DNA of 64,000 nt from Siphonodentalium dalli. Lineage: Eukaryota > Mollusca > Scaphopoda > Gadilida > Siphonodentaliidae. This document shows, one piece after another, positions 1-64,000 of this stretch. The notes beneath the pieces are model-generated. The model was given only the letters and a program-made list of their open reading frames with translations, did no database searches and had not been told where the DNA came from. The position numbers and the translations under genes are program-made. The stretch covers positions 66,115,319 through 66,179,318 of the forward strand of contig CP136069.1 in NCBI GenBank assembly GCA_032622095.1, in the 5' to 3' direction. Position 1 is the stretch's first letter. Every line of letters starts with the position of its first letter.

Positions 1-596
1 TGACTTTGTCGGAAAATGAAAATGAAAATATGCCGCTGAAAAAAATGTAATCGATATTAAAGTCTCATCCTTTCGGCAACATGGAATTGGTTTTAATTAC
101 TTAAATGATTAATATAGTAATTTGCCTTTTATCTGTGATGAAATGAGAAATGGTAATTGTCTTTTTTTGCTAACATTAAATTAAATTAAATAAATTAAGT
201 AAAATACAGTGAAATTATTTTTTAAATTATTGTTTATTACATTTTTGCACACGTTGGCATCTCTCTGAGTGCATTCTAGTTGAAATTAGTAATTAGTACA
301 GATATCTTGATAATTGAATGTAAATTGGTGGCATAAATTTGCAGCTTTGCGGGATTGAGATTACCTTAAAATGATGCTCACATGACCAATTATTATTGAC
401 GTAAACATATTTAGTTGAATCCAATTAAATGCATGGGATTGAGGTACAAGTTGTACAACTTATCTTGTTTGTAAATGTTTGTAAAATTGAAAACCAAAAA
501 TTAATGATAATATTACATGTAATATCTTGGTTTTCAGTGAATCCACTTGTTTGAACATGCAGCTCCCTCACTGACAAATTTAGTTTTTGAAAACTT
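1..596. other. AT-rich intergenic DNA, nothing recognised
   Basis: AT-rich sequence with short homopolymer runs. I see no coding signature, tandem array or terminal inverted repeat. Confidence 0.6.
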
Positions 597-690
597 TGCC
601 ATGGCTTTCACAATCCGTATTCGCGTGGAAATAACCTCTCCCATAAATAGACACCGTATATACCGGACTAATTCAATTCCGTGATTGATC
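597..690 (-). repeat. Dispersed repeat with GGAAATAACCTC core, copy 1
   Basis: Contains GTGGAAATAACCTCTCCCATAAA followed by a short AC-rich stretch. The same core recurs in the opposite orientation at 946-1040 and in this orientation at 18480-18610. The three copies share only the core and nearby blocks, so this is an old dispersed repeat. The open frame across it is not a gene. Confidence 0.5.
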
Positions 691-704
691 ATGTGCATAT
701 TACC

Positions 705-838
705 TGGAAACTCGTATGTTGATCGGAAACTCGTATATGTTGATCGGAAACTCGTATGTTGATCTGAAACTCGTATGTTGATCGGAAACTCGTCTGTTGA
801 TCGGAAACTCGTCTGTTGATCGGAAACTCGTATGTTGA
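705..838. repeat. 19-bp minisatellite, about 7 copies
   Basis: The unit GATCGGAAACTCGTATGTT is repeated head to tail about seven times. Variants have CGTCTGTT instead of CGTATGTT, or a 2-bp insertion. A minus-strand frame through it only reads the repeat and is not considered a gene. Confidence 0.9.
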
Positions 839-945
839 ACTTGACCTTATTATTGCTAATTATCACTATTTATTGAACTATTTATTGTCACAAAGGTTGT
901 AAACCTCTGTTATTTGACTACGAGTCAATGTCGTCGCCTTATTTC

Positions 946-1040
946 CAGGGCCGTGTATGCATTGTAGCCGTATGCGTAATATGGCGTCTATTTATGGAAG
1001 AGGTTATTTCCATGCGAAAGCGGATATGACCGAGCCGCTG
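946..1040 (+). repeat. Dispersed repeat with GGTTATTTCC core, copy 2
   Basis: Shares TTATGGAAGAGGTTATTTCC and an upstream GGCCGTGTAT block with 18480-18610 (reverse orientation) and part of 597-690. Confidence 0.5.
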
Positions 1041-2202
1041 AGATTGATTCTAGTGTTAACAATACCGACACTCATAAAAACCATTGCCACACCACCATAA
1101 CTCATGAATGTCACTCAATTGTCAAACGACGAGGCGATAACAAACTAATTTTTAGCGCGTTTGGCCAGGCGATGAAAGTTCGACAGTTTGTGCAACATGG
1201 ATGGTTGTTGTTAGTTCTGATATTTCGCGCTGCACCTGACTGATACTCAGAACTCTGCATGATCATGGCTTTCCACGATGGATTATCTGCGTGCCGATAG
1301 ACTTCGGAACCAGTGCAGAACTAATGCATGGTTCCCCGTCACACTGTGTGTCATTCGGATGGATTGTGGCAGTTTTTGGACTTAAGTGACCATCTTTATA
1401 TGAATCCTATTTGAATGCAGTATAAAGCAAACAACAGCAAATGGATCACATCACATCTGTATTTCCGGGAATCGGTATGTGAGGTTATATTATTGGAAGC
1501 AATCAGTTAATTGTTTTGTAATCCGACGTTGTCGCAAGTAATAGTCTTTAAAATAGTTAACTACAAAGTGGTACCAAACACGGGCACGAAACGTATAGTA
1601 TAATTAAACAGCACACATTGTTCAATATAGCAACATGCAGCCAATCACATCGACATGCACCCCATGTACCTTGCACCTAACGACTAAAATGGTTGCCTTT
1701 TGTTCATGGTCGAAGTCAAACGGTTGGCGTGGTGGTCACATCAATAAAGGGTGAAGGGAACCGAACACTGCACTCATACCACCCTGCACTGCGACCGGAA
1801 ACAACCCAACTACCGCATAGCAGACATTGGCGGATTTGGCGCAAAGATACATATCCCACCTAACGCAGATTTAATTCAAATGACGCGAATTAAAATTTAA
1901 ATGGAAGTGATAGATAATAGATGTTATACATGTAAAATTACGAATTAAATTAAATTTAGCATCATATCCGTACTGTTTGGTGCATTGTGCACATCCAAAT
2001 GGAGTGTAGCGGGACAAATTGTCACATGACCGGCCAGGTGACTTGGTGTAGTCCGGCAGCTATGGTTCCTATAAGTATGAAAGTATATATTTGGGTAAGG
2101 AACTAGACGAGAAGTTGAGATTGAGGGCCTGCGATCTTCAAAAGTTGACGATAAACAATGTGTGTTGCTTCCGTGCAAGTTTTGAAATAGTGTGTCTGTC
2201 AT
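1041..2202. other. Intergenic, no feature recognised
   Basis: Unique-looking sequence in this window. No coding, RNA or repeat structure that I can support. Confidence 0.5.
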
Positions 2203-2280
2203 TTGCAGAATAGTAGCCCACACAACGCGCTAGCATCACTAAATTCGCCCTCTGTGGTCCTCATTCTGCTTAGGCCTCAG
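2203..2280 (+). mobile_element. Palindromic GCAGAATGAGG MITE, damaged copy A
   Basis: Retains the right half of the foldback element described at 45384-45516: GCTAGCATCACTAAATTC, then CCCTCTGTGG and CCTCATTCTGC. The left arm is reduced to a stub. It lies just upstream of the larger foldback at 2349-2996. Confidence 0.6.
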
Positions 2281-2460
2281 CTTCTGGGTTATATATAGTC
2301 TCAAATTAACATTGTTTCAGTTACTTGTTCCCTTCTGTTCAGTTTCTTTTCCCCCTAATTTGCAGAAGATAAAATGCATAATCGAATAATCGAGGTGACT
2401 AATGGATGAACACCACCAACTTCAAGCTGATCAAGGTGTCTCGTAATAGTCGAGGCCTCA

Positions 2461-2556
2461 GCAAATGAAGTCACCAGAGGGTGCATTTGGTGACGGTAGC
2501 CCGCCGTTCGGGATATATTGCGTCACTATATTCACCCATGGGGACCTCATTCTGCA
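2461..2556 (+). mobile_element. Palindromic MITE, copy B
   Basis: Arms related to AGAGGGTGMATTTGGTGACG and its complement flank a GC-rich centre. It ends with GGGGACCTCATTCTGCAAAT. Same family as 2203-2280, 2798-2889, 3057-3150 and 45384-45516. Confidence 0.7.
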
Positions 2557-2797
2557 AATTACAGACACACTATTTCAAGTCTTGTTGAGTGCATAACAAT
2601 TGATCACACATGACTTTGCTCTGACTAATCGCATGCACAATATGCAAATTATTATGAAGTTCGCACATACTAATGAACTTGAACAGGTATAATGACTCAG
2701 ATCGCAAACACCGAAGGCAGGCATTGACTCCAGAATAAAGTACTCATGTCGGGTAGATAATAGAGGCCAAGCCTGCAAATAGGGTGTCTGTTATTTG

Positions 2798-2889
2798 CTG
2801 AATGAGGTTCCCAGAGGGTGAATTTATTGACGCTATCCCGCTAAGCGGGCTGGCGTCACCAAATTCACAATCTGGGAACCTCATTCTGC
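2798..2889 (+). mobile_element. Palindromic MITE, copy C
   Basis: Starts GCTGAATGAGGTTCCCAGAG and ends CTGGGAACCTCATTCTGC. The centre TATCCCGCTAAGCGGGCTGG is itself palindromic. The whole unit can fold into one hairpin. Confidence 0.75.
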
Positions 2890-3056
2890 TTAGGCCTCAA
2901 CTGCTATAGAAGACCTATAGGATCAGATTGAAGTTGGTGATGTTCACCCATTAGTCACCTCGATTATGCATTTATCTTCTGCAAATTGGGGGAAATGTAA
3001 CTAACAACAATATTAATTCGAGAAAGTATAGATACTACCAAGAAGATGAGGCCTAA

Positions 3057-3150
3057 GTAGAATGAGATCAACAGAGGGTGAAATTGGCGATGCTAGCCCG
3101 CTGTGCGCGGTAGCATCACTAAATCAACCCTCAGGGGACCTCATTCTGCA
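3057..3150 (+). mobile_element. Palindromic MITE, copy D
   Basis: Starts GTAGAATGAGATCAACAGAG and ends CAGGGGACCTCATTCTGC, with centre GCTAGCCCGCTGTGCGCGGT. Because the element is open in one frame, a spurious 83-codon frame runs through it. Confidence 0.7.
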
Positions 3151-4077
3151 AATGATAGACACTATTTGCAGGTTTGATGTCGCCAATTTGGTTTGTCAAT
3201 TTCGAAAGTTACACGTAATCGTCAATTACAGGTCGTGCATATCTAACAAACCGCGGTCTAAAAGTTATATACATTATATATTCAGAAAAAGAGTGGGTGG
3301 GGGAGATATATGAGATGAGTTGTCAGTCGAACTTGTAGCTGGGTTTCAAATTTCCCTTCTATTTGAACTCATCTATGGAATCAGTTTGACAAAACTTTTA
3401 TTGTGCTTGTTGGAGGTGGTGTGTGCGACAGACCACGTGGGTCTGCACGCTCACTTGGTCTTGATCGTGGAGCTTAAACAAATATTCGGGAAAATACGAC
3501 AGGTAAGCAGAATTGTTAATGTTATGTATAGGACACATTGTGAAAAGTTACATTGTCTTGTTGAATATACACTCCTGATTTGAAAATGAATTATTTATCA
3601 CATCTTTGATGCACGCCCATAACCCATTTTATACTGAATAGATTCTCCCACCCATAGACGGGCGAACAGATACTAGAAGTTCAGAAGGTTCGCATTCATT
3701 TACGTTTGTTGAAATCATTATCTGAACATTTCCTCTGCACAGGGACGTGACTGTAGGGTTTCCGTTTGGGATATCGGGGTCGTCCTGTTCACCCGGCGGC
3801 TATTGTTTCGGGTAGGTGTTGGGGCAGGTGTGATAATCCTCAACATCACAGAGCTGCCGACTATAGTTTTTATCATAATTGTTACTGGGAATTGGTGGCG
3901 ATGGCTAATTTCGACGGCGATGAGCGGCCGGACGATGAGGATAATTGGGGTTTTTGGAAAATTAAAAACTCGAGGAATACAGCGCGTAGAGGGCTCATTT
4001 TGGTGTCTAACGAAAGGCCGATATTCGCCCTATCCACACATATTAACCCCGCCACTGAACGGACACCGGAAGATGCA
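3151..4077. other. Intergenic, no feature recognised
   Basis: Several overlapping short open frames lie here on both strands. None shows a domain, splice-consistent ends or similarity to a family I know. Confidence 0.4.
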
Positions 4078-4146
4078 TTATGAACGAAGAAATGCACATG
4101 TGATATATTTCAACAAATTTATTAAATACTCAAGATATATATAAAC

Positions 4147-4661
4147 AGCTGACGGAAATGTAGCTGCCAGGGCGTTTTGGGCAGCTGTCTCATAATCTGT
4201 GAAAATTCCACTTGGGCTGATGGTGATGTCGAGTTCTGCTGCCCTTTCTTTCACCAGATTGAAGAAACGTTGGTATGTGTGTTGGGTCTTGTTGGGAAGT
4301 AAGCCATACACCAAAGGGCACATCTTTCCGGCGACGAATGCGTGTATCGTGTACAGTTGAAAGAAGATCGTTGGGCTTTTCTCAAACGTTCCATCACAGA
4401 AGATCGTTCCGGTAACAGCTAAATTTTCTAGATTTTCTCTGGTCGCGAATATCATAATCTTTTCAGTCTCTCCGCCATCGGCTAGTAGGGAGTTGTGGTT
4501 GTTGGCTGTTGTTTTGTATACATCAGGAAGGTCGACACCTGAACGATGAATTGGTAACTTTGGCTGGTGTTCGGCTCTGGCATGATACAATGCTGTTTTG
4601 ACGCTGTAATATGTCGGGATTTTCGCTATAATTTCAGGGTCGGTCTCGTCTGCTCGAAGAT
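4147..4661 (-). CDS. MULE transposase fragment, exon 2 (DDE core)
   Basis: Minus-strand exon encoding the first part of a MULE-type DDE transposase domain. A strong acceptor (pyrimidine tract ending CTCCAACAG) precedes 4661. Reading continues in phase from exon 1 at 5187-4881 through a split Asn codon. The frame shows FCDGTF, with the first catalytic Asp, then a PLVYGLLPNKTQHTYQRFF stretch typical of MULE transposases, then IFTDYETAAQNA, with the second Asp. After TFPSA the reading ends at a possible donor (GTTTAT) at 4146, or runs on to a stop at 4078. The part expected to carry the catalytic Glu and the C/H motif is not seen. It is therefore a 3'-truncated element or one with undetected further exons. 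Family assignment is firm; activity is not implied. Confidence 0.75.
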
Positions 4662-4880
4662 CTGTTGGAGAGAAAAAATAGCATGGTTAAATTATAAACA
4701 TTAATAGAGTTATTACTTGCTTAGTATTCTCTATTCTTTAATAATAATTATAATATATATAATATAACATTACACCAGTTTTACTTTTGTTATTACTTGC
4801 TTAGTTTTCTTTCTGAATACTAATATAAAGAGCGTTGCCGGATTAATGAGAATGCGAAATTAAATTTACTCAGTACATAC

Positions 4881-5187
4881 TTCCTATTTCTTCCTGGTAT
4901 AGCGTTGTTACTGGCTTGTTACTTGTCTTAACAAGCTTTTTGAGGTCTGCAATCCAGGAATCTGCTGCTACTTGGTTGAAATCAGGTTCGTCGTTATGGT
5001 TGCCGCTGTTGGATATCACCATATCGTTCTCAGTGTTGGTGGTTGCACGGCAGTCTTTCTTACAACATCGCCAATGAATTCGATCATTTCTCCTTGATTT
5101 AACGGCGAATTTGTAGTCATCATATACCAGATACTTTCCACCTCTAGTATTTGGAATATAATTTACGTTCACTTGTGTGCTTGCCAT
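4881..5187 (-). CDS. MULE-associated FLYWCH-like zinc-finger exon 1
   Basis: First coding exon of the MULE-like gene, starting at the ATG at 5187. It encodes about 102 residues before a good donor (GTATGT) at 4880. The N-terminal part has the FLYWCH zinc-finger pattern: a hydrophobic YLVYDDYKF strand, then IHWRCCKKDCRA with the Trp and paired Cys, then a spaced HN at SGNHND acting as the His ligand. FLYWCH fingers commonly sit in front of MULE transposase domains and also occur in domesticated host genes. The intron to exon 2 is 219 bp and keeps the frame. I infer one transposon-derived gene, broken at its 3' end. Confidence 0.7.
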
Positions 5188-5530
5188 CGTGTTTATGTCA
5201 GACCAGGGAATCTAACAGTATATATATTCAGTAGTGAACTCTACTTAAAACACTGATAATAATTCATAATACATCTTTACAAACAAATAATAAAACGTGT
5301 AAAATAAATAAACTGATTGTGGCTCACGCTATTAAACGTTATTCACCACCAACAGTTATGGACTGTGACAACACTGGACCGCAGGTGTTTTGATATGGAC
5401 TATAATCTCCGCCGGCCAAGTCGTTAATCTCTGCCTGCCGGGTAGACAGGATATACCCGGGATATCCACCTTGAACATTACAACTGCACCCCCTTGAACC
5501 AGATCTATATTCAACCTAAGTTAGTCATAG
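5188..5530. other. Upstream flank of the MULE gene, nothing further recognised
   Basis: AT-rich. It should hold the promoter and terminal repeat of the MULE if these survive, but I could not match a terminal inverted repeat on the other side. Confidence 0.35.
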
Positions 5531-5954
5531 TAAAGGTACTCAATCCGATTCGATGGTCCCCATATCATCAAAGTCCAACAACAACAACAACAACATGTTT
5601 TGAAATGCCGCTTCGGTTATCAGAATTGATTAATTGGCCAAAAATAATGCTAACCATGTGCACAGTCAACTATAGCATAAAATTGCAACACAACTGTTAT
5701 TTATCAACATTTTATTCAACGAAATTTTGCCGGTTTGTCAAATATCTGACACAAAAAAGCTTTATTTTAGAGTTATCCATCTTCATCCGCAATTTGGTCC
5801 GAGACCGTCTTCTTGTCGATTTTTACTGGGCCTCTAAAAATTATTGGTGGTGAAACTTTGATGGGTTGGTTCCTAAACTCGAATCAAATATTTTGTACCT
5901 CCGAAACAAAGGAAATAGTAATTTGCGAGCGCTAATTCGTATTATGGATATTTA
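5531..5954 (+). mobile_element. TTAAAGRTAC-family MITE, copy 1
   Basis: Starts TAAAGGTACTCAATCCGATT and ends with a drifted inverted copy. It contains an (AAC)n stretch, a GTCAACTATAGYATAAAATT block, a TTATCCATCTTCATCCGCAATT block and a TTTGATGGGTTGGTTCC block. These recur in the same order at 8482-8957 (hybrid), 26919-27363 (reverse), 37827-39081 and 42040-42440. The open frame in it gives the same pseudo-peptide as other copies because the DNA is repeated, not because it is a gene. Confidence 0.75.
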
Positions 5955-6720
5955 ACGCTGAAAATGTCACTCTCACAAAAAAAAGTTAGGGTACACAGCT
6001 TTTGAAAATGTGCTGAAGGGTACATATAGGTTTTAAAATCTCATTATTACTGACGTTTAGTTTCGCGCCTATACCATGATTTCTGTTATCGAATAATTAT
6101 TGTTTCCGTTCCAATGAAAACAAAACTGAAATATGAAATATACTGAAAATAAACTACTTGATGGGCGTCATACTTTAAGGAACACAGTTGATATAATTGT
6201 GTTTGTGCCAATATCAGACCCTGTGTACTCTTAGGTACATTTTCAAACCTTGTGTACCCTTCAGCACTGTTCTTGGTGAGAGCGATCCCTTCAGTCATAT
6301 GAACTAACTTTTTTATTCAGTGTTGGTCTACACACAACAAATTCCCCCTTTAATAATTGGTTGTAAAAATTGTAAAATCAAATAATTAGAACAATGTCAA
6401 CCTATATTGGTGTAAACTTTTCAACAAATGTTGTGACAGGCATAAAATTTCCAGCTGTTGAAAATTTTGACCAAATTTGGGGGGGGGGGGGGTGACAGAC
6501 AAAACCCCTGTCGTCAAGTGGCGGCAACTGCAGTGTGCTTATACTGAGCTTCGAACGAGCACACCTCTATACCGCAAACGGCTGTTTTCAATTTGAACAT
6601 ATTTCAGCATGGCGATATATTCAAAATTGCATGTGTCAAATATGATAGATGACCGAAGTTACTTACGCCACTTTGAATAAAGTATTACATTCATAATTTC
6701 AAATACAGTATATCATTATG
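5955..6720. other. Intergenic with a 14-bp poly-G run
   Basis: No gene recognised. GGGTACACAGC/TGTGTACCC-like blocks near 5990 and 6240 form a loose inverted repeat. A run of about 14 G lies near 6479-6492. Confidence 0.4.
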
Positions 6721-7432
6721 TAGATCCTATCCGCCCAATGCCACATTCTCCGTGCGGCAAAATCAGAACAAATTGTGATGTTATTAACCCTTCCATGACT
6801 GGAGCTTCCTGAACTTTTGCGAAAACCCTGTGCCAATGCATTCTCTGATATATGCCATCATCGTATAGGGAGCCTCGTATATACAAGAGAATACATTGGC
6901 CTAACAATATTTACCTTTACAGTGTATAGGACAGTGAATTCTCTAATATATGCGAGGCTCCCTTTGGGATACTCGCATATATAAGAGAATGCATTGGCAC
7001 GGGATTAAAGAAACAAACATTGAAAGAAGAAAGAACAAAAAAGCAAAGAAGAAGAAGTAAACAAAAATAGGTTTAGATCATTTTGCCCATCGCCTCATTG
7101 TTGTGTATTCCTTCATCACAGCGCCAAAATCATATCTAATTGGGTTGTAGGGAAGGGGTGCCGCCCGTTCCAAATCCTCCCGGGTTCAGTCCCAATTTCC
7201 AATACAAACAAAAAACGGGGTGAAAGAGCTGTATTTGACAAATTCACCCCGTGGATTCCAATGTCACGAATTAACTGCTATATTGTCCGTCATATTTTGG
7301 TGAGAAACAAAAATGATTGTTATAAAAAAAATGTTTTCTTTTCCAGATATCATTCTAGAAGGGTTAATATAACATCACATTTTGTTCTGGTTTGTCCGCA
7401 GGGAGACTGTGACATTGGGTGGGTTGGGTCTA
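6721..7432. repeat. Inverted repeat flanking the TTAA element
   Basis: 6721-6787, reverse complemented, matches 7363-7432: TTAATA-ACATCACA-TTTGTTCTG, then GCATTGGGCGG against ACATTGGGTGG, then GGRTCTA. The arms overlap a TTAA site at each side, indicating nested or composite TTAA-target insertions. Confidence 0.6.
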
Positions 7433-7485
7433 ATAATGGCACATGCTCTTAATGCTGCACCAGCGCAGTTCCAGTCATGAAAGGG
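6788..7485. mobile_element. piggyBac-like TTAA element, family 2 (698 bp)
   Basis: TTAA at 6784-6787 and 7486-7489 brackets terminal repeats CCCTTCCATGACTGGA and, inverted, CCCTTTCATGACTGGA (one mismatch). TTAA target sites with CCC-starting ends are the hallmark of piggyBac-type elements. No transposase is present. It encloses a degenerated pair of the hairpins found intact in family 1 (6830-7000). A second AAGGGTTAA at 7359-7366 suggests a nested boundary. Confidence 0.6.
7140..7200 (+). repeat. Possible tRNA-derived SINE fragment
   Basis: GGGTTCAGTCCCAAT resembles a tRNA B box, about 40 bp downstream of a weak A-box-like TTGTAGGGAAGGGG. I do not see a cloverleaf. Could be coincidental. 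Confidence 0.2.
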
Positions 7486-7584
7486 TTAAAGCGGTTTCAC
7501 AAACTTTCGGTCACAATTAACACAAAGATGCTGGGTTCACTGGACATGTCGGGCATTAACTCTTTGGATACTAAATGGATTCCC

Positions 7585-8355
7585 CACTTAGTTATACCTC
7601 CCGCAACGAAGTTAGGGGGGTATACTGGAGTCAGCTTGTCCGTCCGTCCGTCGTCCGTCAGTCTTACCGTGCGTCCGTGGACACAGATTTGTCCGGAGTT
7701 TTTATCAGTCGTTTTTTGATCAATTTCCGTGAAACTTGGCACAGACATCAACCACTATGGGATTAGGACGTCTGTCTGACCATTTTTGGTGGTGTCATCC
7801 CCCCTTTTTCGACTTAGAAATTTTTCGCAACATGTATAATTTTGTCCGAGCTTTTATTTCTACAATTTTAGGTCAATTTTGTTTTATCTTGGCACAGATA
7901 TTTAGTACCATGGGAACCTGTGCACCTGCGATTATGACGTCTGTTCGACATTTTTTGGTGGAGTTATCCCCCTTTTTCGACTTAGAATTTTTTTTGCAAC
8001 ATGCCTAATTTTGTCCGAGCTTTTATTCCTACATTTTTAGGTCAATATTTTGTAATCTTGGCACTGGTATTTAGTACCATGGGAACCCATGCACCTGCGA
8101 TTATGATGTCTGTCCGACTTTTTTTGTGGAGTTATTCCCCTTTTTCGACTTAGAACATTTTTGCAACATGCATAATTTTGTCCGAGCTTTTATTCCTACA
8201 TTTTTCGGTCAATAGGTTTAAGATTAGGGTTAGGGTTGTGAACCTGCAATGGGAACTGTTATTTTAACTAAATGTTTATTGACATGTGAAACATCATAGT
8301 ATTTTTTAAAACGGGGGGTATCCTTAGTCCCATTGGGACAGTCACACCTCTAGTT
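7585..8355 (+). repeat. CGAAGTTAGGGGGGTATAC element with internal 168-bp tandem repeats
   Basis: Starts around CGAAGTTAGGGGGGTATAC followed by CCGTCCGTCCGTC and ends at ACGGGGGGTATCC...CACACCTCTAGTT. Internally, a unit of about 168 bp starting near TCCCCCTTTTTCGACTTAGA is repeated about three times (7797, 7965, 8132). Sequences with this head are common in invertebrate genomes. Open frames through it are repeat-derived. Confidence 0.65.
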
Positions 8356-8481
8356 ATAATTTATAAACGTATACATTGGAATGATCTATTATTCATTTGG
8401 ATGGATATTAAGGTGGTAAAAGATCAAACTAAAAGTACAAAAGGAGTATTATTTATTGAGGGAAATGTTTAGATAATAAGT

Positions 8482-8957
8482 TTAAAGGTACTCAACCCGA
8501 TAAAACTCCTCTCAATTACTATTTCAATGGCTTCGGGGGTCAAAAATATTTGATTCGAGTCGAGGAAGTCACCCATCAAAGCTCAGATTTGTTAGATATC
8601 GATTTTAGAAATCTATTATTTTTCATTATCGGGAATACTATCTGCCCAGAACTCAGTCAAAATTGCGTTAAAATTACCACTTGATTTTAGAGTTATTCAT
8701 CCTTGTCTGTTTGAATAGATTTGGAGTACACATCCAGAGCAGATTACGGCAGTTATTAGTACTCATCTCGAGAACATAACAAATTTGAAAAATCAATATC
8801 TAATAACTCTGAGCTTTGTTTGATGGGTTCCTCGACTCGAATCAAATATTTTTTACCCCCAAAGCCAAAGAAATAGTAATATAGGACCCTCTGATCGGAT
8901 TGTTGTTGTTGGAATCTGTTGAGATGGGGACCCTCTTTACGGGTTGAGTACCTTTAA
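8482..8957. mobile_element. TTAAAGRTAC-family MITE, copy 2 (symmetrical hybrid)
   Basis: TTAAAGGTACTCAACCCG at both ends in inverted orientation (18 bp, perfect). The GATTCGAGTCGAGGAA and ATCAAAGCTCAG blocks appear near the left end. The complementary AGCTTTG, CTCGACTCGAATCAAATATT blocks appear near the right end. The copy is therefore nearly palindromic, unlike copy 1. Confidence 0.8.
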
Positions 8958-9122
8958 CAAACGACCTTATATGGTCGTTTGTAGAACTTATTATCTGAAA
9001 ATTGCCTATGGCATAACTACTCGTCAATTATACTTTAGTATAGACAGGGTTAACCGTGCATCAGAAAATAAAGTATCCGTATTCAATTTTTTCCGGATCA
9101 GATCAAATTAGCCGGAAATATC

Positions 9123-9126
<4 letters not shown>

Positions 9127-9158
<32 letters not shown>
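9127..9158. repeat. (AT)n microsatellite
   Basis: About 16 uninterrupted AT dinucleotides. Confidence 0.95.
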
Positions 9159-9161
<3 letters not shown>

Positions 9162-9196
9162 ATAGCGCAAAATAATCAGCATGTGCGATTGGACAG

Positions 9197-9557
9197 CGAA
9201 ATATACTTAATCCGGCTTCACGATTAGATATCGATTGATATTAAATCACAATAAAACGTGACACGCGAGGTTAGGATTGAAGCTATAGGATTATTGACGA
9301 AATAACGGACATGTTTGAATAAGTGCTTTTAAAGAGCTTTACCCTAACCTCACCAAGCCCGCCAACCCAATATAAGACAAGTTGACTATACAGTTGATCA
9401 ATTGTGGTGTTGCAAATTATGTCATACAAATCTCTGTTATTTCGTCAAGGTACATTCGATTCTTATTTCGAAACGTAATCCTACCATCGCGTATCAACTG
9501 TTACTTCGTTTGAATATCAATCGCTATCTATTCGTGAACCCCGATTAAGTATCTGTC
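9197..9557. mobile_element. Foldback element with arms of about 130 bp
   Basis: The left arm contains ATACTTAATCCGG, TTCACGATTAGATATCGATT, TAGGATT and GACGAAATAACGGA. The right arm (9425-9557) holds the same blocks reversed: TCTGTTATTTCGTC, AATCCTA, AATCGCTATCTATTCGTGAA and GATTAAGTATC. A more diverged relative is at 19466-19682. Confidence 0.7.
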
Positions 9558-10041
9558 GCCATATAATGGTGCGTGTATTATAGGTGAAATACTCCGCATG
9601 GCAATCCCTACGCTAGCCCATCGACTTATGTACGTCGATGGCTAACCAAAACACGAGCTTGCAGTATAACTTCCGCTTATTTCCCAAAACAACTTCAACT
9701 TGTTTAAAACTGTTTAGTATATATTATATAACGGTAATGATAGGTGTATATGTACCAATCGTGAGGCAGAGGATCAATCGGAAACAATAATTATGTAACT
9801 TAAGTCGACGGCGCGTGTTTTAACTCGTCAAGTGAGATTAACGGCCCACTTTTTTTCGAATGCCGAGATAACATTATGCACGACATATTCCATATAATAT
9901 ACCATTTGGAAGAGGAACCAAAATTATATATACCAGAATACGGAACTGCATGATGTGGCCCAGGAGTGTCAACCAAGTGACAGAGATTCTCAGATTCATT
10001 CCAAGACTCTCTCCGTCGTCAACCCAGAATGCATCAGAATT
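9558..10041. other. Intergenic, no feature recognised
   Basis: No structure supported. Confidence 0.4.
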
Positions 10042-10370
10042 CAAACTAAGAGATAGAGTTATTCCCCTTCAATTGAGAATAATATACTTTACAATACAGT
10101 CTGGGTCAAAATTAAGCACAGAACACACCTCGGTACATCGACAAAAACAGTACGTTCCAAGTTTATTCGACAGGATCAGTTGATAATACAATGTTTTGGA
10201 GCTTCCTCTTTTCAAATGGTATATAATATGGAATATGCTGTATAAAATGTGATCTGGTGATTCGAAAATTAAGTGGGCCTTTAACTGGAGCGACCGCGAG
10301 ACGAGAGCACTGTATTTCATTACATCGATCATAAAAACCATTAACCCTTTACCCAACAGAAGGGCCCTGT

Positions 10371-10439
10371 GCCAATGCATTCTCTTATATATGCGAGTCG
10401 ACCATAGGTCGCCTCGCATATATAAGAGAATGCATTGGC
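10371..10439. repeat. 69-bp near-perfect hairpin
   Basis: Starts GCCAATGCATTCTCTTATAT and ends with its complement. Two paired segments (27 and 5 bp) are separated by one T/C mismatch and closed by a 3-nt ATA loop. The twin at 10519-10587 is its exact reverse complement. Confidence 0.95.
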
Positions 10440-10518
10440 TTAACACATTAAAAATTATAAAATTGTTAAAGAATGTAACAAAAAATGGTAAAAAGTGTTA
10501 AAAAAAGATTTTTTTTAG

Positions 10519-10587
10519 GCCAATGCATTCTCTTATATATGCGAGGCGACCTATGGTCGACTCGCATATATAAGAGAATGCATTGGC
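10519..10587. repeat. 69-bp near-perfect hairpin, inverted twin
   Basis: Exact reverse complement of 10371-10439. Because each hairpin is itself nearly palindromic, the pair could form two local hairpins or one long stem. Confidence 0.95.
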
Positions 10588-11208
10588 ACAGGGCATAACT
10601 GTAACTATCACAATGTGGTCAAGGAGCCGGTTCCAATGATATCCATATTTGTATGGTTCTATTGAGACAGACCGAAGATATTTTAGGCTGTTGAAGCTTT
10701 ATTTGGCCGGTTGTGGCCGGTTTGTTGGGTAAAGGGTTAAAGGTGGGCGATAATAAATGTAATAATTTCTGTTGTAGTGTGTCTATTGCAATGCGTTCTT
10801 TTCAATCTCATGTGATAATTGTGTTACACAATTTACAGCGTTCATTTCAGTGATTATCTGTGATGCAAGAACATAACGAACAAAAATAAAATATGAAACA
10901 AAAACAAAGACCAAGCCAGTGGATGTGCCCGTTATTTATATATAAAATATTAATTATATATATGCATGGAATTGAGGGAAAGAAATTCACACTCTGTACA
11001 ATGTACCCAGTTCTTCACACACCGATATGGGTCTGTAACCTCAATAAAATCAGAGGGTACGGAATGACCCGGGAAGTTACGAGGTGACTCAGCTGCATGG
11101 AGGTTACGAGTTGACTCATAATCGGGTACCAGTTGACTATTTTCAGAGGGTACGAACTGATTAGGGTACGAAATAACTTGATCCCAGTATTCAAAATATT
11201 AATTATAT

Positions 11209-11480
11209 ATTTGATTCACTCTGCAATGAATTGAGTGAAATATATTTCCAGGACACTTGCCAGTGTGTGAACGTACCCTTATTCGCAGACGTGTTATCGC
11301 TTCCGTCTCGCGGCCGCTCTGTGGTTAATCTCCTTGACGAGTGCAGCACACGCTCCGTCGACTCGATTTCAAACTATTGTTCCCGATGATTTCTCTGCTT
11401 CCCATTAATTAAATAGTTCATATATCAATATAAATACTTTCGTCCAATCGTCTCATCTAAAAGCTGCTGATTTTATCATT
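11209..11480 (+). repeat. Repeated block P3, copy 1
   Basis: From TTTGATTCACTCTGCAATGA through GTGTTATCGCTTCCGTCTCG to AAAGCTGCT; matches 12320-12600 with modest divergence. Confidence 0.8.
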
Positions 11481-11674
11481 AACGAAAGAAAAAAGAGAAA
11501 AAGTAATTTTATCGTCAATTATTATAGTCATTATAAAATAAATTGATGAAGTAGAATTCATTTCTTTTCTTATATCTGAATAGACCAGTATTTGGTATTT
11601 GAAAAATAAATTTGATATACAAATACATAACAAAACATTCAAAAGCACATTGATTTGGTATATTAAAAGTAATC

Positions 11675-11790
11675 GAATATAAATGTAATAAGTTATGTTT
11701 TAGTGTGTCGATTGCGATGCGTTCTATACAAGTCCATGTAATAATGGTATTGCAGTGCTCATTTCAGTGAATATTTGTGATGCAAGAAAA
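11675..11790 (+). repeat. Repeated block P4
   Basis: ATAAATGTAATAA...GCGATGCGTTCTATACAA...CATTTCAGTGAATATTTGTG matches 10752-10866 and 13625-13740. Confidence 0.75.
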
Positions 11791-11910
11791 CAAAAAAATA
11801 AAAATAATAACATTGTACAAAAAAAAGAAAAAGAAAAAAGACTATGGTAGTTTGGACGTGCCCGTTATTGCCGTTATACTATATATTCAAAATGATATTA
11901 TACTATAGCT

Positions 11911-12318
11911 GATGTGCCCGACTTCGTTCGGGCTAGTTGGGAACAACGTTGAAAAGTATTAGGAGAAATACAAAAAATACTATTGTTCGATCGGATCAGA
12001 CGCATGCCAATATGAGCGTATATGAGCGAGGTCAAGGTCAAGGACACGGTCGCACGTGAAATTGGACCCTTCTATATTGTTCCCGGGATCAAAGTAGGCC
12101 TACATACCAAATTTGAGTCGGATCGGTCGAGGTCCAGAAACATGCCTATATGACGAGGTCAAGGACACTGTGCCACGCGAAATTGGACCAGCCATATTAT
12201 TCCCGGGATCAAAGTAGGCCTACATATCAAATTTGAGTCGGATCGGTCGAGCAGTTTTCTAGTCTATAGATAACACACATACATACACACAGACATAAGT
12301 TCCAAAATATATTATAGA
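11911..12318 (+). mobile_element. RTE-type retroelement 3' tail or derived SINE, copy 1
   Basis: Begins GCTGATGTGCCCGACTTCGT, whose CCCGA/TCGGG arms form a short stem. It then has repeated TTCCCGGGATCAAAGTAGGC and TTGAGTCGGATCGGTCGAG segments. It ends with ACACACATACATACACACAG and ATTATAGAT. This layout (repeated targeting of TTTGAGTCGGATC, then an ACACA tail) is typical of RTE-like 3' ends. A second copy is at 50191-50575. The clade is inferred. Confidence 0.55.
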
Positions 12319-12319
12319 T

Positions 12320-12600
12320 ATTTGATTAACTCTGCAATGAATTGAGTTAAAGATATTTCCAGGACACTAAGCCAATGTGTGAACGTACCATTATTCACAG
12401 ACGTGTTATCGCTTCCGCCTCGCGGTCGCTCTGTGGTTAATCTCCTTGACGAGTGCAGCACACGCTCCGTCGACTCGAGTTTCATATTATTGTTCCCAAT
12501 TGGTTCTCTACCTCCCATCAATTAAATGGTTCCTACATATAAAAATATCAAAACTTCCGTCCTATCGCTCTTCTAAAAGCTGCTCTGTTTTTTATCATTA
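12320..12600 (+). repeat. Repeated block P3, copy 2
   Basis: Matches 11209-11480, including GACGAGTGCAGCACACGCTC. Confidence 0.8.
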
Positions 12601-13197
12601 GCAAAAAAAGTCAACGGCGGAATTAATACTATTTTATCTCAGCCTGCCACAAAAATTTGGCTGAGAGAGATAAACGCGTACGGCATAACTCAATCATTCG
12701 GCGCCGTGGTACCAAATGATATATACTTCGTTATGCCGATTTCTTTATCATTCGTTTTAAATGGGGAGCGACGCACTGAATTGTGCTAAGGATTACACAT
12801 TCTGAAGTTTACAGGTAATGTACAGTAATGCCCTAAATTATCGACTCCTTAACCACAGCAGATTATGGGTAATTTTTCAGGATTTAGTCGGAAATATGGC
12901 TTGTTGCCATTCATCGGAAAGCTCTCAGCGTGTTCTTCTAATTCCTACGATATTGGTGACTCTGAATGATGATTTATGAAAGTCAATTTCCATATTATAG
13001 TATGCCATTATTATTTCAATTTCATAACAAACCATGACATATAGATGGCATGGCGTTCAGATAATTGTGCAATGTACATTCTATTGGTGACTATATGAAG
13101 TTTCTTTGGTCGATTTTATCGGTCATAATTTAAACTACTGACACAAAATACGGAAAATCTAGAACACAACATGTACGGTAACGGAGAAAACGCGTGT
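12601..13197. other. Intergenic, no feature recognised
   Basis: A short inverted repeat TCTCAGCC/GGCTGAGA lies near 12640-12670. Nothing else supported. Confidence 0.4.
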
Positions 13198-13329
13198 CAT
13201 TTTAATAGTTGAAACAATTGTTATCTACTACACAAGATTGATGCTTTTACCATCGAATTGTGTACGGCATGTTTCAAAGTATTTGGGCAGATTTGGGAGA
13301 CATATAGCTGCATCCATGATCAAAATATC
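13198..13329 (+). repeat. Repeated block P5, copy 1
   Basis: CATTTTAATAGTTGAAACAA through GATCAAAATATC; repeated at 13836-13969 with few changes. Confidence 0.85.
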
Positions 13330-13838
13330 CAAACTAAGAGATATAGGTATTCCCCTTCCATTAAGAATAATATAATTTACAATGCAGTCTGGATAAAAAT
13401 TAAGCACATAACACACATCGGTACCTCGACAAAAACAACATGTTACCAGTTTAATCGACAGGATCAGTTGATAATATGGAATATGTTGTATATAATGTGA
13501 TCTGGTGATTCGAAAATTAAGTGGGCCTATAACTGCGGAGCGGCCGCGAGACGAGAGTACTGTATTTCATTCTATTTTCATTTATAAATACATCGATCAT
13601 AAAAAACCGTTAAAGGTGGGCGAAGATAAATGTAATAATTTCTGTTGTAGTGTATCTATTGCAATGCGTTCTATACAATTTCATGTGATAATTGTATTAC
13701 ATAATTTACAGCGTTCATTTCAGTGATTATCTGTGATGCAAGAAATTAGCGAACAAAAACAAAATATGAAACAAAAAACATAGCCCAAGCCACTGGATGT
13801 GCCCGTTATTTTATATAAAATATTAATTATATTATCAT
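13330..13838 (+). repeat. Repeated block P1, copy 2 (uninterrupted)
   Basis: Second copy of 10042-10960 without the piggyBac-like element. The sequence around 13600-13620 is the pre-insertion site. Confidence 0.8.
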
Positions 13839-13969
13839 TTTAATAGTTGAAACAATTGTTATCTACTACACAAGATTGATGCTTTTATCATCGAATTGTG
13901 TACGGCATGTTTCAAAGTATTTGGGCAGATTTGGGAGTCGTATATAGCTGTATCCGTGATCAAAATATC
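13836..13969 (+). repeat. Repeated block P5, copy 2
   Basis: Matches 13198-13329, so P5 flanks P1 copy 2 as a direct repeat of about 133 bp. Confidence 0.85.
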
Positions 13970-14495
13970 GTGTGTTGTATGCAAATCAAATGTATAAGGG
14001 TCCGTTCCGTATGTTATATATACTGGTACATAAGTTCCTGCATATATGTATGGGGTAGTTTCTCCATGTACGTTAGCATGTCAGCTATAATGTACAATCC
14101 CACTTGGAGTGTTCTGCACGAAACGTTTCCACATATAACATTTACCTATATACCGTACATGCAGTAACAGTCCACTATATACATGGCCGCAGGATATGAA
14201 ACCAGTGCATACAAAGTTACAAACGCTTTCTGTATGTATGCAGTAACGGAGAAAACAAACCATGTGCAAAATTTCAACAATAAGTTGTGTTGACTAACTT
14301 GACTATCTTTACAAATAAAACTTAATTTTGTTTGTTTGTCTATCGGGCTATAACCAAACGGCTGGACCCTCGGAGCTGAACATTTACAAATGTACAAATT
14401 GGTCAATTTATCCGGGGAGTGTCATGGTGCAGGTACCGTTGACATCAGATGTCTTAAAATTGCAGGGAACACAACAATTTATATGATCGTACGTA

Positions 14496-14705
14496 AGCCA
14501 CTCTGGTTCGTTTAATTTCGACTAACAAAGGGTGTTTCGAGTTCCAAGTGAACAGGGTCTCTTCTCAGAATGTACTTTCAGTTTATATATAGAGAGAGCC
14601 CACTTCGATCTGGTTCGTTTGACCTCGGCCTGCAAAGAGTGTTTCGAGTTCAGAGAAAACTGGATCTCTTCTCATAATGTACACTCGGTTTCTATATATA
14701 GCTGA
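14496..14705. repeat. Two-copy tandem repeat of about 115 bp
   Basis: The blocks TGGTTCGTTT...GTGTTTCGAGTTC...TCTCTTCTCA.AATGTAC...TATATATAG occur twice in tandem, with clear divergence. Confidence 0.7.
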
Positions 14706-14739
14706 AATAAAATATATGATCAAATATGAGCAATAAATA

Positions 14740-15260
14740 GCGTTCTTTATCAGCTTAGACGTTATGTACGATAATTGGTACACAGGTGTCACCTGACCAG
14801 GGACATATCATGGGATAGGCGCCTTTGACCTCAGATGACGTAAACGGTGGATAATATGTGAGTACCAAAGAGCGTTCCTTGTCATCTTAGGCAATATGTA
14901 TGGTAGGGGCAATGGTAGACAGGAGTCACCTGACCAAAGGAAAATCGTGGGATAGGCGTCTATGACCTCAGATGACATAAACGGGGACAAATATATGATA
15001 ATAAAGAGGGTTCCTTATCAGCTAAAACGATGTGTAGGAAAACTGGTACACATGGGGTCACCTGACCCGGGGAATACCATGGGTTAGGCGCCTTTAACCG
15101 CAGGTGACTGTAGTGGGGACTAATAACCTATATTAACATAGATTATCAATGGAGAGCATTTATTATCAGCTCAGAAAATATGTGTGAAAATTGGCACACA
15201 TATTATAGGTATTTGACACGGGGGAGTAATGGGACGCGTTGACATCAGGTGACGTAATGA
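14740..15260. repeat. Decayed tandem repeat, unit about 130-140 bp
   Basis: Recurrent blocks in order are GAGCGTTCCTTRTCAKCTTAG, ATATGTRTGG, GGTACACA, GTCACCTGACC, ATGGGATAGGCGCCTTTGACC and AGATGACGTAAACG. Four to five units are recognisable, decaying to the right. Confidence 0.7.
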
Positions 15261-16949
15261 GGCACTGATAAAAAGATAGAGGTAACTTTATCCAATGAGT
15301 GTCATGCACTAGGTGATGCTGATCCCAGGTGACTAAATAGTTAATAAATTAGGAACGCATGTCGCAAATATTAATGCCATCGGGAACGATTCCACTTGAA
15401 CAGTCCTCGTGCGCCCACTCCATGCATAGTTGACAACTTGACACTGGATCCAATTAACAAAATGTCCAGTACGGCATTATAAAGTGCTCTGCTTTCACAC
15501 GGAGTGCCAATTTGTATAATATTTAAGTTATTCTGAGTTGGCTACACTTACCATTAAATGGGCATACTCTACATTCAAGTCTCATTATTTGTAACGAGCT
15601 ACGATGCATGGTAACGGAGAAAACAACTATTATATAGAGACTGATATCGATGCTGTTGGCAAATCCATTAAGCGGCGACGAGGACACAAGCCATAAGATT
15701 TTCATGGTGACAAAACATTTGAAAGTTGCACTATCACATATTCAAAAATATATTAGGATTTCTTCAATGTTAACCGTTGTCTTCATTGGTGGTAACGGAG
15801 AAAACCGCGATTGTGTGGACATCGCGGCATCTGATTATTTTCTCGGAGAAATGGTTTTCATACAGAAACCGAACATATGGACTGCCGACAGTCGATCCAT
15901 ACAAGTTCAAAGACTTGAGACCATATCTACACCGTTTGCAATAGAATTAGCTCTTCTAAAATGTGCACACATGCACGGACATGGGAAAATTGGCAAATAA
16001 GTAGTATTTACCTCGACTTGTAACCAACAAAGGCTCTCCACATATGTGTTATAACTTATATTCTATTTAAATAGATACCATGTGTTAATATAACTCATGA
16101 CTCGCTTATTATTGGGTTGGTATATTCTAACAAGGAAGGTACGACAACATTTTCCTTGATTTTCAGCTTAAAGGATTACTATCCTCATGAAACAACAAAA
16201 CTCTATCGGAAAGCCACCCCTATTGTGATCACAATGATCCAAGTCCCATAAAAATCGCGTAATAAATAAGCCGAGAAATAAATAAATAATACCACCACCG
16301 GTTGTCGGCTATCTCCGTCGCAAAACCTCGCATGACGTCAAGCGAGGTAAACTAATTAAAAACAGGGAATCGGAGTCGGAGTTAATTATGTCTACCTATA
16401 TGGCGATGGAAAATCCGGAATCGACATCAGCGCATGAGTGTAATGGAATTTCTGCGGGGCATATCAATAGCATCGTGTACACATGGTGAATTGTCATCGC
16501 GCGGTGAGTTATCTTCACTTGTGATTTGTATTAAGTGCTGTTTGGAAAGTTACGGTATTGTTTTGACAAAAAATATAGAGGGACGATTGAGCGGGGTAGA
16601 TAACACTTTCGTATAAAGCTTATAAAAACACGAGCCGGCATGTGAACTTTATTCGGGTGCGTGTTCGCGATGTTGTTTTAATTTTCCGTATATATGCCCC
16701 GAGTGTCCCGTATTTACAATCATTCATTCATTCTAGTGACTCTCAGTTAGGCATATGCTGTATTCATTTCCAAACGATGTTCGTTTACGTGACATTTGGC
16801 AGGATTTCTGTGGGGAAACCCGTTGCGCAAAATCAGAAACCGATTACATATACCAAATAAAGAGCGTTTAATTTGACGAGTCAGTCATGGTTACGAATAC
16901 ATACAATTGCAGTTAAAGTGGGGAGTATGTTGATGAATAATTCACGATG
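15261..16949. other. Intergenic; recurrent GTAACGGAGAAAAC motif
   Basis: No gene recognised. The 116-codon plus-strand frame at 15650-16000 has no domain I know and no splice context. The motif GTAACGGAGAAAAC occurs at about 15611 and 15792. AATAAAGAGCGTT occurs at about 16857. Confidence 0.4.
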
Positions 16950-17215
16950 ACAACTATTCTAAGTCGAGTCCCCATTTCCTTCACCATGGCTCAATAAAGA
17001 GCGTTCCATGTTAAGAGTTTTCCTAATATGGTACGAATAAAAAGAGTTTAATAAAGCGGAAATTGCTATGACAATGATGGAAGGATATATAAAGCATGCA
17101 TATCGGGTGTTCATGTACATGTATTGACCTGTATTGTTGTACTCAGTAAACAATCACTAGAACAACTGTTCTAAGTCGAGTCCATTTACCTTGACGCAAT
17201 AAAGAGCGTTCACTA
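16950..17215. repeat. Two-copy repeat of about 206 bp ending in AATAAAGAGCGTT
   Basis: ACAACTRTTCTAAGTCGAGT, CC.CATTTCCTT and CAATAAAGAGCGTTC occur around 16951-17008 and again around 17163-17212. The rest of the unit is diverged. Confidence 0.6.
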
Positions 17216-18109
17216 TTACGATATATTGCGAATAAAGAGCACTTGAATATGTGATTCCATATTAAACCGGATTATTATCCCTCCTTCAAAAAGTGTTATA
17301 TATGATTGGATGTTTAAACGAACCACGGCGAACATTTATATATTTTATAACCCTATTGGTATGCGTAATTGACACATAGAGGTCGATTTATGACCTGGAT
17401 ATTCAATAGACCGCATCGCTAGAGTGCTAATTTTATAGGCCAATAACCATGCATAGATGCAGTGAATTTCCATCAGTGACAGTCGGCTAGATTGTTTTGG
17501 GGTGGGGGAAGCAATATTCCGAAATATATATAAACACCATATTGCCCAAATATATACATGATTCATAACCAAGGAAAAATGAACTTATCATATCATATTG
17601 GTAATGAATGACTTGATTATAATTGATTAAATCCGACAGCAATAAACCAATTTTGTGTTGTTTTACCGCGTTACGATAAATTAAAACGAAACGCTCTTTA
17701 TTGACACACGACTAATGGCATCTGGAAATTGGAATGTTTACGAGATGATAATTGCCTAATAACTGTGCAAGTCTTCGCGTATATATGCAATCTTGATATG
17801 CATATATAATATAACTTGGACTATTCCGGTAACGAAAAAATATATATAGACACGAGCACGCGTTTATATAGATAAATGCGCGCAAAACTGAATAATATAC
17901 GGGCATGGCTTTATAGTAACAACACATCGCGATACATATAATAATAGTAATAATAAAACGATAAAGACATTTAATTACGAGAAAGGCGATGTTTTCGGCG
18001 AAGTTTTGCATTCGCAGTGTGATAACGCGACAATCTTCAAAGGCCGCGATCGACTACATGCAAACTTAAAATACTGCCGTCGCGTATCTATGCGTTGTCA
18101 ATGAGTTAC
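17216..18109. other. Intergenic, no feature recognised
   Basis: AT-rich. One reverse-orientation AAACGCTCTTTATT lies at about 17690-17703. Confidence 0.4.
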
Positions 18110-18179
18110 CACGTGATCGATCACGTGCTATGCTTCTGTTTACATGTGACAATCACGTGATCGGGCTGATGATCACGTG
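18110..18179. promoter_or_regulatory. Cluster of four CACGTG E-box sites
   Basis: CACGTG occurs at 18110, 18122, 18154 and 18174. The first two form a perfect 18-bp palindrome, CACGTGATCGATCACGTG. The other two sit in ATCACGTGAT and ATCACGTGAC contexts. CACGTG is the binding site of bHLH factors (USF, MYC/MAX, MITF/TFE families). No gene start is visible next to the cluster, so a regulatory role is a suggestion only. Confidence 0.4.
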
Positions 18180-18479
18180 ACTTCGTCTACAACAAAATCT
18201 TCGGCTAACTTCGGAATTTTTTTTAATCGTTATAAAAATAACGATTGGCGGCCGAATATTAGATTATATGCGCCCAATGGACATTTTATATATATATTAT
18301 CGGTATATTGAAAGAAAATAATATTGTTTTTTCAGGACCGTATTCCTTTAAGGAATTTCAGGCCATGCATATAGCTAATCGGAGATGACCAAAGGCACAC
18401 TTGAAGTTCCCCATCAAATCATAGGTACAAACCAGGGCCCCGTTGGACCTGATTTGTATCTGTGGGAGGATGTGAACTC

Positions 18480-18610
18480 TGTGGGGCATTAACGACTCGA
18501 CAATTTCCGCTTTCGCTCGGAAATAACCTCTTCCATAAACAGAAACCATTTTCGCGCAATACTACAATATACAAACACGGCCCTGCTAATAAAGCAATGA
18601 CTTTGACTCG
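18480..18610 (-). repeat. Dispersed repeat with GGAAATAACCTC core, copy 3
   Basis: CGGAAATAACCTCTTCCATA and ACACGGCC blocks match 946-1040 in reverse complement. Confidence 0.55.
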
Positions 18611-19465
18611 TTGACACATATAAGACGTGAATGGAGCAGAATTTATTCACTGCAGCGCATATAATATATATAACTATCATTGTGGTGAATGGTGAATTTA
18701 ATAGTATGAAAATGACAATGGTATGCAGATAACTTTGTTTATCTCAAACCGGAAAAGTGAGTAGGTCTTTTATAGCCACCTATACCGGTAGATATCGTTC
18801 AAGGCGCATACTCACAAAACAGTTCACCATTGAAATCGGTGGCGATGCATTCCGCGTCCATAATTTCAACATAAATTTTACAACTTACATGTCACTAAAA
18901 CGCTAATATTCCAAGGATTATACATAAATAGAGGGTCTCTAATGAGTCGCTATTGTATACGAAATTTTATAACCGAGTCCAATAAATTCGATTCAAGCCG
19001 AGCTTTAGCGAGGCTCGATTCGAATTTAGTGGATGAGGATAATACATTTCGTACACAATTGCACGATTTTTTTTATCCATTTTATCACATAATCACATTT
19101 TAGCAAGAAAAAAGATCTCTAAACGGCTGGGGTTAACAGAAATTAATATTGATCTCCTTATCACAACCAAAGAGGAAGTAAAGACACCTTCAAGAAAAAA
19201 AAGTTCCATTTTTTCATGTTGACAACATTGTTCAACCACCCTTTTCACCGATGTTTATCTCATATAGTCAACACTAAATAACACAACACTGTACACAAAT
19301 CGAATATTATGATATATCCTAATTAACATAATAATAAAGTCCCGGCATTGACATCGACATCACTGCACTAAGCTCTTACGTCACGGTGTGTGACTATAAC
19401 ACACGTGTGTCTTACTAAATATGAGGCCGAATAAAGGTGCTAATTATGTGGCAAAACAATATTTA
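18611..19465. other. Intergenic, no feature recognised
   Basis: Includes a short inverted repeat (ATTCGATTCAAGCCGAGC.../CTCGATTCGAAT) near 18985-19030. Confidence 0.4.
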
Positions 19466-19682
19466 TAAACGGGGTTCACGATTATATATGATGGTATTCA
19501 ATCTGAATGTAAATACAAAAAGTTGATCACTTGTGGTGTTATAATAGCTGTTTCAGACAAATAATCTCCGTTATTTGGTCAATCATATGTTCTATAAATT
19601 CAAATACGTTGGTATTAAATCACGTGGCACGTGTGGTCCCGATTGTACGCCAATTGCTATCTAATCGTAAACCCCGCTTACT
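19466..19682. mobile_element. Foldback element related to 9197-9557, decayed
   Basis: AACGGGGTTCACGATTATAT at the left opposes ATCTAATCGTAAACCCCGCT at the right. TTGATCACTTGTGGTGTT and CCGTTATTTGGTCAA in the middle match 9396-9440. Confidence 0.55.
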
Positions 19683-19855
19683 CATCTTTCGATAGTGGAT
19701 GTGGATGTTAGGCACATTAAACCAGCCTTAATTCGTTATTTGGACAAGTCAGAAAACAAGGGGGCGTTGTTACTAAAGCAACTCGTAACTTATAATTTGG
19801 ACAATTTCTCACCTTTGTCACCAAAAACAGGAGGGTGCCACCCCCTGAATCCTGC

Positions 19856-20008
19856 ATACCAGTTAACATAGGGGGTGAATACTTAATGCCAGTTAACACA
19901 GGGGGTGAATACTGAATGCCAGTTAACATAGGGGTGAAAGCTGGATAACAGTTAACAAAAGTGGTGAATACTAAATGCCAGTTAACAGAGGGGTGAAAAT
20001 TGAATGTC
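19856..20008. repeat. 28-bp minisatellite, first array
   Basis: About five copies of a unit like GCCAGTTAACATAGGGGTGA followed by ATACTGAAT. A frame through it encodes repeated LTG..Y.P only because of the repeat. Confidence 0.9.
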
Positions 20009-20260
20009 AGTCAACTTGACTTCAAACGTATTTTATTGGCATATAATACAAAAGGGATCAGGGCACAAGTTTGTTCAACTCATGAAGCCCCTCTCCCAAT
20101 AGAAATAATTAGGGATACAAAATGTTTACAAGATAACAACTGAACTTATTTACATGCATGGGTTTGTGATTTTATGGTGCTTGTTGTAGTGCCTTCAAGA
20201 GGATATTGTTGATTTGGTAGCTATAACATTTGGTGGAGTTTGTGTTATTCTTTGTTCGTC
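20009..20260. other. Spacer between minisatellite arrays
   Basis: About 250 bp of non-repetitive sequence that resembles an inserted retroelement end (short TTTATTGGCATATAATACAA start). Identity not established. Confidence 0.35.
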
Positions 20261-21010
20261 GGTTAACATAGGGGTGAATACAGAATGTCAGTTAACATAG
20301 GGGTGAATACTAAATACCAGTTAACATAGAGGTGAATACTGAATGCTAGTTAACATATGGGTGAATACTGAATACAAGTTAACATGTGGGTGAATACTGA
20401 ATACCAGTTAACATAGAGGTGAATACTGAATGCTAGTTAACATAAGGGTGAATACTGAATACAAGTTAACATGTGGGTGAATACTAAATACCAGTTAACA
20501 TAGAGGTGAATACTGAATGCTAGTTAACATAAGGGTGAATACTGAATACAAGTTAACATGTGGGTGAATACTGAATACCAGTTAACATAGGGGTGAATAC
20601 TGAATACCAGTTAACATAGGGGTGAATACCGAATACCAGTTAACACAGGGGTGAATACTGAATACCAGTTAACATTTGGGCGAATACCAGTTAGCATAGG
20701 AGTGAATTCTGAATGCCAGTTAACATAGGGTGCATACTGAATGCCAGTTAACATGAGCGTGAATACTGAATGCCAGTTAACATAGGGTGAATACTGAATG
20801 CCAGTTAACATAAGAGTGAATACTGAATACCAGTTAACACAGGGTGCATACTGAATTCCAGTTAACATAGGGGTGAATACTGAATACCAGTTAACATTGG
20901 GGTGAATACTGAATGCCAGTTAACATAGGGGTGCATACTGAATACCAGTTAACATAGGGGTGAATACTGAGTCGCGTACCAGGCATTTATTTGAATACTG
21001 AATACCAATT
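20261..21010. repeat. 28-bp minisatellite, main array (about 26 copies)
   Basis: Unit CAGTTAACATAGGGGTGAAT followed by ACTGAATAC, with variants (GTGGGTG, GGGTGCAT, CTAGTTAAC). Variant pairs alternate between about 20300 and 20560, showing local higher-order duplication. Confidence 0.95.
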
Positions 21011-21242
21011 AAAGTCACATGGCGGTTTGCGCTAAAAATACATATAATAATATTCGATAAATACCCTGGACTACCTTCCTATGAGCATTATACATCACAA
21101 AAATATATCACAACAAAATTGAAGTCATTTGTATTCATCGGAATTCTGGAATCGGAAACGGAAATTCCGGAAAAGGTATAATTGCGTTATCTTGTTCCAA
21201 TTTGTAGCAATCGAAGTATATAGCGATCTTATAATGTATGAA

Positions 21243-24200
21243 TTAACAATAAGTTTCATACATCGATTACCATAACAGGGCGTGATAATAAACCACGGGT
21301 TATAATAATTTCATATATCGATTACCATAACAAGGTGTGATAATAAACCACGGTTTATACTAACTTCATATATCGATTACCATAACAGGACGTGCTAATA
21401 AACCACGGGTTATAATAACTTCATGTCGATTACCATAACATGGCGTGATAATAAACCACGGTTTATACTAACTTCATATATCGATTACCATAGCAAGGCG
21501 TGATAATAAACCACGGTTTATAATAACTTCAGATATCGATTACCACAACAGGGCGTGATAATAAACAACGGTTTATAATAACTTCATATATCGATTACCG
21601 TAACAAGGCGTGATAATAAACCACGGTTTATAATAACTTCATATATCGATTACCATAACAGGGCGTGATAATAAACCACGTGTTATAATAACTTCATATA
21701 TCGATTACCATAACAAGGCGTGATAATAAACCACGGTTTATGATAACTTCATATATCGATTACCATAACAAGGCGTGATAATAAACCACGGGTTATAATA
21801 ACTTCATATATCGATTACCATAACAGGGCGTGATAATAAACCACGGGTTATAATAACTTCATATATCGATTACCATAACATGGCGTGATAATAAACCACG
21901 GTTTATAATAACTTCATATATCGATTACCATAACAGGGCGTGATAATAAACCACGGGTTGTAATAACATCATATCGATTACCATAACAGGGCGTGATAAT
22001 AAACCACGGTTTATACTAACTTCATATATCGATTACCGTAACAGGACGTGATAATAAACCACGGGTTATAATAACTTCATATCGATTACCATAACATGGC
22101 GTGATAATAAACCACGGTTTATAATAACTTCATATATCGATTACCATAGCAAGGCGTGATAATAAACCACGGTCTATAATAACTTCAGATATCGATTACC
22201 ACAACAGGGCGTGATAATAAACCACGGTTTATAATAACTTCATATATCGATTACCGTAACAAGGCGTGATAATAAACCACGGTTTATAATAACTTCATAT
22301 ATCGATTACCATAACAGGGCGTGATAATAAACCACGTGTTATAATAACTTCATATATCGATTACCATAACAAGGCGTGATAATAAACCACGGTTTATGAT
22401 AACTTCATATATCGATTACCATAACAAGGCGTGATAATAAACCACGGGTTATAATAACTTCATATATCGATTACCATAACAGGGCGTGATAATAAACCAC
22501 GGGTTATAATAACTTCATATATCGATTACCATAACATGGCGTGATAATAAACCACGGTTTATAATAACTTCATATATCGATTACCACAACAGGGCGTGAT
22601 AATAAACCACGGGTTGTAATAACATCATATCGATTACCATAACAGGGCGTGATAATAAACCACGGTTTATGATAACTTCATATATCGATTACCATAACAG
22701 GGCGTGATAACAAACCACGGGTTATAATAACTTCATATATCGATTACCATAACAAGGCGTGATAATAAACCACGGGTTATAATAACTTCATATATCGATT
22801 ACCATAACAAGGCGTGATAATAAACCACGGTTTATAATAACTTCATATATCGATTACCATAACAGGGCGTGATAATAAACCACGGTTTATAATAACTTCA
22901 TATATCGATTACCATAACAAGGCGTGATAATAAACCACGGGTTATAATAACTTCATATATCGATTACCATAACAGGGCGTGATAATAAACCACGGTTTAT
23001 AATAACTTCATATCGATTACCATAACAGGGCGTGATAATAAACCACGGTTTATGATAACTTCAGATATCGATTACCATAACAGGGCGTGATAATAAACCA
23101 CGGGTTATAATAACTTCATATATCGATTACCATAACAAGGCGTGATAATAAACCACGGGTTATAATAACTTCATATATCGATTACCATAACAGGGCGTGA
23201 TAATAAACCACGGTTTATAATAACTTCATATATCGATTACCATAACAGGGCGTGATAATAAACCACGGGTTATAATAACTTCATATATCGATTACCATAA
23301 CAAGGCGTGATAATAAACCACGGTTTATAATAACTTCATATATCGATTACCATACCAAGGCGTGATAATAAACCACGGGTTATAATAACTTCATATATCG
23401 ATTACCATAACAAGGCGTGATAATAAACCACGGTTTATAATAACTTCATATATCGATTACCATAACAAGGCGTGATAATAAACCACGGTTTATAATAACT
23501 TCATATCGATTACCATACCAGGGCGTGATAATAAACCACGGTTTATATTAACTTCATATATCGATTACCATAACAGGGCGTGATAATAAACCACGGGTTA
23601 TAATAACTTCATATATCGATTACCATAACAAGGCGTGATAATAAACCACGGTTTATAATAACTTCATATATCGATTACCATAACAATGCGTGATAATAAA
23701 CCACGGTTTATAATAACGTCATATATCGATTACCATAACAAGGCGTGATAATAAACCACGGTTTATAATAACTTCATATATCGATTACCATAACAAGGCG
23801 TGATAATAAACCGCGGTTTATAATAACTTCATATATCGATTACCATAACAGGGCGTGATAATAAACCACGGTTTATAATAACTTCATATCGATTACCATA
23901 ACAAGGCGTGATAATAAACCACGGTTTATAATAACTTCATATATCGATTACCATAACAAGGCGTGATAATAAACCGCGGTTTATAATAACTTCATATATC
24001 GATTACCATAACAGGGCGTGATAATAAACCACGGTTTATAATAACTTCATATCGATTACCATAACAAGGCGTGATAATAAACCACGGTTTATAATAACTT
24101 CATATCGATTACCATAACAGGGCGTGATAATAAACCACGGTTTATAATAACTTCATATATCGATTACCATAACAGGGCGTGATAATAAACCACGGGTTAT

Positions 24201-26341
24201 AATAACTTCATATATCGATTACCATAACAAGGCGTGATAATAAACCACGGTTTATAATAACTTCATATATCGATTACCATAACAGGGCGTGATAATAAAC
24301 CACGGGTTATAATAACTTCATATATCGATTACCATAACAGGGCGTGATAATAAACCACGGTTTATAATAACTTCATATATCGATTACCATAACAAGGCGT
24401 GATAATAAACCACGGTTTATAATAACTTCATATATCGATTACCATAACAAGGCGTGATAATAAACCACGGTTTATAATAACTTCATATCGATTACCATAC
24501 CAGGGCGTGATAATAAACCACGGTTTATATTAACTTCATATATCGATTACCATAACAGGGCGTGATAATAAACCACGGGTTATAATAACTTCATATATCG
24601 ATTACCATAACAAGGCGTGATAATAAACCACGGTTTATAATAACTTCATATATCGATTACCATAACAATGCGTGATAATAAACCACGGTTTATAATAACG
24701 TCATATATCGATTACCATAACAAGGCGTGATAATAAACCACGGTTTATAATAACTTCATATATCGATTACCATAACAAGGCGTGATAATAAACCGCGGTT
24801 TATAATAACTTCATATATCGATTACCATAACAGGGCGTGATAATAAACCACGGTTTATAATAACTTCATATCGATTACCATAACAAGGCGTGATAATAAA
24901 CCACGGTTTATAATAACTTCATATATCGATTACCATAACAAGGCGTGATAATAAACCGCGGTTTATAATAACTTCATATATCGATTACCATAACAGGGCG
25001 TGATAATAAACCACGGTTTATAATAACTTCATATCGATTACCATAACAAGGCGTGATAATAAACCACGGTTTATAATAACTTCATATCGATTACCATAAC
25101 AGGGCGTGATAATAAACCACGGTTTATAATAACTTCATATATCGATTACCATAACAGGGCGTGATAATAAACCACGGGTTATAATAACTTCATATATCGA
25201 TTACCATAACAAGGCGTGATAATAAACCACGGTTTATAATAACTTCATATATCGATTACCATAACAGGGCGTGATAATAAACCACGGGTTATAATAACTT
25301 CATATATCGATTACCATAACAGGGCGTGATAATAAACCACGGTTTATAATAACTTCATATATCGATTACCATAACAAGGCGTGATAATAAACCACGGTTT
25401 ATAATAACTTCATATATCGATTACCATAACAAGGCGTGATAATAAACCACGGTTTATAATAACTTCATATATCGATTACCATAACAAGGCGTGATAATAA
25501 ACCACGGGTTATAATAACTTCATATATCGATTACCATAACAAGGCGTGATAATACACCACGGTTTATAATAACTTCATATATCGATTACCATATCAATGC
25601 GTGATAATAAACCGCGGTTTATAATAACTTCATATATCGATTACCACAACTGGGCGTGATAATAAAACACGGTTTATGATAACTTCATATATCGATTACC
25701 ACAACAGGGCGTGATAATAAACCACGGGTTTATAATAACTTCATATATCGATTACCATAACAAGGCGTGATAATAAACCACGGTTTATAATAACTTCATA
25801 TATCGATTACCATAACAAGGTGTGATAATAAACCACGGTTTATAATAACTTCATATATCGATTACCATAACAAGGCGTGATAATAAACCACGGGTTATAA
25901 TAACTTCATATATCGATTACCACAACAGGGCGTGATAATAAACCACGGTTTATAATAACTTCATATATCGATTACCATAACAAGGCGTGATAATAAACCA
26001 CGGTTTATAATAACTTCATATATCGATTACCATAACAAGGCGTGATAATAAACCACGGGTTATACTAACTTCATATATCGATTACCACAACAGGGCGTGA
26101 TAATAAACCACGGTTTATAATAACTTCATATATCGATTACCATAACAAGGCGTGATAATAAACCACGGGTTATAATAACTTCATATATCGATTACCATAA
26201 CAGGGCGTGATAATAAACCACGGGTTATAATAACTTCATATATCGATTACCATAACAGGGACTGATAATAAACCACGGTTTATAATAATTTCATATATCG
26301 ATTACCATAACATGGACTGATAATAAACCACTGTTTATAAT
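21243..26341. repeat. 55-bp satellite array, about 93 monomers
   Basis: The monomer joins AATAACTTCATATATCGATT, ACCATAACARGGCGTGATAA and TAAACCACGGKTTAT. Some monomers lack one AT (53 bp, TTCATATCG instead of TTCATATATCG). Variants at the RGG position (AGG, GGG, TGG, ATG) and KTT position mark higher-order blocks. TAGCAAGGCG at 21491 recurs at 22147 (656 bp, 12 monomers). TACCATACCA at 23511 and TAACAATGCG at 23681 both recur 982 bp downstream (18 monomers). The array contains no frame of note. It stops about 50 bp before a splice acceptor. Confidence 0.97.
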
Positions 26342-26397
26342 AATCATAACAGTCCACCACATCCTACATTCAACTTCCTTGTTATTTTCATTTTCAG

Positions 26398-26811
26398 AAA
26401 AAACTGAAATACAAGCAATTCAGTTGAAGACCACCGGATAAATAGTCCCGACAAGGAGATTTGTCTGCAGAAAAAAAAAACACAACACAAGGTATTATGT
26501 GGTAGCCATGACGACGGAAATGTGCAATGGATGAGCGTGTGCTTGAGGACGCACCGGAACCTTTAGTGTATGTGACGCCCCCAGACGATGACATCACGGG
26601 CGACACGGACGAAGAAGATATCCCATCATCCCTCTTACAAACAGACGACAGCGACAATGACTCGCTGGATACAATAGAACTCCCCGAGAGATACATGGAC
26701 ATACTAAACCGTAACAGGAACGAAGAGACACAGCGATGTCCCGGCATTCTAGAAGACTCAGATCGAGAGAAGGACATGGCGTTAGCAATGCGATGGATAA
26801 AACAGGAAGTG
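26398..26811 (+). CDS. FAM167-family-like protein, first coding exon
   Basis: The exon is preceded by a strong acceptor (CCTTGTTATTTTCATTTTCAG) ending at 26397, so a 5'-UTR exon probably lies upstream, beyond the satellite. Coding starts at the ATG at 26527, the first in frame after a stop at 26509, and runs 95 codons to a good donor (GTG|GTGAGT) after 26811, phase 0. The residues are strongly acidic and Ser/Thr rich (PPDDDITGDTDEED, DDSDNDSLD), probably disordered. They end with KDMALAMRWIKQEV, the start of the conserved helix of FAM167 (DIORA) proteins. The exon at 33503 continues it in phase. A short upstream frame (26508-26534) overlaps the start. The function of the FAM167 family is poorly defined. 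The alternative is an unrelated coiled-coil protein. Confidence 0.65.
26508..26534 (+). promoter_or_regulatory. Upstream ORF overlapping the main start codon
   Basis: ATGACGACGGAAATGTGCAA through GATGA is an eight-codon frame in another phase. Its stop lies just inside the main coding start at 26527. If transcribed, it would be expected to lower initiation at the main ATG. Confidence 0.5.
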
Positions 26812-26918
26812 GTGAGTATCTCCCAAGAGACTGATATATGACCTCTGACCCATAGGGTGCATTCGAATCCGTGTCATTCCATGTTCGTGAACTACAGGCT
26901 ACCATGGCCATATTTATA

Positions 26919-27363
26919 TTAAAGATGCATAATCCGATTAAGCGCCCCTCAATTACTATTTATTTGGATTCTGGGGTAAAACATATTTGATTCGAGTCGA
27001 GGAGCCCACATATCAAAACTCAGAGTTATTAGATATCGATTTTTGAAATCTATTATTTTTCACCTTCGAGAATAATTAGTGGCCCAGTAGACAGTATGCG
27101 AGCCGACGGTTTCGGACCAAATTGCGGATGAAGATGGATAACTCTAAAACCAAGAGGCTTCTGTCGATAATATGACCAAATTTCGTCGAACAGCATGTTG
27201 ATGAATAACACGTTTCGGGCAATTTTATACTATAGTTGACATTGGTTAGCATTATGTTAGGGCAATTAATTGATGCTGATAACTGAAGCGTCATTTCTAA
27301 AAATGTTGTTGTTGTTGGAATCTGATTATATGGGGACCATAGAATCGGATTGGGTAATTTTAA
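26919..27363 (-). mobile_element. TTAAAGRTAC-family MITE, copy 3
   Basis: Reverse orientation relative to 5531-5954. Starts TTAAAGATGCATAATCCGAT and ends GAATCGGATTGGGTAATTTTAA. It lies about 100 bp into the intron of the FAM167-like gene. The minus-strand 100-codon frame is repeat-derived. Confidence 0.75.
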
Positions 27364-27365
27364 CC

Positions 27366-28086
27366 CCCATTGTTGCAATCGTTCACCGAATGTCGGAAAA
27401 GCACACCAATTCCCAAAGAAGGCCAGCAGATAACTAGTTCAGCTCACGGTACGCGTACACCCCCCCCCCCCATAATTTACGGCCGTGGTCAGGGTATCCA
27501 CTTAGTGAGCACAGTACAATGTGGCATTCCTCATTACTCACAACTGATGTGAGTATAGGGATCCTTTAAAACATGTAACAAATGGTAGGTGCATGCATTT
27601 ATCCGTTATCGGCTCTTTCTTTATAATCCTGTTAACAATTTTTTTTACCTGTAAGCCTGTTAATCGGTGCGAATAGCTCATCGTCAATTGGCTCCGATTT
27701 AATACCAGATGTTCACCACGAATGCTGCAAGGATATACAACCTGGGCTTTACACATTATAACGAAAGTTAAACGTTTTCCCCCAGCTCGATGCTTAGATA
27801 ACAGCCGGCATGTGTCACAGTGTGAGACGGTAGTATCGCATTAGACAGCTACAGACGATACTTGAGCTAATGTTGATGTGATAAAAAGTGCGGAAAAAGC
27901 GAAAAATACATTATCTGGTTGTCGTTCTTGTCTATATTGCACATCGCAGTTGAGCTTCGCTGATATTTTAATTAAATGGTCCAATGTATTTAAACGGACA
28001 AGTCTGCTTTATGCATGCAGTGCAGTGATGTGTCGCGAGCATGTGGCACATCGTATGGTATCCTGTTTCCGCCACATTGTTTTTTT
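27366..28086. other. Intronic DNA with dispersed-repeat fragments
   Basis: A GTTGCAATCGTTCACCGAAT...GCACACCAATTCCCAA segment matches the left part of the 412-bp MITE at 51438. GGTTGTCGTTCTTGTCTATA recurs at about 31688 (and with changes at 29962). A C-run of about 11 lies near 27460-27470. Confidence 0.5.
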
Positions 28087-28605
28087 CGCTTCCTTCGTTT
28101 GTTTTTTTCTCGCTTGCTTCGGTTCCTTCGCGATAATCTAAAATATTTCGATTCCTTCGCCACGAAGGAACCGAAGGTTAGCGAAAAAATCAAACGAAGC
28201 AAGCGAAAAAATCAAACGACGAAAGCGAAGAAACATCATAAATTAAGATTGTTATTTCGCTTGCTTCGTTTGTGTGAAGTATCCGAAGCTAGCGACGCAA
28301 CCGAACAACAAGAACCAAGAAAAAGTTGTGTCTTGGTTGTTGTTGGGTTTCGGCTGTTCCTTCTGTTGCTTCGGATACTTCGCGAAGCAAGCGACGGGAC
28401 CGCTGAAAGCGAAAAAAACAACAAAATGTCGTACGAAGGAACCGAAGGAAGCGAAAAAACAAACAAACAAACGAAGCAAGCGAAATAACAATGATGTTTT
28501 TTTTCGCTTTCGTCGTTTGATTTTTTCGCTTTCTTCGGTTCCTTCGCAACGAATAATGAATCATCGAGATTCCGCCGCGAAGGAACCGAAGCAAGCGAAC
28601 AAAAA
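28087..28605. repeat. Multi-hairpin TTCG/CGAA foldback element
   Basis: Three consecutive imperfect hairpins, 28087-28205, 28258-28393 and 28434-28546, are followed by a smaller fourth (28534-28587) that shares an arm. All are built from CGCTTGCTTCG, GGTTCCTTCG and GATTTTTTCGC and their complements. Frames of 76 to 157 codons run through it on both strands because the low-complexity arms lack stops. A related foldback lies at 54327-54520. It sits in the intron of the FAM167-like gene. Confidence 0.85.
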
Positions 28606-28607
28606 CA

Positions 28608-29872
28608 TAGCTTCGTTATCGGTAAACATATTCGGCGATGGCGATGGCGGCAATTTGGGGGTTAATTGCCCGACCTTAGTTGGCGATTCGCCCTTGTTTC
28701 TTCGTGAATGTAGTCGAGGGTAGTTCTGCAACATATATGTACGGAGTTATTGGAAGTACGAGGGCATTACGGGGTCCGGGCTGTGAGTTTTCTTTTGTTG
28801 GGTGCCCAATTTTATAATTCTTGCTGAATCTCACAAGTTTAGGGGTTAATATCGGTACTTTTGTTTGGCCGTGACCACCATCCGTGCGTATGTGGGTATC
28901 ATTGAAACCAGCGCACAGATATGGGCTCTAAAATCACCACTAGACGCCACAGGGGCGGTCCGGGCTGGTCCGGGCTTTTAGCTTCGTTGGCGGTAAACAT
29001 ATTCGGCTATGGCGGCATTTTGGGGGCTAATTGCCTCGCCCTCTTTTCTACGTGAGTATAGTCGAGGGTAGTTCCGCAACACATATGTAAGCAGTTATTA
29101 GAAGTACGAGGACATTACCGGGGTCCGGGCTGTGAGTTTTTTTATTTGGGGCACAATTTTGTAATTCTGGCTGAATCTGGCAAGTTTAGGGATTAATATC
29201 GGCACTTCTGTTTGGCCGTGACCATCGTCCGTGCGTATGTGGGTTTCCATGACACCCGTGTATATAGATAAGACACTAAAATCACCACTAGACGCCACAG
29301 GGGCGGTCCGGGCTGTTAGCTTCGTTATCGGTGAACATATTCGGCGATGGCGGCAATTTGGGGGTTAATTGCCCGACCTTGATTGGCGATTCGCCCTTGT
29401 TTCTTCGCGAATGTAGTCGAGGGTAGTTCTGCAACATATATGTCAGGAGTTCTTAGCCGTACGAGGGCGATACGGGGGTCCGGGCTGTGAGTTTTTTTTA
29501 TTGGGGGAACACGTTTGTAATTCTGGCTGAATCTGGCAAGTTTATGGGTTAATATCGGTACTTCTGTTTGAACGTGACCACCCTCCGTGCGTATTTGGGT
29601 TTCATTGACACCCTCGCACAGATATGGACACTAAAATCACCCCTAGACGCAACAGGGGCGGTCCGGGCTGTTAGCTAGCTTCATTCGCGGCGAAAATATT
29701 CGCCGATGCCGGCATTTTGAGGGTTAATAGCGACACTTCTGTATGATCGCGACCCCCGTCCGTGCGTGAGTGGGTTTCCATGACACCCCTGCACTAATAT
29801 TGCCCTTAAAATCACCCCTCTACTCCACAGGGGCGGTCCGGGCTTATCCGGGCGGTGTTTAGTCACACCCAT
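28608..29872. repeat. Tandem repeat, unit about 340-370 bp, 3.5 copies
   Basis: Units start TAGCTTCGTTATCGGTAAAC at 28608, 28979, 29317 and, degenerate and truncated, 29676. Each has CGGCGATGGCGG, AGTCGAGGGTAGTTCTGCAA, GGGGTCCGGGCTGTGAGTTT and CGCCACAGGGGCGGTCCGGG. It is more GC-rich than its surroundings. Confidence 0.9.
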
Positions 29873-30808
29873 GTTTAATTGTCCGCTGAGGGACTTCGCT
29901 ATCAGCAGTATAGTGTCCCATGCATATATATAGTCGGGCTAATAAGTAATATCATATCTGGTGGTCGTTCTTGTTTATATGCTTTATTCTCTGATCAAAG
30001 ATATAGAGGATTTCCAACGAGTTATGTTGGGATATAAGATTTTATGAAACGAGTTTGATAAATTTGATTCACAACGAGTCGTAGACGAGTATATCACAGG
30101 CTTTATCTTTCAAATAAGCTGAAAATGCATGTGAAATGCATACATGCACTGCGTTGGCTGAGACGCTTCACAACCGTATACATGAATTGCGTGCTCTGCC
30201 TTGCGACGAAACATATAGTCCCCCAATTTCATTCTTTGTTTTTGTGCCTATTTTCGTTAGTGCAACTAAGTTGGACAATTAATGAAATTTAATTAACAAA
30301 GCAATCATTTTGCTATATCTTGTATTGGTATCAATCGCGGCTTTTCTAAATAGTATTGATCCGCACGGTAATTTACTTAGCGCGATGGCACGGGAAGCAC
30401 TCGGCGGTTACACACTAGTGAGAGATAATTTAATAGCGTATATTTAATGACATAACTTTTCAAACTCTTCATTCATTATAGTTTGTTGGAAAAATATCGG
30501 AAGCCATAGTATTTTGAGACGTAGCGTACGGAATGTAAACATATGAGAAACCGGAAGTCAAAGGTCACCTGGCACTATTTCCTGTTATTAAACGAACGTT
30601 TAATATCACAATTTATAGAATGGGTTTATTGAATGGAATAAGGGTAGTATCATGTAATAAAAGAAACTATCTAATGAATTTTTCAATGATATTATAGGGG
30701 TTTCATGTGAAATATTATTATATGGACATTGAAAAAAACAAAAATGTGTTTTCCCCCCAAAAGATGGACAGCAGAAAATATATACAATATTTTCATCAAT
30801 CCCCAGTT
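29873..30808. other. Intronic DNA, no feature recognised
   Basis: No coding or repeat structure supported beyond a short GGTGGTCGTTCTTGTTTATA fragment of a dispersed repeat. Confidence 0.4.
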
Positions 30809-31100
30809 TTTTCTTCTCAGACAGCCCGATGACTTCATCATCGCGATTTTCATCATCATTACCATATTCACCATCATCATCATCATCTCCACCATCGCCG
30901 TCGCCTGACCATCATCACCATAATCATCTTCACCACCACCACCACCACCACCACCACCACCACCACCATCATCATCGTCTTCATCGATCATAATCGTCAT
31001 AATCAACATCATAATGCTCAGCATCGTCACCAGCTTAGTCGTCGCTATATATCATCATCACCGTCGTCATCGTTGTCGGGATCATCGCCATCGTCGTCGT
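30809..31100. repeat. (ATC/CAC)n trinucleotide-rich region
   Basis: Imperfect ATC, CAT and CAC repeats, including a pure CAC run of about 12 units near 30930-30967. The open frame with poly-Gly and Met/Asp runs is a product of this repeat. Confidence 0.9.
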
Positions 31101-33502
31101 CACCGGGAAGTGCATGTGTTGTTCTGAGAAAAGAAGATCCGATATGTGTCACACGTTGGTATCCAAATTTAACTGACCGCGAAACGACCCCTTTTAACAG
31201 TAGTATCTCAGTATAAGTAACGACTAATTATTATCCATTGGCGACAGTGTTAATTGTAAGTCCTACCGGCGATGGGTTCAGACTATTTAATCTTCAAGTG
31301 GTACACCCCACCACAAGAACGCCACTCGATGCAGCAATTGGCGAAAACAAACGCGCTTTTTACGGTATTTAAAAAAAAAATTGGCATTTCCACAACTGCC
31401 CCATTTACTGCACACAAATCACCAGCACAAACATCTCCAGACCTCTTCCATAACTTCGTGACCCCACCAGACTCTTCCTGCATGGCAATCTAAAAAAAAA
31501 TATCGCCGTATTTACACACAGACTATTTGAATTTCTGTTCCGGTAATTTTCCCTCAAAGGTAATCAACCATTCAGCCGCCAGAATGTTTTGTTATGCTTA
31601 CTCGAATTTCCTCATTTACACATTCAAGAAGAGTAACTCTATATAATTAGTTGTTACAGACGACACTTGACTGTTGTATCTGCATGGTTGTCGTTCTTGT
31701 CTATATTGCAAATCGTGTTTGAGTTTCTCTGGTATGTTACACGGTCAAATGCATTTTAAAGCTGCCAATACAGCCTTGAGATCTTTTTAGTTATATGTAC
31801 ATTGTGCTGTTATGTACTCAGCGGGAAAAATGACTCCCGTCTATTCTATACTTTATTTCACTCAAATAATATACCTACATGTGTAACAGGAGATCATTCA
31901 AAATAACAATCTTGAATCAATGAATGCATGGCGTTGGTGGTAATTGTATGCTTGTCTCAAATCAATAGTTTTCGATATCTCGGAATAGAGGGTGTGTATA
32001 TCTAATGAAAGGCAATGATTGTAATCAAAATATCACGGGTATTTTAGGGTGGTATTAGGGTGGACCCTGTCAGTGTTGGAGATAAGTATAACGTCTTCTC
32101 ATGCAGTGATTATGTGTTTTCGCAATAAAAATATAATGATATTCATCTCCTATCACACCGGCACAAAAGGCTTTGCATAAGTATCATTTGTCTTCTTTAT
32201 GTTCAGAATGGTTCACTTCCCCCATGAGCCGGTTTTATAATTAATGATTTTATTTTATTAATAATTAGTGTCCTTTAAGATATCTGATGTCAACGGGACC
32301 TATCTAATAAGATTTACCGGGTGATCAGTTATTGATAACCGCCGGTAAATAAAAGCCAATTGCCTTTCAAGTTCAACACTGCGTGTCGCTAGTAGTCCCT
32401 CATGTGACGTCATACGAGGGAACATTAACACACGAGGGAACATTAACTATTCAGACTGAATAATCCATGATGGAACATTAAATCGGCATAACGTTAGTTA
32501 CCAGTGGGCGGCCTATCACAAATTAGTTTTCGGCACCGCGCTCAGTACATTAGCGCGGCGATCGATAACGATAAAAACAATCTAGACGGGAGTAATCCTT
32601 TAACTTGTTCTTTGCCACTACTCATGTGCATTTAGTGACGTATATATATGCACTTAGTTTCTCCATTGCACCTTCGTATATATTATACGTTGCAGTCTCT
32701 TTAAAAGCCGGTGATAATCTTATCTGATAAGAATTTTTAAAAAGACTGGTAGCTAGGGGTCTGCATTCAGCCTGTGACTGAGGCCATGCATGCACGAGTT
32801 GCATTGTGTTGTGCATTTTGAACGAAAATATTACTGTCCACGTTGTGTAACCCGTGGGTTAATTTTAATATATACCTCTATCCCGTTCCTCGCATTCATC
32901 TGTATTTGAGTGAAATGAAACCACATTAATATCATGTTCTAATTCACCCTCCCGCTTCACTCTCCCCCCCCCAATCCCAAACCTGAACCTAACCCCATTA
33001 CCCCCGCACCTCCTATGACGTTGTTCTGTTTGATAGAGAAGCAAACACACAACACCCCTTACTAAACAAGCCACCCATCCACACATACATGCTGCATGAA
33101 TATAACAACGCGCATGTGCCGACACCTTTGTAACCTGTAAATTACATATGTTGTATCATCATATTATATTGCTCCTATGTCACCTCGACGGATTGAGTCA
33201 TTACAACATTCTGAATTCTGATACCACATATTTTGGCCCTACCCAATGTGTTCCACGTCCTTTTTAAAACCAATTTTTGAGTCATATATATGCGGTTGGG
33301 GGGGGGGGGTATAAATAATGTATAGATTCACCTCGCCTCCAGTTTTATATCATTGACTGTTGAGGGGAATTGCTAAGTGTCTGTTTGACCGGGACGATAT
33401 TTTTGAAATTATTGTAGAATAGTATAAATACAGTGTATAGACCACATAAGTCTGTTTGTACACTGATTCTGAGTGTATATAGTTATTTAATTATTTTTCT
33501 AG
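31101..33502. other. Remainder of the intron of the FAM167-like gene
   Basis: Nothing supported as a gene. A second GGTTGTCGTTCTTGTCTATA copy lies at about 31688, a GA/CT-poor AT-rich stretch follows, and a poly-G run lies at about 33298-33309. The acceptor TTATTTTTCTAG ends at 33502. Confidence 0.45.
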
Positions 33503-33796
33503 ATGCTACTTAAGAAACAAGATAGACAACTCTTCAAGCAGTTTAGAGACGTTCGGGACAGAATCCTGCAGTTGAGGAACATGACCGAATTCCCCTCGAC
33601 CTCTGACCTCAGTAGTATGGCTGGCAGCATGTACTCGTTGGAAGGTGACGGAAAAGGATTCGGGTTCGGTCCTTTGGGCACTATTTTCCCTGAATATCGG
33701 GGCCGGACAACATCAATGTCGTCGTTAGCGCGGAAGAGGGAAGTCGGTTCACCTATCCTTAGTAGAATACGATGGAAAAGTAACGAAATTCTATGA
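33503..33796 (+). CDS. FAM167-family-like protein, second coding exon
   Basis: Preceded by a clear acceptor (TTAATTATTTTTCTAG) and in phase 0 with the exon ending at 26811. It encodes 97 residues to a TGA, giving a 192-residue protein, within the usual FAM167 size range. The first 26 residues (MLLKKQDRQLFKQFRDVRDR, then ILQLRN) continue the helix begun in exon 1. The QDRQL...L..LR spacing is the FAM167 signature. A Ser/Gly-rich C-terminus follows (SSMAGSMYSLEGDGKGFGFG; SPILSRIRW). The last codons (AACGAAATTCTATGAT) belong to a sequence repeated downstream (34734, and with changes 34047 and 35305). The natural end may therefore have been replaced or extended by repeat DNA. AATAAA signals lie at about 34305 and 34363. 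Confidence 0.65.
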   Translation: MLLKKQDRQLFKQFRDVRDRILQLRNMTEFPSTSDLSSMAGSMYSLEGDGKGFGFGPLGTIFPEYRGRTTSMSSLARKREVGSPILSRIRWKSNEIL

Positions 33797-35580
33797 TTGA
33801 GTGCCTATTTGTATACATATTGCATGATATGACCACACTGGCTATATTTTTTTCACACGAGCAGATCGGTTCACGTGTAGAATGCGGTCTTGGTGCTTGC
33901 AGTGAAGTTGGCAATATCGACCTATCCAGTTTAGGTCCATCAACTTCGCACTTCAGGGATCGACAGTTAATTCCAGTGGAATATCTGGCCATAAACTACG
34001 ATTGGCCGAGAGGAGTATATAACGATAGCGCTGTACCTACGTGACGACATTCTATGATATAATCGAAGCATTGGAGTGAAAACATGACCATAGGTTCCAA
34101 TATCGAGCAAGCCGTTTTTAGATCCAAGTTCGCAATTCAGGAATCGACAGACTATAATTGAAAATTTAGTGGAATATCTGTCCATAAATTCGATTGATCG
34201 AGAAAAGTTAAAGATGGTCTATCTCTTCTGGGCCACAATTACAAAAAAGATCAAAATATTGTTTATAAAACCCGATTCCAAGATTCCAAATAACTTTTTC
34301 TGTGAATAAAACACTGACAAACTGAAGATATGGTATATTATTTGTTTATAAATGCACAATAAAGTGGTTTGTTCCCGAGGTTGTAGAGCAACATATCTGA
34401 CAATTTGCCTTGGTGGAAATGCTTACAAGATAGAGTACCCTCTCGCAGAAACTTTCGGAACGTAGCAAGCGGGAGAACTATATATCTATATGAGATCGCC
34501 CGAAATTCCATGACCGAACTGTTATAACAATAGCCCTTAAAATCTTCCCAATTGATTGTATGTATTACTCAAGTATATTCGAAATAAAAGCAATATTAAT
34601 CAATAAAATCGTTTCCGTTTTTCGATTCGTACTTATTCTTTCGTACCCAGGAAACTATATAAGACGTGTTATAGGAAGAGATAGACCATCATTAACGCTA
34701 GTTTCTTAATTCCTCAGCATGCTGTATCCAGAATAACGAAATTCTATGATAGAATCGAAACATTCGAGTGAAAACAGAATTCATGATATATTATCATGAC
34801 GATATTATTTTCTTACCACAAGGAAATCAGGTCACCATGCACTGTGTGGTTTTAATGGATTTGTGGTTATATTCTGCACATAAACCACTGTGATTTTATG
34901 TTGCTGAATAATACTTATTTACGTTCACGAATGCAGTCTTTGTATTATACACATTCCACGAGTGTAGATTCCAATGTCGACCATGTCAGTTTTATGTCCA
35001 ACATCGCATTTCAGGAATCGACAGTAATGTACTTCCAGTTAAATATAGGTCCATAAAATTCATTTGGCCGTTAACAGTTACTATTAAGGTACGTACACAC
35101 CGCTTGCAAAATTATCTGGCAAATTTTCATGAAATACTCCTTAGATGTTTATCTATTGAACACTTTTGAATGATACATTATGTCGTTTACATACTGAGTA
35201 GCACACAACAGTCCAGATGCTTGAAACATTCTCAGGCACATTTGCCAGTGTGTGCACTTATCCTTAGTTTTCTAAATTCACCAGTGTTCTGTTCCGGTTG
35301 AGTGCATAACTTCTATGACGGAATCGACTTTCGAGTGAAAACCGAATTCATGATATAATATCATGGAGATATTATTTTCTTGCCACGAGAAAATCAGGTC
35401 ACATGTAATATTTGGCCCTGGTGGATTTATGATGCTAATGTACACATAAGCCACTGTTGTTTTCTGTTAAATAATAACTATTTGCAATCATGTGATATCC
35501 GCGATTGAGTGAGCAAATATCGACCAAACCATTTTAGATTCACATGGGTCACCCTTTGCACTTCTAGTCTGGTAGTTGAA
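33780..35580 (+). repeat. Four diverged copies of a 3'-flank repeat
   Basis: Blocks AACGAAATTCTATGAT, TCGAGTGAAAACAGAATTCA, TGATATAATATCATG, GATATTATTTTCTTRCCACR, ATCAGGTCACAT, TAGGTCCATCAACTTCGCAC, TTCAGGAATCGACAG and TATCTGGCCATAAA recur in similar order from 33780, 34047, 34734 and 35305. It begins inside the last codons of the FAM167-like exon. Confidence 0.65.
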
Positions 35581-35599
35581 GCATTGGACCTAGAACAAA

Positions 35600-35900
35600 T
35601 TGTTTACAAGCTGTTTTTGGTGTCATATTGTCTGGCAGAATGTAGGGAACAACATATCCAAAATCCGCTAAAATCCGCTTTTGGGAAAATTCTCTATTGA
35701 AGATGGCGTCTATAATGTCTGTTGTTATCGGAAAATACTGAATTCTGCGGCAGTTGCTCCAATTAATGCCAAATTCGTAATAAATTGAAATATACACAAA
35801 CGTTGCTTAGTCGTAAACCATATATGTAGAATATTTTTCCCAAAATGGCCACCAAAATGGACAAAATCGAATGAAATTTGCATTTAGTGCAAAATTGAAT
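35600..35900 (+). repeat. Dispersed repeat with TTCTCTATTGAAGATGGCGTC block, copy 1
   Basis: AAATCCGCTTTTGGGAAAAT...ATGGCGTCTATAATG...GTTATCGGAAAATACT...ATACACAAACGTTGCTTAGTCGTAAACCATATA matches 42766-42980. Confidence 0.65.
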
Positions 35901-37826
35901 AGCTAGTCCTATACGAGTGAACAAACGCTCGAATATTGCGAGGAAGAATGACTACAAGTATAAGAGAAACTTTTGATTAGAGATGTACGAATTCTCTCTG
36001 ATGTATCTCACGAGAGAGCAAGCGAAATCAGGGTCTTGTGGAACGGTTAAATCAGGACTTTTGGGTGTCCAGAAACGGAAAAATGACGCAGTTTTATCTG
36101 TACCGCTAATCTTGAATCGTGTGATATATGTGTAATTAAACAGCTAAACGGGATTTAGTAGGGATTATTGACTATCCGGCCTTTCTCTAGAAGCAGAAAT
36201 ATATGTATTCAGAGCAGTCTCACGAATGAGACCGATCACCATTTATTTTGATATCTACGGTATAAAACCTTAAAAAATTAATTGCTATAAAACGGTATGA
36301 ATTATGTTCATATTGTACTGGGGTGAATGCGTAGATCCTATTGTACGTTTATCAAAATAGTAGTTATAGTTGCCTCAGATCAAGTGATAAAACACGAATA
36401 TTTCGCTTTTATCACAAGAATGCGTGATGGTGTACCATGAACTAAATTTATTAAATCACAAATGAGTACCATAGACTGTCTTCAATAAATTCAAAACGTG
36501 ACCAAAATTGCCTACATAATCTGTGACAGAGACTGTATTTATACCTGGAAATTATATTTGGTTGAATTCACCAAGGCCACATCTACGCGAAATTTACTAC
36601 GTTGTCTTCAACCGCATCACCGCGTTTACCCATTTTCCATAATGTTATACATGTATGTTGCACACAGAACCACAACTAACAATATTGGGTGAATGTTCAT
36701 CTTGGAATAACATCTTAAACGATGATCACCTGATATTTAACACGATTACGTGGGTGGTAATGGTAATATATTTTCAAACAAAAATATACTGAAAACTAAT
36801 AGTGTGCATTGCGCTGTAGCTTATTCTAGTTGTAAAGTGGCCACTGAAGTAATTTTAACAAAATTGTCTACTAAGAAACCGGGTTGGAAGCCGAATGAAA
36901 ATTAGTCTTACATACAATGTACTATGTACAGCCTCTTTGACCTGGTGAGATTCTGTGCTAATCCATTGAAGATATGAGTGTTTCTTTACAGTATAATAAC
37001 CATTGCGACATAGGTGTATCTTTTATTATCACCGGGAGTGTTGACAATTCCGGAAATATAACTAGTATTTCTACCTCTAGAGTATGCACTTAAATTTCGG
37101 CGTTGCATTCAATATTTAATCACCATGCCGAATGAAACTACCATGCGCTGTGAGGCGAAACATTAGTTCGTGTGTTGCATGCACGAGCTATTTTTGTTTT
37201 GCCCAACAATTGGCTGTTGGATAAGCAGAACACCCAAACATTAAAGACGTAAATCATTGGGGGGGGGGGGGGGGTTGACTTGCTGTGCAGTGACCGATGA
37301 TCCTTCAGAATGATCTATTTTAATGATGTGTGTACCTTTAAAGATATTTAACAACCGACTTGTATATTGCCAATACGTATTTCAGTCTTATGTAGTTACC
37401 CAATATGTTATTTTCTACGTGGTATGGTTTGGAGTTGCGGCCATTTTGACAGCCATTTCATGGCCACGATTGTATAATTTTCTGTCCGTGTCACTCTACT
37501 CGCTCCCGCATTCTAATTTAACACAAACTGATATAACGGCATAATTATGATGCCACTATATATCGTATAATGACTTATATCGAGAACTGATGTAGTATAG
37601 GCAACCATGTTGGACGCCATCGTGGATAACAAAGTTTCCCCAACGCGGATTTTTGCGGATTTTGGATATGTTGGATATGTTGTAAACAATTTGTTCTAGG
37701 TTCACCTCAAAATCGAGTCTCAACGACCAGACTATTCGGAAATTGGCAGACTACATGTGTATATCCATTACATGATAGAGTTATCTCCCTCTTCACGCTC
37801 GAGCGACCACCGTGTATCACAATGGT
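35901..37826. other. Intergenic with a 16-bp poly-G run
   Basis: No gene recognised. Poly-G lies at about 37259-37274. A TTTTTGCGGATTTTGGATAT...TTGTAAACAATTTGTTCTAG segment near 37650-37700 is related, in inverted orientation, to 35588-35690. Confidence 0.4.
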
Positions 37827-39081
37827 TTAAAGTTACATAATCCGATTTAACGCCCCTAAAGTATTTCTTCGGCTTCGGGGGTAAAAAAATAATAGATTTT
37901 AGTCGTGGAACCCACACATCAAAGCTCAGAGTTATCAGATTTCTAGTTTAGAAATCTTTTATTTTTCACCACCTCGAATATTTGACGGCCTGGCAAATAT
38001 TCGACGAATGCCGACTGACAATACATGTACTCTCGGAAGAAAAGGTTGATATATAACACTTTTTGGGCAACTTTATACTATAGTTATAGCACCATTTTTG
38101 GAAATTAATCGATTATGATAACTGAAGCGGCATTTAACCCTTTACCCAACAAACCGGCCAAAACCGGCCAAATAAAGCTTCAACAGCCTAAAATATTCGG
38201 TCTGTCTCAATAGAACCATACAAATATGGATATCATTGGAACCGGCTCCTTGACCACATTGTGATAGTTACAGTTATACCCTGTGCCAATGCATTCTCTT
38301 ATATATGCGAGTCGACCATAGGTCGCCTCGCATATATAAGAGAATGCATTGGCCTAAAAAAAATCTTTTACCATTTTTTCTTACATTCTTTAACAATTTT
38401 ATAATTTTTAATGTGTTAAGCCAATGCATTCTCTTATATATGCGAGGCGACCTATGGTCGACTCGCATATATAAGAGAATGCATTGGCACAGGGCCCTTC
38501 TGTTGGGTAAAGGGTTAAAGAAATGTTGTTGTTGGAATCTGACGACGACGGACGCTTTAGTTATCATAATCGATTAATTACCAAAAACATAATCTAATCA
38601 CTGTCAACTATATAGTCTAAATTTCCCAAAATGTGTTATATATCAACATTTTGTTCAACGTAATGTGGTATCGATGGTATGTCGGTCGGCTCGTCGAATA
38701 TTTGCTAGGCCGGATAGCACATAAATGTATTCTCTGCGTTGTTTGTGCAATGTTACATAGCTCCTAATCAGAACACCAAACGGTATATCTATGTTTTGAA
38801 CCGGTGGGTTATGATGGAGTACGGCCATAACCAGAGTAGACAGTTTAAGGGCGAATATTAAATGTTCTCTCCATTTCGAATTGTAAAACGGGAAACGTAT
38901 CCGATGAATTTTAGTTAATCGTAAATTTTATGTTATTTTCAACCAAAACAAAATCAAAAATCGATATCTGATAACTCTGAGCTTTGATGGATGGTTTCCT
39001 CGACTCGAATCCAATATTTTTTACTCTCGAAGCCAAAGAGATAATAATTTAGGAGCGTTAATTCGGATTATGTATCGTTAA
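37827..39081. mobile_element. Head-to-head pair of TTAAAGRTAC MITEs with a nested insertion
   Basis: 37827-38137 plus 38515-38545 is a reverse-orientation copy (TTAAAGTTACATAATCCGAT start) split by the 377-bp piggyBac-like element. It runs into a forward-orientation copy (about 38550-39081) ending AATTCGGATTATGTATCGTTAA. The nested order shows the piggyBac-like element inserted later. Confidence 0.7.
38138..38514 (-). mobile_element. piggyBac-like TTAA MITE, family 1, copy 2 (377 bp)
   Basis: TTAA at 38134-38137 and 38515-38518; ends CCCTTTACCCAACA inverted. It carries both 69-bp hairpins intact. Inserted in another MITE, whose uninterrupted sequence (GAAGCGKCATTTCTAAAAAT) is seen at 27285-27305. 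Confidence 0.92.
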
Positions 39082-39144
39082 ATTGATGATTCCACAGCCA
39101 GTCATAATGGGCAGGTACATTGGTTGTTATAATAAAGATCTACT

Positions 39145-39515
39145 AGAGAAAAGTCAAACAAAGAGCCTCCAAATTAACACCAGAATTTAAATATCTACCG
39201 TATGAAGAAAGACTGGAGGCACTATAACTACCAGCATTACAGTAGAGAAGAGAGAGGAGTGACATGATTGAATGCTTAAATATGTTCAACAAATACCGGA
39301 AGTCACCAAAGTGTTACAAAGAAACACTAACTCAATAACAAGTGGACACCATTATAAATTATACAATTAGGAGGGAGGGAACCTATAGACATCAGGAAAT
39401 ATACATATCAGCAGTAGAGTTCTGGACCCGTGGAACAATCTTCAAGAAGAAGTGATATACAGCGATATGTCAAACCAATTTAAGAACACTTTGGATGTAT
39501 ACAGGTACGAACATG
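39145..39515 (+). pseudogene. CR1/jockey-like reverse transcriptase C-terminal remnant
   Basis: Conceptual reading gives KQRASKLTPEF, LPYEERLEAL, a stop, LPALQ, a stop, RRERG, a frameshift, DMIECLNMFN, and further on AVEFW, NNLQEEV and NQFKNTL. These match the conserved tail of CR1/jockey-type non-LTR ORF2 proteins, which lies after the polymerase domain. In-frame stops and at least one frameshift show it is dead. The element is 5' truncated, as is usual for LINE copies. Confidence 0.75.
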
Positions 39516-40200
39516 ACGCGAATCTGAACTTCAAGGCAAAACTCTGACTGACATGTTCACAAGTGATTAGGGCCCTTGCCAAATTACGACATAATACTGA
39601 GGAGTTCGGTGAGGAAATCGACAAAACGGAGGTGGATATAGTGGCATATGAAGCCAGTGTCCACAAACAGCATAAATTTATACATTAGTTATAAGGAGAC
39701 AGTTGTCTCCCTAGACACTGTCTCCTCGGATTTTAAAGACTGAGCTTATGTTGGTTTACGCACACAAGAACATACCCTGTTATCGTCTTTAATGAAACAT
39801 ATAACAGGTGTCATGCAACACGAAAGACACTGTTAGAGTAATGAATAGCAATTTGAGAACATTATGATTTTACAAAAACACATTGTCTGAACATAGCTGA
39901 TATAATTATGCACGGATATCCACATTCAATGCAGAAAACAATCAGCTAAGTCGCTGATTTGCAGAATATATCTGATAATAACCTATACATATACAAAGTA
40001 CCATGATACTACCATATATAACATGGTACTTTACTGTGGCAGTATACCGTGGTGCTTTTTTATACAGGTACATATATAGATAAAGTACCATGGTAGAATT
40101 GCCGATATATATGTAACATGGGTTTTTTTTTATGGGAATTTGACGGACAGCTTTGGAACTATATATAGGCCCTATATAGTCTGAGATCACTCAGACGGTG

Positions 40201-40274
40201 TCACCTTGGTGTCAATAATCTGACTAAGATGAATATTATCTCCATTCTGTAATCGCCTGAGTATTGAGAGTTGG
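40201..40274 (-). pseudogene. PAN-domain exon remnant, 3' part
   Basis: CCTTGGTGTCAATAATCTGA...CTGTAATCGCCTGAGTATTGAGAGTTGG matches the 3' part of the intact exon at 51114-51352. Reading on the minus strand gives a PTLNTQA-like stretch followed by stops. It ends abruptly where minisatellite-like sequence begins. The matching middle part is at 44843-44912. Confidence 0.7.
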
Positions 40275-41994
40275 GGCCATTTTCAGGTGGTGTGCGGGAT
40301 TCATACCCAGCTGTTAACCGGTATTCAGGATGCATACCTCCGTTTAATTGCATGCATGGCATTCGGGATTCGAGTTAAAAAGGCTGTACGCGACTATAAC
40401 GGCGACAAGTGGTGGTATTTAATGGCAGAATGGGCCATTTTTGCCACTTTTACCTTTTTTTCCATGTCTCGTTCTGTTAACCGGGCGCCAGTTTCCCCGT
40501 CACATGCCTTCACATCAACCGCGTCGCATCTGGCCATCACCGTGCCGGAATATAGAGTATTATGTTGCTATCAGGACGTTTTCCAAACTAAAAGCCAGAG
40601 TTCAGTCCCCTCTCTACGCTGGTCTGACCACTACCAGTACGTATATTTTCGTAATTAAATCTAACTTTTTTATTTAAGAGTTTTTGTCAAATTTTCAAAT
40701 GCATATATGGACATTTCAGTTTCTAACTTTCTCAGAATGATGCAGACTGAATTATAGCCGAACAAAGTCTTAAATAAACAAAAGAGATTTCCTCACATCC
40801 TGTTTTCGTGATGGCAGTGGTCAGGCCAGCGTAGCGGGTACAGTTAATCCGGGGGCCGAACCCCTACTTTTATTAATGCTTGTTTGAGCGGATGCATTTT
40901 TCTCTCTGTGGATTCCGGTGGTTTAGGCTACCCTTGTGAACAATCAGCCGACTGCAGCCTTGACAGATTTGAGAAATTTAGGCAAATAAAGATGGTGGTC
41001 AAAATAGCAGAATTTATCACAAGGAAAAGACGCCGACCCATGGAAAACTGGCATACAAACACATACTTGATACAATTGTTATGTTTTCTGAATTAAATTT
41101 GGTATATGTTTGCTAAAATTTCAAAACGGTTTCGAAGATGGCCACCAAGATGGTGGCTTAGAATCGCAAAACTCTGTTTTCACTAAATTTCACAATGGAC
41201 CCTCAGGTTATGGAATGTTATGCTACATTGGATCCAATAACATATTTACCAAACCAAATCTTTATTCCGAAATGAATTATAATTGAATGAGGTAAAATAA
41301 AGAAAATTATTTGCTTGAACGAATAAGACAATGTCTTATCCTGTAGCACAGATAATATGCTAATACTAATTCGACGCAAACCACTGAATGTCCTTCTCTA
41401 TATACACATGTATAACAGTCATGAAACAATTAAGGACATAATTTCAAAACTGTTGGTCTATTTAAACGGACATGGCTCATTCGAACCCTAAAATTTATGT
41501 ATACGTAATTCGATTAAAGGGGTCTCAAAACATGCATATGTAAACTATTCCCGATCTAATTCGTCGATATAGCGCTAAAAACGCGTTTTGTTAGTTATAT
41601 TTGTGCGTAAATTTGATATCGTTTCGCTGTTCCGGTTAAATTTTTCTAATCAGCCGATCTTCCGAGTGATACCGGCAGCACTCGTGTGTTTTCGGAAATA
41701 AGTGCATTCTCGATACCGCCATGTTTGTGACGTAATATTTTCCAACTTTCCCCAGCGTCTCTGTCATTTTCGGTACGCGATAATGTGTTTCCGTTGGATC
41801 TTATTTGTCCATGCGAGAATAATAACCTCTGTTGACAAGGATGTAACGATAGAACGGGTTTCCAGTTTGATACACAATGTCAACATGAATTTTAGTCATT
41901 TACATTGATCCTTGGAACACATTGATTTTTCTCAAATATACTCTAATCGCAATTTTGTAGGCAATAATTTTCAGTTGAGTGTGTCGATGAACTG
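40275..41994. other. Intergenic, inside the PAN-remnant interruption
   Basis: Starts with TTAACCGGTATTCAGGATGC, resembling the 28-bp minisatellite in reverse. A 123-codon plus-strand frame (40287-40658) has no recognisable domain. Confidence 0.4.
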
Positions 41995-42039
41995 CAGTTA
42001 GTTAAATTCCGTAGTTCTTTTAAAATCAGACAAATCAAG

Positions 42040-42440
42040 ATACAACAGCAACAACATTTCTTCAAAATACGCTTTAATTATCAGAATCGATGTATTGCAA
42101 CAACATAATGCTAATCACTGTCAACTATAGTATAAAATTTCCCAAAACTTGTTGTTTATCAACATTTTGTTCAACAAAATATGGCTGTATTATCGCTAAA
42201 GTATCACAAACATTTACCGTATTACCACTTGGCTTTAGAGTTATCCATCTTCATCCGCAATTTTGTCCGAGACCCTCCGTTTGACCACGTGTTTCTGGGC
42301 CACATATTATTACACATCTCGATAAATAACAAACTTCAACAATCGATATCTGATCACTCTAAGCTCGAGTCAAATATTTTTTACACCCGAAAACAAAGAA
42401 ATAGTAATTTAGGAGCGTCTGATCGGATTGAGTATCTACC
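42040..42440 (+). mobile_element. TTAAAGRTAC-family MITE, partial copy
   Basis: ACAACAGCAACAACATTTC...GTCAACTATAGTATAAAATT...TTATCCATCTTCATCCGCAA...GATCGGATTGAGTA. Followed at 42449-42525 by a second short fragment (ATCTAATAACTCTGAGCTTT). Frames through it are repeat-derived. Confidence 0.7.
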
Positions 42441-42525
42441 CAGGTGTTGAAAAATAAAAGATATCAAAAATCGATATCTAATAACTCTGAGCTTTGGTGG
42501 CTGGGGTCCTCGACTCGACCCAAGT

Positions 42526-44177
42526 CTAATACACTCAAAATTCGTTTATTTTATTTCACCATCAGTTTAATTAAAACCACCTGCCTCTGAGTCACAAGAT
42601 GAAATGTGGTAAAAGGGCAAACATGTAAGACCTCCAGGTCAGGGGTAAATGCTGAAAAGACAAAATATAGTCTCGTCGATAAAAGTTTTGACCCAAAAAA
42701 TATATGGACTAAGTTGGTTTTTATTCCATTTTGAAGAGGAATAATAATTATATCCTCTATAACATTTCCAAAATCCGATAAATCCGCTTAGAGCAAAATG
42801 TTCTATTCAAAATGGCATCCATGATGACAATAATTGCTATTGAAAAATGCTAATTTTCTGTGATAGGCGGCTTTAGGTGCACCAACTATCGCCAAGTTAG
42901 TAATAAAATGAAATATACACAAACAATGCTTAGTCGTAAACCATATAATTATGTATAATGTCTGTCCCAACATGGCCATATCACACCTGTTACCCCATTT
43001 GATATTGGAATAGTTAGAAAATAACACCAAAAACAGCGTCTTCACCATCGGTTTCAGTAGTAGAATAGGATTAAATTTGTTTTAAATTATTTTTCCTCAA
43101 AATGTGTCTACATTGTTTACACGCCGTTCCCACGACACAACTTTTAAATTATACAACAGTGCGGAACACAAAGCTCACATCTTCTACTTTCATATGATAT
43201 CTAATTTTTCCGTGTGTTAAAAAATATATTCAAAACAGTTAATCCAAGTAGATAATTAACACAGTTCCAATGCTACGTCTCACATAAGAACCGTCGTACG
43301 TAAAGATCGAATGTTTGGTCGTATACTGACAGGATATTATCCTTATCCGTACTCGTGATTTTGCGAAAGGTCTCTGGTATATGGTGTTGTCGACCATATC
43401 GGTCAAACTACAAAAAGTGAAAATGTGTGTCAAAGTCCCCATGCGTGCGGGTAACAAATGATTGCTCACTGCGGGTAACAAATGATTGCTCACTGTGAAG
43501 GGAATCTGATACACAATCCCGCATGCTTTAGATGGGTTGACGAAATCACTCGCCGCCGATCGATTAGACAATGTGATAGATTCGATGGACCCGAGAAACT
43601 TTACCAGATAGTGAATGTCGCCAGGATAAAGATTGCTGCCATAACTGGGAATGTGAATGATTCACTGTCCCTTGGTCGGCGTCAAATGTGCGAATTAGAG
43701 GAAATGTTATATACTGATACGATATCAAATGGAAGCTGAGACAATGTACTTGCTATATAATAGGATATCAATGTGAGTGACACTCGGATGCTTAATGTGA
43801 ACCCAATTCACTCGTGCGTTGTGTGGCTACAAGAGTTTGCTACGATTTGCTGCCTTGATATATTTATGTCGCAAGGAAGAATTATGTTAGTACATATCAT
43901 ATTGGATACAAACTTCAAAGTAGCGTCATATCCCATATAGTGAGGGTCGTCTTTGACATTTAGTGGAAATTACGAATTAAAATTTTCGGGATTAAGCCGC
44001 CATCTCGATGGCCATTTTTGAAACCATTATCAAACATTGAGCTCAATGATACTTAGTTTAATCCAACAAACATACCAATTGTGGTATTGTCGTGTTTAAA
44101 AAAAATCCACATTCGATGGGGCTGAAAGCCTTTACCGTGTGATAATAAGTTCGGTCATTATGACCACCATCCTCGTT
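42526..44177. other. Intergenic; dispersed repeat copy at 42766-43030
   Basis: 42766-42980 matches 35660-35830 (AAATCCGCTTAGAGCAAAAT, ATACACAAACAATGCTTAGT). A direct 25-bp duplication around GCGGGTAACAAATGATTGCTCACTG lies at 43445-43495. No gene recognised. Confidence 0.45.
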
Positions 44178-44181
44178 TTAA

Positions 44182-44631
44182 CCCTTTACCCAACAAAACG
44201 GCCAAAAACGCCCAAATAAAGCTTCAACAGCCTAAAATATCTTCGGTCTGTCTCAATAACACCATACAAATATGGATATCATTGGAACCGGTTCATCGAC
44301 CACATTGTGATGGTTACAGTTGTGCCCTGTGCCAATGCATTCTCTTATATATGCGAGTCGACCATAGGTCGCCTCGCATATATAAGAGAATGCATTGGCC
44401 TAAACAAAATATTTTTTAAACACTTTTTACCATTTTTTCTTACATTCTTTAAAAAAAAAATTCTTACATTTTTTAACAATTTTTATAATATTTTTCTACA
44501 TTCTTTGACAATTTTATCATTTTTAATATGTGTTAAGCCAATGCATTCTCTTATATATGCGAGGCGACCTATGGTCGACTCGCATATATAAGAGAATGCA
44601 TTGGCACAGGGCCGTTCTGTTGGGTAAAGGG
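44182..44631 (-). mobile_element. piggyBac-like TTAA MITE, family 1, copy 3 (450 bp)
   Basis: TTAA at 44178-44181 and 44632-44635, with CCCTTTACCCAACA ends. Both 69-bp hairpins are intact. It is longer than the others because the AT-rich spacer (TTTTTTACCATTTTTTCTTACATTC-type) is partly triplicated. Confidence 0.92.
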
Positions 44632-44842
44632 TTAACCAGATTTCGAAGATTGTTCAAGGGAGCCGGTAGACTATTCAGAGGGGATACGCTTCACCATTCC
44701 GCTCGCTAGTGTTAAATATGTGTCCTTCATCGCACATTTTGTTTAACTGCTATTGAGGTTTCACCCCCTCTTTTAACTGCCATTCAGTAATTCACACCCC
44801 AAATTTAACTGTTTTCAGGATGCAAATGGGGGGGGGGGCGGA

Positions 44843-44912
44843 GTGATAACCCATAGATTATATCATGGTTGTCATGTGTCGAATCGTCGGTTGTAGTTGT
44901 AGTTATAATATT
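44843..44912 (-). pseudogene. PAN-domain exon remnant, middle part
   Basis: Minus-strand reading gives YNYN, then DDSTHDNHDIIYGLS, matching YNTDGSTHDNCEIIYGLP of the intact exon. A Cys has become His. It is bounded at the left by a poly-G run and TTTAACTGTTTTCAGGATGC, again minisatellite-like. Confidence 0.7.
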
Positions 44913-45383
44913 TTTTCGAGAAAATTATTGGCAGTGTTGTATCTCAGGTAGTTTTGTGGTGGATTATAGTTAAAAAAAACGGACCACTTGTTCAGTTTAT
45001 ATAACTGCTTAAATTTGTCTATACGTTCACACTTGTACTGGAGACAATTTTTATTTTATTTAGGGGTAAGAGTTGTTTTCCCTGATAAATCTATTTTTGG
45101 TCACTTTCTGAAGCGGAGTGAAGCGGACAAGTAAAATCATATGCTACATATAATAACCTTTTATGCGACGTAGAGTACGCAAAGAGTGTGCGATAAGCAA
45201 AACAGTCAACACCGTGGCGATTGGTGATTGGTGATTCACGGTGATCCACTCAACACCGAACGATTGAGTAATGAGATTGATCATTGACCCCGCGCAGAAC
45301 ATGGTGTAGTCAATGTGATGGCAGCAATTTTATCCAAACCTCACTATATATATACGTCATTATACGACCACACAAACATGAGC
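44913..45383. other. Intergenic, no feature recognised
   Basis: Nothing supported. Confidence 0.4.
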
Positions 45384-45516
45384 TTAGTGTGCCTGTTATT
45401 TGCAGAATGAGGTCCCCAGAGGGTGAATTTGATGATGCTAGCCCGCTACGCGGAATAGCGTCACTAAATTCACCTTCTGCATGGGAACCTCATTCTGCAA
45501 AGGACAGGCACACTAA
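45384..45516. mobile_element. Palindromic MITE, best copy (133 bp)
   Basis: Ends TTAGTGTGCCTGT inverted (45384 and 45516), then GCAGAATGAGGT, CAGAGGGTGAATTTGATGAT and centre GCTAGCCCGCTACGCGGAAT. The whole unit folds into one long hairpin. Four further copies are at 2.2-3.15 kb. Confidence 0.85.
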
Positions 45517-46162
45517 ACTCAGGCTTCCGACAACATCACATTGCATAGGTCTACCATTAGTACAAATTGTCATTTCCGCGGTCATTAAAAGTTTTAACAA
45601 ATCAAGAGAAGATAATTATCCATGTCGTAACATAATTATTTCGCCCAATTTGGGCGGTTGTATGATGGTGATTTTTCATCTGATGTGTGTGTCGGAATAA
45701 ATGAGGTGGAGGATTTCTGTAAATGTTAGCCCAAACTACATTTCCAAGTAACGATGATTTTGTTGTTTATTTTGAGGAATCATACCACATCAGATGAATT
45801 CAGCCCAAATATATTAACAGTTGTCATGTAAAACATTTGCAGTAGGTTAGCGTTATTTGGTATTTGCGGATGTCGCTTAACATGGGGAAAATAGACTACT
45901 ACGCTTGAACGGGCATGTACATTTGTCGTTTTTTAATGTATAGCAAATTGATAATCAATAACAGAGGCCTTCTCTGTCAAATACAGGCGCTCTATTTAAG
46001 ATATTAATTGGGGAACTTTCTAAATTAAACTACGCACAAACGGATACCTGCTGCAAATTAAGGAAGCTTGCTCACGATAATGGCGCCACCTATAAAAGGT
46101 GCCGGAAACCGGCCCACTCGCCCCAGGGCCCACTCGCCCCAGTCGACCTGGGCCAGCTCGGG
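45517..46162. other. Intergenic, no feature recognised
   Basis: Nothing supported. Confidence 0.4.
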
Positions 46163-46610
46163 ACACACTATAAAGTGTATGCCGAGGCCGAGGCCGGCTC
46201 GGAATAAAAGGTCTATACGGGGTGTTATATGGCGTTTGGTCTGTGTTTCTCAATGAATATTATGGAAATATGTCCGTGCTGGGACATGGAATACAATAAC
46301 GTTTGAATTGTTTTTAAATTCACAAATTTGTTGAATTTATTCAACTTTTTCGTTCTGAAACACACTATAAAGTGTATGCGGCCGGCTCCAAAATAAAAGG
46401 TTTAAGCGGACTTGATGTCGCATTCATTATCTTCTTTGTTTATAAATGGACATGACTGAAATTTAGTACATATGTCCGGGTTATGACATGGAAAACATTA
46501 ACGTTTGAATTGTTTTTAAATTCACAAATTTATTGATTTTATTCAACTTTTCGTTCTTTCATTCTATAAAGTGTAAGCGGCCGGCTCCATTTAAAAGGGA
46601 TAAGCGGCCT
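46163..46610 (+). repeat. Tandem repeat of about 195-200 bp, three copies
   Basis: Each unit carries a palindromic ACACTATAAAGTGTATG, then GCCGGCTC, AATAAAAGG and TTTGAATTGTTTTTAAATTC. Unit starts are near 46166, 46361 and 46562. Confidence 0.8.
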
Positions 46611-46619
46611 ATGTACTTA

Positions 46620-47932
46620 GTGTTATAGGTAATCGGATTAACTAATTGGTGACTCTAAACTATTGTGTTTTGGGGTATTTGAGGTTTTTTGTGAAATAAT
46701 AATTTAGAAAGTGAATACATTTATTTTAAATGATAACTTTATTTAATCATAATAAACACATAAAATATAATAACAAACATGAGACATACATGATTTATAA
46801 ACTGTTAACAAAAGATATCAAACTCAATACATGACAAAGATGACTCAATGAAGTTTATAAAGTGCACATAAAAATATTAAGGTAAGAATCTTTTTAAGGA
46901 AGCCGATAAAATAAAATTTTAATTAAATTTAAATTTAAAAGTGGCAATTATTAATTTACTGTTTTAAATATAAAAATATTATTGAAATTATTATGTCAAT
47001 TTTGTTAATTAATTAATATTAATTTACTTTTTTAAATATAAAGGGAGATAACTTGCCAAATGTCATTAAAACATCGATAAATCTGGTGTATATATCGAAA
47101 TTGAGTACAAATTTCGGGATTGAAAAAAGACCACACAATGATGAAACTATATATCGATCGAATATACATGTCTCAAAGTTATCGGGGCGGAAATGCCCTT
47201 AACAACAATTTTTTCAATCCCATCATTTTATAGACAAAAGACAACCTAAATCGGTTGAACAAGGAGAGATGTTAACAATTAAAGTGAAAGATAACTAGTT
47301 GTGACTGGTATGCAAAAATTATGCATTTCGATTACACCCTTTTACGACCGGGTAGCATCATATCGCACGTTCGTAACTTGATTTTCACGTGCCACAAACG
47401 TACATTTTTATATTTCCACAGCCAATGTTGCTACTTGTGCTAACAAATTTTTATTAAAATGGTCAAATGTCACAGTCAATATATGAGCTGCATTAGATCA
47501 TCCTACAAATAGTCCTTGAATGTCGAAATGTTTGACAGTTTCGCTTGTTTGTTATCTTAACTTGCACTTTAACTATCATAAGTAACCATGAAAAAAACCC
47601 ACACTCTTTTGTTAATGGTAGTCTTTTATATTTTTAAACTATAGATTAACTATATAGTTTACAATGTGCTAGAATTTATCCAAAATACGACAAATTGTAT
47701 CTTGTTTTAGTGGAAATAAGTCACATGATAGCATGTTCCAGAAAATAACACAATATAACACAGTATAAACAGGATACACCTTATACACAATCATACACCT
47801 CTACCAGCCTGAGAACAGAAATTAGAATATCGGAATTGTCCGTATAAGAGAAGAATCGAACGCATTCTGAGATGTGCCACCCAGCACCGAACATGAAACT
47901 GTAAATTCTATGAATTCGGTAGGCCGTATTGC
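46620..47932. other. Very AT-rich intergenic DNA
   Basis: Dominated by A/T runs between 46690 and 47050. No gene or repeat structure supported. Confidence 0.45.
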
Positions 47933-47934
47933 CT

Positions 47935-48028
47935 ATTTGCTTAGATTAATCGACTGGCGGATTTCAGCGTCGACTTGTTTAATAATCGAGTCGACGCCGA
48001 TTAGTCAAATAATTGTTTCAACACTAGT
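47935..48028 (-). mobile_element. Possible hAT-type terminal fragment
   Basis: On the minus strand, TGTTGAAACAATTATTTGAC is followed by ATCGGCGTCGACTCGATTAT, then an inverted AGTCGACGCTG and AGTCGATTAATC. Such ATTAATCGA-rich foldbacks are common at hAT ends. No partner end found. Confidence 0.35.
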
Positions 48029-48299
48029 CAGAAACCATATATGCCTTGTGTAACAACAGTGAACTACTTGAAAAAGATCGATTGAACTTGAGAAGGATTG
48101 GTTTTGCAACAAATAGGTACCGACAGTATGATTATTATTATTAGGACAATAGTTGTCAGCAGCTTTTGAGATAAACTACATGTAGGTCACTGCGGATGGT
48201 CAGTTGAGCTCTTGATCTGCATGACAGGTGTTACACATGTGGTAATCAAAGAGTAATTACATGGAGTAATAACTGGATTTCCTTATAATCTTATATAGC

Positions 48300-48560
48300 C
48301 ATCAACGTTTTCCGAGTTTTGATGAAAAACATGGGCGCCAATGACCATCTTCGATTTTATTCTTTCCATGATTCAATAATTTGGTATACCCTACTTGTCC
48401 AATCGTTAATAACTTCATATGGATCTTCGGGATAACAACAAGATGGGAATAGTGTAGTTTTTCCGAATTTCGTTAAAAAACATGCCACTGACAGCGATTT
48501 TGGATATTACTATTAGCATTACTAAACTTTCCAGATTCATAATTGCTCCATTGACTGTAA
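48300..48560 (+). repeat. Dispersed repeat with TTTTTCCGAATTTCGTTAAA block, copy 1
   Basis: AACTTCATATGGATCTTCGG, TTTTTCCGAATTTCGTTAAA and CAGCGATTTTGGAT match units at 49560-49880. Confidence 0.65.
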
Positions 48561-48727
48561 CAGATGAAATTATCCCCCTCTTCGGATAGAGTGTCACTGA
48601 AACTTTATTTTGTCAGACTGCCTGTAGTCACTGATTATATGTGGAAATAATATGTAATAAGATGTAGCACTGTTTTATTTTATATTTACATGTAGTGCTG
48701 TTTTTATACAACAATTCCACCCAGGCT

Positions 48728-48830
48728 TCTCAACGGTACGCAGTACCGGTACCGGTACCGCCGGTACTCGGGAATTTTTGCGGTACCGGCACTGGTGTGC
48801 AGTACCGCCGGTACTCGGTACTGTGTTTGC
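48728..48830. repeat. GGTACC-rich palindromic repeat
   Basis: Multiple overlapping GGTACCGGTACC and CCGCCGGTACTCGG units. Such GGTACC-type strings occur at ends of some hAT elements, but I cannot pair it with another end. Confidence 0.6.
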
Positions 48831-49559
48831 ATTATGCACATTCGTAGATCAGCAGGCTGTTTGGCAAAATACAGTAGTATCAAGTTTCGCTCTTTAAATT
48901 ACACGCGATGTACATCGATCGTGATTGTATTCATAGCGCGAGAGGTCGGTCTCGGAAGGGTGGGTCCTGGTTTTTATGTGTCTATTATAACTCTTCAATG
49001 GTTAAATTCCAATTTTTTTGAAAGCACGGCATTGTGATATTGTTTTAATCTTGTGATTGGGACTTGGGATTGCAACTTATGTTTTTGTCTTTATTATTGC
49101 CCAGTTTTGGCAATTATACACTAAACCCAGTTACAATTTCTTATCATTTATTCACCAACAACCCCACCCACAAGTATGGCCCCACACGTTTTTGATTAAT
49201 CACATACACACGTACCCGTTCACATGTCGTATCACTTTGCAAATAAGGTCGACCATTTTGAATTTAAATGGGACTCATGGAACCTTCAGTTATAGAATCA
49301 CATCGGGAACGAATATCCACGAACCGTGCACAATGTAATTTGCTGAATAGACATGATAGTTCATATTTGGTATAGGAACTCGTGGAGAGAAATTGTTGCC
49401 TACCTTGACTCATTTTTGTTTATATTTAAAATGGCCGACCACGTGACTTTGCAAATACATTTATTCTGATTGAATATTGTGAAGTGAAAACCACCGATGT
49501 GTGTCGCGTTACGGAACACTTTCTATCAGTTGATCTTGAATTTTACTATTTTTATGGCT

Positions 49560-49880
49560 AAATAATTTGGTTGATCCCACAGACGACATCCCTTGTCCGA
49601 TCGTCACCAGAGTCCACAATGATCTTCTGGATAATCAGGATGAGAGTAATCTAATTTTTCCGAATTTCGTTAAAAAACATGACCACAGGCAGCAATTTTG
49701 TATCTTACTCTTTGCATGACTGAATTATGTAGCACCTGTACAGACCACATCCCTCATCTGATAGTCACCAAACTTCATATTGATCTTCGGGGTGACCACT
49801 AGATGGGAGCTATCGAATGCTTTGAATTTCTTTGGAAAACATTGTCGCCAGCAGTCATCTTCTATTTTGGTTTTTATATA
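49560..49880 (+). repeat. Two tandem units of about 175 bp
   Basis: ACATCCCTYRTCYGATMGTCACC, TGATCTTC, GAATTTC.TT..AAAACAT and GCAGYMATCTTST recur twice in tandem. A further copy is at 48300-48560. Confidence 0.7.
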
Positions 49881-50190
49881 CATGTATATCTCTTCATGCG
49901 GATAGCCAGTATTACTTAGGTAGTTCAACTTTCCGCATTCCTGTCATCATTTGAAATATAAAAATTTACCTGATACATGTAGTCCAATGGAAATTAACAA
50001 GCGTCCATAAATTAAATTTACCTATGATCCTATTATTCCTCACAATCACATGCACCCTTCAAAATTTTGTTTCGTCGTATCTATTTTTTATGACACCTAT
50101 GGTAATATTGATATAGATACATTTGTCAAACATGTCTTTGTACAATATACAGGTATATAGTTTGTAACTAAATCTAGAAATATATAATAC

Positions 50191-50575
50191 TAGCTGATGT
50201 ACTCGACTTCGTTCGGGCTATTTAGGGATTTCTTTGTGATCGCCTCCATCTGGGCAGTGCCCGGTATATACATCGTCTGGACAAACTATTGTTCAATTGG
50301 TCCAGAAACATGCCTATATCAGCACGTTCGAGGACATGGTCCCACGTGAAATTGGACCCGTTCATATTGCTCCCGGGATCAAAGTAGTCCTACACACAAA
50401 TGTTTAGTCGGATCGGTCAAGGTCCAGAAACATGGCTATGAGCGAGGTCAAGTTGACACGTTAAATACCAAATCCGAGTCGGATCGGTCGAGCAGTGTTC
50501 GAGTCTATAACACACATAGATACATGCATTCATACACATGCACATGCATACAGGTATTCCAAAATGTATAATAGA
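50191..50575 (+). mobile_element. RTE-type retroelement 3' tail or derived SINE, copy 2
   Basis: Begins CTAGCTGATGTACTCGACTT with the CGACTTCGTTCG stem-loop, contains CCCGGGATCAAAGTAGTCCT and GAGTCGGATCGGTCGAGCAG, and ends in an ACACA-rich tail. Matches 11911-12318. Confidence 0.55.
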
Positions 50576-51113
50576 TAGCTACAAGAATTCTATGATAAAT
50601 AGTTCACGGGCGACCTGATGCATGCATCTTAGTTTTCTTGTATTAAGTAGTTGTCGGTGTTTTGTGGGCATTCTCAGTGACACGCGGTGATTCTATAAGG
50701 CTGGTCAGTCTACATGATGTCTCTTGATTCATAATAATCCGCTTCACGCAAGTGTTGGAATGTTTTGCTTATCGCACATTCGTTACGTACTGCACATGTG
50801 TAGAAACAATTGTTGATTGATTGATTGTTTATTGCAAAGTCGTCAATTAAGGCGAAACATGCTATAACATATATACAATATTTACAATATTTACAATAAG
50901 TGGATAAGTTGGATAAGTGCATGGGTGCAACAAAATGAAAAATAACGTACTATTATTATTAGGTATTTATGTATGTTTTCGTTATGTTTTAGTTGGTATC
51001 GAATATTTATCAAATATAAAACAAAAACAAAAACCGACGTTAAACTGGATTAAATTATATTTTTATGTTGTTGTTGTTGTAACTGGGTTCAATCAGTCGG
51101 TCTCTTCTTGGTG

Positions 51114-51352
51114 TCAATATTCTGGCCAAGAGGCGACGTAATATCTCCACCCTGTACTCGCCTGAGTGTTAAGAGTTGGTAATCCGTAGATTATCTCACA
51201 GTTGTCGTGTGTCGATCCGTCTGTGTTGTAGTTGTATGATGCGCAACAAGCGTGTTCTTTGCACGCGATTGCACATTCTATACGACTGCGGGCGGATAGG
51301 ACGCGCTCAATTTTCTGTGTTGCTTTTGCGTTGTTCAGCCCGTGAAACTTGC
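51114..51352 (-). CDS. Fucolectin/PAN protein, last coding exon (PAN/Apple-like domain)
   Basis: Minus-strand exon starting after acceptor CTCACTTTCCAG at 51353 and ending at a TGA at 51114. It continues in phase 1 from the exon at 57236-56994. It encodes about 79 residues with a PAN/Apple-like pattern: a lead strand, then IECAIACKEHACCASYNYNT, then HDNCEIIYGL and a C-terminal GWRYYV strand. The paired and spaced Cys (CAIAC, CC, DNC) are those expected for the disulfide core. Only five Cys are seen, so one partner may be absent or in another segment. PAN domains bind proteins or sugars and are extracellular. The protein ends shortly after the domain. Candidate AATAAA on the minus strand near 50830. 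A broken copy lies at 40.2 and 44.9 kb. Confidence 0.75.
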
Positions 51353-51437
51353 CTGGAAAGTGAGATATCACTGCGATTAGACAAAGGAATGGATCAAATT
51401 CATATTGTAATATTTACATAGTCCGACTGTGATACGC

Positions 51438-51849
51438 TAAGTAATGGTTAGAGCACAATCCCATTGTTGCAATCGTTCCCTGATTTTTGGTAAAGCACAC
51501 CGATTCCCAAGGCTGGGGAAGGAATAGTTCAATGATTATCCCATTGTTAGGCACCCGCAACTCATAACAAACAATTCGCACGGGCGCTTCAAAGTGGGAA
51601 CAGTCCGTGTTGTTTCGGACATATCAATTCACATTCAGTTCATGTTAATCACGTTTTTGGGCGTGGCTAACCGGCTATTGTGTCCAATCGCGGCCAGCGC
51701 ACGGCACATTTCCAGTTTATTGCATTATGTGTGATCAATTGTGCTCTAAGTCGGTCAGAGCACGCGAATTGTTCTTTACCAGAATAAAGCTCGTCTCCGA
51801 CTCGATTGATTCTGGTAAAGAACAATTATTGTGCTCTAACCATTACTTA
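51438..51849. mobile_element. 412-bp MITE with 22-bp perfect terminal repeats
   Basis: Terminal repeat TAAGTAATGGTTAGAGCACA plus AT at 51438-51459, exactly inverted at 51828-51849. An inner inverted pair GAATTGTTCTTTACCAGAAT/TCTGGTAAAGAACAATT lies near the right end. No coding capacity. Part of its left side (GCACACCGATTCCCAAGG) recurs at about 27402. It sits in the intron of the fucolectin/PAN gene. Confidence 0.9.
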
Positions 51850-51983
51850 ACTGATTGGTGAACTGCCAGTTGAGTACCGCATTTTATATCAAAATTAAAC
51901 GCACCATATAACATGATCCCCCGCCGTCACGTTTTGTTGACTTTGATGACTAAAACGAATGATAGAATAACCGGACGTGTTGA

Positions 51984-52664
51984 TTAAAGATACATAATCC
52001 GATTAAACGCCCCTAAATTAAAATTCCTTTGGCCTCGGTTGATTCGAGTCGAGGAACCCACCCATCAAAGCTCAGAGTTATTAGATATCAATTTTTGAAA
52101 TCTGTTATTTTTCGCCACCGGGAATATTTGACGGCTTGGCAAAAATCTTACAGAAATAGTACAGACATGCGCACACGCAATTACGAGAGGTCACACAAGG
52201 TCGATGCTCCATGTGTGTTCACTGGCGACCAAATGATTTGTAATAGAAGTCGATAAAAAGCATCGCCATCAACAAGAATGCGGTATGTTGTGATAGTTGA
52301 TGACGGATACATGAATTATACTTAATTAAATATGTAATAATGTTTTATCCATGCAAATAGCCATGATATATGGCACCATGTTGGTTACACGTGGAAATAC
52401 TATGTGTTTTCAATTCGTGACAACAATTGTTGGGGAATTCCAATTTGAATTAGGAATCACCATATATGGAAGTTGTAAACCACACTCACTCATCTTCAAA
52501 TTGCCAAGAAAAACGGTTATTGTAGTAATTTTACGACAAATATGATATCGTGATTGGTATTCTTGTGAGTATTTTTTGGATAACTTAATCGGCTTTTGGT
52601 GAAATTCCGTTGTTGTTGTACCTGGATGATACAGGGACCATCGAATCGGATTGTGTACCTTTAA
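51984..52664. mobile_element. TTAAAGRTAC-family element, long copy (681 bp)
   Basis: Ends TTAAAGATACATAATCCGAT and, inverted, TTAAAGGTACACAATCCGAT. The middle from about 52170 to 52600 is not shared with short copies, so it is either a fuller element or one with an insertion. A twin copy is at 62151-62831. Confidence 0.75.
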
Positions 52665-53467
52665 GTGTGCAGTCGTAGACTAAGCTATAAATAGTTTGAC
52701 AGGTAGGAATGTTGGGCTAACTTGCAGTGCTGCATGATATAGTATTTTGATTGTCAAACAATTGGAACATGGAAACTGCAGACCGATTTCAAAAGAAAAA
52801 ATTCAGCTGATTTCATAGAAATTAATATGGAAAAATCTATATAAATATAAGAAATTATGTAGTTTTAGTGTTTTTTTAGCGGTATGTCGCTGTGGCCGCT
52901 GGGACATTTATATTATTGTGAAATGTTACACACTACGATATTTACTAAAAATTCATGTAAAATTTTACAAGTGATATCTCTGTCGTAATCCATACCAAGT
53001 ATCACACAGTAATCTGAGTACAGATACGAACGGGTTGATGAGGCATTGTGCAGCTTTCCGTATCTGAGTACAACCAATGCCGTCTCGTCATTTTCATAAT
53101 AGAGTTATTGTTCGTTGTTTGTTGGTAGAATGAATATCTTAGTGTAAATATATTTTTTATTTCCAAATCCGAACAAATAACATGATATACAAACGACTCA
53201 TAAATGCAAAATAGACGTGTTAATATATGGATACCAGGATCGGACAACAAGCCCGAGGGCTTATATGAAGTATGTTCCCCTTTGACTAAATGTCGCGTAC
53301 CCAATACGTGAGAGAGGGGTATAGTTCAAACGGGAATGGTTGGAAATAACGATTTTCAGAGAATTGGATATATATAGCAGAATCTGAGTTAGACATGGAA
53401 TAAAAAGGAAGAAGATAGTACTCATGATAGCAGGGGCAGAGAAAGAAGAGAGGGGGAGAGAAGGGGG

Positions 53468-53469
<2 letters not shown>

Positions 53470-53528
<59 letters not shown>
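53470..53528. repeat. (GA)n microsatellite, 59 bp
   Basis: About 29 uninterrupted GA units. The poly-Ser/Leu frame is an artefact of this. Confidence 0.97.
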
Positions 53529-53531
<3 letters not shown>

Positions 53532-53883
53532 CCTGACAATAAGAAATAGATCTATCCCCCCCCCCCCCAGCCAGTACGTGTTTATTTTATAATTGCAGGA
53601 AATATGCTCATATTGGCATTATTTGGAAACTTAAATACGCTCTATATGTGCATAAACGCAGGTGTTCGATGTTCAAAAAGATCCTTCACCCCACTGCTTG
53701 TCTTTGTCTGCTTACTTGCTTCATTTATAGAGCTGAAATCGAGGCTTGCCCAGGCAACCACATCTATGGATTCAGGTTTATGCCACACCGGATGCGCGTG
53801 TAAACTATACTGTATATCTATCTAACCGGAGAACTGTTGAACGCGACAAAACGTCAACTATACTAGTATATTCTTTGTCTTAA

Positions 53884-54264
53884 CCCTTTACCCAACAGAA
53901 GGGCCCTGTGCCAATGCATTCTCTTATATATGCGAGTCGACCATAGGTCGCCTCGCATATATAAGAGAATGCATTGGCTTAACACATTAAAAATTATAAA
54001 ATTGTTAAAGAATGTAAGAAAAAATGGTAAAAAAAGATTTTTTTAGGCCAATGCATTCTCTTATATATGCGAGGGGACCTATGGTCGACTCGCATATATA
54101 AGAGAATGCATTGGCACAGGGCATACCTGTAACTATCACAATGTGGTCAAGGAGCCGGTTCCAATGATATCCATATTTGTATGGTTCTATTGAGACAGAC
54201 CGATGATATTTTAGGCTGTTGAAGCATTATTTGGCCGGTTTTGGCCGTTTTGTTGGGTAAAGGG
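53884..54264 (+). mobile_element. piggyBac-like TTAA MITE, family 1, copy 4 (381 bp)
   Basis: TTAA at 53880-53883 and 54265-54268, with CCCTTTACCCAACA ends. Two 69-bp hairpins; the right one has a single G-for-C type change (GAGGGGACC). Very similar to 10345-10736. Confidence 0.92.
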
Positions 54265-54326
54265 TTAAGTTTTCACTATATTTTCCGGTGTCCCAGCACC
54301 TGCATAGTCCGTACTACGGGAAACAA

Positions 54327-54520
54327 CCAAAGCAAGCGAAAAAAATCAAACGAAATTTCGCGCATTACATAATTATATACGTGTAGTGCTACGCTTTCTG
54401 ATGGAAACCAAGTGCACGGGCACTATTTGTATTTTGTCGCCGAGGAAAAGGCAAAGAATTACAACGAAACAATATCCAACGAAATTTCGTTTGACTATTT
54501 CGCTTTCATAGCTTGTTCCG
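54327..54520. repeat. TTCG-type foldback, small copy
   Basis: AAGCAAGCGAAAAAAATCAA, ACGAAATTTCG at the left is matched inversely by ACGAAATTTCGTTTGACTAT, TTCGCTTTC at the right. Related in wording to 28087-28605. Confidence 0.7.
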
Positions 54521-54589
54521 CCATGCAATATATACAGTGGTTTACAAGCGCACCCGGGTGGCATTAACGGGATTCCATACATTTCGAAT

Positions 54590-54780
54590 GGTCGGCCACG
54601 CGTGTTGTATCACTAGATTCCATATATGGATTGTTAACGACGATCAGGCTATCCTGACTCGCTCCAGTATTCAAGTTGGCTGACCTGCCCAGGGCAGTCT
54701 TTCTGAGTGGTCGGCCACGCGTTTTGTATTTCTAGATTCCATCTATAGATTGTTATGGGCGATCAGGATTTCAGGTTGTA
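54590..54780 (+). repeat. Two-copy tandem repeat, 119-bp period
   Basis: GTCGGCCACGCGTKTTGTAT, CTAGATTCCATMTATRGATT and GCGATCAGG recur at 54591 and 54710. Confidence 0.8.
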
Positions 54781-55130
54781 CATGCTCTGATCTCAACTCT
54801 CGTCGCCAAGAATTTTTTTCATACTTATACCAGCCATTCCGTTGTGTGACGCGGGCCACAGTGTAAACACAAGTGGATTAGTTTTTAGATGGAGAATAAC
54901 CGTGCCAAATTTTTATTATAATGGAACCCATATTTCGGAGAGAGAAAAACACCCATAAATATTAAGGGGAACTTACGTTTTATGTGTTAGTTTCCGGAGG
55001 ACGCATAATAATAATTTATATTTTTATAATAATAATTTATGTTGTAATACGACCCTGCCTAACTATGATTAAAAGCCATGTCTTGATTGGCCAGTTGCCC
55101 GAGTTGCCATGGCTATCTCGTTCCAGTTTT

Positions 55131-55163
55131 GTGGTACAATTCTACTTTTTCCAATTGTACCAC
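55131..55163. repeat. 11-bp perfect inverted repeat
   Basis: GTGGTACAATT and AATTGTACCAC around an 11-nt loop. The GTGGTACAA core also appears in the long hairpin at 56132-56278. Confidence 0.85.
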
Positions 55164-55639
55164 GAACAAAATCGGTTTATTCAGATCGCCGCACGCGACT
55201 TTTCCCGTCTTTTCTAACTCCGCGCAAACGGGGCATCATAGGAGTACACCCGCACCCGTAACCCTTTGAATTTTGCTACATCTTGACAATCTTGCGAATT
55301 TTCTAGCGATTTGTCGCTTGAAAGCAGTTTGGTTGCCAATGAATATGGTCCAAATGATGTTATGGTATATTGATATATGTTACGACCAAAGAAAGTTACT
55401 TAATAGGTATATTAAATGACAAAATAAATCAGTAAAATTGTATTTGCCATGGGGCCGGGCTGTGCATTCGTCGATTCGAATCTCGATCATATTCGATATT
55501 TCGGAATCAAGTTGAAACTGAAAGCGTTTTTTTTTGTTCACCAGAAGGGAAATAAGATTAGTTTAGTAAACTAGATCATTTAGATCGCTTTGTGTAAGGA
55601 AAATGGTCCATAGTCGATGATCATATTCATGATGTCCCA

Positions 55640-55900
55640 ACAACGTTCAACACAGAAATGACCGCAATGGCGATTGTGATTTGGGGGGCTAACCCCGGGA
55701 TGGTCGATTTTTTTTTTTTTGAGTAATGATAAAAATGGCGATAAATGACGTTAAATGACCGCAATATAAGAGAGTGGTTCGGGGGGCTAGCCCGGGATTG
55801 TCGAAAGGGCCGAGAGGTCTGTTCCTTCACCCCTCACAATTTTGTTTTGGAGTAATGATAAAAATGGCGATAAATGACGTTAAATGACCGCAATCGTGTT
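55640..55900 (+). repeat. Two-copy tandem repeat, about 129-bp period
   Basis: GAGTAATGATAAAAATGGCG then ATAAATGACGTTAAATGACC at 55721 and 55850. The preceding GGGGGGCTAR.CCCGGGATKGTCGA segment is duplicated too. Confidence 0.85.
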
Positions 55901-56131
55901 TCCTGTACAATTTAAATGAAAGGCACGGGCGCCGCTGAAAACACATCCTTTTTCAACCAATCACAACGATTATTTACGCAAACAAATTACCAGAGTACTC
56001 CGTGCAAAGAATTCGAATACGCCCAATAAGAATTACACCACGAAATGTTTTCTCATCTGAGACCGAAAAAGCGCAGTATTTCGTTGACTATTCAGTCGAA
56101 TTAAGACCAGAAACTTTCAGTCGTATTATAA

Positions 56132-56278
56132 AAGAAATAAATACACGGTGTATCGGTGTGTATGGTAAAGTTGTACCACAAAAAACTGATTGTAGGACGA
56201 CGCTACGCGTCGTCCTACAATCAGTTTTTTGTGGTACAACTTGACCATACACACCGATACACCGTGTGTTTATTTCTT
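56132..56278. repeat. 147-bp hairpin with 72-bp arms
   Basis: Arms 56132-56203 and 56207-56278 around a 3-nt loop, with only two mismatches in 72 positions (near 56146 and 56167). The centre is GGACGACGCTACGCGTCGTC. The left arm includes TTGTACCACAAAAAACTGAT. No clear terminal element boundary. Confidence 0.95.
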
Positions 56279-56993
56279 AATTATATAACCTAAAACCACA
56301 TGTGTACGGTATATACAAAGTGAATATGTTGTTACAACATGTGGGATAAAATATATACATAACAGTAATCTATACTAAATACATAACATGTAACACCACG
56401 CGCACGTGAGTGTTATGTACATTGCTAACAGTTTCAAACATGGACATATACAATCTCTACCAGAGCGCACCAGTCATACTTCCTTTCTGACCATTCGCCG
56501 GCTGGATACTAGTCTGTGGTTTTCTATATTTAGCGTGGGTTTTTCTAGAAAATGGCGAAACCGCGATAGACCAAATCAAATTTCCTGTGTTCTTTGAAAA
56601 CAATTCCCGTACTAAAAACTTATTGACAAATGGCGAATTATGGTGGTAGCTTTGTTGACGATTTTCGCACTTTATTTAGCAAAATGGCAGCAAATAGGAA
56701 CTCTGGTGTTTGACTGGCCATGAATGTTGTCGTCCATGTGCGTTTAGACTTTGATAAATTAATCGGAGAACCAAATCACACCGTTTATCACTATAGTTCT
56801 TTGGTTCTTGAGGGCCTTTCCAAACTTAAGGTACGAAATTAGAAATTTATTTTTCGATATTTTGTGTGCTTAGTAACGACAACATGTTGCTCTATTTGTA
56901 TTCGCTTAGCCTATATTTTTATATCTCGGAAGTACAATGGAGACGGTAATTCCGTCAAATCCTAAATTGGAGATAATTGAAACTAAGACTAAC
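56279..56993. other. Intronic DNA of the fucolectin/PAN gene, nothing recognised
   Basis: No repeat or gene recognised between the hairpin and the FTP exon. Confidence 0.4.
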
Positions 56994-57236
56994 CTGAATG
57001 AAATATGTCGAGATCACTGTATATTTCCAACTCGCACATGGTCATAACATTTCCCAAACCTATGGCTTGAAGTCGCACATATCTCCCATGAACTGGAGTT
57101 GTGCAGTTGAAATAAATATATTGGCCGAACGTTCCTGTTCCAGGGAAGTATAAGCATTCAGATGTGAAGCCAGAAAAGTCAGTAGGGTTCACCATAGATA
57201 CTGAAGTGTGGATCTTGAAGTTGCTCAGTCTCTCGG
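56994..57236 (-). CDS. Fucolectin/PAN protein, penultimate exon (FTP/F5-8C domain end)
   Basis: A 243-bp minus-strand exon between acceptor CATATTGACAG (ending 57237) and donor CAG|GTTAGT (from 56993). It begins with two bases of a codon and ends with one, so both borders are phase 1, the usual design of shuffled extracellular-domain exons. It encodes ERLSNFKIHTS, a loop with three Cys (TSEC, YFNC, MTMC) and GRYVRLQAIGLGNVMTMCEL then EIY. GRYVR.Q...(L/M)T.CE.E.Y is the C-terminal signature of fucolectin-tachylectin-4-pentraxin (FTP) domains, which bind fucose and calcium. The residues that contact fucose lie mainly upstream, in exons I cannot find in this window. It joins in phase to the PAN exon at 51352. 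Confidence 0.75.
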
Positions 57237-57726
57237 CTGTCAATATGATCAGACATGTATGTTAAAGTCACTGCGGTTTGAGCCCCGAACTAAACCTAAC
57301 AATATTTGATTTTGATTTGTTCCCGGTATCGAAATATGTCGATAAATACTTAAACTACATTTCTATGAGCATTATATGTCCCAGCAAGACGCACTGAAGT
57401 CATCCAAAAATACAACTTTGAACAAGGTGTTTATGTCCGAAACAGAACGCAGCCATTTGCACGACACAGAACAGAAAAGAGCGTTCCGCGTTAGTCTATT
57501 GCTGATATGGTCGAAATAAAGAGCGTCAGTTTAACTGCTGTGCGAAATGAAAACATCTGGAAAATGGCTGTGGTCATGGATGGTATTTTTTCAGAGCGTA
57601 TGAAGGCACTCTATCGTAGACAAAATTTGGAAGCTCGAATAAGTCATGCCCGTTTAAAGATACCTTGTCCTAGTTTGTATCAAATTAGTTAAAACTTTCA
57701 GTTTATGCAGTGACTTACTAGGCAAA

Positions 57727-57758
<32 letters not shown>

Positions 57759-57797
57759 CGTATGACACAATCATCGCGATAAAAATACAAATGAATC
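57237..57797. other. Upstream intron of the fucolectin/PAN gene
   Basis: Contains two AAAGAGCGTT motifs (about 57477 and 57523) and an ATAAATAAATAAATAA run near 57728-57756. TTCTATGAGCATTATA at 57361 also occurs at about 21077. Confidence 0.4.
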
Positions 57798-58145
57798 CAG
57801 AATATCATTACAGAGAACGCTCTTTATATAGGAGTACAGAATATCATTACGGAGAACGCTCTTTATACAGGAGTACAGAATATCATTACGGAGAACGCTC
57901 TTTATATAGGAGTACAGAATATAATTACTGATAACGCTCTTTATACAGGAGTACAGAATATCATTACGGAGAACGCTTTTAATATAGGAGTACAGAATAT
58001 AATTACGGAGAACGCTCTTTATATAGGAGTACAGAATAGCATTACGGAGAACGCATTTATATAGGAGTATAGAAAATATCATTACGGAGAACGCTCTTTA
58101 TATAGGAGTACAGAATATAATTACTGATAACGCTCTTTATATATG
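57798..58145 (-). repeat. 39-bp minisatellite, about 9 copies
   Basis: Unit GGAGTACAGAATATCATTAC followed by GGAGAACGCTCTTTATATA. Because 39 is divisible by three, a minus-strand frame of 13-residue repeats stays open. This is an expected by-product and no gene is called. Confidence 0.92.
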
Positions 58146-58248
58146 TGAAACCCCAAATATTCAACAACAAACATGATACATTTTAAATTCTGATTACAAT
58201 TGTGTATAGTTATTTTTTCATATATATATATGTATTGTTATTTGTGTG

Positions 58249-60547
58249 CAGTGTTCACACTGGCCCGAAATTTTCTTGAGCCACCACCTTAGCCACTTGT
58301 GAATTTTTTTGAGCCACTTTTCATTTACTTGAGCCACATTTTTCAACCCATATTATATTTTATCGTATCGATTATCTTTGACTAAATGTTGGTATGAGAA
58401 GGACCTCTTACATTCCACATTCGACACGGGTACACAATATAGTATTTATGCAAAGTCTGATATTATAGGACGCTAACAGGGTTGCACGGCGTAGCACGGG
58501 TTAAAGTGTAATCAAAACGTTAATAAATGTTGTCAATCGGTTGGTAAGCACACATACCAGTATGGATGAAGAGTTATGCTTTTTGTATCAATGTCATAGA
58601 TTATCCCGTTTCCATAAATTTGAATGTACCCCGATGCCCATAATGACATCGGGCGTCAAATTTGTTGAAGCCGGCGAACTTGTTATACAATTTTGGCGCC
58701 CCTTCCCCCGTCCATTCCTGACATGGACATCAACATGTTTGTGGTCTTTAAACTACACCATTATTTCATCATAGCACGCATGGAGAAGCCTATATACATG
58801 TTTATATGAGTATCGATGAAACAATTGTTTTGGTGCTCACCTCCCCGATCCACATTACCGATCCGAATGGTGCCACCTCGGAAAACGAACACTACACCAT
58901 TAGGTTCCTTATATCGCAGCCATACCTATATGTGTTCAGTATAAAGCGCGACAAACAAAAGTGCTAACGATATGGGTTCGCAGCGCGTCGCCGGTCATTG
59001 AGTCTCCACACAGCAGTGGCTTGGCCGCTTTGAGCGACTTGCAATTGTCGGATTGCTCGCTGTTTCAAACCCCGCGCCAAGTTGTTACCCTTGAGCAAGG
59101 TCGCTCGTTCTGTGTCAGCTTGTCATACTGATGAGTTTCAGAGCATGTTCTGATCAAACTAGAGCAGCGCCTGCAATGAATGCAGCCGGTTCATTGGTTG
59201 GCTTGTACAAATTACTGGGATAATATTGTACCAAGCGTATTAGAGCAAGTAATTGGTTCATCGCTATATAAAACTGGTCATCATTATTATTATTGTGTTT
59301 GTTCACTGTCCCCCACCCCCATGTTGGCTATATAAGTTTGGTATAAATGCCGGCAAATGTGGTGTTCATCCTAATTAGTGTCCAAGTGTTTGCACAGAAT
59401 GTCTTCGATATTGACCATATTGTATTTTATACGAGCCACCAACAGCCACCAAAACCAAAATTGTATATTTTATCTTATAACCATGGCCAGTTTCCTAAAA
59501 CAAAACCGACGATCGCCCATAAATATTTTCCACCTATTGCTAATAACAGGCCATACATTATACCGATAATGGGAGAACGGGACGCAGCTATAGTATATTC
59601 ATATGCATGATATGATCCCTCTAAATATTAAATTGAATCCCACCTGACTGAAAACTCTTTTGTCAACACCAGCAAGATGACATTTTATTATACAACGATG
59701 AACAGTGGCATGTATTTCTAAATGTATCAAACAAATCGATTGAACTGGAAGCTTCCATTGCCCTTCTGTGGATTGAAACACGTATCACTCGCTTTGTATG
59801 CGTTACTCACGGTGTTTGTGAAGACAGTTTATGTGTAAATTCGATAGCTACAACCGAACACGGGGTGTTTTAGCTATATTTCAAAGAACCCATGACACTA
59901 CAGTTGACATGTGCTGTCAACTCAAGAATGACTCTGGCTTGCCGTTAAAAGCGATGCGCATACTTCAACGTGGAGGCTCTTTAGTCGGGCGCGGACACCA
60001 GCATTTCAATTCCGCGCATTCTTTATACTTGACCATAAAGATGTGGTGGATCTTTCTTAACATGCTGATACTCAGATACCGTTTTGCGCGAAAGTGTTTT
60101 TCTTCCTTTTTTGTTCGTCTTCGGGGTGCATACATTCCTCATATATATATACAGCGTCATATATATTTATAATAATGACCCGCACCATTATCTTTCTCGT
60201 AAAAAAAGTACCCCAAATAGACCCCTCTGTTGTTATCTAGATGGTCACCTGTGAATTTCTATAGAACACAGACAGACGTTCGCAAATATATATATAGATG
60301 TGTCCTTTCTTTGTTTCACTAATTACAACCAGTCCATGTGGCATAAGCTGAGAATCAATTAGCGAGTGCTTTCATTTATACTCTCGTGGCGGGATAGTGT
60401 TGCCTGATTGTTAAACTTAATCTGTCGGACGGCAGTTAATTTAAGAGCCACACAACCAAATTCTTTGAGCCACTAGCCAATTTATTTTAGCCACATTTGT
60501 TTTTCTTTCGCAATTTACGAAATTTGCTCACGGCAGCGTGAACACTG
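58249..60547. mobile_element. hAT-superfamily element, non-autonomous (2,299 bp)
   Basis: Terminal inverted repeats CAGTGTTCACACTGGC and, inverted, CAGTGTTCACGCTGCC. They are flanked by perfect 8-bp target duplications TTTGTGTG (58241-58248, 60548-60555), the hAT length. Near both ends the motif TGAGCCAC or TAGCCAC recurs (at least four at the left, three at the right), likely transposase-binding sites. It is in the same orientation at both ends. No transposase frame was recognised, so mobilisation in trans is inferred. It contains a small secreted-peptide-like frame at 59347-59610. Confidence 0.92.
59347..59610 (+). CDS. Putative small secreted protein (87 residues) inside the hAT element
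   Basis: A frame of 87 codons preceded by TATATAAG at about 59329 and TATATAAAA at about 59264. The first 17 residues look like a signal peptide: hydrophobic VVFILISVQVF followed by a small residue and a possible cleavage FA|QN. The remaining 70 residues are rich in Pro, Tyr, Ile and Lys, with PPKPK, FPKTKP and YFPP motifs and no Cys. I do not recognise a family. A possible polyadenylation signal, ATTAAA, is at about 59628. It may be real cargo of the element or a chance frame. Signal-like hydrophobic starts arise by chance in AT-rich DNA. Confidence 0.3.
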   Translation: MPANVVFILISVQVFAQNVFDIDHIVFYTSHQQPPKPKLYILSYNHGQFPKTKPTIAHKYFPPIANNRPYIIPIMGERDAAIVYSYA

Positions 60548-61139
60548 TTTGTGTGGTGACATCGGCCCCGTGTGGGTGTAATTGTCAATAAACTTATCGT
60601 ATCTTATCTTCTTGGACCTAAATATTCACATAGGTTCACATTGGACTCATTTGAGTCTGAGATAATCCCATAGTAACTTATATCCGTTATTCCGTGTTAT
60701 TGCGCGGGCCACAGTGAAAATACATTACAAAGAGCGCACATCTGGTAAGTGTATTTAGGTTCATACTATCATACTATCAGGGTTACCCGGCGTTACCCAG
60801 GTTAAAATGGTGTGATACCCTCAGCTGTGGACATTTGTTGGGAATTGGGAATACTCTTGCTCAAAAGCATTCTCATAACTTGTATATCCAAATGGATTCA
60901 CAAAACGTAATTCTTATACATGATTATAGGTAGCGGCTCACACGTTGTCTGAGTTATTGTCATTTTGTTTATCGCGATTAATTCGTCACACAAATAAAGA
61001 AGTATTTATTTACAAATGTGCGTACTTCAGATGTTAGCATTTTTAAATTGTACAGTCGAAGTGGTTGCAAGTGATGTTTTTTTTTAAAATAAATATTTTT
61101 ATTGGGATCAAAACATGAACATCACAAACACATAAGCCT
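60548..61139. other. Intergenic, nothing recognised
   Basis: Begins with the hAT target duplication. No other structure supported. Confidence 0.4.
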
Positions 61140-62068
61140 ATACCAGCACTCATATTTAACGATGAATTGATAAATGACAACTTACAAAAAGCCAACACCT
61201 TCAACAAATACTTTTGTTCTATATCGTCATTGCCAAAACGAAAGGGAGATAGAGTTACCTCGCTTTGACCAGTTAACAGAAAGCGAACTAAGTGACATAG
61301 AAATCGACGACGAACTTGTTCTCAAATGCCTACGGTCAATTAAGACGTCAAAAGCCTCCGGTTATGATGGCATAAGCCCAAAAGTATTGAAAAACTGTGC
61401 CTCTTCCTTAACTGCACCATTAAGATTTATTTTTAATATTTTTTAAAAACATGCATACTTTCCCATTGAGTGGAAGAAGGCAAATGTATGTCCAATCTTT
61501 AAAAAAGATGACCCTTGTATACCGTCAAACTATCGCCCTGTTTCCCTTCTGAGTTGTCTCTCTAAAATCTTTGAAAAATGCATATACCGTCGTCTGTCAG
61601 ACTATTTGCGTGAACACAAATTGTTGTCCGATCTGCAATCAGGGTTTACTCCCAACGACAGTACTGTGTTTCAATTAATCGACATATACCACTATATCAT
61701 ATCATCACTAGATGAGGGGAAAGAAATAAGATATGTCTTTTACGATATTAGTAAAGCTTTTGATAAGGTCTGGCATCGAGGACTGCTCTTTAAAATTGAA
61801 AAGAATGGGAATAACAGGAAATATGTATAAACTTCTTGAGAATTACTTGGAATCTAGAGAGCAGAGAGTTACAATAAATGGGGTGAGCTCTAATTGGATG
61901 CCTGTTTCAGCTGGAGTCCCCCCAGGGGTCCTTACTCGGCCCTCTGCTATTTTTGGTCTACATAAATGATATTGTTGGAGGGATAACTAGCAATATTCGC
62001 CTATTTGCGGATGATACTTCCCTTTTTCTTGCCATTGAAGACCCCACCCTTGCTGCCAACTGCACCAA
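61140..62068 (+). pseudogene. CR1/jockey-like non-LTR reverse transcriptase, broken
   Basis: Polymerase domain of a LINE ORF2. The reading shows FNKYF, then DDELVLKCLRSIKTSKASGYDGISPKVLK (written here only to locate 61310-61400: key motif SGYDGISPKVLK). It continues with SNYRPVSLLSCLSKIFEKC, FYDISKAFDKVWHRGLLFK (first catalytic Asp), a GVPP(Q)G box and RLFADDTSLFLA (catalytic Asp pair). Damage is a frameshift near 61240, an in-frame TAA near 61442, a frameshift near 61800 (A-run) and another near 61920 (C-run). The 5' endonuclease part is missing. The 3' end is cut sharply at 62068, exactly where the duplicated segment begins. Clade assignment (CR1/jockey/L2 group) rests on motif wording only. 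Confidence 0.85.
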
Positions 62069-62150
62069 CGCACCATAACATGATCCCCCGCCGTCACGTT
62101 TTGTTGACTTTGATGACTAAAACGAATGATAGAATAACCGGACGTGTTGA

Positions 62151-62831
62151 TTAAAGATACATAATCCGATTAAACGCCCCTAAATTAAAATTCCTTTGGC
62201 CTCGGTTGATTCGAGTCGAGGAACCCACCCATCAAAGCTCAGAGTTATTAGATATCAATTTTTGAAATCTGTTATTTTTCGCCACCGGGAATATTTGACG
62301 GCTTGGCAAAAATCTTACAGAAATAGTACAGACATGCGCACACGCAATTACGAGAGGTCACACAAGGTCGATGCTCCATGTGTGTTCACTGGCGACCAAA
62401 TGATTTGTAATAGAAGTCGATAAAAAGCATCGCCATCAACAAGAATGCGGTATGTTGTGATAGTTGATGACGGATACATGAATTATACTTAATTAAATAT
62501 GTAATAATGTTTTATCCATGCAAATAGCCATGATATATGGCACCATGTTGGTTACACGTGGAAATACTATGTGTTTTCAATTCGTGACAACAATTGTTGG
62601 GGAATTCCAATTTGAATTAGGAATCACCATATATGGAAGTTGTAAACCACACTCACTCATCTTCAAATTGCCAAGAAAAACGGTTATTGTAGTAATTTTA
62701 CGACAAATATGATATCGTGATTGGTATTCTTGTGAGTATTTTTTGGATAACTTAATCGGCTTTTGGTGAAATTCCGTTGTTGTTGTACCTGGATGATACA
62801 GGGACCATCGAATCGGATTGTGTACCTTTAA
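62151..62831. mobile_element. TTAAAGRTAC-family element, twin of 51984-52664
   Basis: Part of the duplicated segment; same ends and interior. Confidence 0.75.
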
Positions 62832-63635
62832 GTGTGCAGTCGTAGACTAAGCTATAAATAGTTTGACAGGTAGGAATGTTGGGCTAACTTGCAGTGCTGC
62901 ATGATATAGTATTTTGATTGTCAAACAATTGGAACATGGAAACTGCAGACCGATTTCAAAAGAAAAAATTCAGCTGATTTCATAGAAATTAATATGGAAA
63001 AATCTATATAAATATAAGAAATTATGTAGTTTTAGTGTTTTTTTAGCGGTATGTCGCTGTGGCCGCTGGGACATTTATATTATTGTGAAATGTTACACAC
63101 TACGATATTTACTAAAAATTCATGTAAAATTTTACAAGTGATATCTCTGTCGTAATCCATACCAAGTATCACACAGTAATCTGAGTACAGATACGAACGG
63201 GTTGATGAGGCATTGTGCAGCTTTCCGTATCTGAGTACAACCAATGCCGTCTCGTCATTTTCATAATAGAGTTATTGTTCGTTGTTTGTTGGTAGAATGA
63301 ATATCTTAGTGTAAATATATTTTTTATTTCCAAATCCGAACAAATAACATGATATACAAACGACTCATAAATGCAAAATAGACGTGTTAATATATGGATA
63401 CCAGGATCGGACAACAAGCCCGAGGGCTTATATGAAGTATGTTCCCCTTTGACTAAATGTCGCGTACCCAATACGTGAGAGAGGGGTATAGTTCAAACGG
63501 GAATGGTTGGAAATAACGATTTTCAGAGAATTGGATATATATAGCAGAATCTGAGTTAGACATGGAATAAAAAGGAAGAAGATAGTACTCATGATAGCAG
63601 GGGCAGAGAAAGAAGAGAGGGGGGAGAGTAGAGGG

Positions 63636-63637
<2 letters not shown>

Positions 63638-63720
<83 letters not shown>
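63638..63720. repeat. (GA)n microsatellite, about 83 bp
   Basis: Longer than the left-copy tract (59 bp), the main difference between the two duplicated segments. Confidence 0.97.
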
Positions 63721-63723
<3 letters not shown>

Positions 63724-64000
63724 CCTGACAATAAGAAATAGATCTATCCCCCCCCCCCCCAGCCAGTACGTGTTTATTTTATAATTGCAGGAAATATGCT
63801 CATATTGGCATTATTTGGAAACTTAAATACGCTCTATATGTGCATAAACGCAGGTGTTCGATGTTCAAAAAGATCCTTCACCCCACTGCTTGTCTTTGTC
63901 TGCTTACTTGCTTCATTTATAGAGCTGAAATCGAGGCTTGCCCAGGCAACCACATCTATGGATTCAGGTTTATGCCACACCGGATGCGCGTGTAAACTAT

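What the first reader, a model, noticed from the sequence alone, without database searches (positions are those of the whole stretch)
10345..10736. TTAA-target MITE carrying twin, mutually inverted 69-bp hairpins, present four times
Copies at 10345, 38138, 44182 and 53884 share CCCTTTACCCAACA ends and TTAA borders. All carry two 69-bp hairpins that are exact or nearly exact reverse complements of each other. The hairpins stay almost invariant while the AT-rich spacer varies in length (377 to 450 bp total). That suggests either recent spread or selection on the hairpin. Each hairpin has a 27-bp stem, a mismatch, a 5-bp stem and a 3-nt loop, a plausible small-RNA precursor or a transposase-bound structure.
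Basis: partly seen in the sequence, partly recalled or inferred. Interest (0 to 1): 0.7.

Follow-up and report, generated by a model that had tools for sequence, protein, structure and literature searches.

The report
Shared hairpin cassette in TTAA MITEs
This large genome holds tens of thousands of small, gene-less jumping DNA elements that carry one or two almost identical DNA hairpins, and the same hairpin turns up inside elements with different ends, which suggests a reusable part that either helps such elements spread or gets copied between them.

Summary
Four copies (377-450 bp) have 14-bp inverted ends, TTAA on both sides and two mutually inverted 69-nt hairpins. The genome (2.23 Gb, 9 contigs) holds 45,784 + 45,828 exact TTAA-CCCTTTACCCAACA ends, control 0. 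In 34 well-aligned copies at independent sites, hairpin arms have no variant shared by 3 or more copies (0 of 108 sites), against 8 of 127 flank and 7 of 66 spacer sites. They are not invariant: both hairpins are perfect in 15 of 34.

Beyond the finding, the same hairpin sits between other ends: TTAA families B/C (CCCTTTCATGACTGGAGCT), D (CCCTTTGAGTGCCAGG, one hairpin) and E, one complete element flanked by TA/TATA. It is 69/69 identical in A, D and E. Evidence for kept pairing is mixed.

I read these as piggyBac-type MITEs sharing a portable hairpin cassette, most likely kept as a cis-acting mobility sequence; homogenisation by recombination is the main rival. Some resident piggyBac transposons share the CCCTTT tip, but none of 50 flanks examined has the full end; the nearest differs at 4 of 14 bases. 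Closest precedent: coral CMITEs.

The parts
10345..10736 (-). MITE family A, copy 1 (392 bp), TTAA at 10341-10344 and 10737-10740; '-' means the long flank is on the right
10371..10439 (+). hairpin 1 of copy 1 (69 nt)
10519..10587 (-). hairpin 2 of copy 1, exact reverse complement of hairpin 1
38138..38514 (+). MITE family A, copy 2 (377 bp), TTAA both sides
38285..38353 (+). hairpin 1 of copy 2
38420..38488 (-). hairpin 2 of copy 2, exact reverse complement
44182..44631 (+). MITE family A, copy 3 (450 bp, longer AT-rich spacer), TTAA both sides
44331..44399 (+). hairpin 1 of copy 3
44537..44605 (-). hairpin 2 of copy 3, exact reverse complement
53884..54264 (-). MITE family A, copy 4 (381 bp), TTAA both sides; duplicated with its flanks at L048 76-456
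53910..53978 (+). hairpin 1 of copy 4
54047..54115 (-). hairpin 2 of copy 4, one difference
6788..7485 (+). MITE family B copy with different ends (CCCTTCCATGACTGGAGCT / CCCTTTCATGACTGGAACT), TTAA at 6784-6787 and 7486-7489; carries two related hairpins plus about 420 bp that matched no other held B copy
6832..6900 (+). hairpin 1 of the family B copy (decayed)
6930..6998 (-). hairpin 2 of the family B copy; inner stem TCCC/GGGA

Best explanation
These are non-autonomous DNA transposons (MITEs) of the piggyBac type: TTAA target, tip CCCTTT. They carry a portable cassette, CCCTGT + 69-nt hairpin + CTAA..., in one or two mutually inverted copies. Shown: the elements, their TTAA borders, their number, the lower variation of the hairpin arms, and the same cassette between at least three different TTAA-type ends and one TA-type end. 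Inferred: a piggyBac-family transposase supplied in trans moves the elements, and the hairpin is kept because the lineages that carry it are mobilised better. [quoted passage not shown] The cassette would pass between families by recombination or template switching at the hairpin during gap repair. Rough weights: TTAA MITE 0.95, piggyBac type 0.85, portable cassette 0.85, cis-acting role in mobility just under 0.4.
For: 45,784 forward and 45,828 reverse exact 18-mer ends, control 0. 48 of 54 sampled pairs have TTAA on both sides (most were picked by one exact end with TTAA, so only the other end is an unbiased test). None of 54 pairs has fewer than two hairpin arms. Arms: 0 of 108 sites with variants shared by 3 or more copies, against 8 of 127 flank (p=0.008) and 7 of 66 spacer sites (p=0.0009), 34 independent copies. 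Same hairpin, 69/69, in families A, D and E, whose flanks show no evident likeness by eye beyond the CCCTTT tip of A and D. Over 17 hairpins, 13 cells have a change on both sides of a pair, 5.0 +/- 1.7 in shuffles, 0 of 500 as high; covariation score 0.114 against 0.066. In the complete copies read of each TTAA family at least one hairpin starts 26-47 nt from a tip. 128 piggyBac transposase matches, many without stops; TTAA-CCCTTT upstream of 3 of 10 examined. PiggyBac CRD dimers bind a 19-bp palindrome inside the ends (PMC7351741, passages).
Against: No transposase locus with CCCTTTACCCAACA ends: in 50 flanks the nearest TTAA-bordered end has 4 mismatches in 14; only 116 of 649 candidates were scored. 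Family E has TA/TATA borders (L089 4808-5263), which a piggyBac-specific role does not explain. The deficit of singletons in the arms is modest against the flank (5.4 and 9.3 per 1000, p=0.05) and not significant against the loops (5.4 and 8.8, p=0.26). Two of the covariation measures do not exceed shuffles: pairs with a change on both sides 4 (shuffled 3.6, 254 of 500 as high) and further pair types 12 (12.2, 354 of 500). In piggyBat, subterminal binding sites restrict rather than help activity (PMC11707139, abstract sentence and passages). Family D does with one hairpin. A binding site would need about 20 bp, not a 69-nt near-perfect palindrome.
Confidence: 0.42

Rival explanations
1. Passive homogenisation. 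The hairpin has no function in mobility; as a long palindrome it is a hot spot for breakage, template switching and ectopic gene conversion, which both copies it between MITE families and keeps copies alike.
For: Identical 69-mers in families with different ends. Family C combines B-like ends with A-type hairpins and spacer, as a cross-over in the hairpin would. Two of the four double-changed pairs lie side by side in the inner stem, as a fold-back copying tract would leave. Arms in a 79-nt tandem array at L090 2482-2759 show local copying.
Against: No clear excess of shared changes between the two hairpins of one copy: 1 observed, mean 0.2 and at most 3 in 1000 shuffles, 40 copies, and no pair restored by a second change within a hairpin. 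The T:C mismatch beside the inner stem is kept in at least 90% of the 17 hairpins of A to E.
Confidence: 0.32
2. Small-RNA or double-stranded RNA precursor: read-through transcripts fold, and the products act on host genes or against silencing of the MITE.
For: Very stable fold, z about -14, on either strand; whole element folds to -215.8 kcal/mol, z -19.8; some compensatory changes.
Against: No Rfam family in the window. An apical loop of 3 nt closed by 5 bp is unlike a microRNA precursor (recalled: Drosha substrates favour loops of about 10 nt or more). Such folding follows from any near-perfect palindrome.
Confidence: 0.1
3. Recent burst only: all copies descend from a few source elements that happened to share the hairpin; nothing is conserved.
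For: Low divergence of family A copies.
Against: The source elements did diverge in flank and spacer (8 of 127, 7 of 66 sites) but not in arms (0 of 108); the hairpin is shared with family B, whose copies are more decayed, and with D and E.
Confidence: 0.1
4. The cassette is itself a transposon (ends CCCTGTGCC...GGCACAGGG) that inserted into other MITEs and then travelled with them.
For: Outer border at CCCTGT in most hairpins read; in E the flanks read ...TTA / TAA..., as a TA duplication would. D-like elements without hairpin (L007 2274-2453, L089 3305-3440) match D up to CCCATAT.
Against: No target duplication is seen at the cassette border in A, B or C; D has one hairpin without the mirrored border. 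Free-standing copies were not searched for systematically in the held DNA, and the genome-wide search for TTAACCCTGTGCC... did not complete.
Confidence: 0.1

Closest known systems
CMITE families of Acropora corals (PMC2872659; abstract, sections 10 and 15 and passages read)
   Same: TTAA duplication, tips mostly CCCTTT, several families with different terminal repeats but one conserved internal region, tandem arrays, piggyBac relation, origin of the internal region unknown
   Different: CMITEs are about 100 bp with a 75-nt internal region; 'hairpin' and 'palindrom' do not occur in the paper's main text. Here the shared part is a 69-nt hairpin, often doubled in inverted order, in elements of about 180-700 bp
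piggyBac transposon ends (PMC7351741, PMC11707139; passages read)
   Same: TTAA target; palindromic sequence inside asymmetric ends, bound by CRD dimers
   Different: palindromes of about 14-19 bp; in piggyBat subterminal sites are inhibitory; no 69-nt hairpins in the passages read
Highly conserved domains of SINEs, e.g. V domain captured by the MITE MER6 (PMC6887750, abstract read)
   Same: a conserved non-coding part shared by different kinds of mobile element
   Different: SINE-derived, kept across metazoans; not described as a hairpin pair in the abstract
Foldback elements and palindromic TTAA repeats (recalled, no call)
   Same: long inverted repeats
   Different: here the palindromes are internal, not the termini

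Membership tests
MITE | short, non-coding, terminal inverted repeats, target duplication, high copy number | tested here: met
piggyBac superfamily (non-autonomous) | TTAA target site duplication | tested here: met
   48 of 54 pairs with TTAA on both sides
piggyBac superfamily (non-autonomous) | terminal CCY tip as in resident piggyBac transposons | tested here: met
   TTAA-CCCTTT upstream of 3 of 10 transposases, and one downstream end CCCTTTGAACCC of 40; other resident families end otherwise, e.g. CACCATACCC
piggyBac superfamily (non-autonomous) | autonomous partner with the same terminal repeats | tested here: inconclusive
   not in 40 downstream and 10 upstream flanks, from 128 matches; nearest 4 mismatches in 14
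piggyBac superfamily (non-autonomous) | mobilised by a piggyBac transposase | not testable with these tools
   needs an assay
CMITE | internal region conserved across families with different ends | tested here: met
CMITE | the CMITE internal sequence itself | not tested
   part of the paper's query was seen, no likeness by eye; no alignment was run
microRNA precursor | match to a described RNA family | tested here: not met
   0 matches at gathering scores in the window
microRNA precursor | processed small RNAs from one arm | not testable with these tools
   no reads

The most novel reading that the evidence does not exclude
The hairpin is a portable mobility part that works, or is copied, across transposon superfamilies: it sits in MITEs with different TTAA ends and in an element with TA ends, and pays its way by raising the transposition or survival of whatever carries it, a second-level parasite or helper of MITEs.
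Probability: 0.2. Interest if true: 0.75.

Novelty: new variant of a known kind. Interest (0 to 1): 0.5.

Why it matters
How MITEs reach tens of thousands of copies, and why some share an internal region although their ends differ, was left open by the coral CMITE study. Here one genome offers several families with the same hairpin cassette, a hairpin-less relative of one of them (D) and piggyBac transposase genes with open frames, so the role of an internal hairpin in mobility, or its spread by recombination, can be tested directly.

Tried and rejected
Autonomous partner: 900-nt downstream flanks of 40 piggyBac transposase matches and 1,500-nt upstream flanks of 10 of them were scanned. Directly beside TTAA the nearest stretches to CCCTTTACCCAACA have 4 mismatches (L100) or 5 (L095; CACCATACCCACCG-type ends in L068, L072, L075, L087, L088; TTGTTCACGCAACA-type stretches in L055 and the same family), and the nearest to the B end has 6 (L078). 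Away from TTAA, 14-mers with 3-4 mismatches to the A end and one 16-mer with 4 mismatches to the B end (L054, L056-L058, one transposase family) occur and were set aside. The 2,398-bp pair L033 1133-3530 was taken at first for a possible autonomous element; by reading its sequence it is a family A copy with about 2 kb of other DNA in its spacer; no frame search was run on it.

Gene conversion between the two hairpins of a copy: tested, no clear signal. The IMG/VR and GTDB collections hold no exact 21-nt arm. Literature: six searches for related elements or mechanisms found CMITE as nearest, and one for six of the sequences found 0 papers; this covers only the open-licence library. The species was not identified; a mollusc is a guess from memory.

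Limits. The family A sample is mostly from the first 6.5 Mb of contig C1. Of 54 pairs, 1 over 600 bp and 2 identical ones were dropped, 7 of the 51 left as sharing a flank with another (one of them by one flank only), and 10 of the 44 for gaps in hairpins or flank. Copies were mostly picked by an exact end, so the low rate in the terminal repeat is biased. Family E rests on one complete element and two partial ones, family C on one complete element, the other families on few copies. Covariation was counted on 17 hand-picked hairpins (15 distinct).

Full report
Observation. The window holds four elements at the stated coordinates. All eight ends are exact CCCTTTACCCAACA, all have TTAA outside, and each element has two 69-nt hairpins with a 27-bp stem, a mismatch, a 5-bp stem and a 3-nt loop (folded for copy 1). 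Three of the four pairs of hairpins are exact mirror copies; the fourth differs by one base. The element is polar: one hairpin starts 26 nt from a tip, the other about 147 nt from the opposite tip.

Genome-wide. The window lies in a 2,226,750,531-base genome of 9 contigs. The 18-mer TTAACCCTTTACCCAACA occurs 45,784 times forward and 45,828 times reverse; the same letters read backwards occur 0 times. With two ends per element, and both ends exact in 46 of 54 sampled pairs, this is of the order of 50,000 copies (inference; some lie in what look like large tandem arrays near C1:735-915 kb, by the spacing). I fetched stretches around listed ends, the window's neighbours and seven arbitrary 10-kb stretches and, with the loci and the window, paired ends within 3.5 kb: 54 pairs, each with at least two hairpin arms; 48 of 54 have TTAA on both sides.

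Rates. 51 copies were aligned to copy 38138 (54 less one of 2,398 bp and two identical). After joining copies with matching flanks, 44 insertion sites remain, 34 well aligned. Sites with a variant shared by at least 3 copies: arms 0 of 108, loops 0 of 30, ends 0 of 28, long flank 8 of 127, spacer 7 of 66; shared by at least 2: 2, 0, 0, 13 and 14. Singletons per 1000: arms 5.4, loops 8.8, ends 4.2 (biased by the way copies were picked), flank 9.3, spacer 14.4. Arms against spacer p=0.0005, against flank p=0.05, against loops p=0.26. An earlier count without removing duplicates (40 copies) gave much the same picture. So source lineages changed in flank and spacer but hardly in the hairpins; single copies do lose them: 40 of 51 keep both at full length, and both are perfect in 15 of 34.

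Other families. BLAST of the hairpin against held DNA found it between other ends. Family B: CCCTTTCATGACTGGAGCT, TTAA, about 250-260 bp in the short copies, two hairpins with inner stem CTCCC/GGGAG; in the window at 6788-7485. Family C: L019 5412-5879, B-like ends with A-type hairpins and AT-rich spacer. Family D: CCCTTTGAGTGCCAGG, TTAA (one of 12 ends reads TTGA), one hairpin; L001 1050-1279 and L003 1054-1279 (neighbours of a duplicated A copy, so not independent), L028 3412-3633 and L031 2988-3170 (hairpin shortened), L029 1825-2089, L090 3852-4090. Family E: L089 4808-5263, ends TGTGACCCGCCATATCAAATCCAG with TA or TATA outside, two hairpins; partial copies, assigned by flank, at L033 742-972 and L090 3519-3618. 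In most hairpins listed the outer side reads CCCTGT or a near form and the inner side begins CTAA or TTA. D-like elements without hairpin, L007 2274-2453 and L089 3305-3440, match D for about 40 nt and part from it at CCCATAT.

Structure. In 17 hairpins of A to E (15 distinct), 88.5% of cells pair. Four pairs changed on both sides (A-U to G-C, C-G to U-A, U-A to G-C, C-G to A-U). The number of such cells, 13, exceeds shuffles (5.0 +/- 1.7), as do the covariation score and the percentage paired; the number of such pairs (4 against 3.6) and of further pair types (12 against 12.2) does not. The structure exceeds all versions slid by 1-3 columns. The tool warns that related sequences can exceed shuffles, so this is mixed evidence. 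The mismatch beside the inner stem is nearly constant. Within single copies there is no sign of correction between arms or between hairpins, so any upkeep of pairing acted at the level of lineages.

Transposase. The genome has 128 matches to the piggyBac transposase domain PF13843 from 116 of 649 candidates scored, the best E 2.2e-94 in a 671-codon open frame. Of 40 downstream flanks one ends CCCTTTGAACCCTGG at TTAA (L078), with CTCTTTGAACCC upstream of the same gene (L091). TTAA-CCCTTT stands upstream of three others (L095, L097, L100). So some resident piggyBac transposons use the CCCTTT tip, others do not, and none examined has the family A end: nearest 4 mismatches in 14.

Mechanism. Shown: MITE anatomy, TTAA, abundance, lineage-level constancy of the hairpin, its presence between different ends. 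Inferred: piggyBac transposase in trans; hairpin as a cis-acting part, perhaps bound by the CRD, which in piggyBac binds a palindrome inside the ends (PMC7351741, passages), although subterminal sites of piggyBat are inhibitory (PMC11707139); exchange between families by recombination in the hairpin. The TA-flanked family E and the lack of a partner weaken the transposase-specific version; homogenisation by recombination explains nearly as much.

Known relatives. Coral CMITEs have the same logic, a conserved internal region with differing, mostly CCCTTT ends and TTAA (PMC2872659); their internal region is not called a hairpin in the text. I therefore call this a new variant of a known kind.

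Noticed in passing
window 51908-64000: About 10.17-kb duplication: 51908-52207 repeats at 62075-62374 (100%) and a frame at 53002-53325 repeats at 63169-63492; MITE copy 4 and its twin at L048 76-456 belong to it.
   Followed up: partly
window 19868-23146 and beyond: Large tandem arrays: 29-bp units near 19.9-21.0 kb and 55-bp units from 21.1 kb (about 89 overlapping copies counted; only the first 30 listed, so the far end is not known).
   Followed up: no
window 57747-58176: 39-bp tandem array.
   Followed up: no
window 56132-56278: Another long palindrome, 72-nt arms 97% complementary, 3-nt loop; no match to the MITE.
   Followed up: no
window 4078-5211 (-): MULE transposase domain and FLYWCH zinc finger in neighbouring frames.
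   Followed up: no
window 61447-61830 (+): Fragment of a reverse transcriptase, RVT_1.
   Followed up: no
L090 2482-2759: Hairpin arms of family B type in a 79-nt tandem array of four units behind a B-type left end.
   Followed up: partly
L089 5000-5070, L090 3690-3760, L033 762-830: A second, diverged arm type (GGGAGCCCCACACATATATAGAAGCATAT...) that by eye resembles the hairpin arm.
   Followed up: no
G000:C1:735542-915533: Family A ends recur at about 14.5-kb and 11.2-kb spacing, suggesting large tandem arrays with a MITE in each unit.
   Followed up: no
L026 745-760, L029 1345-1365: Family A copies sitting directly at the TTAA (or near it) that borders a family B copy.
   Followed up: no
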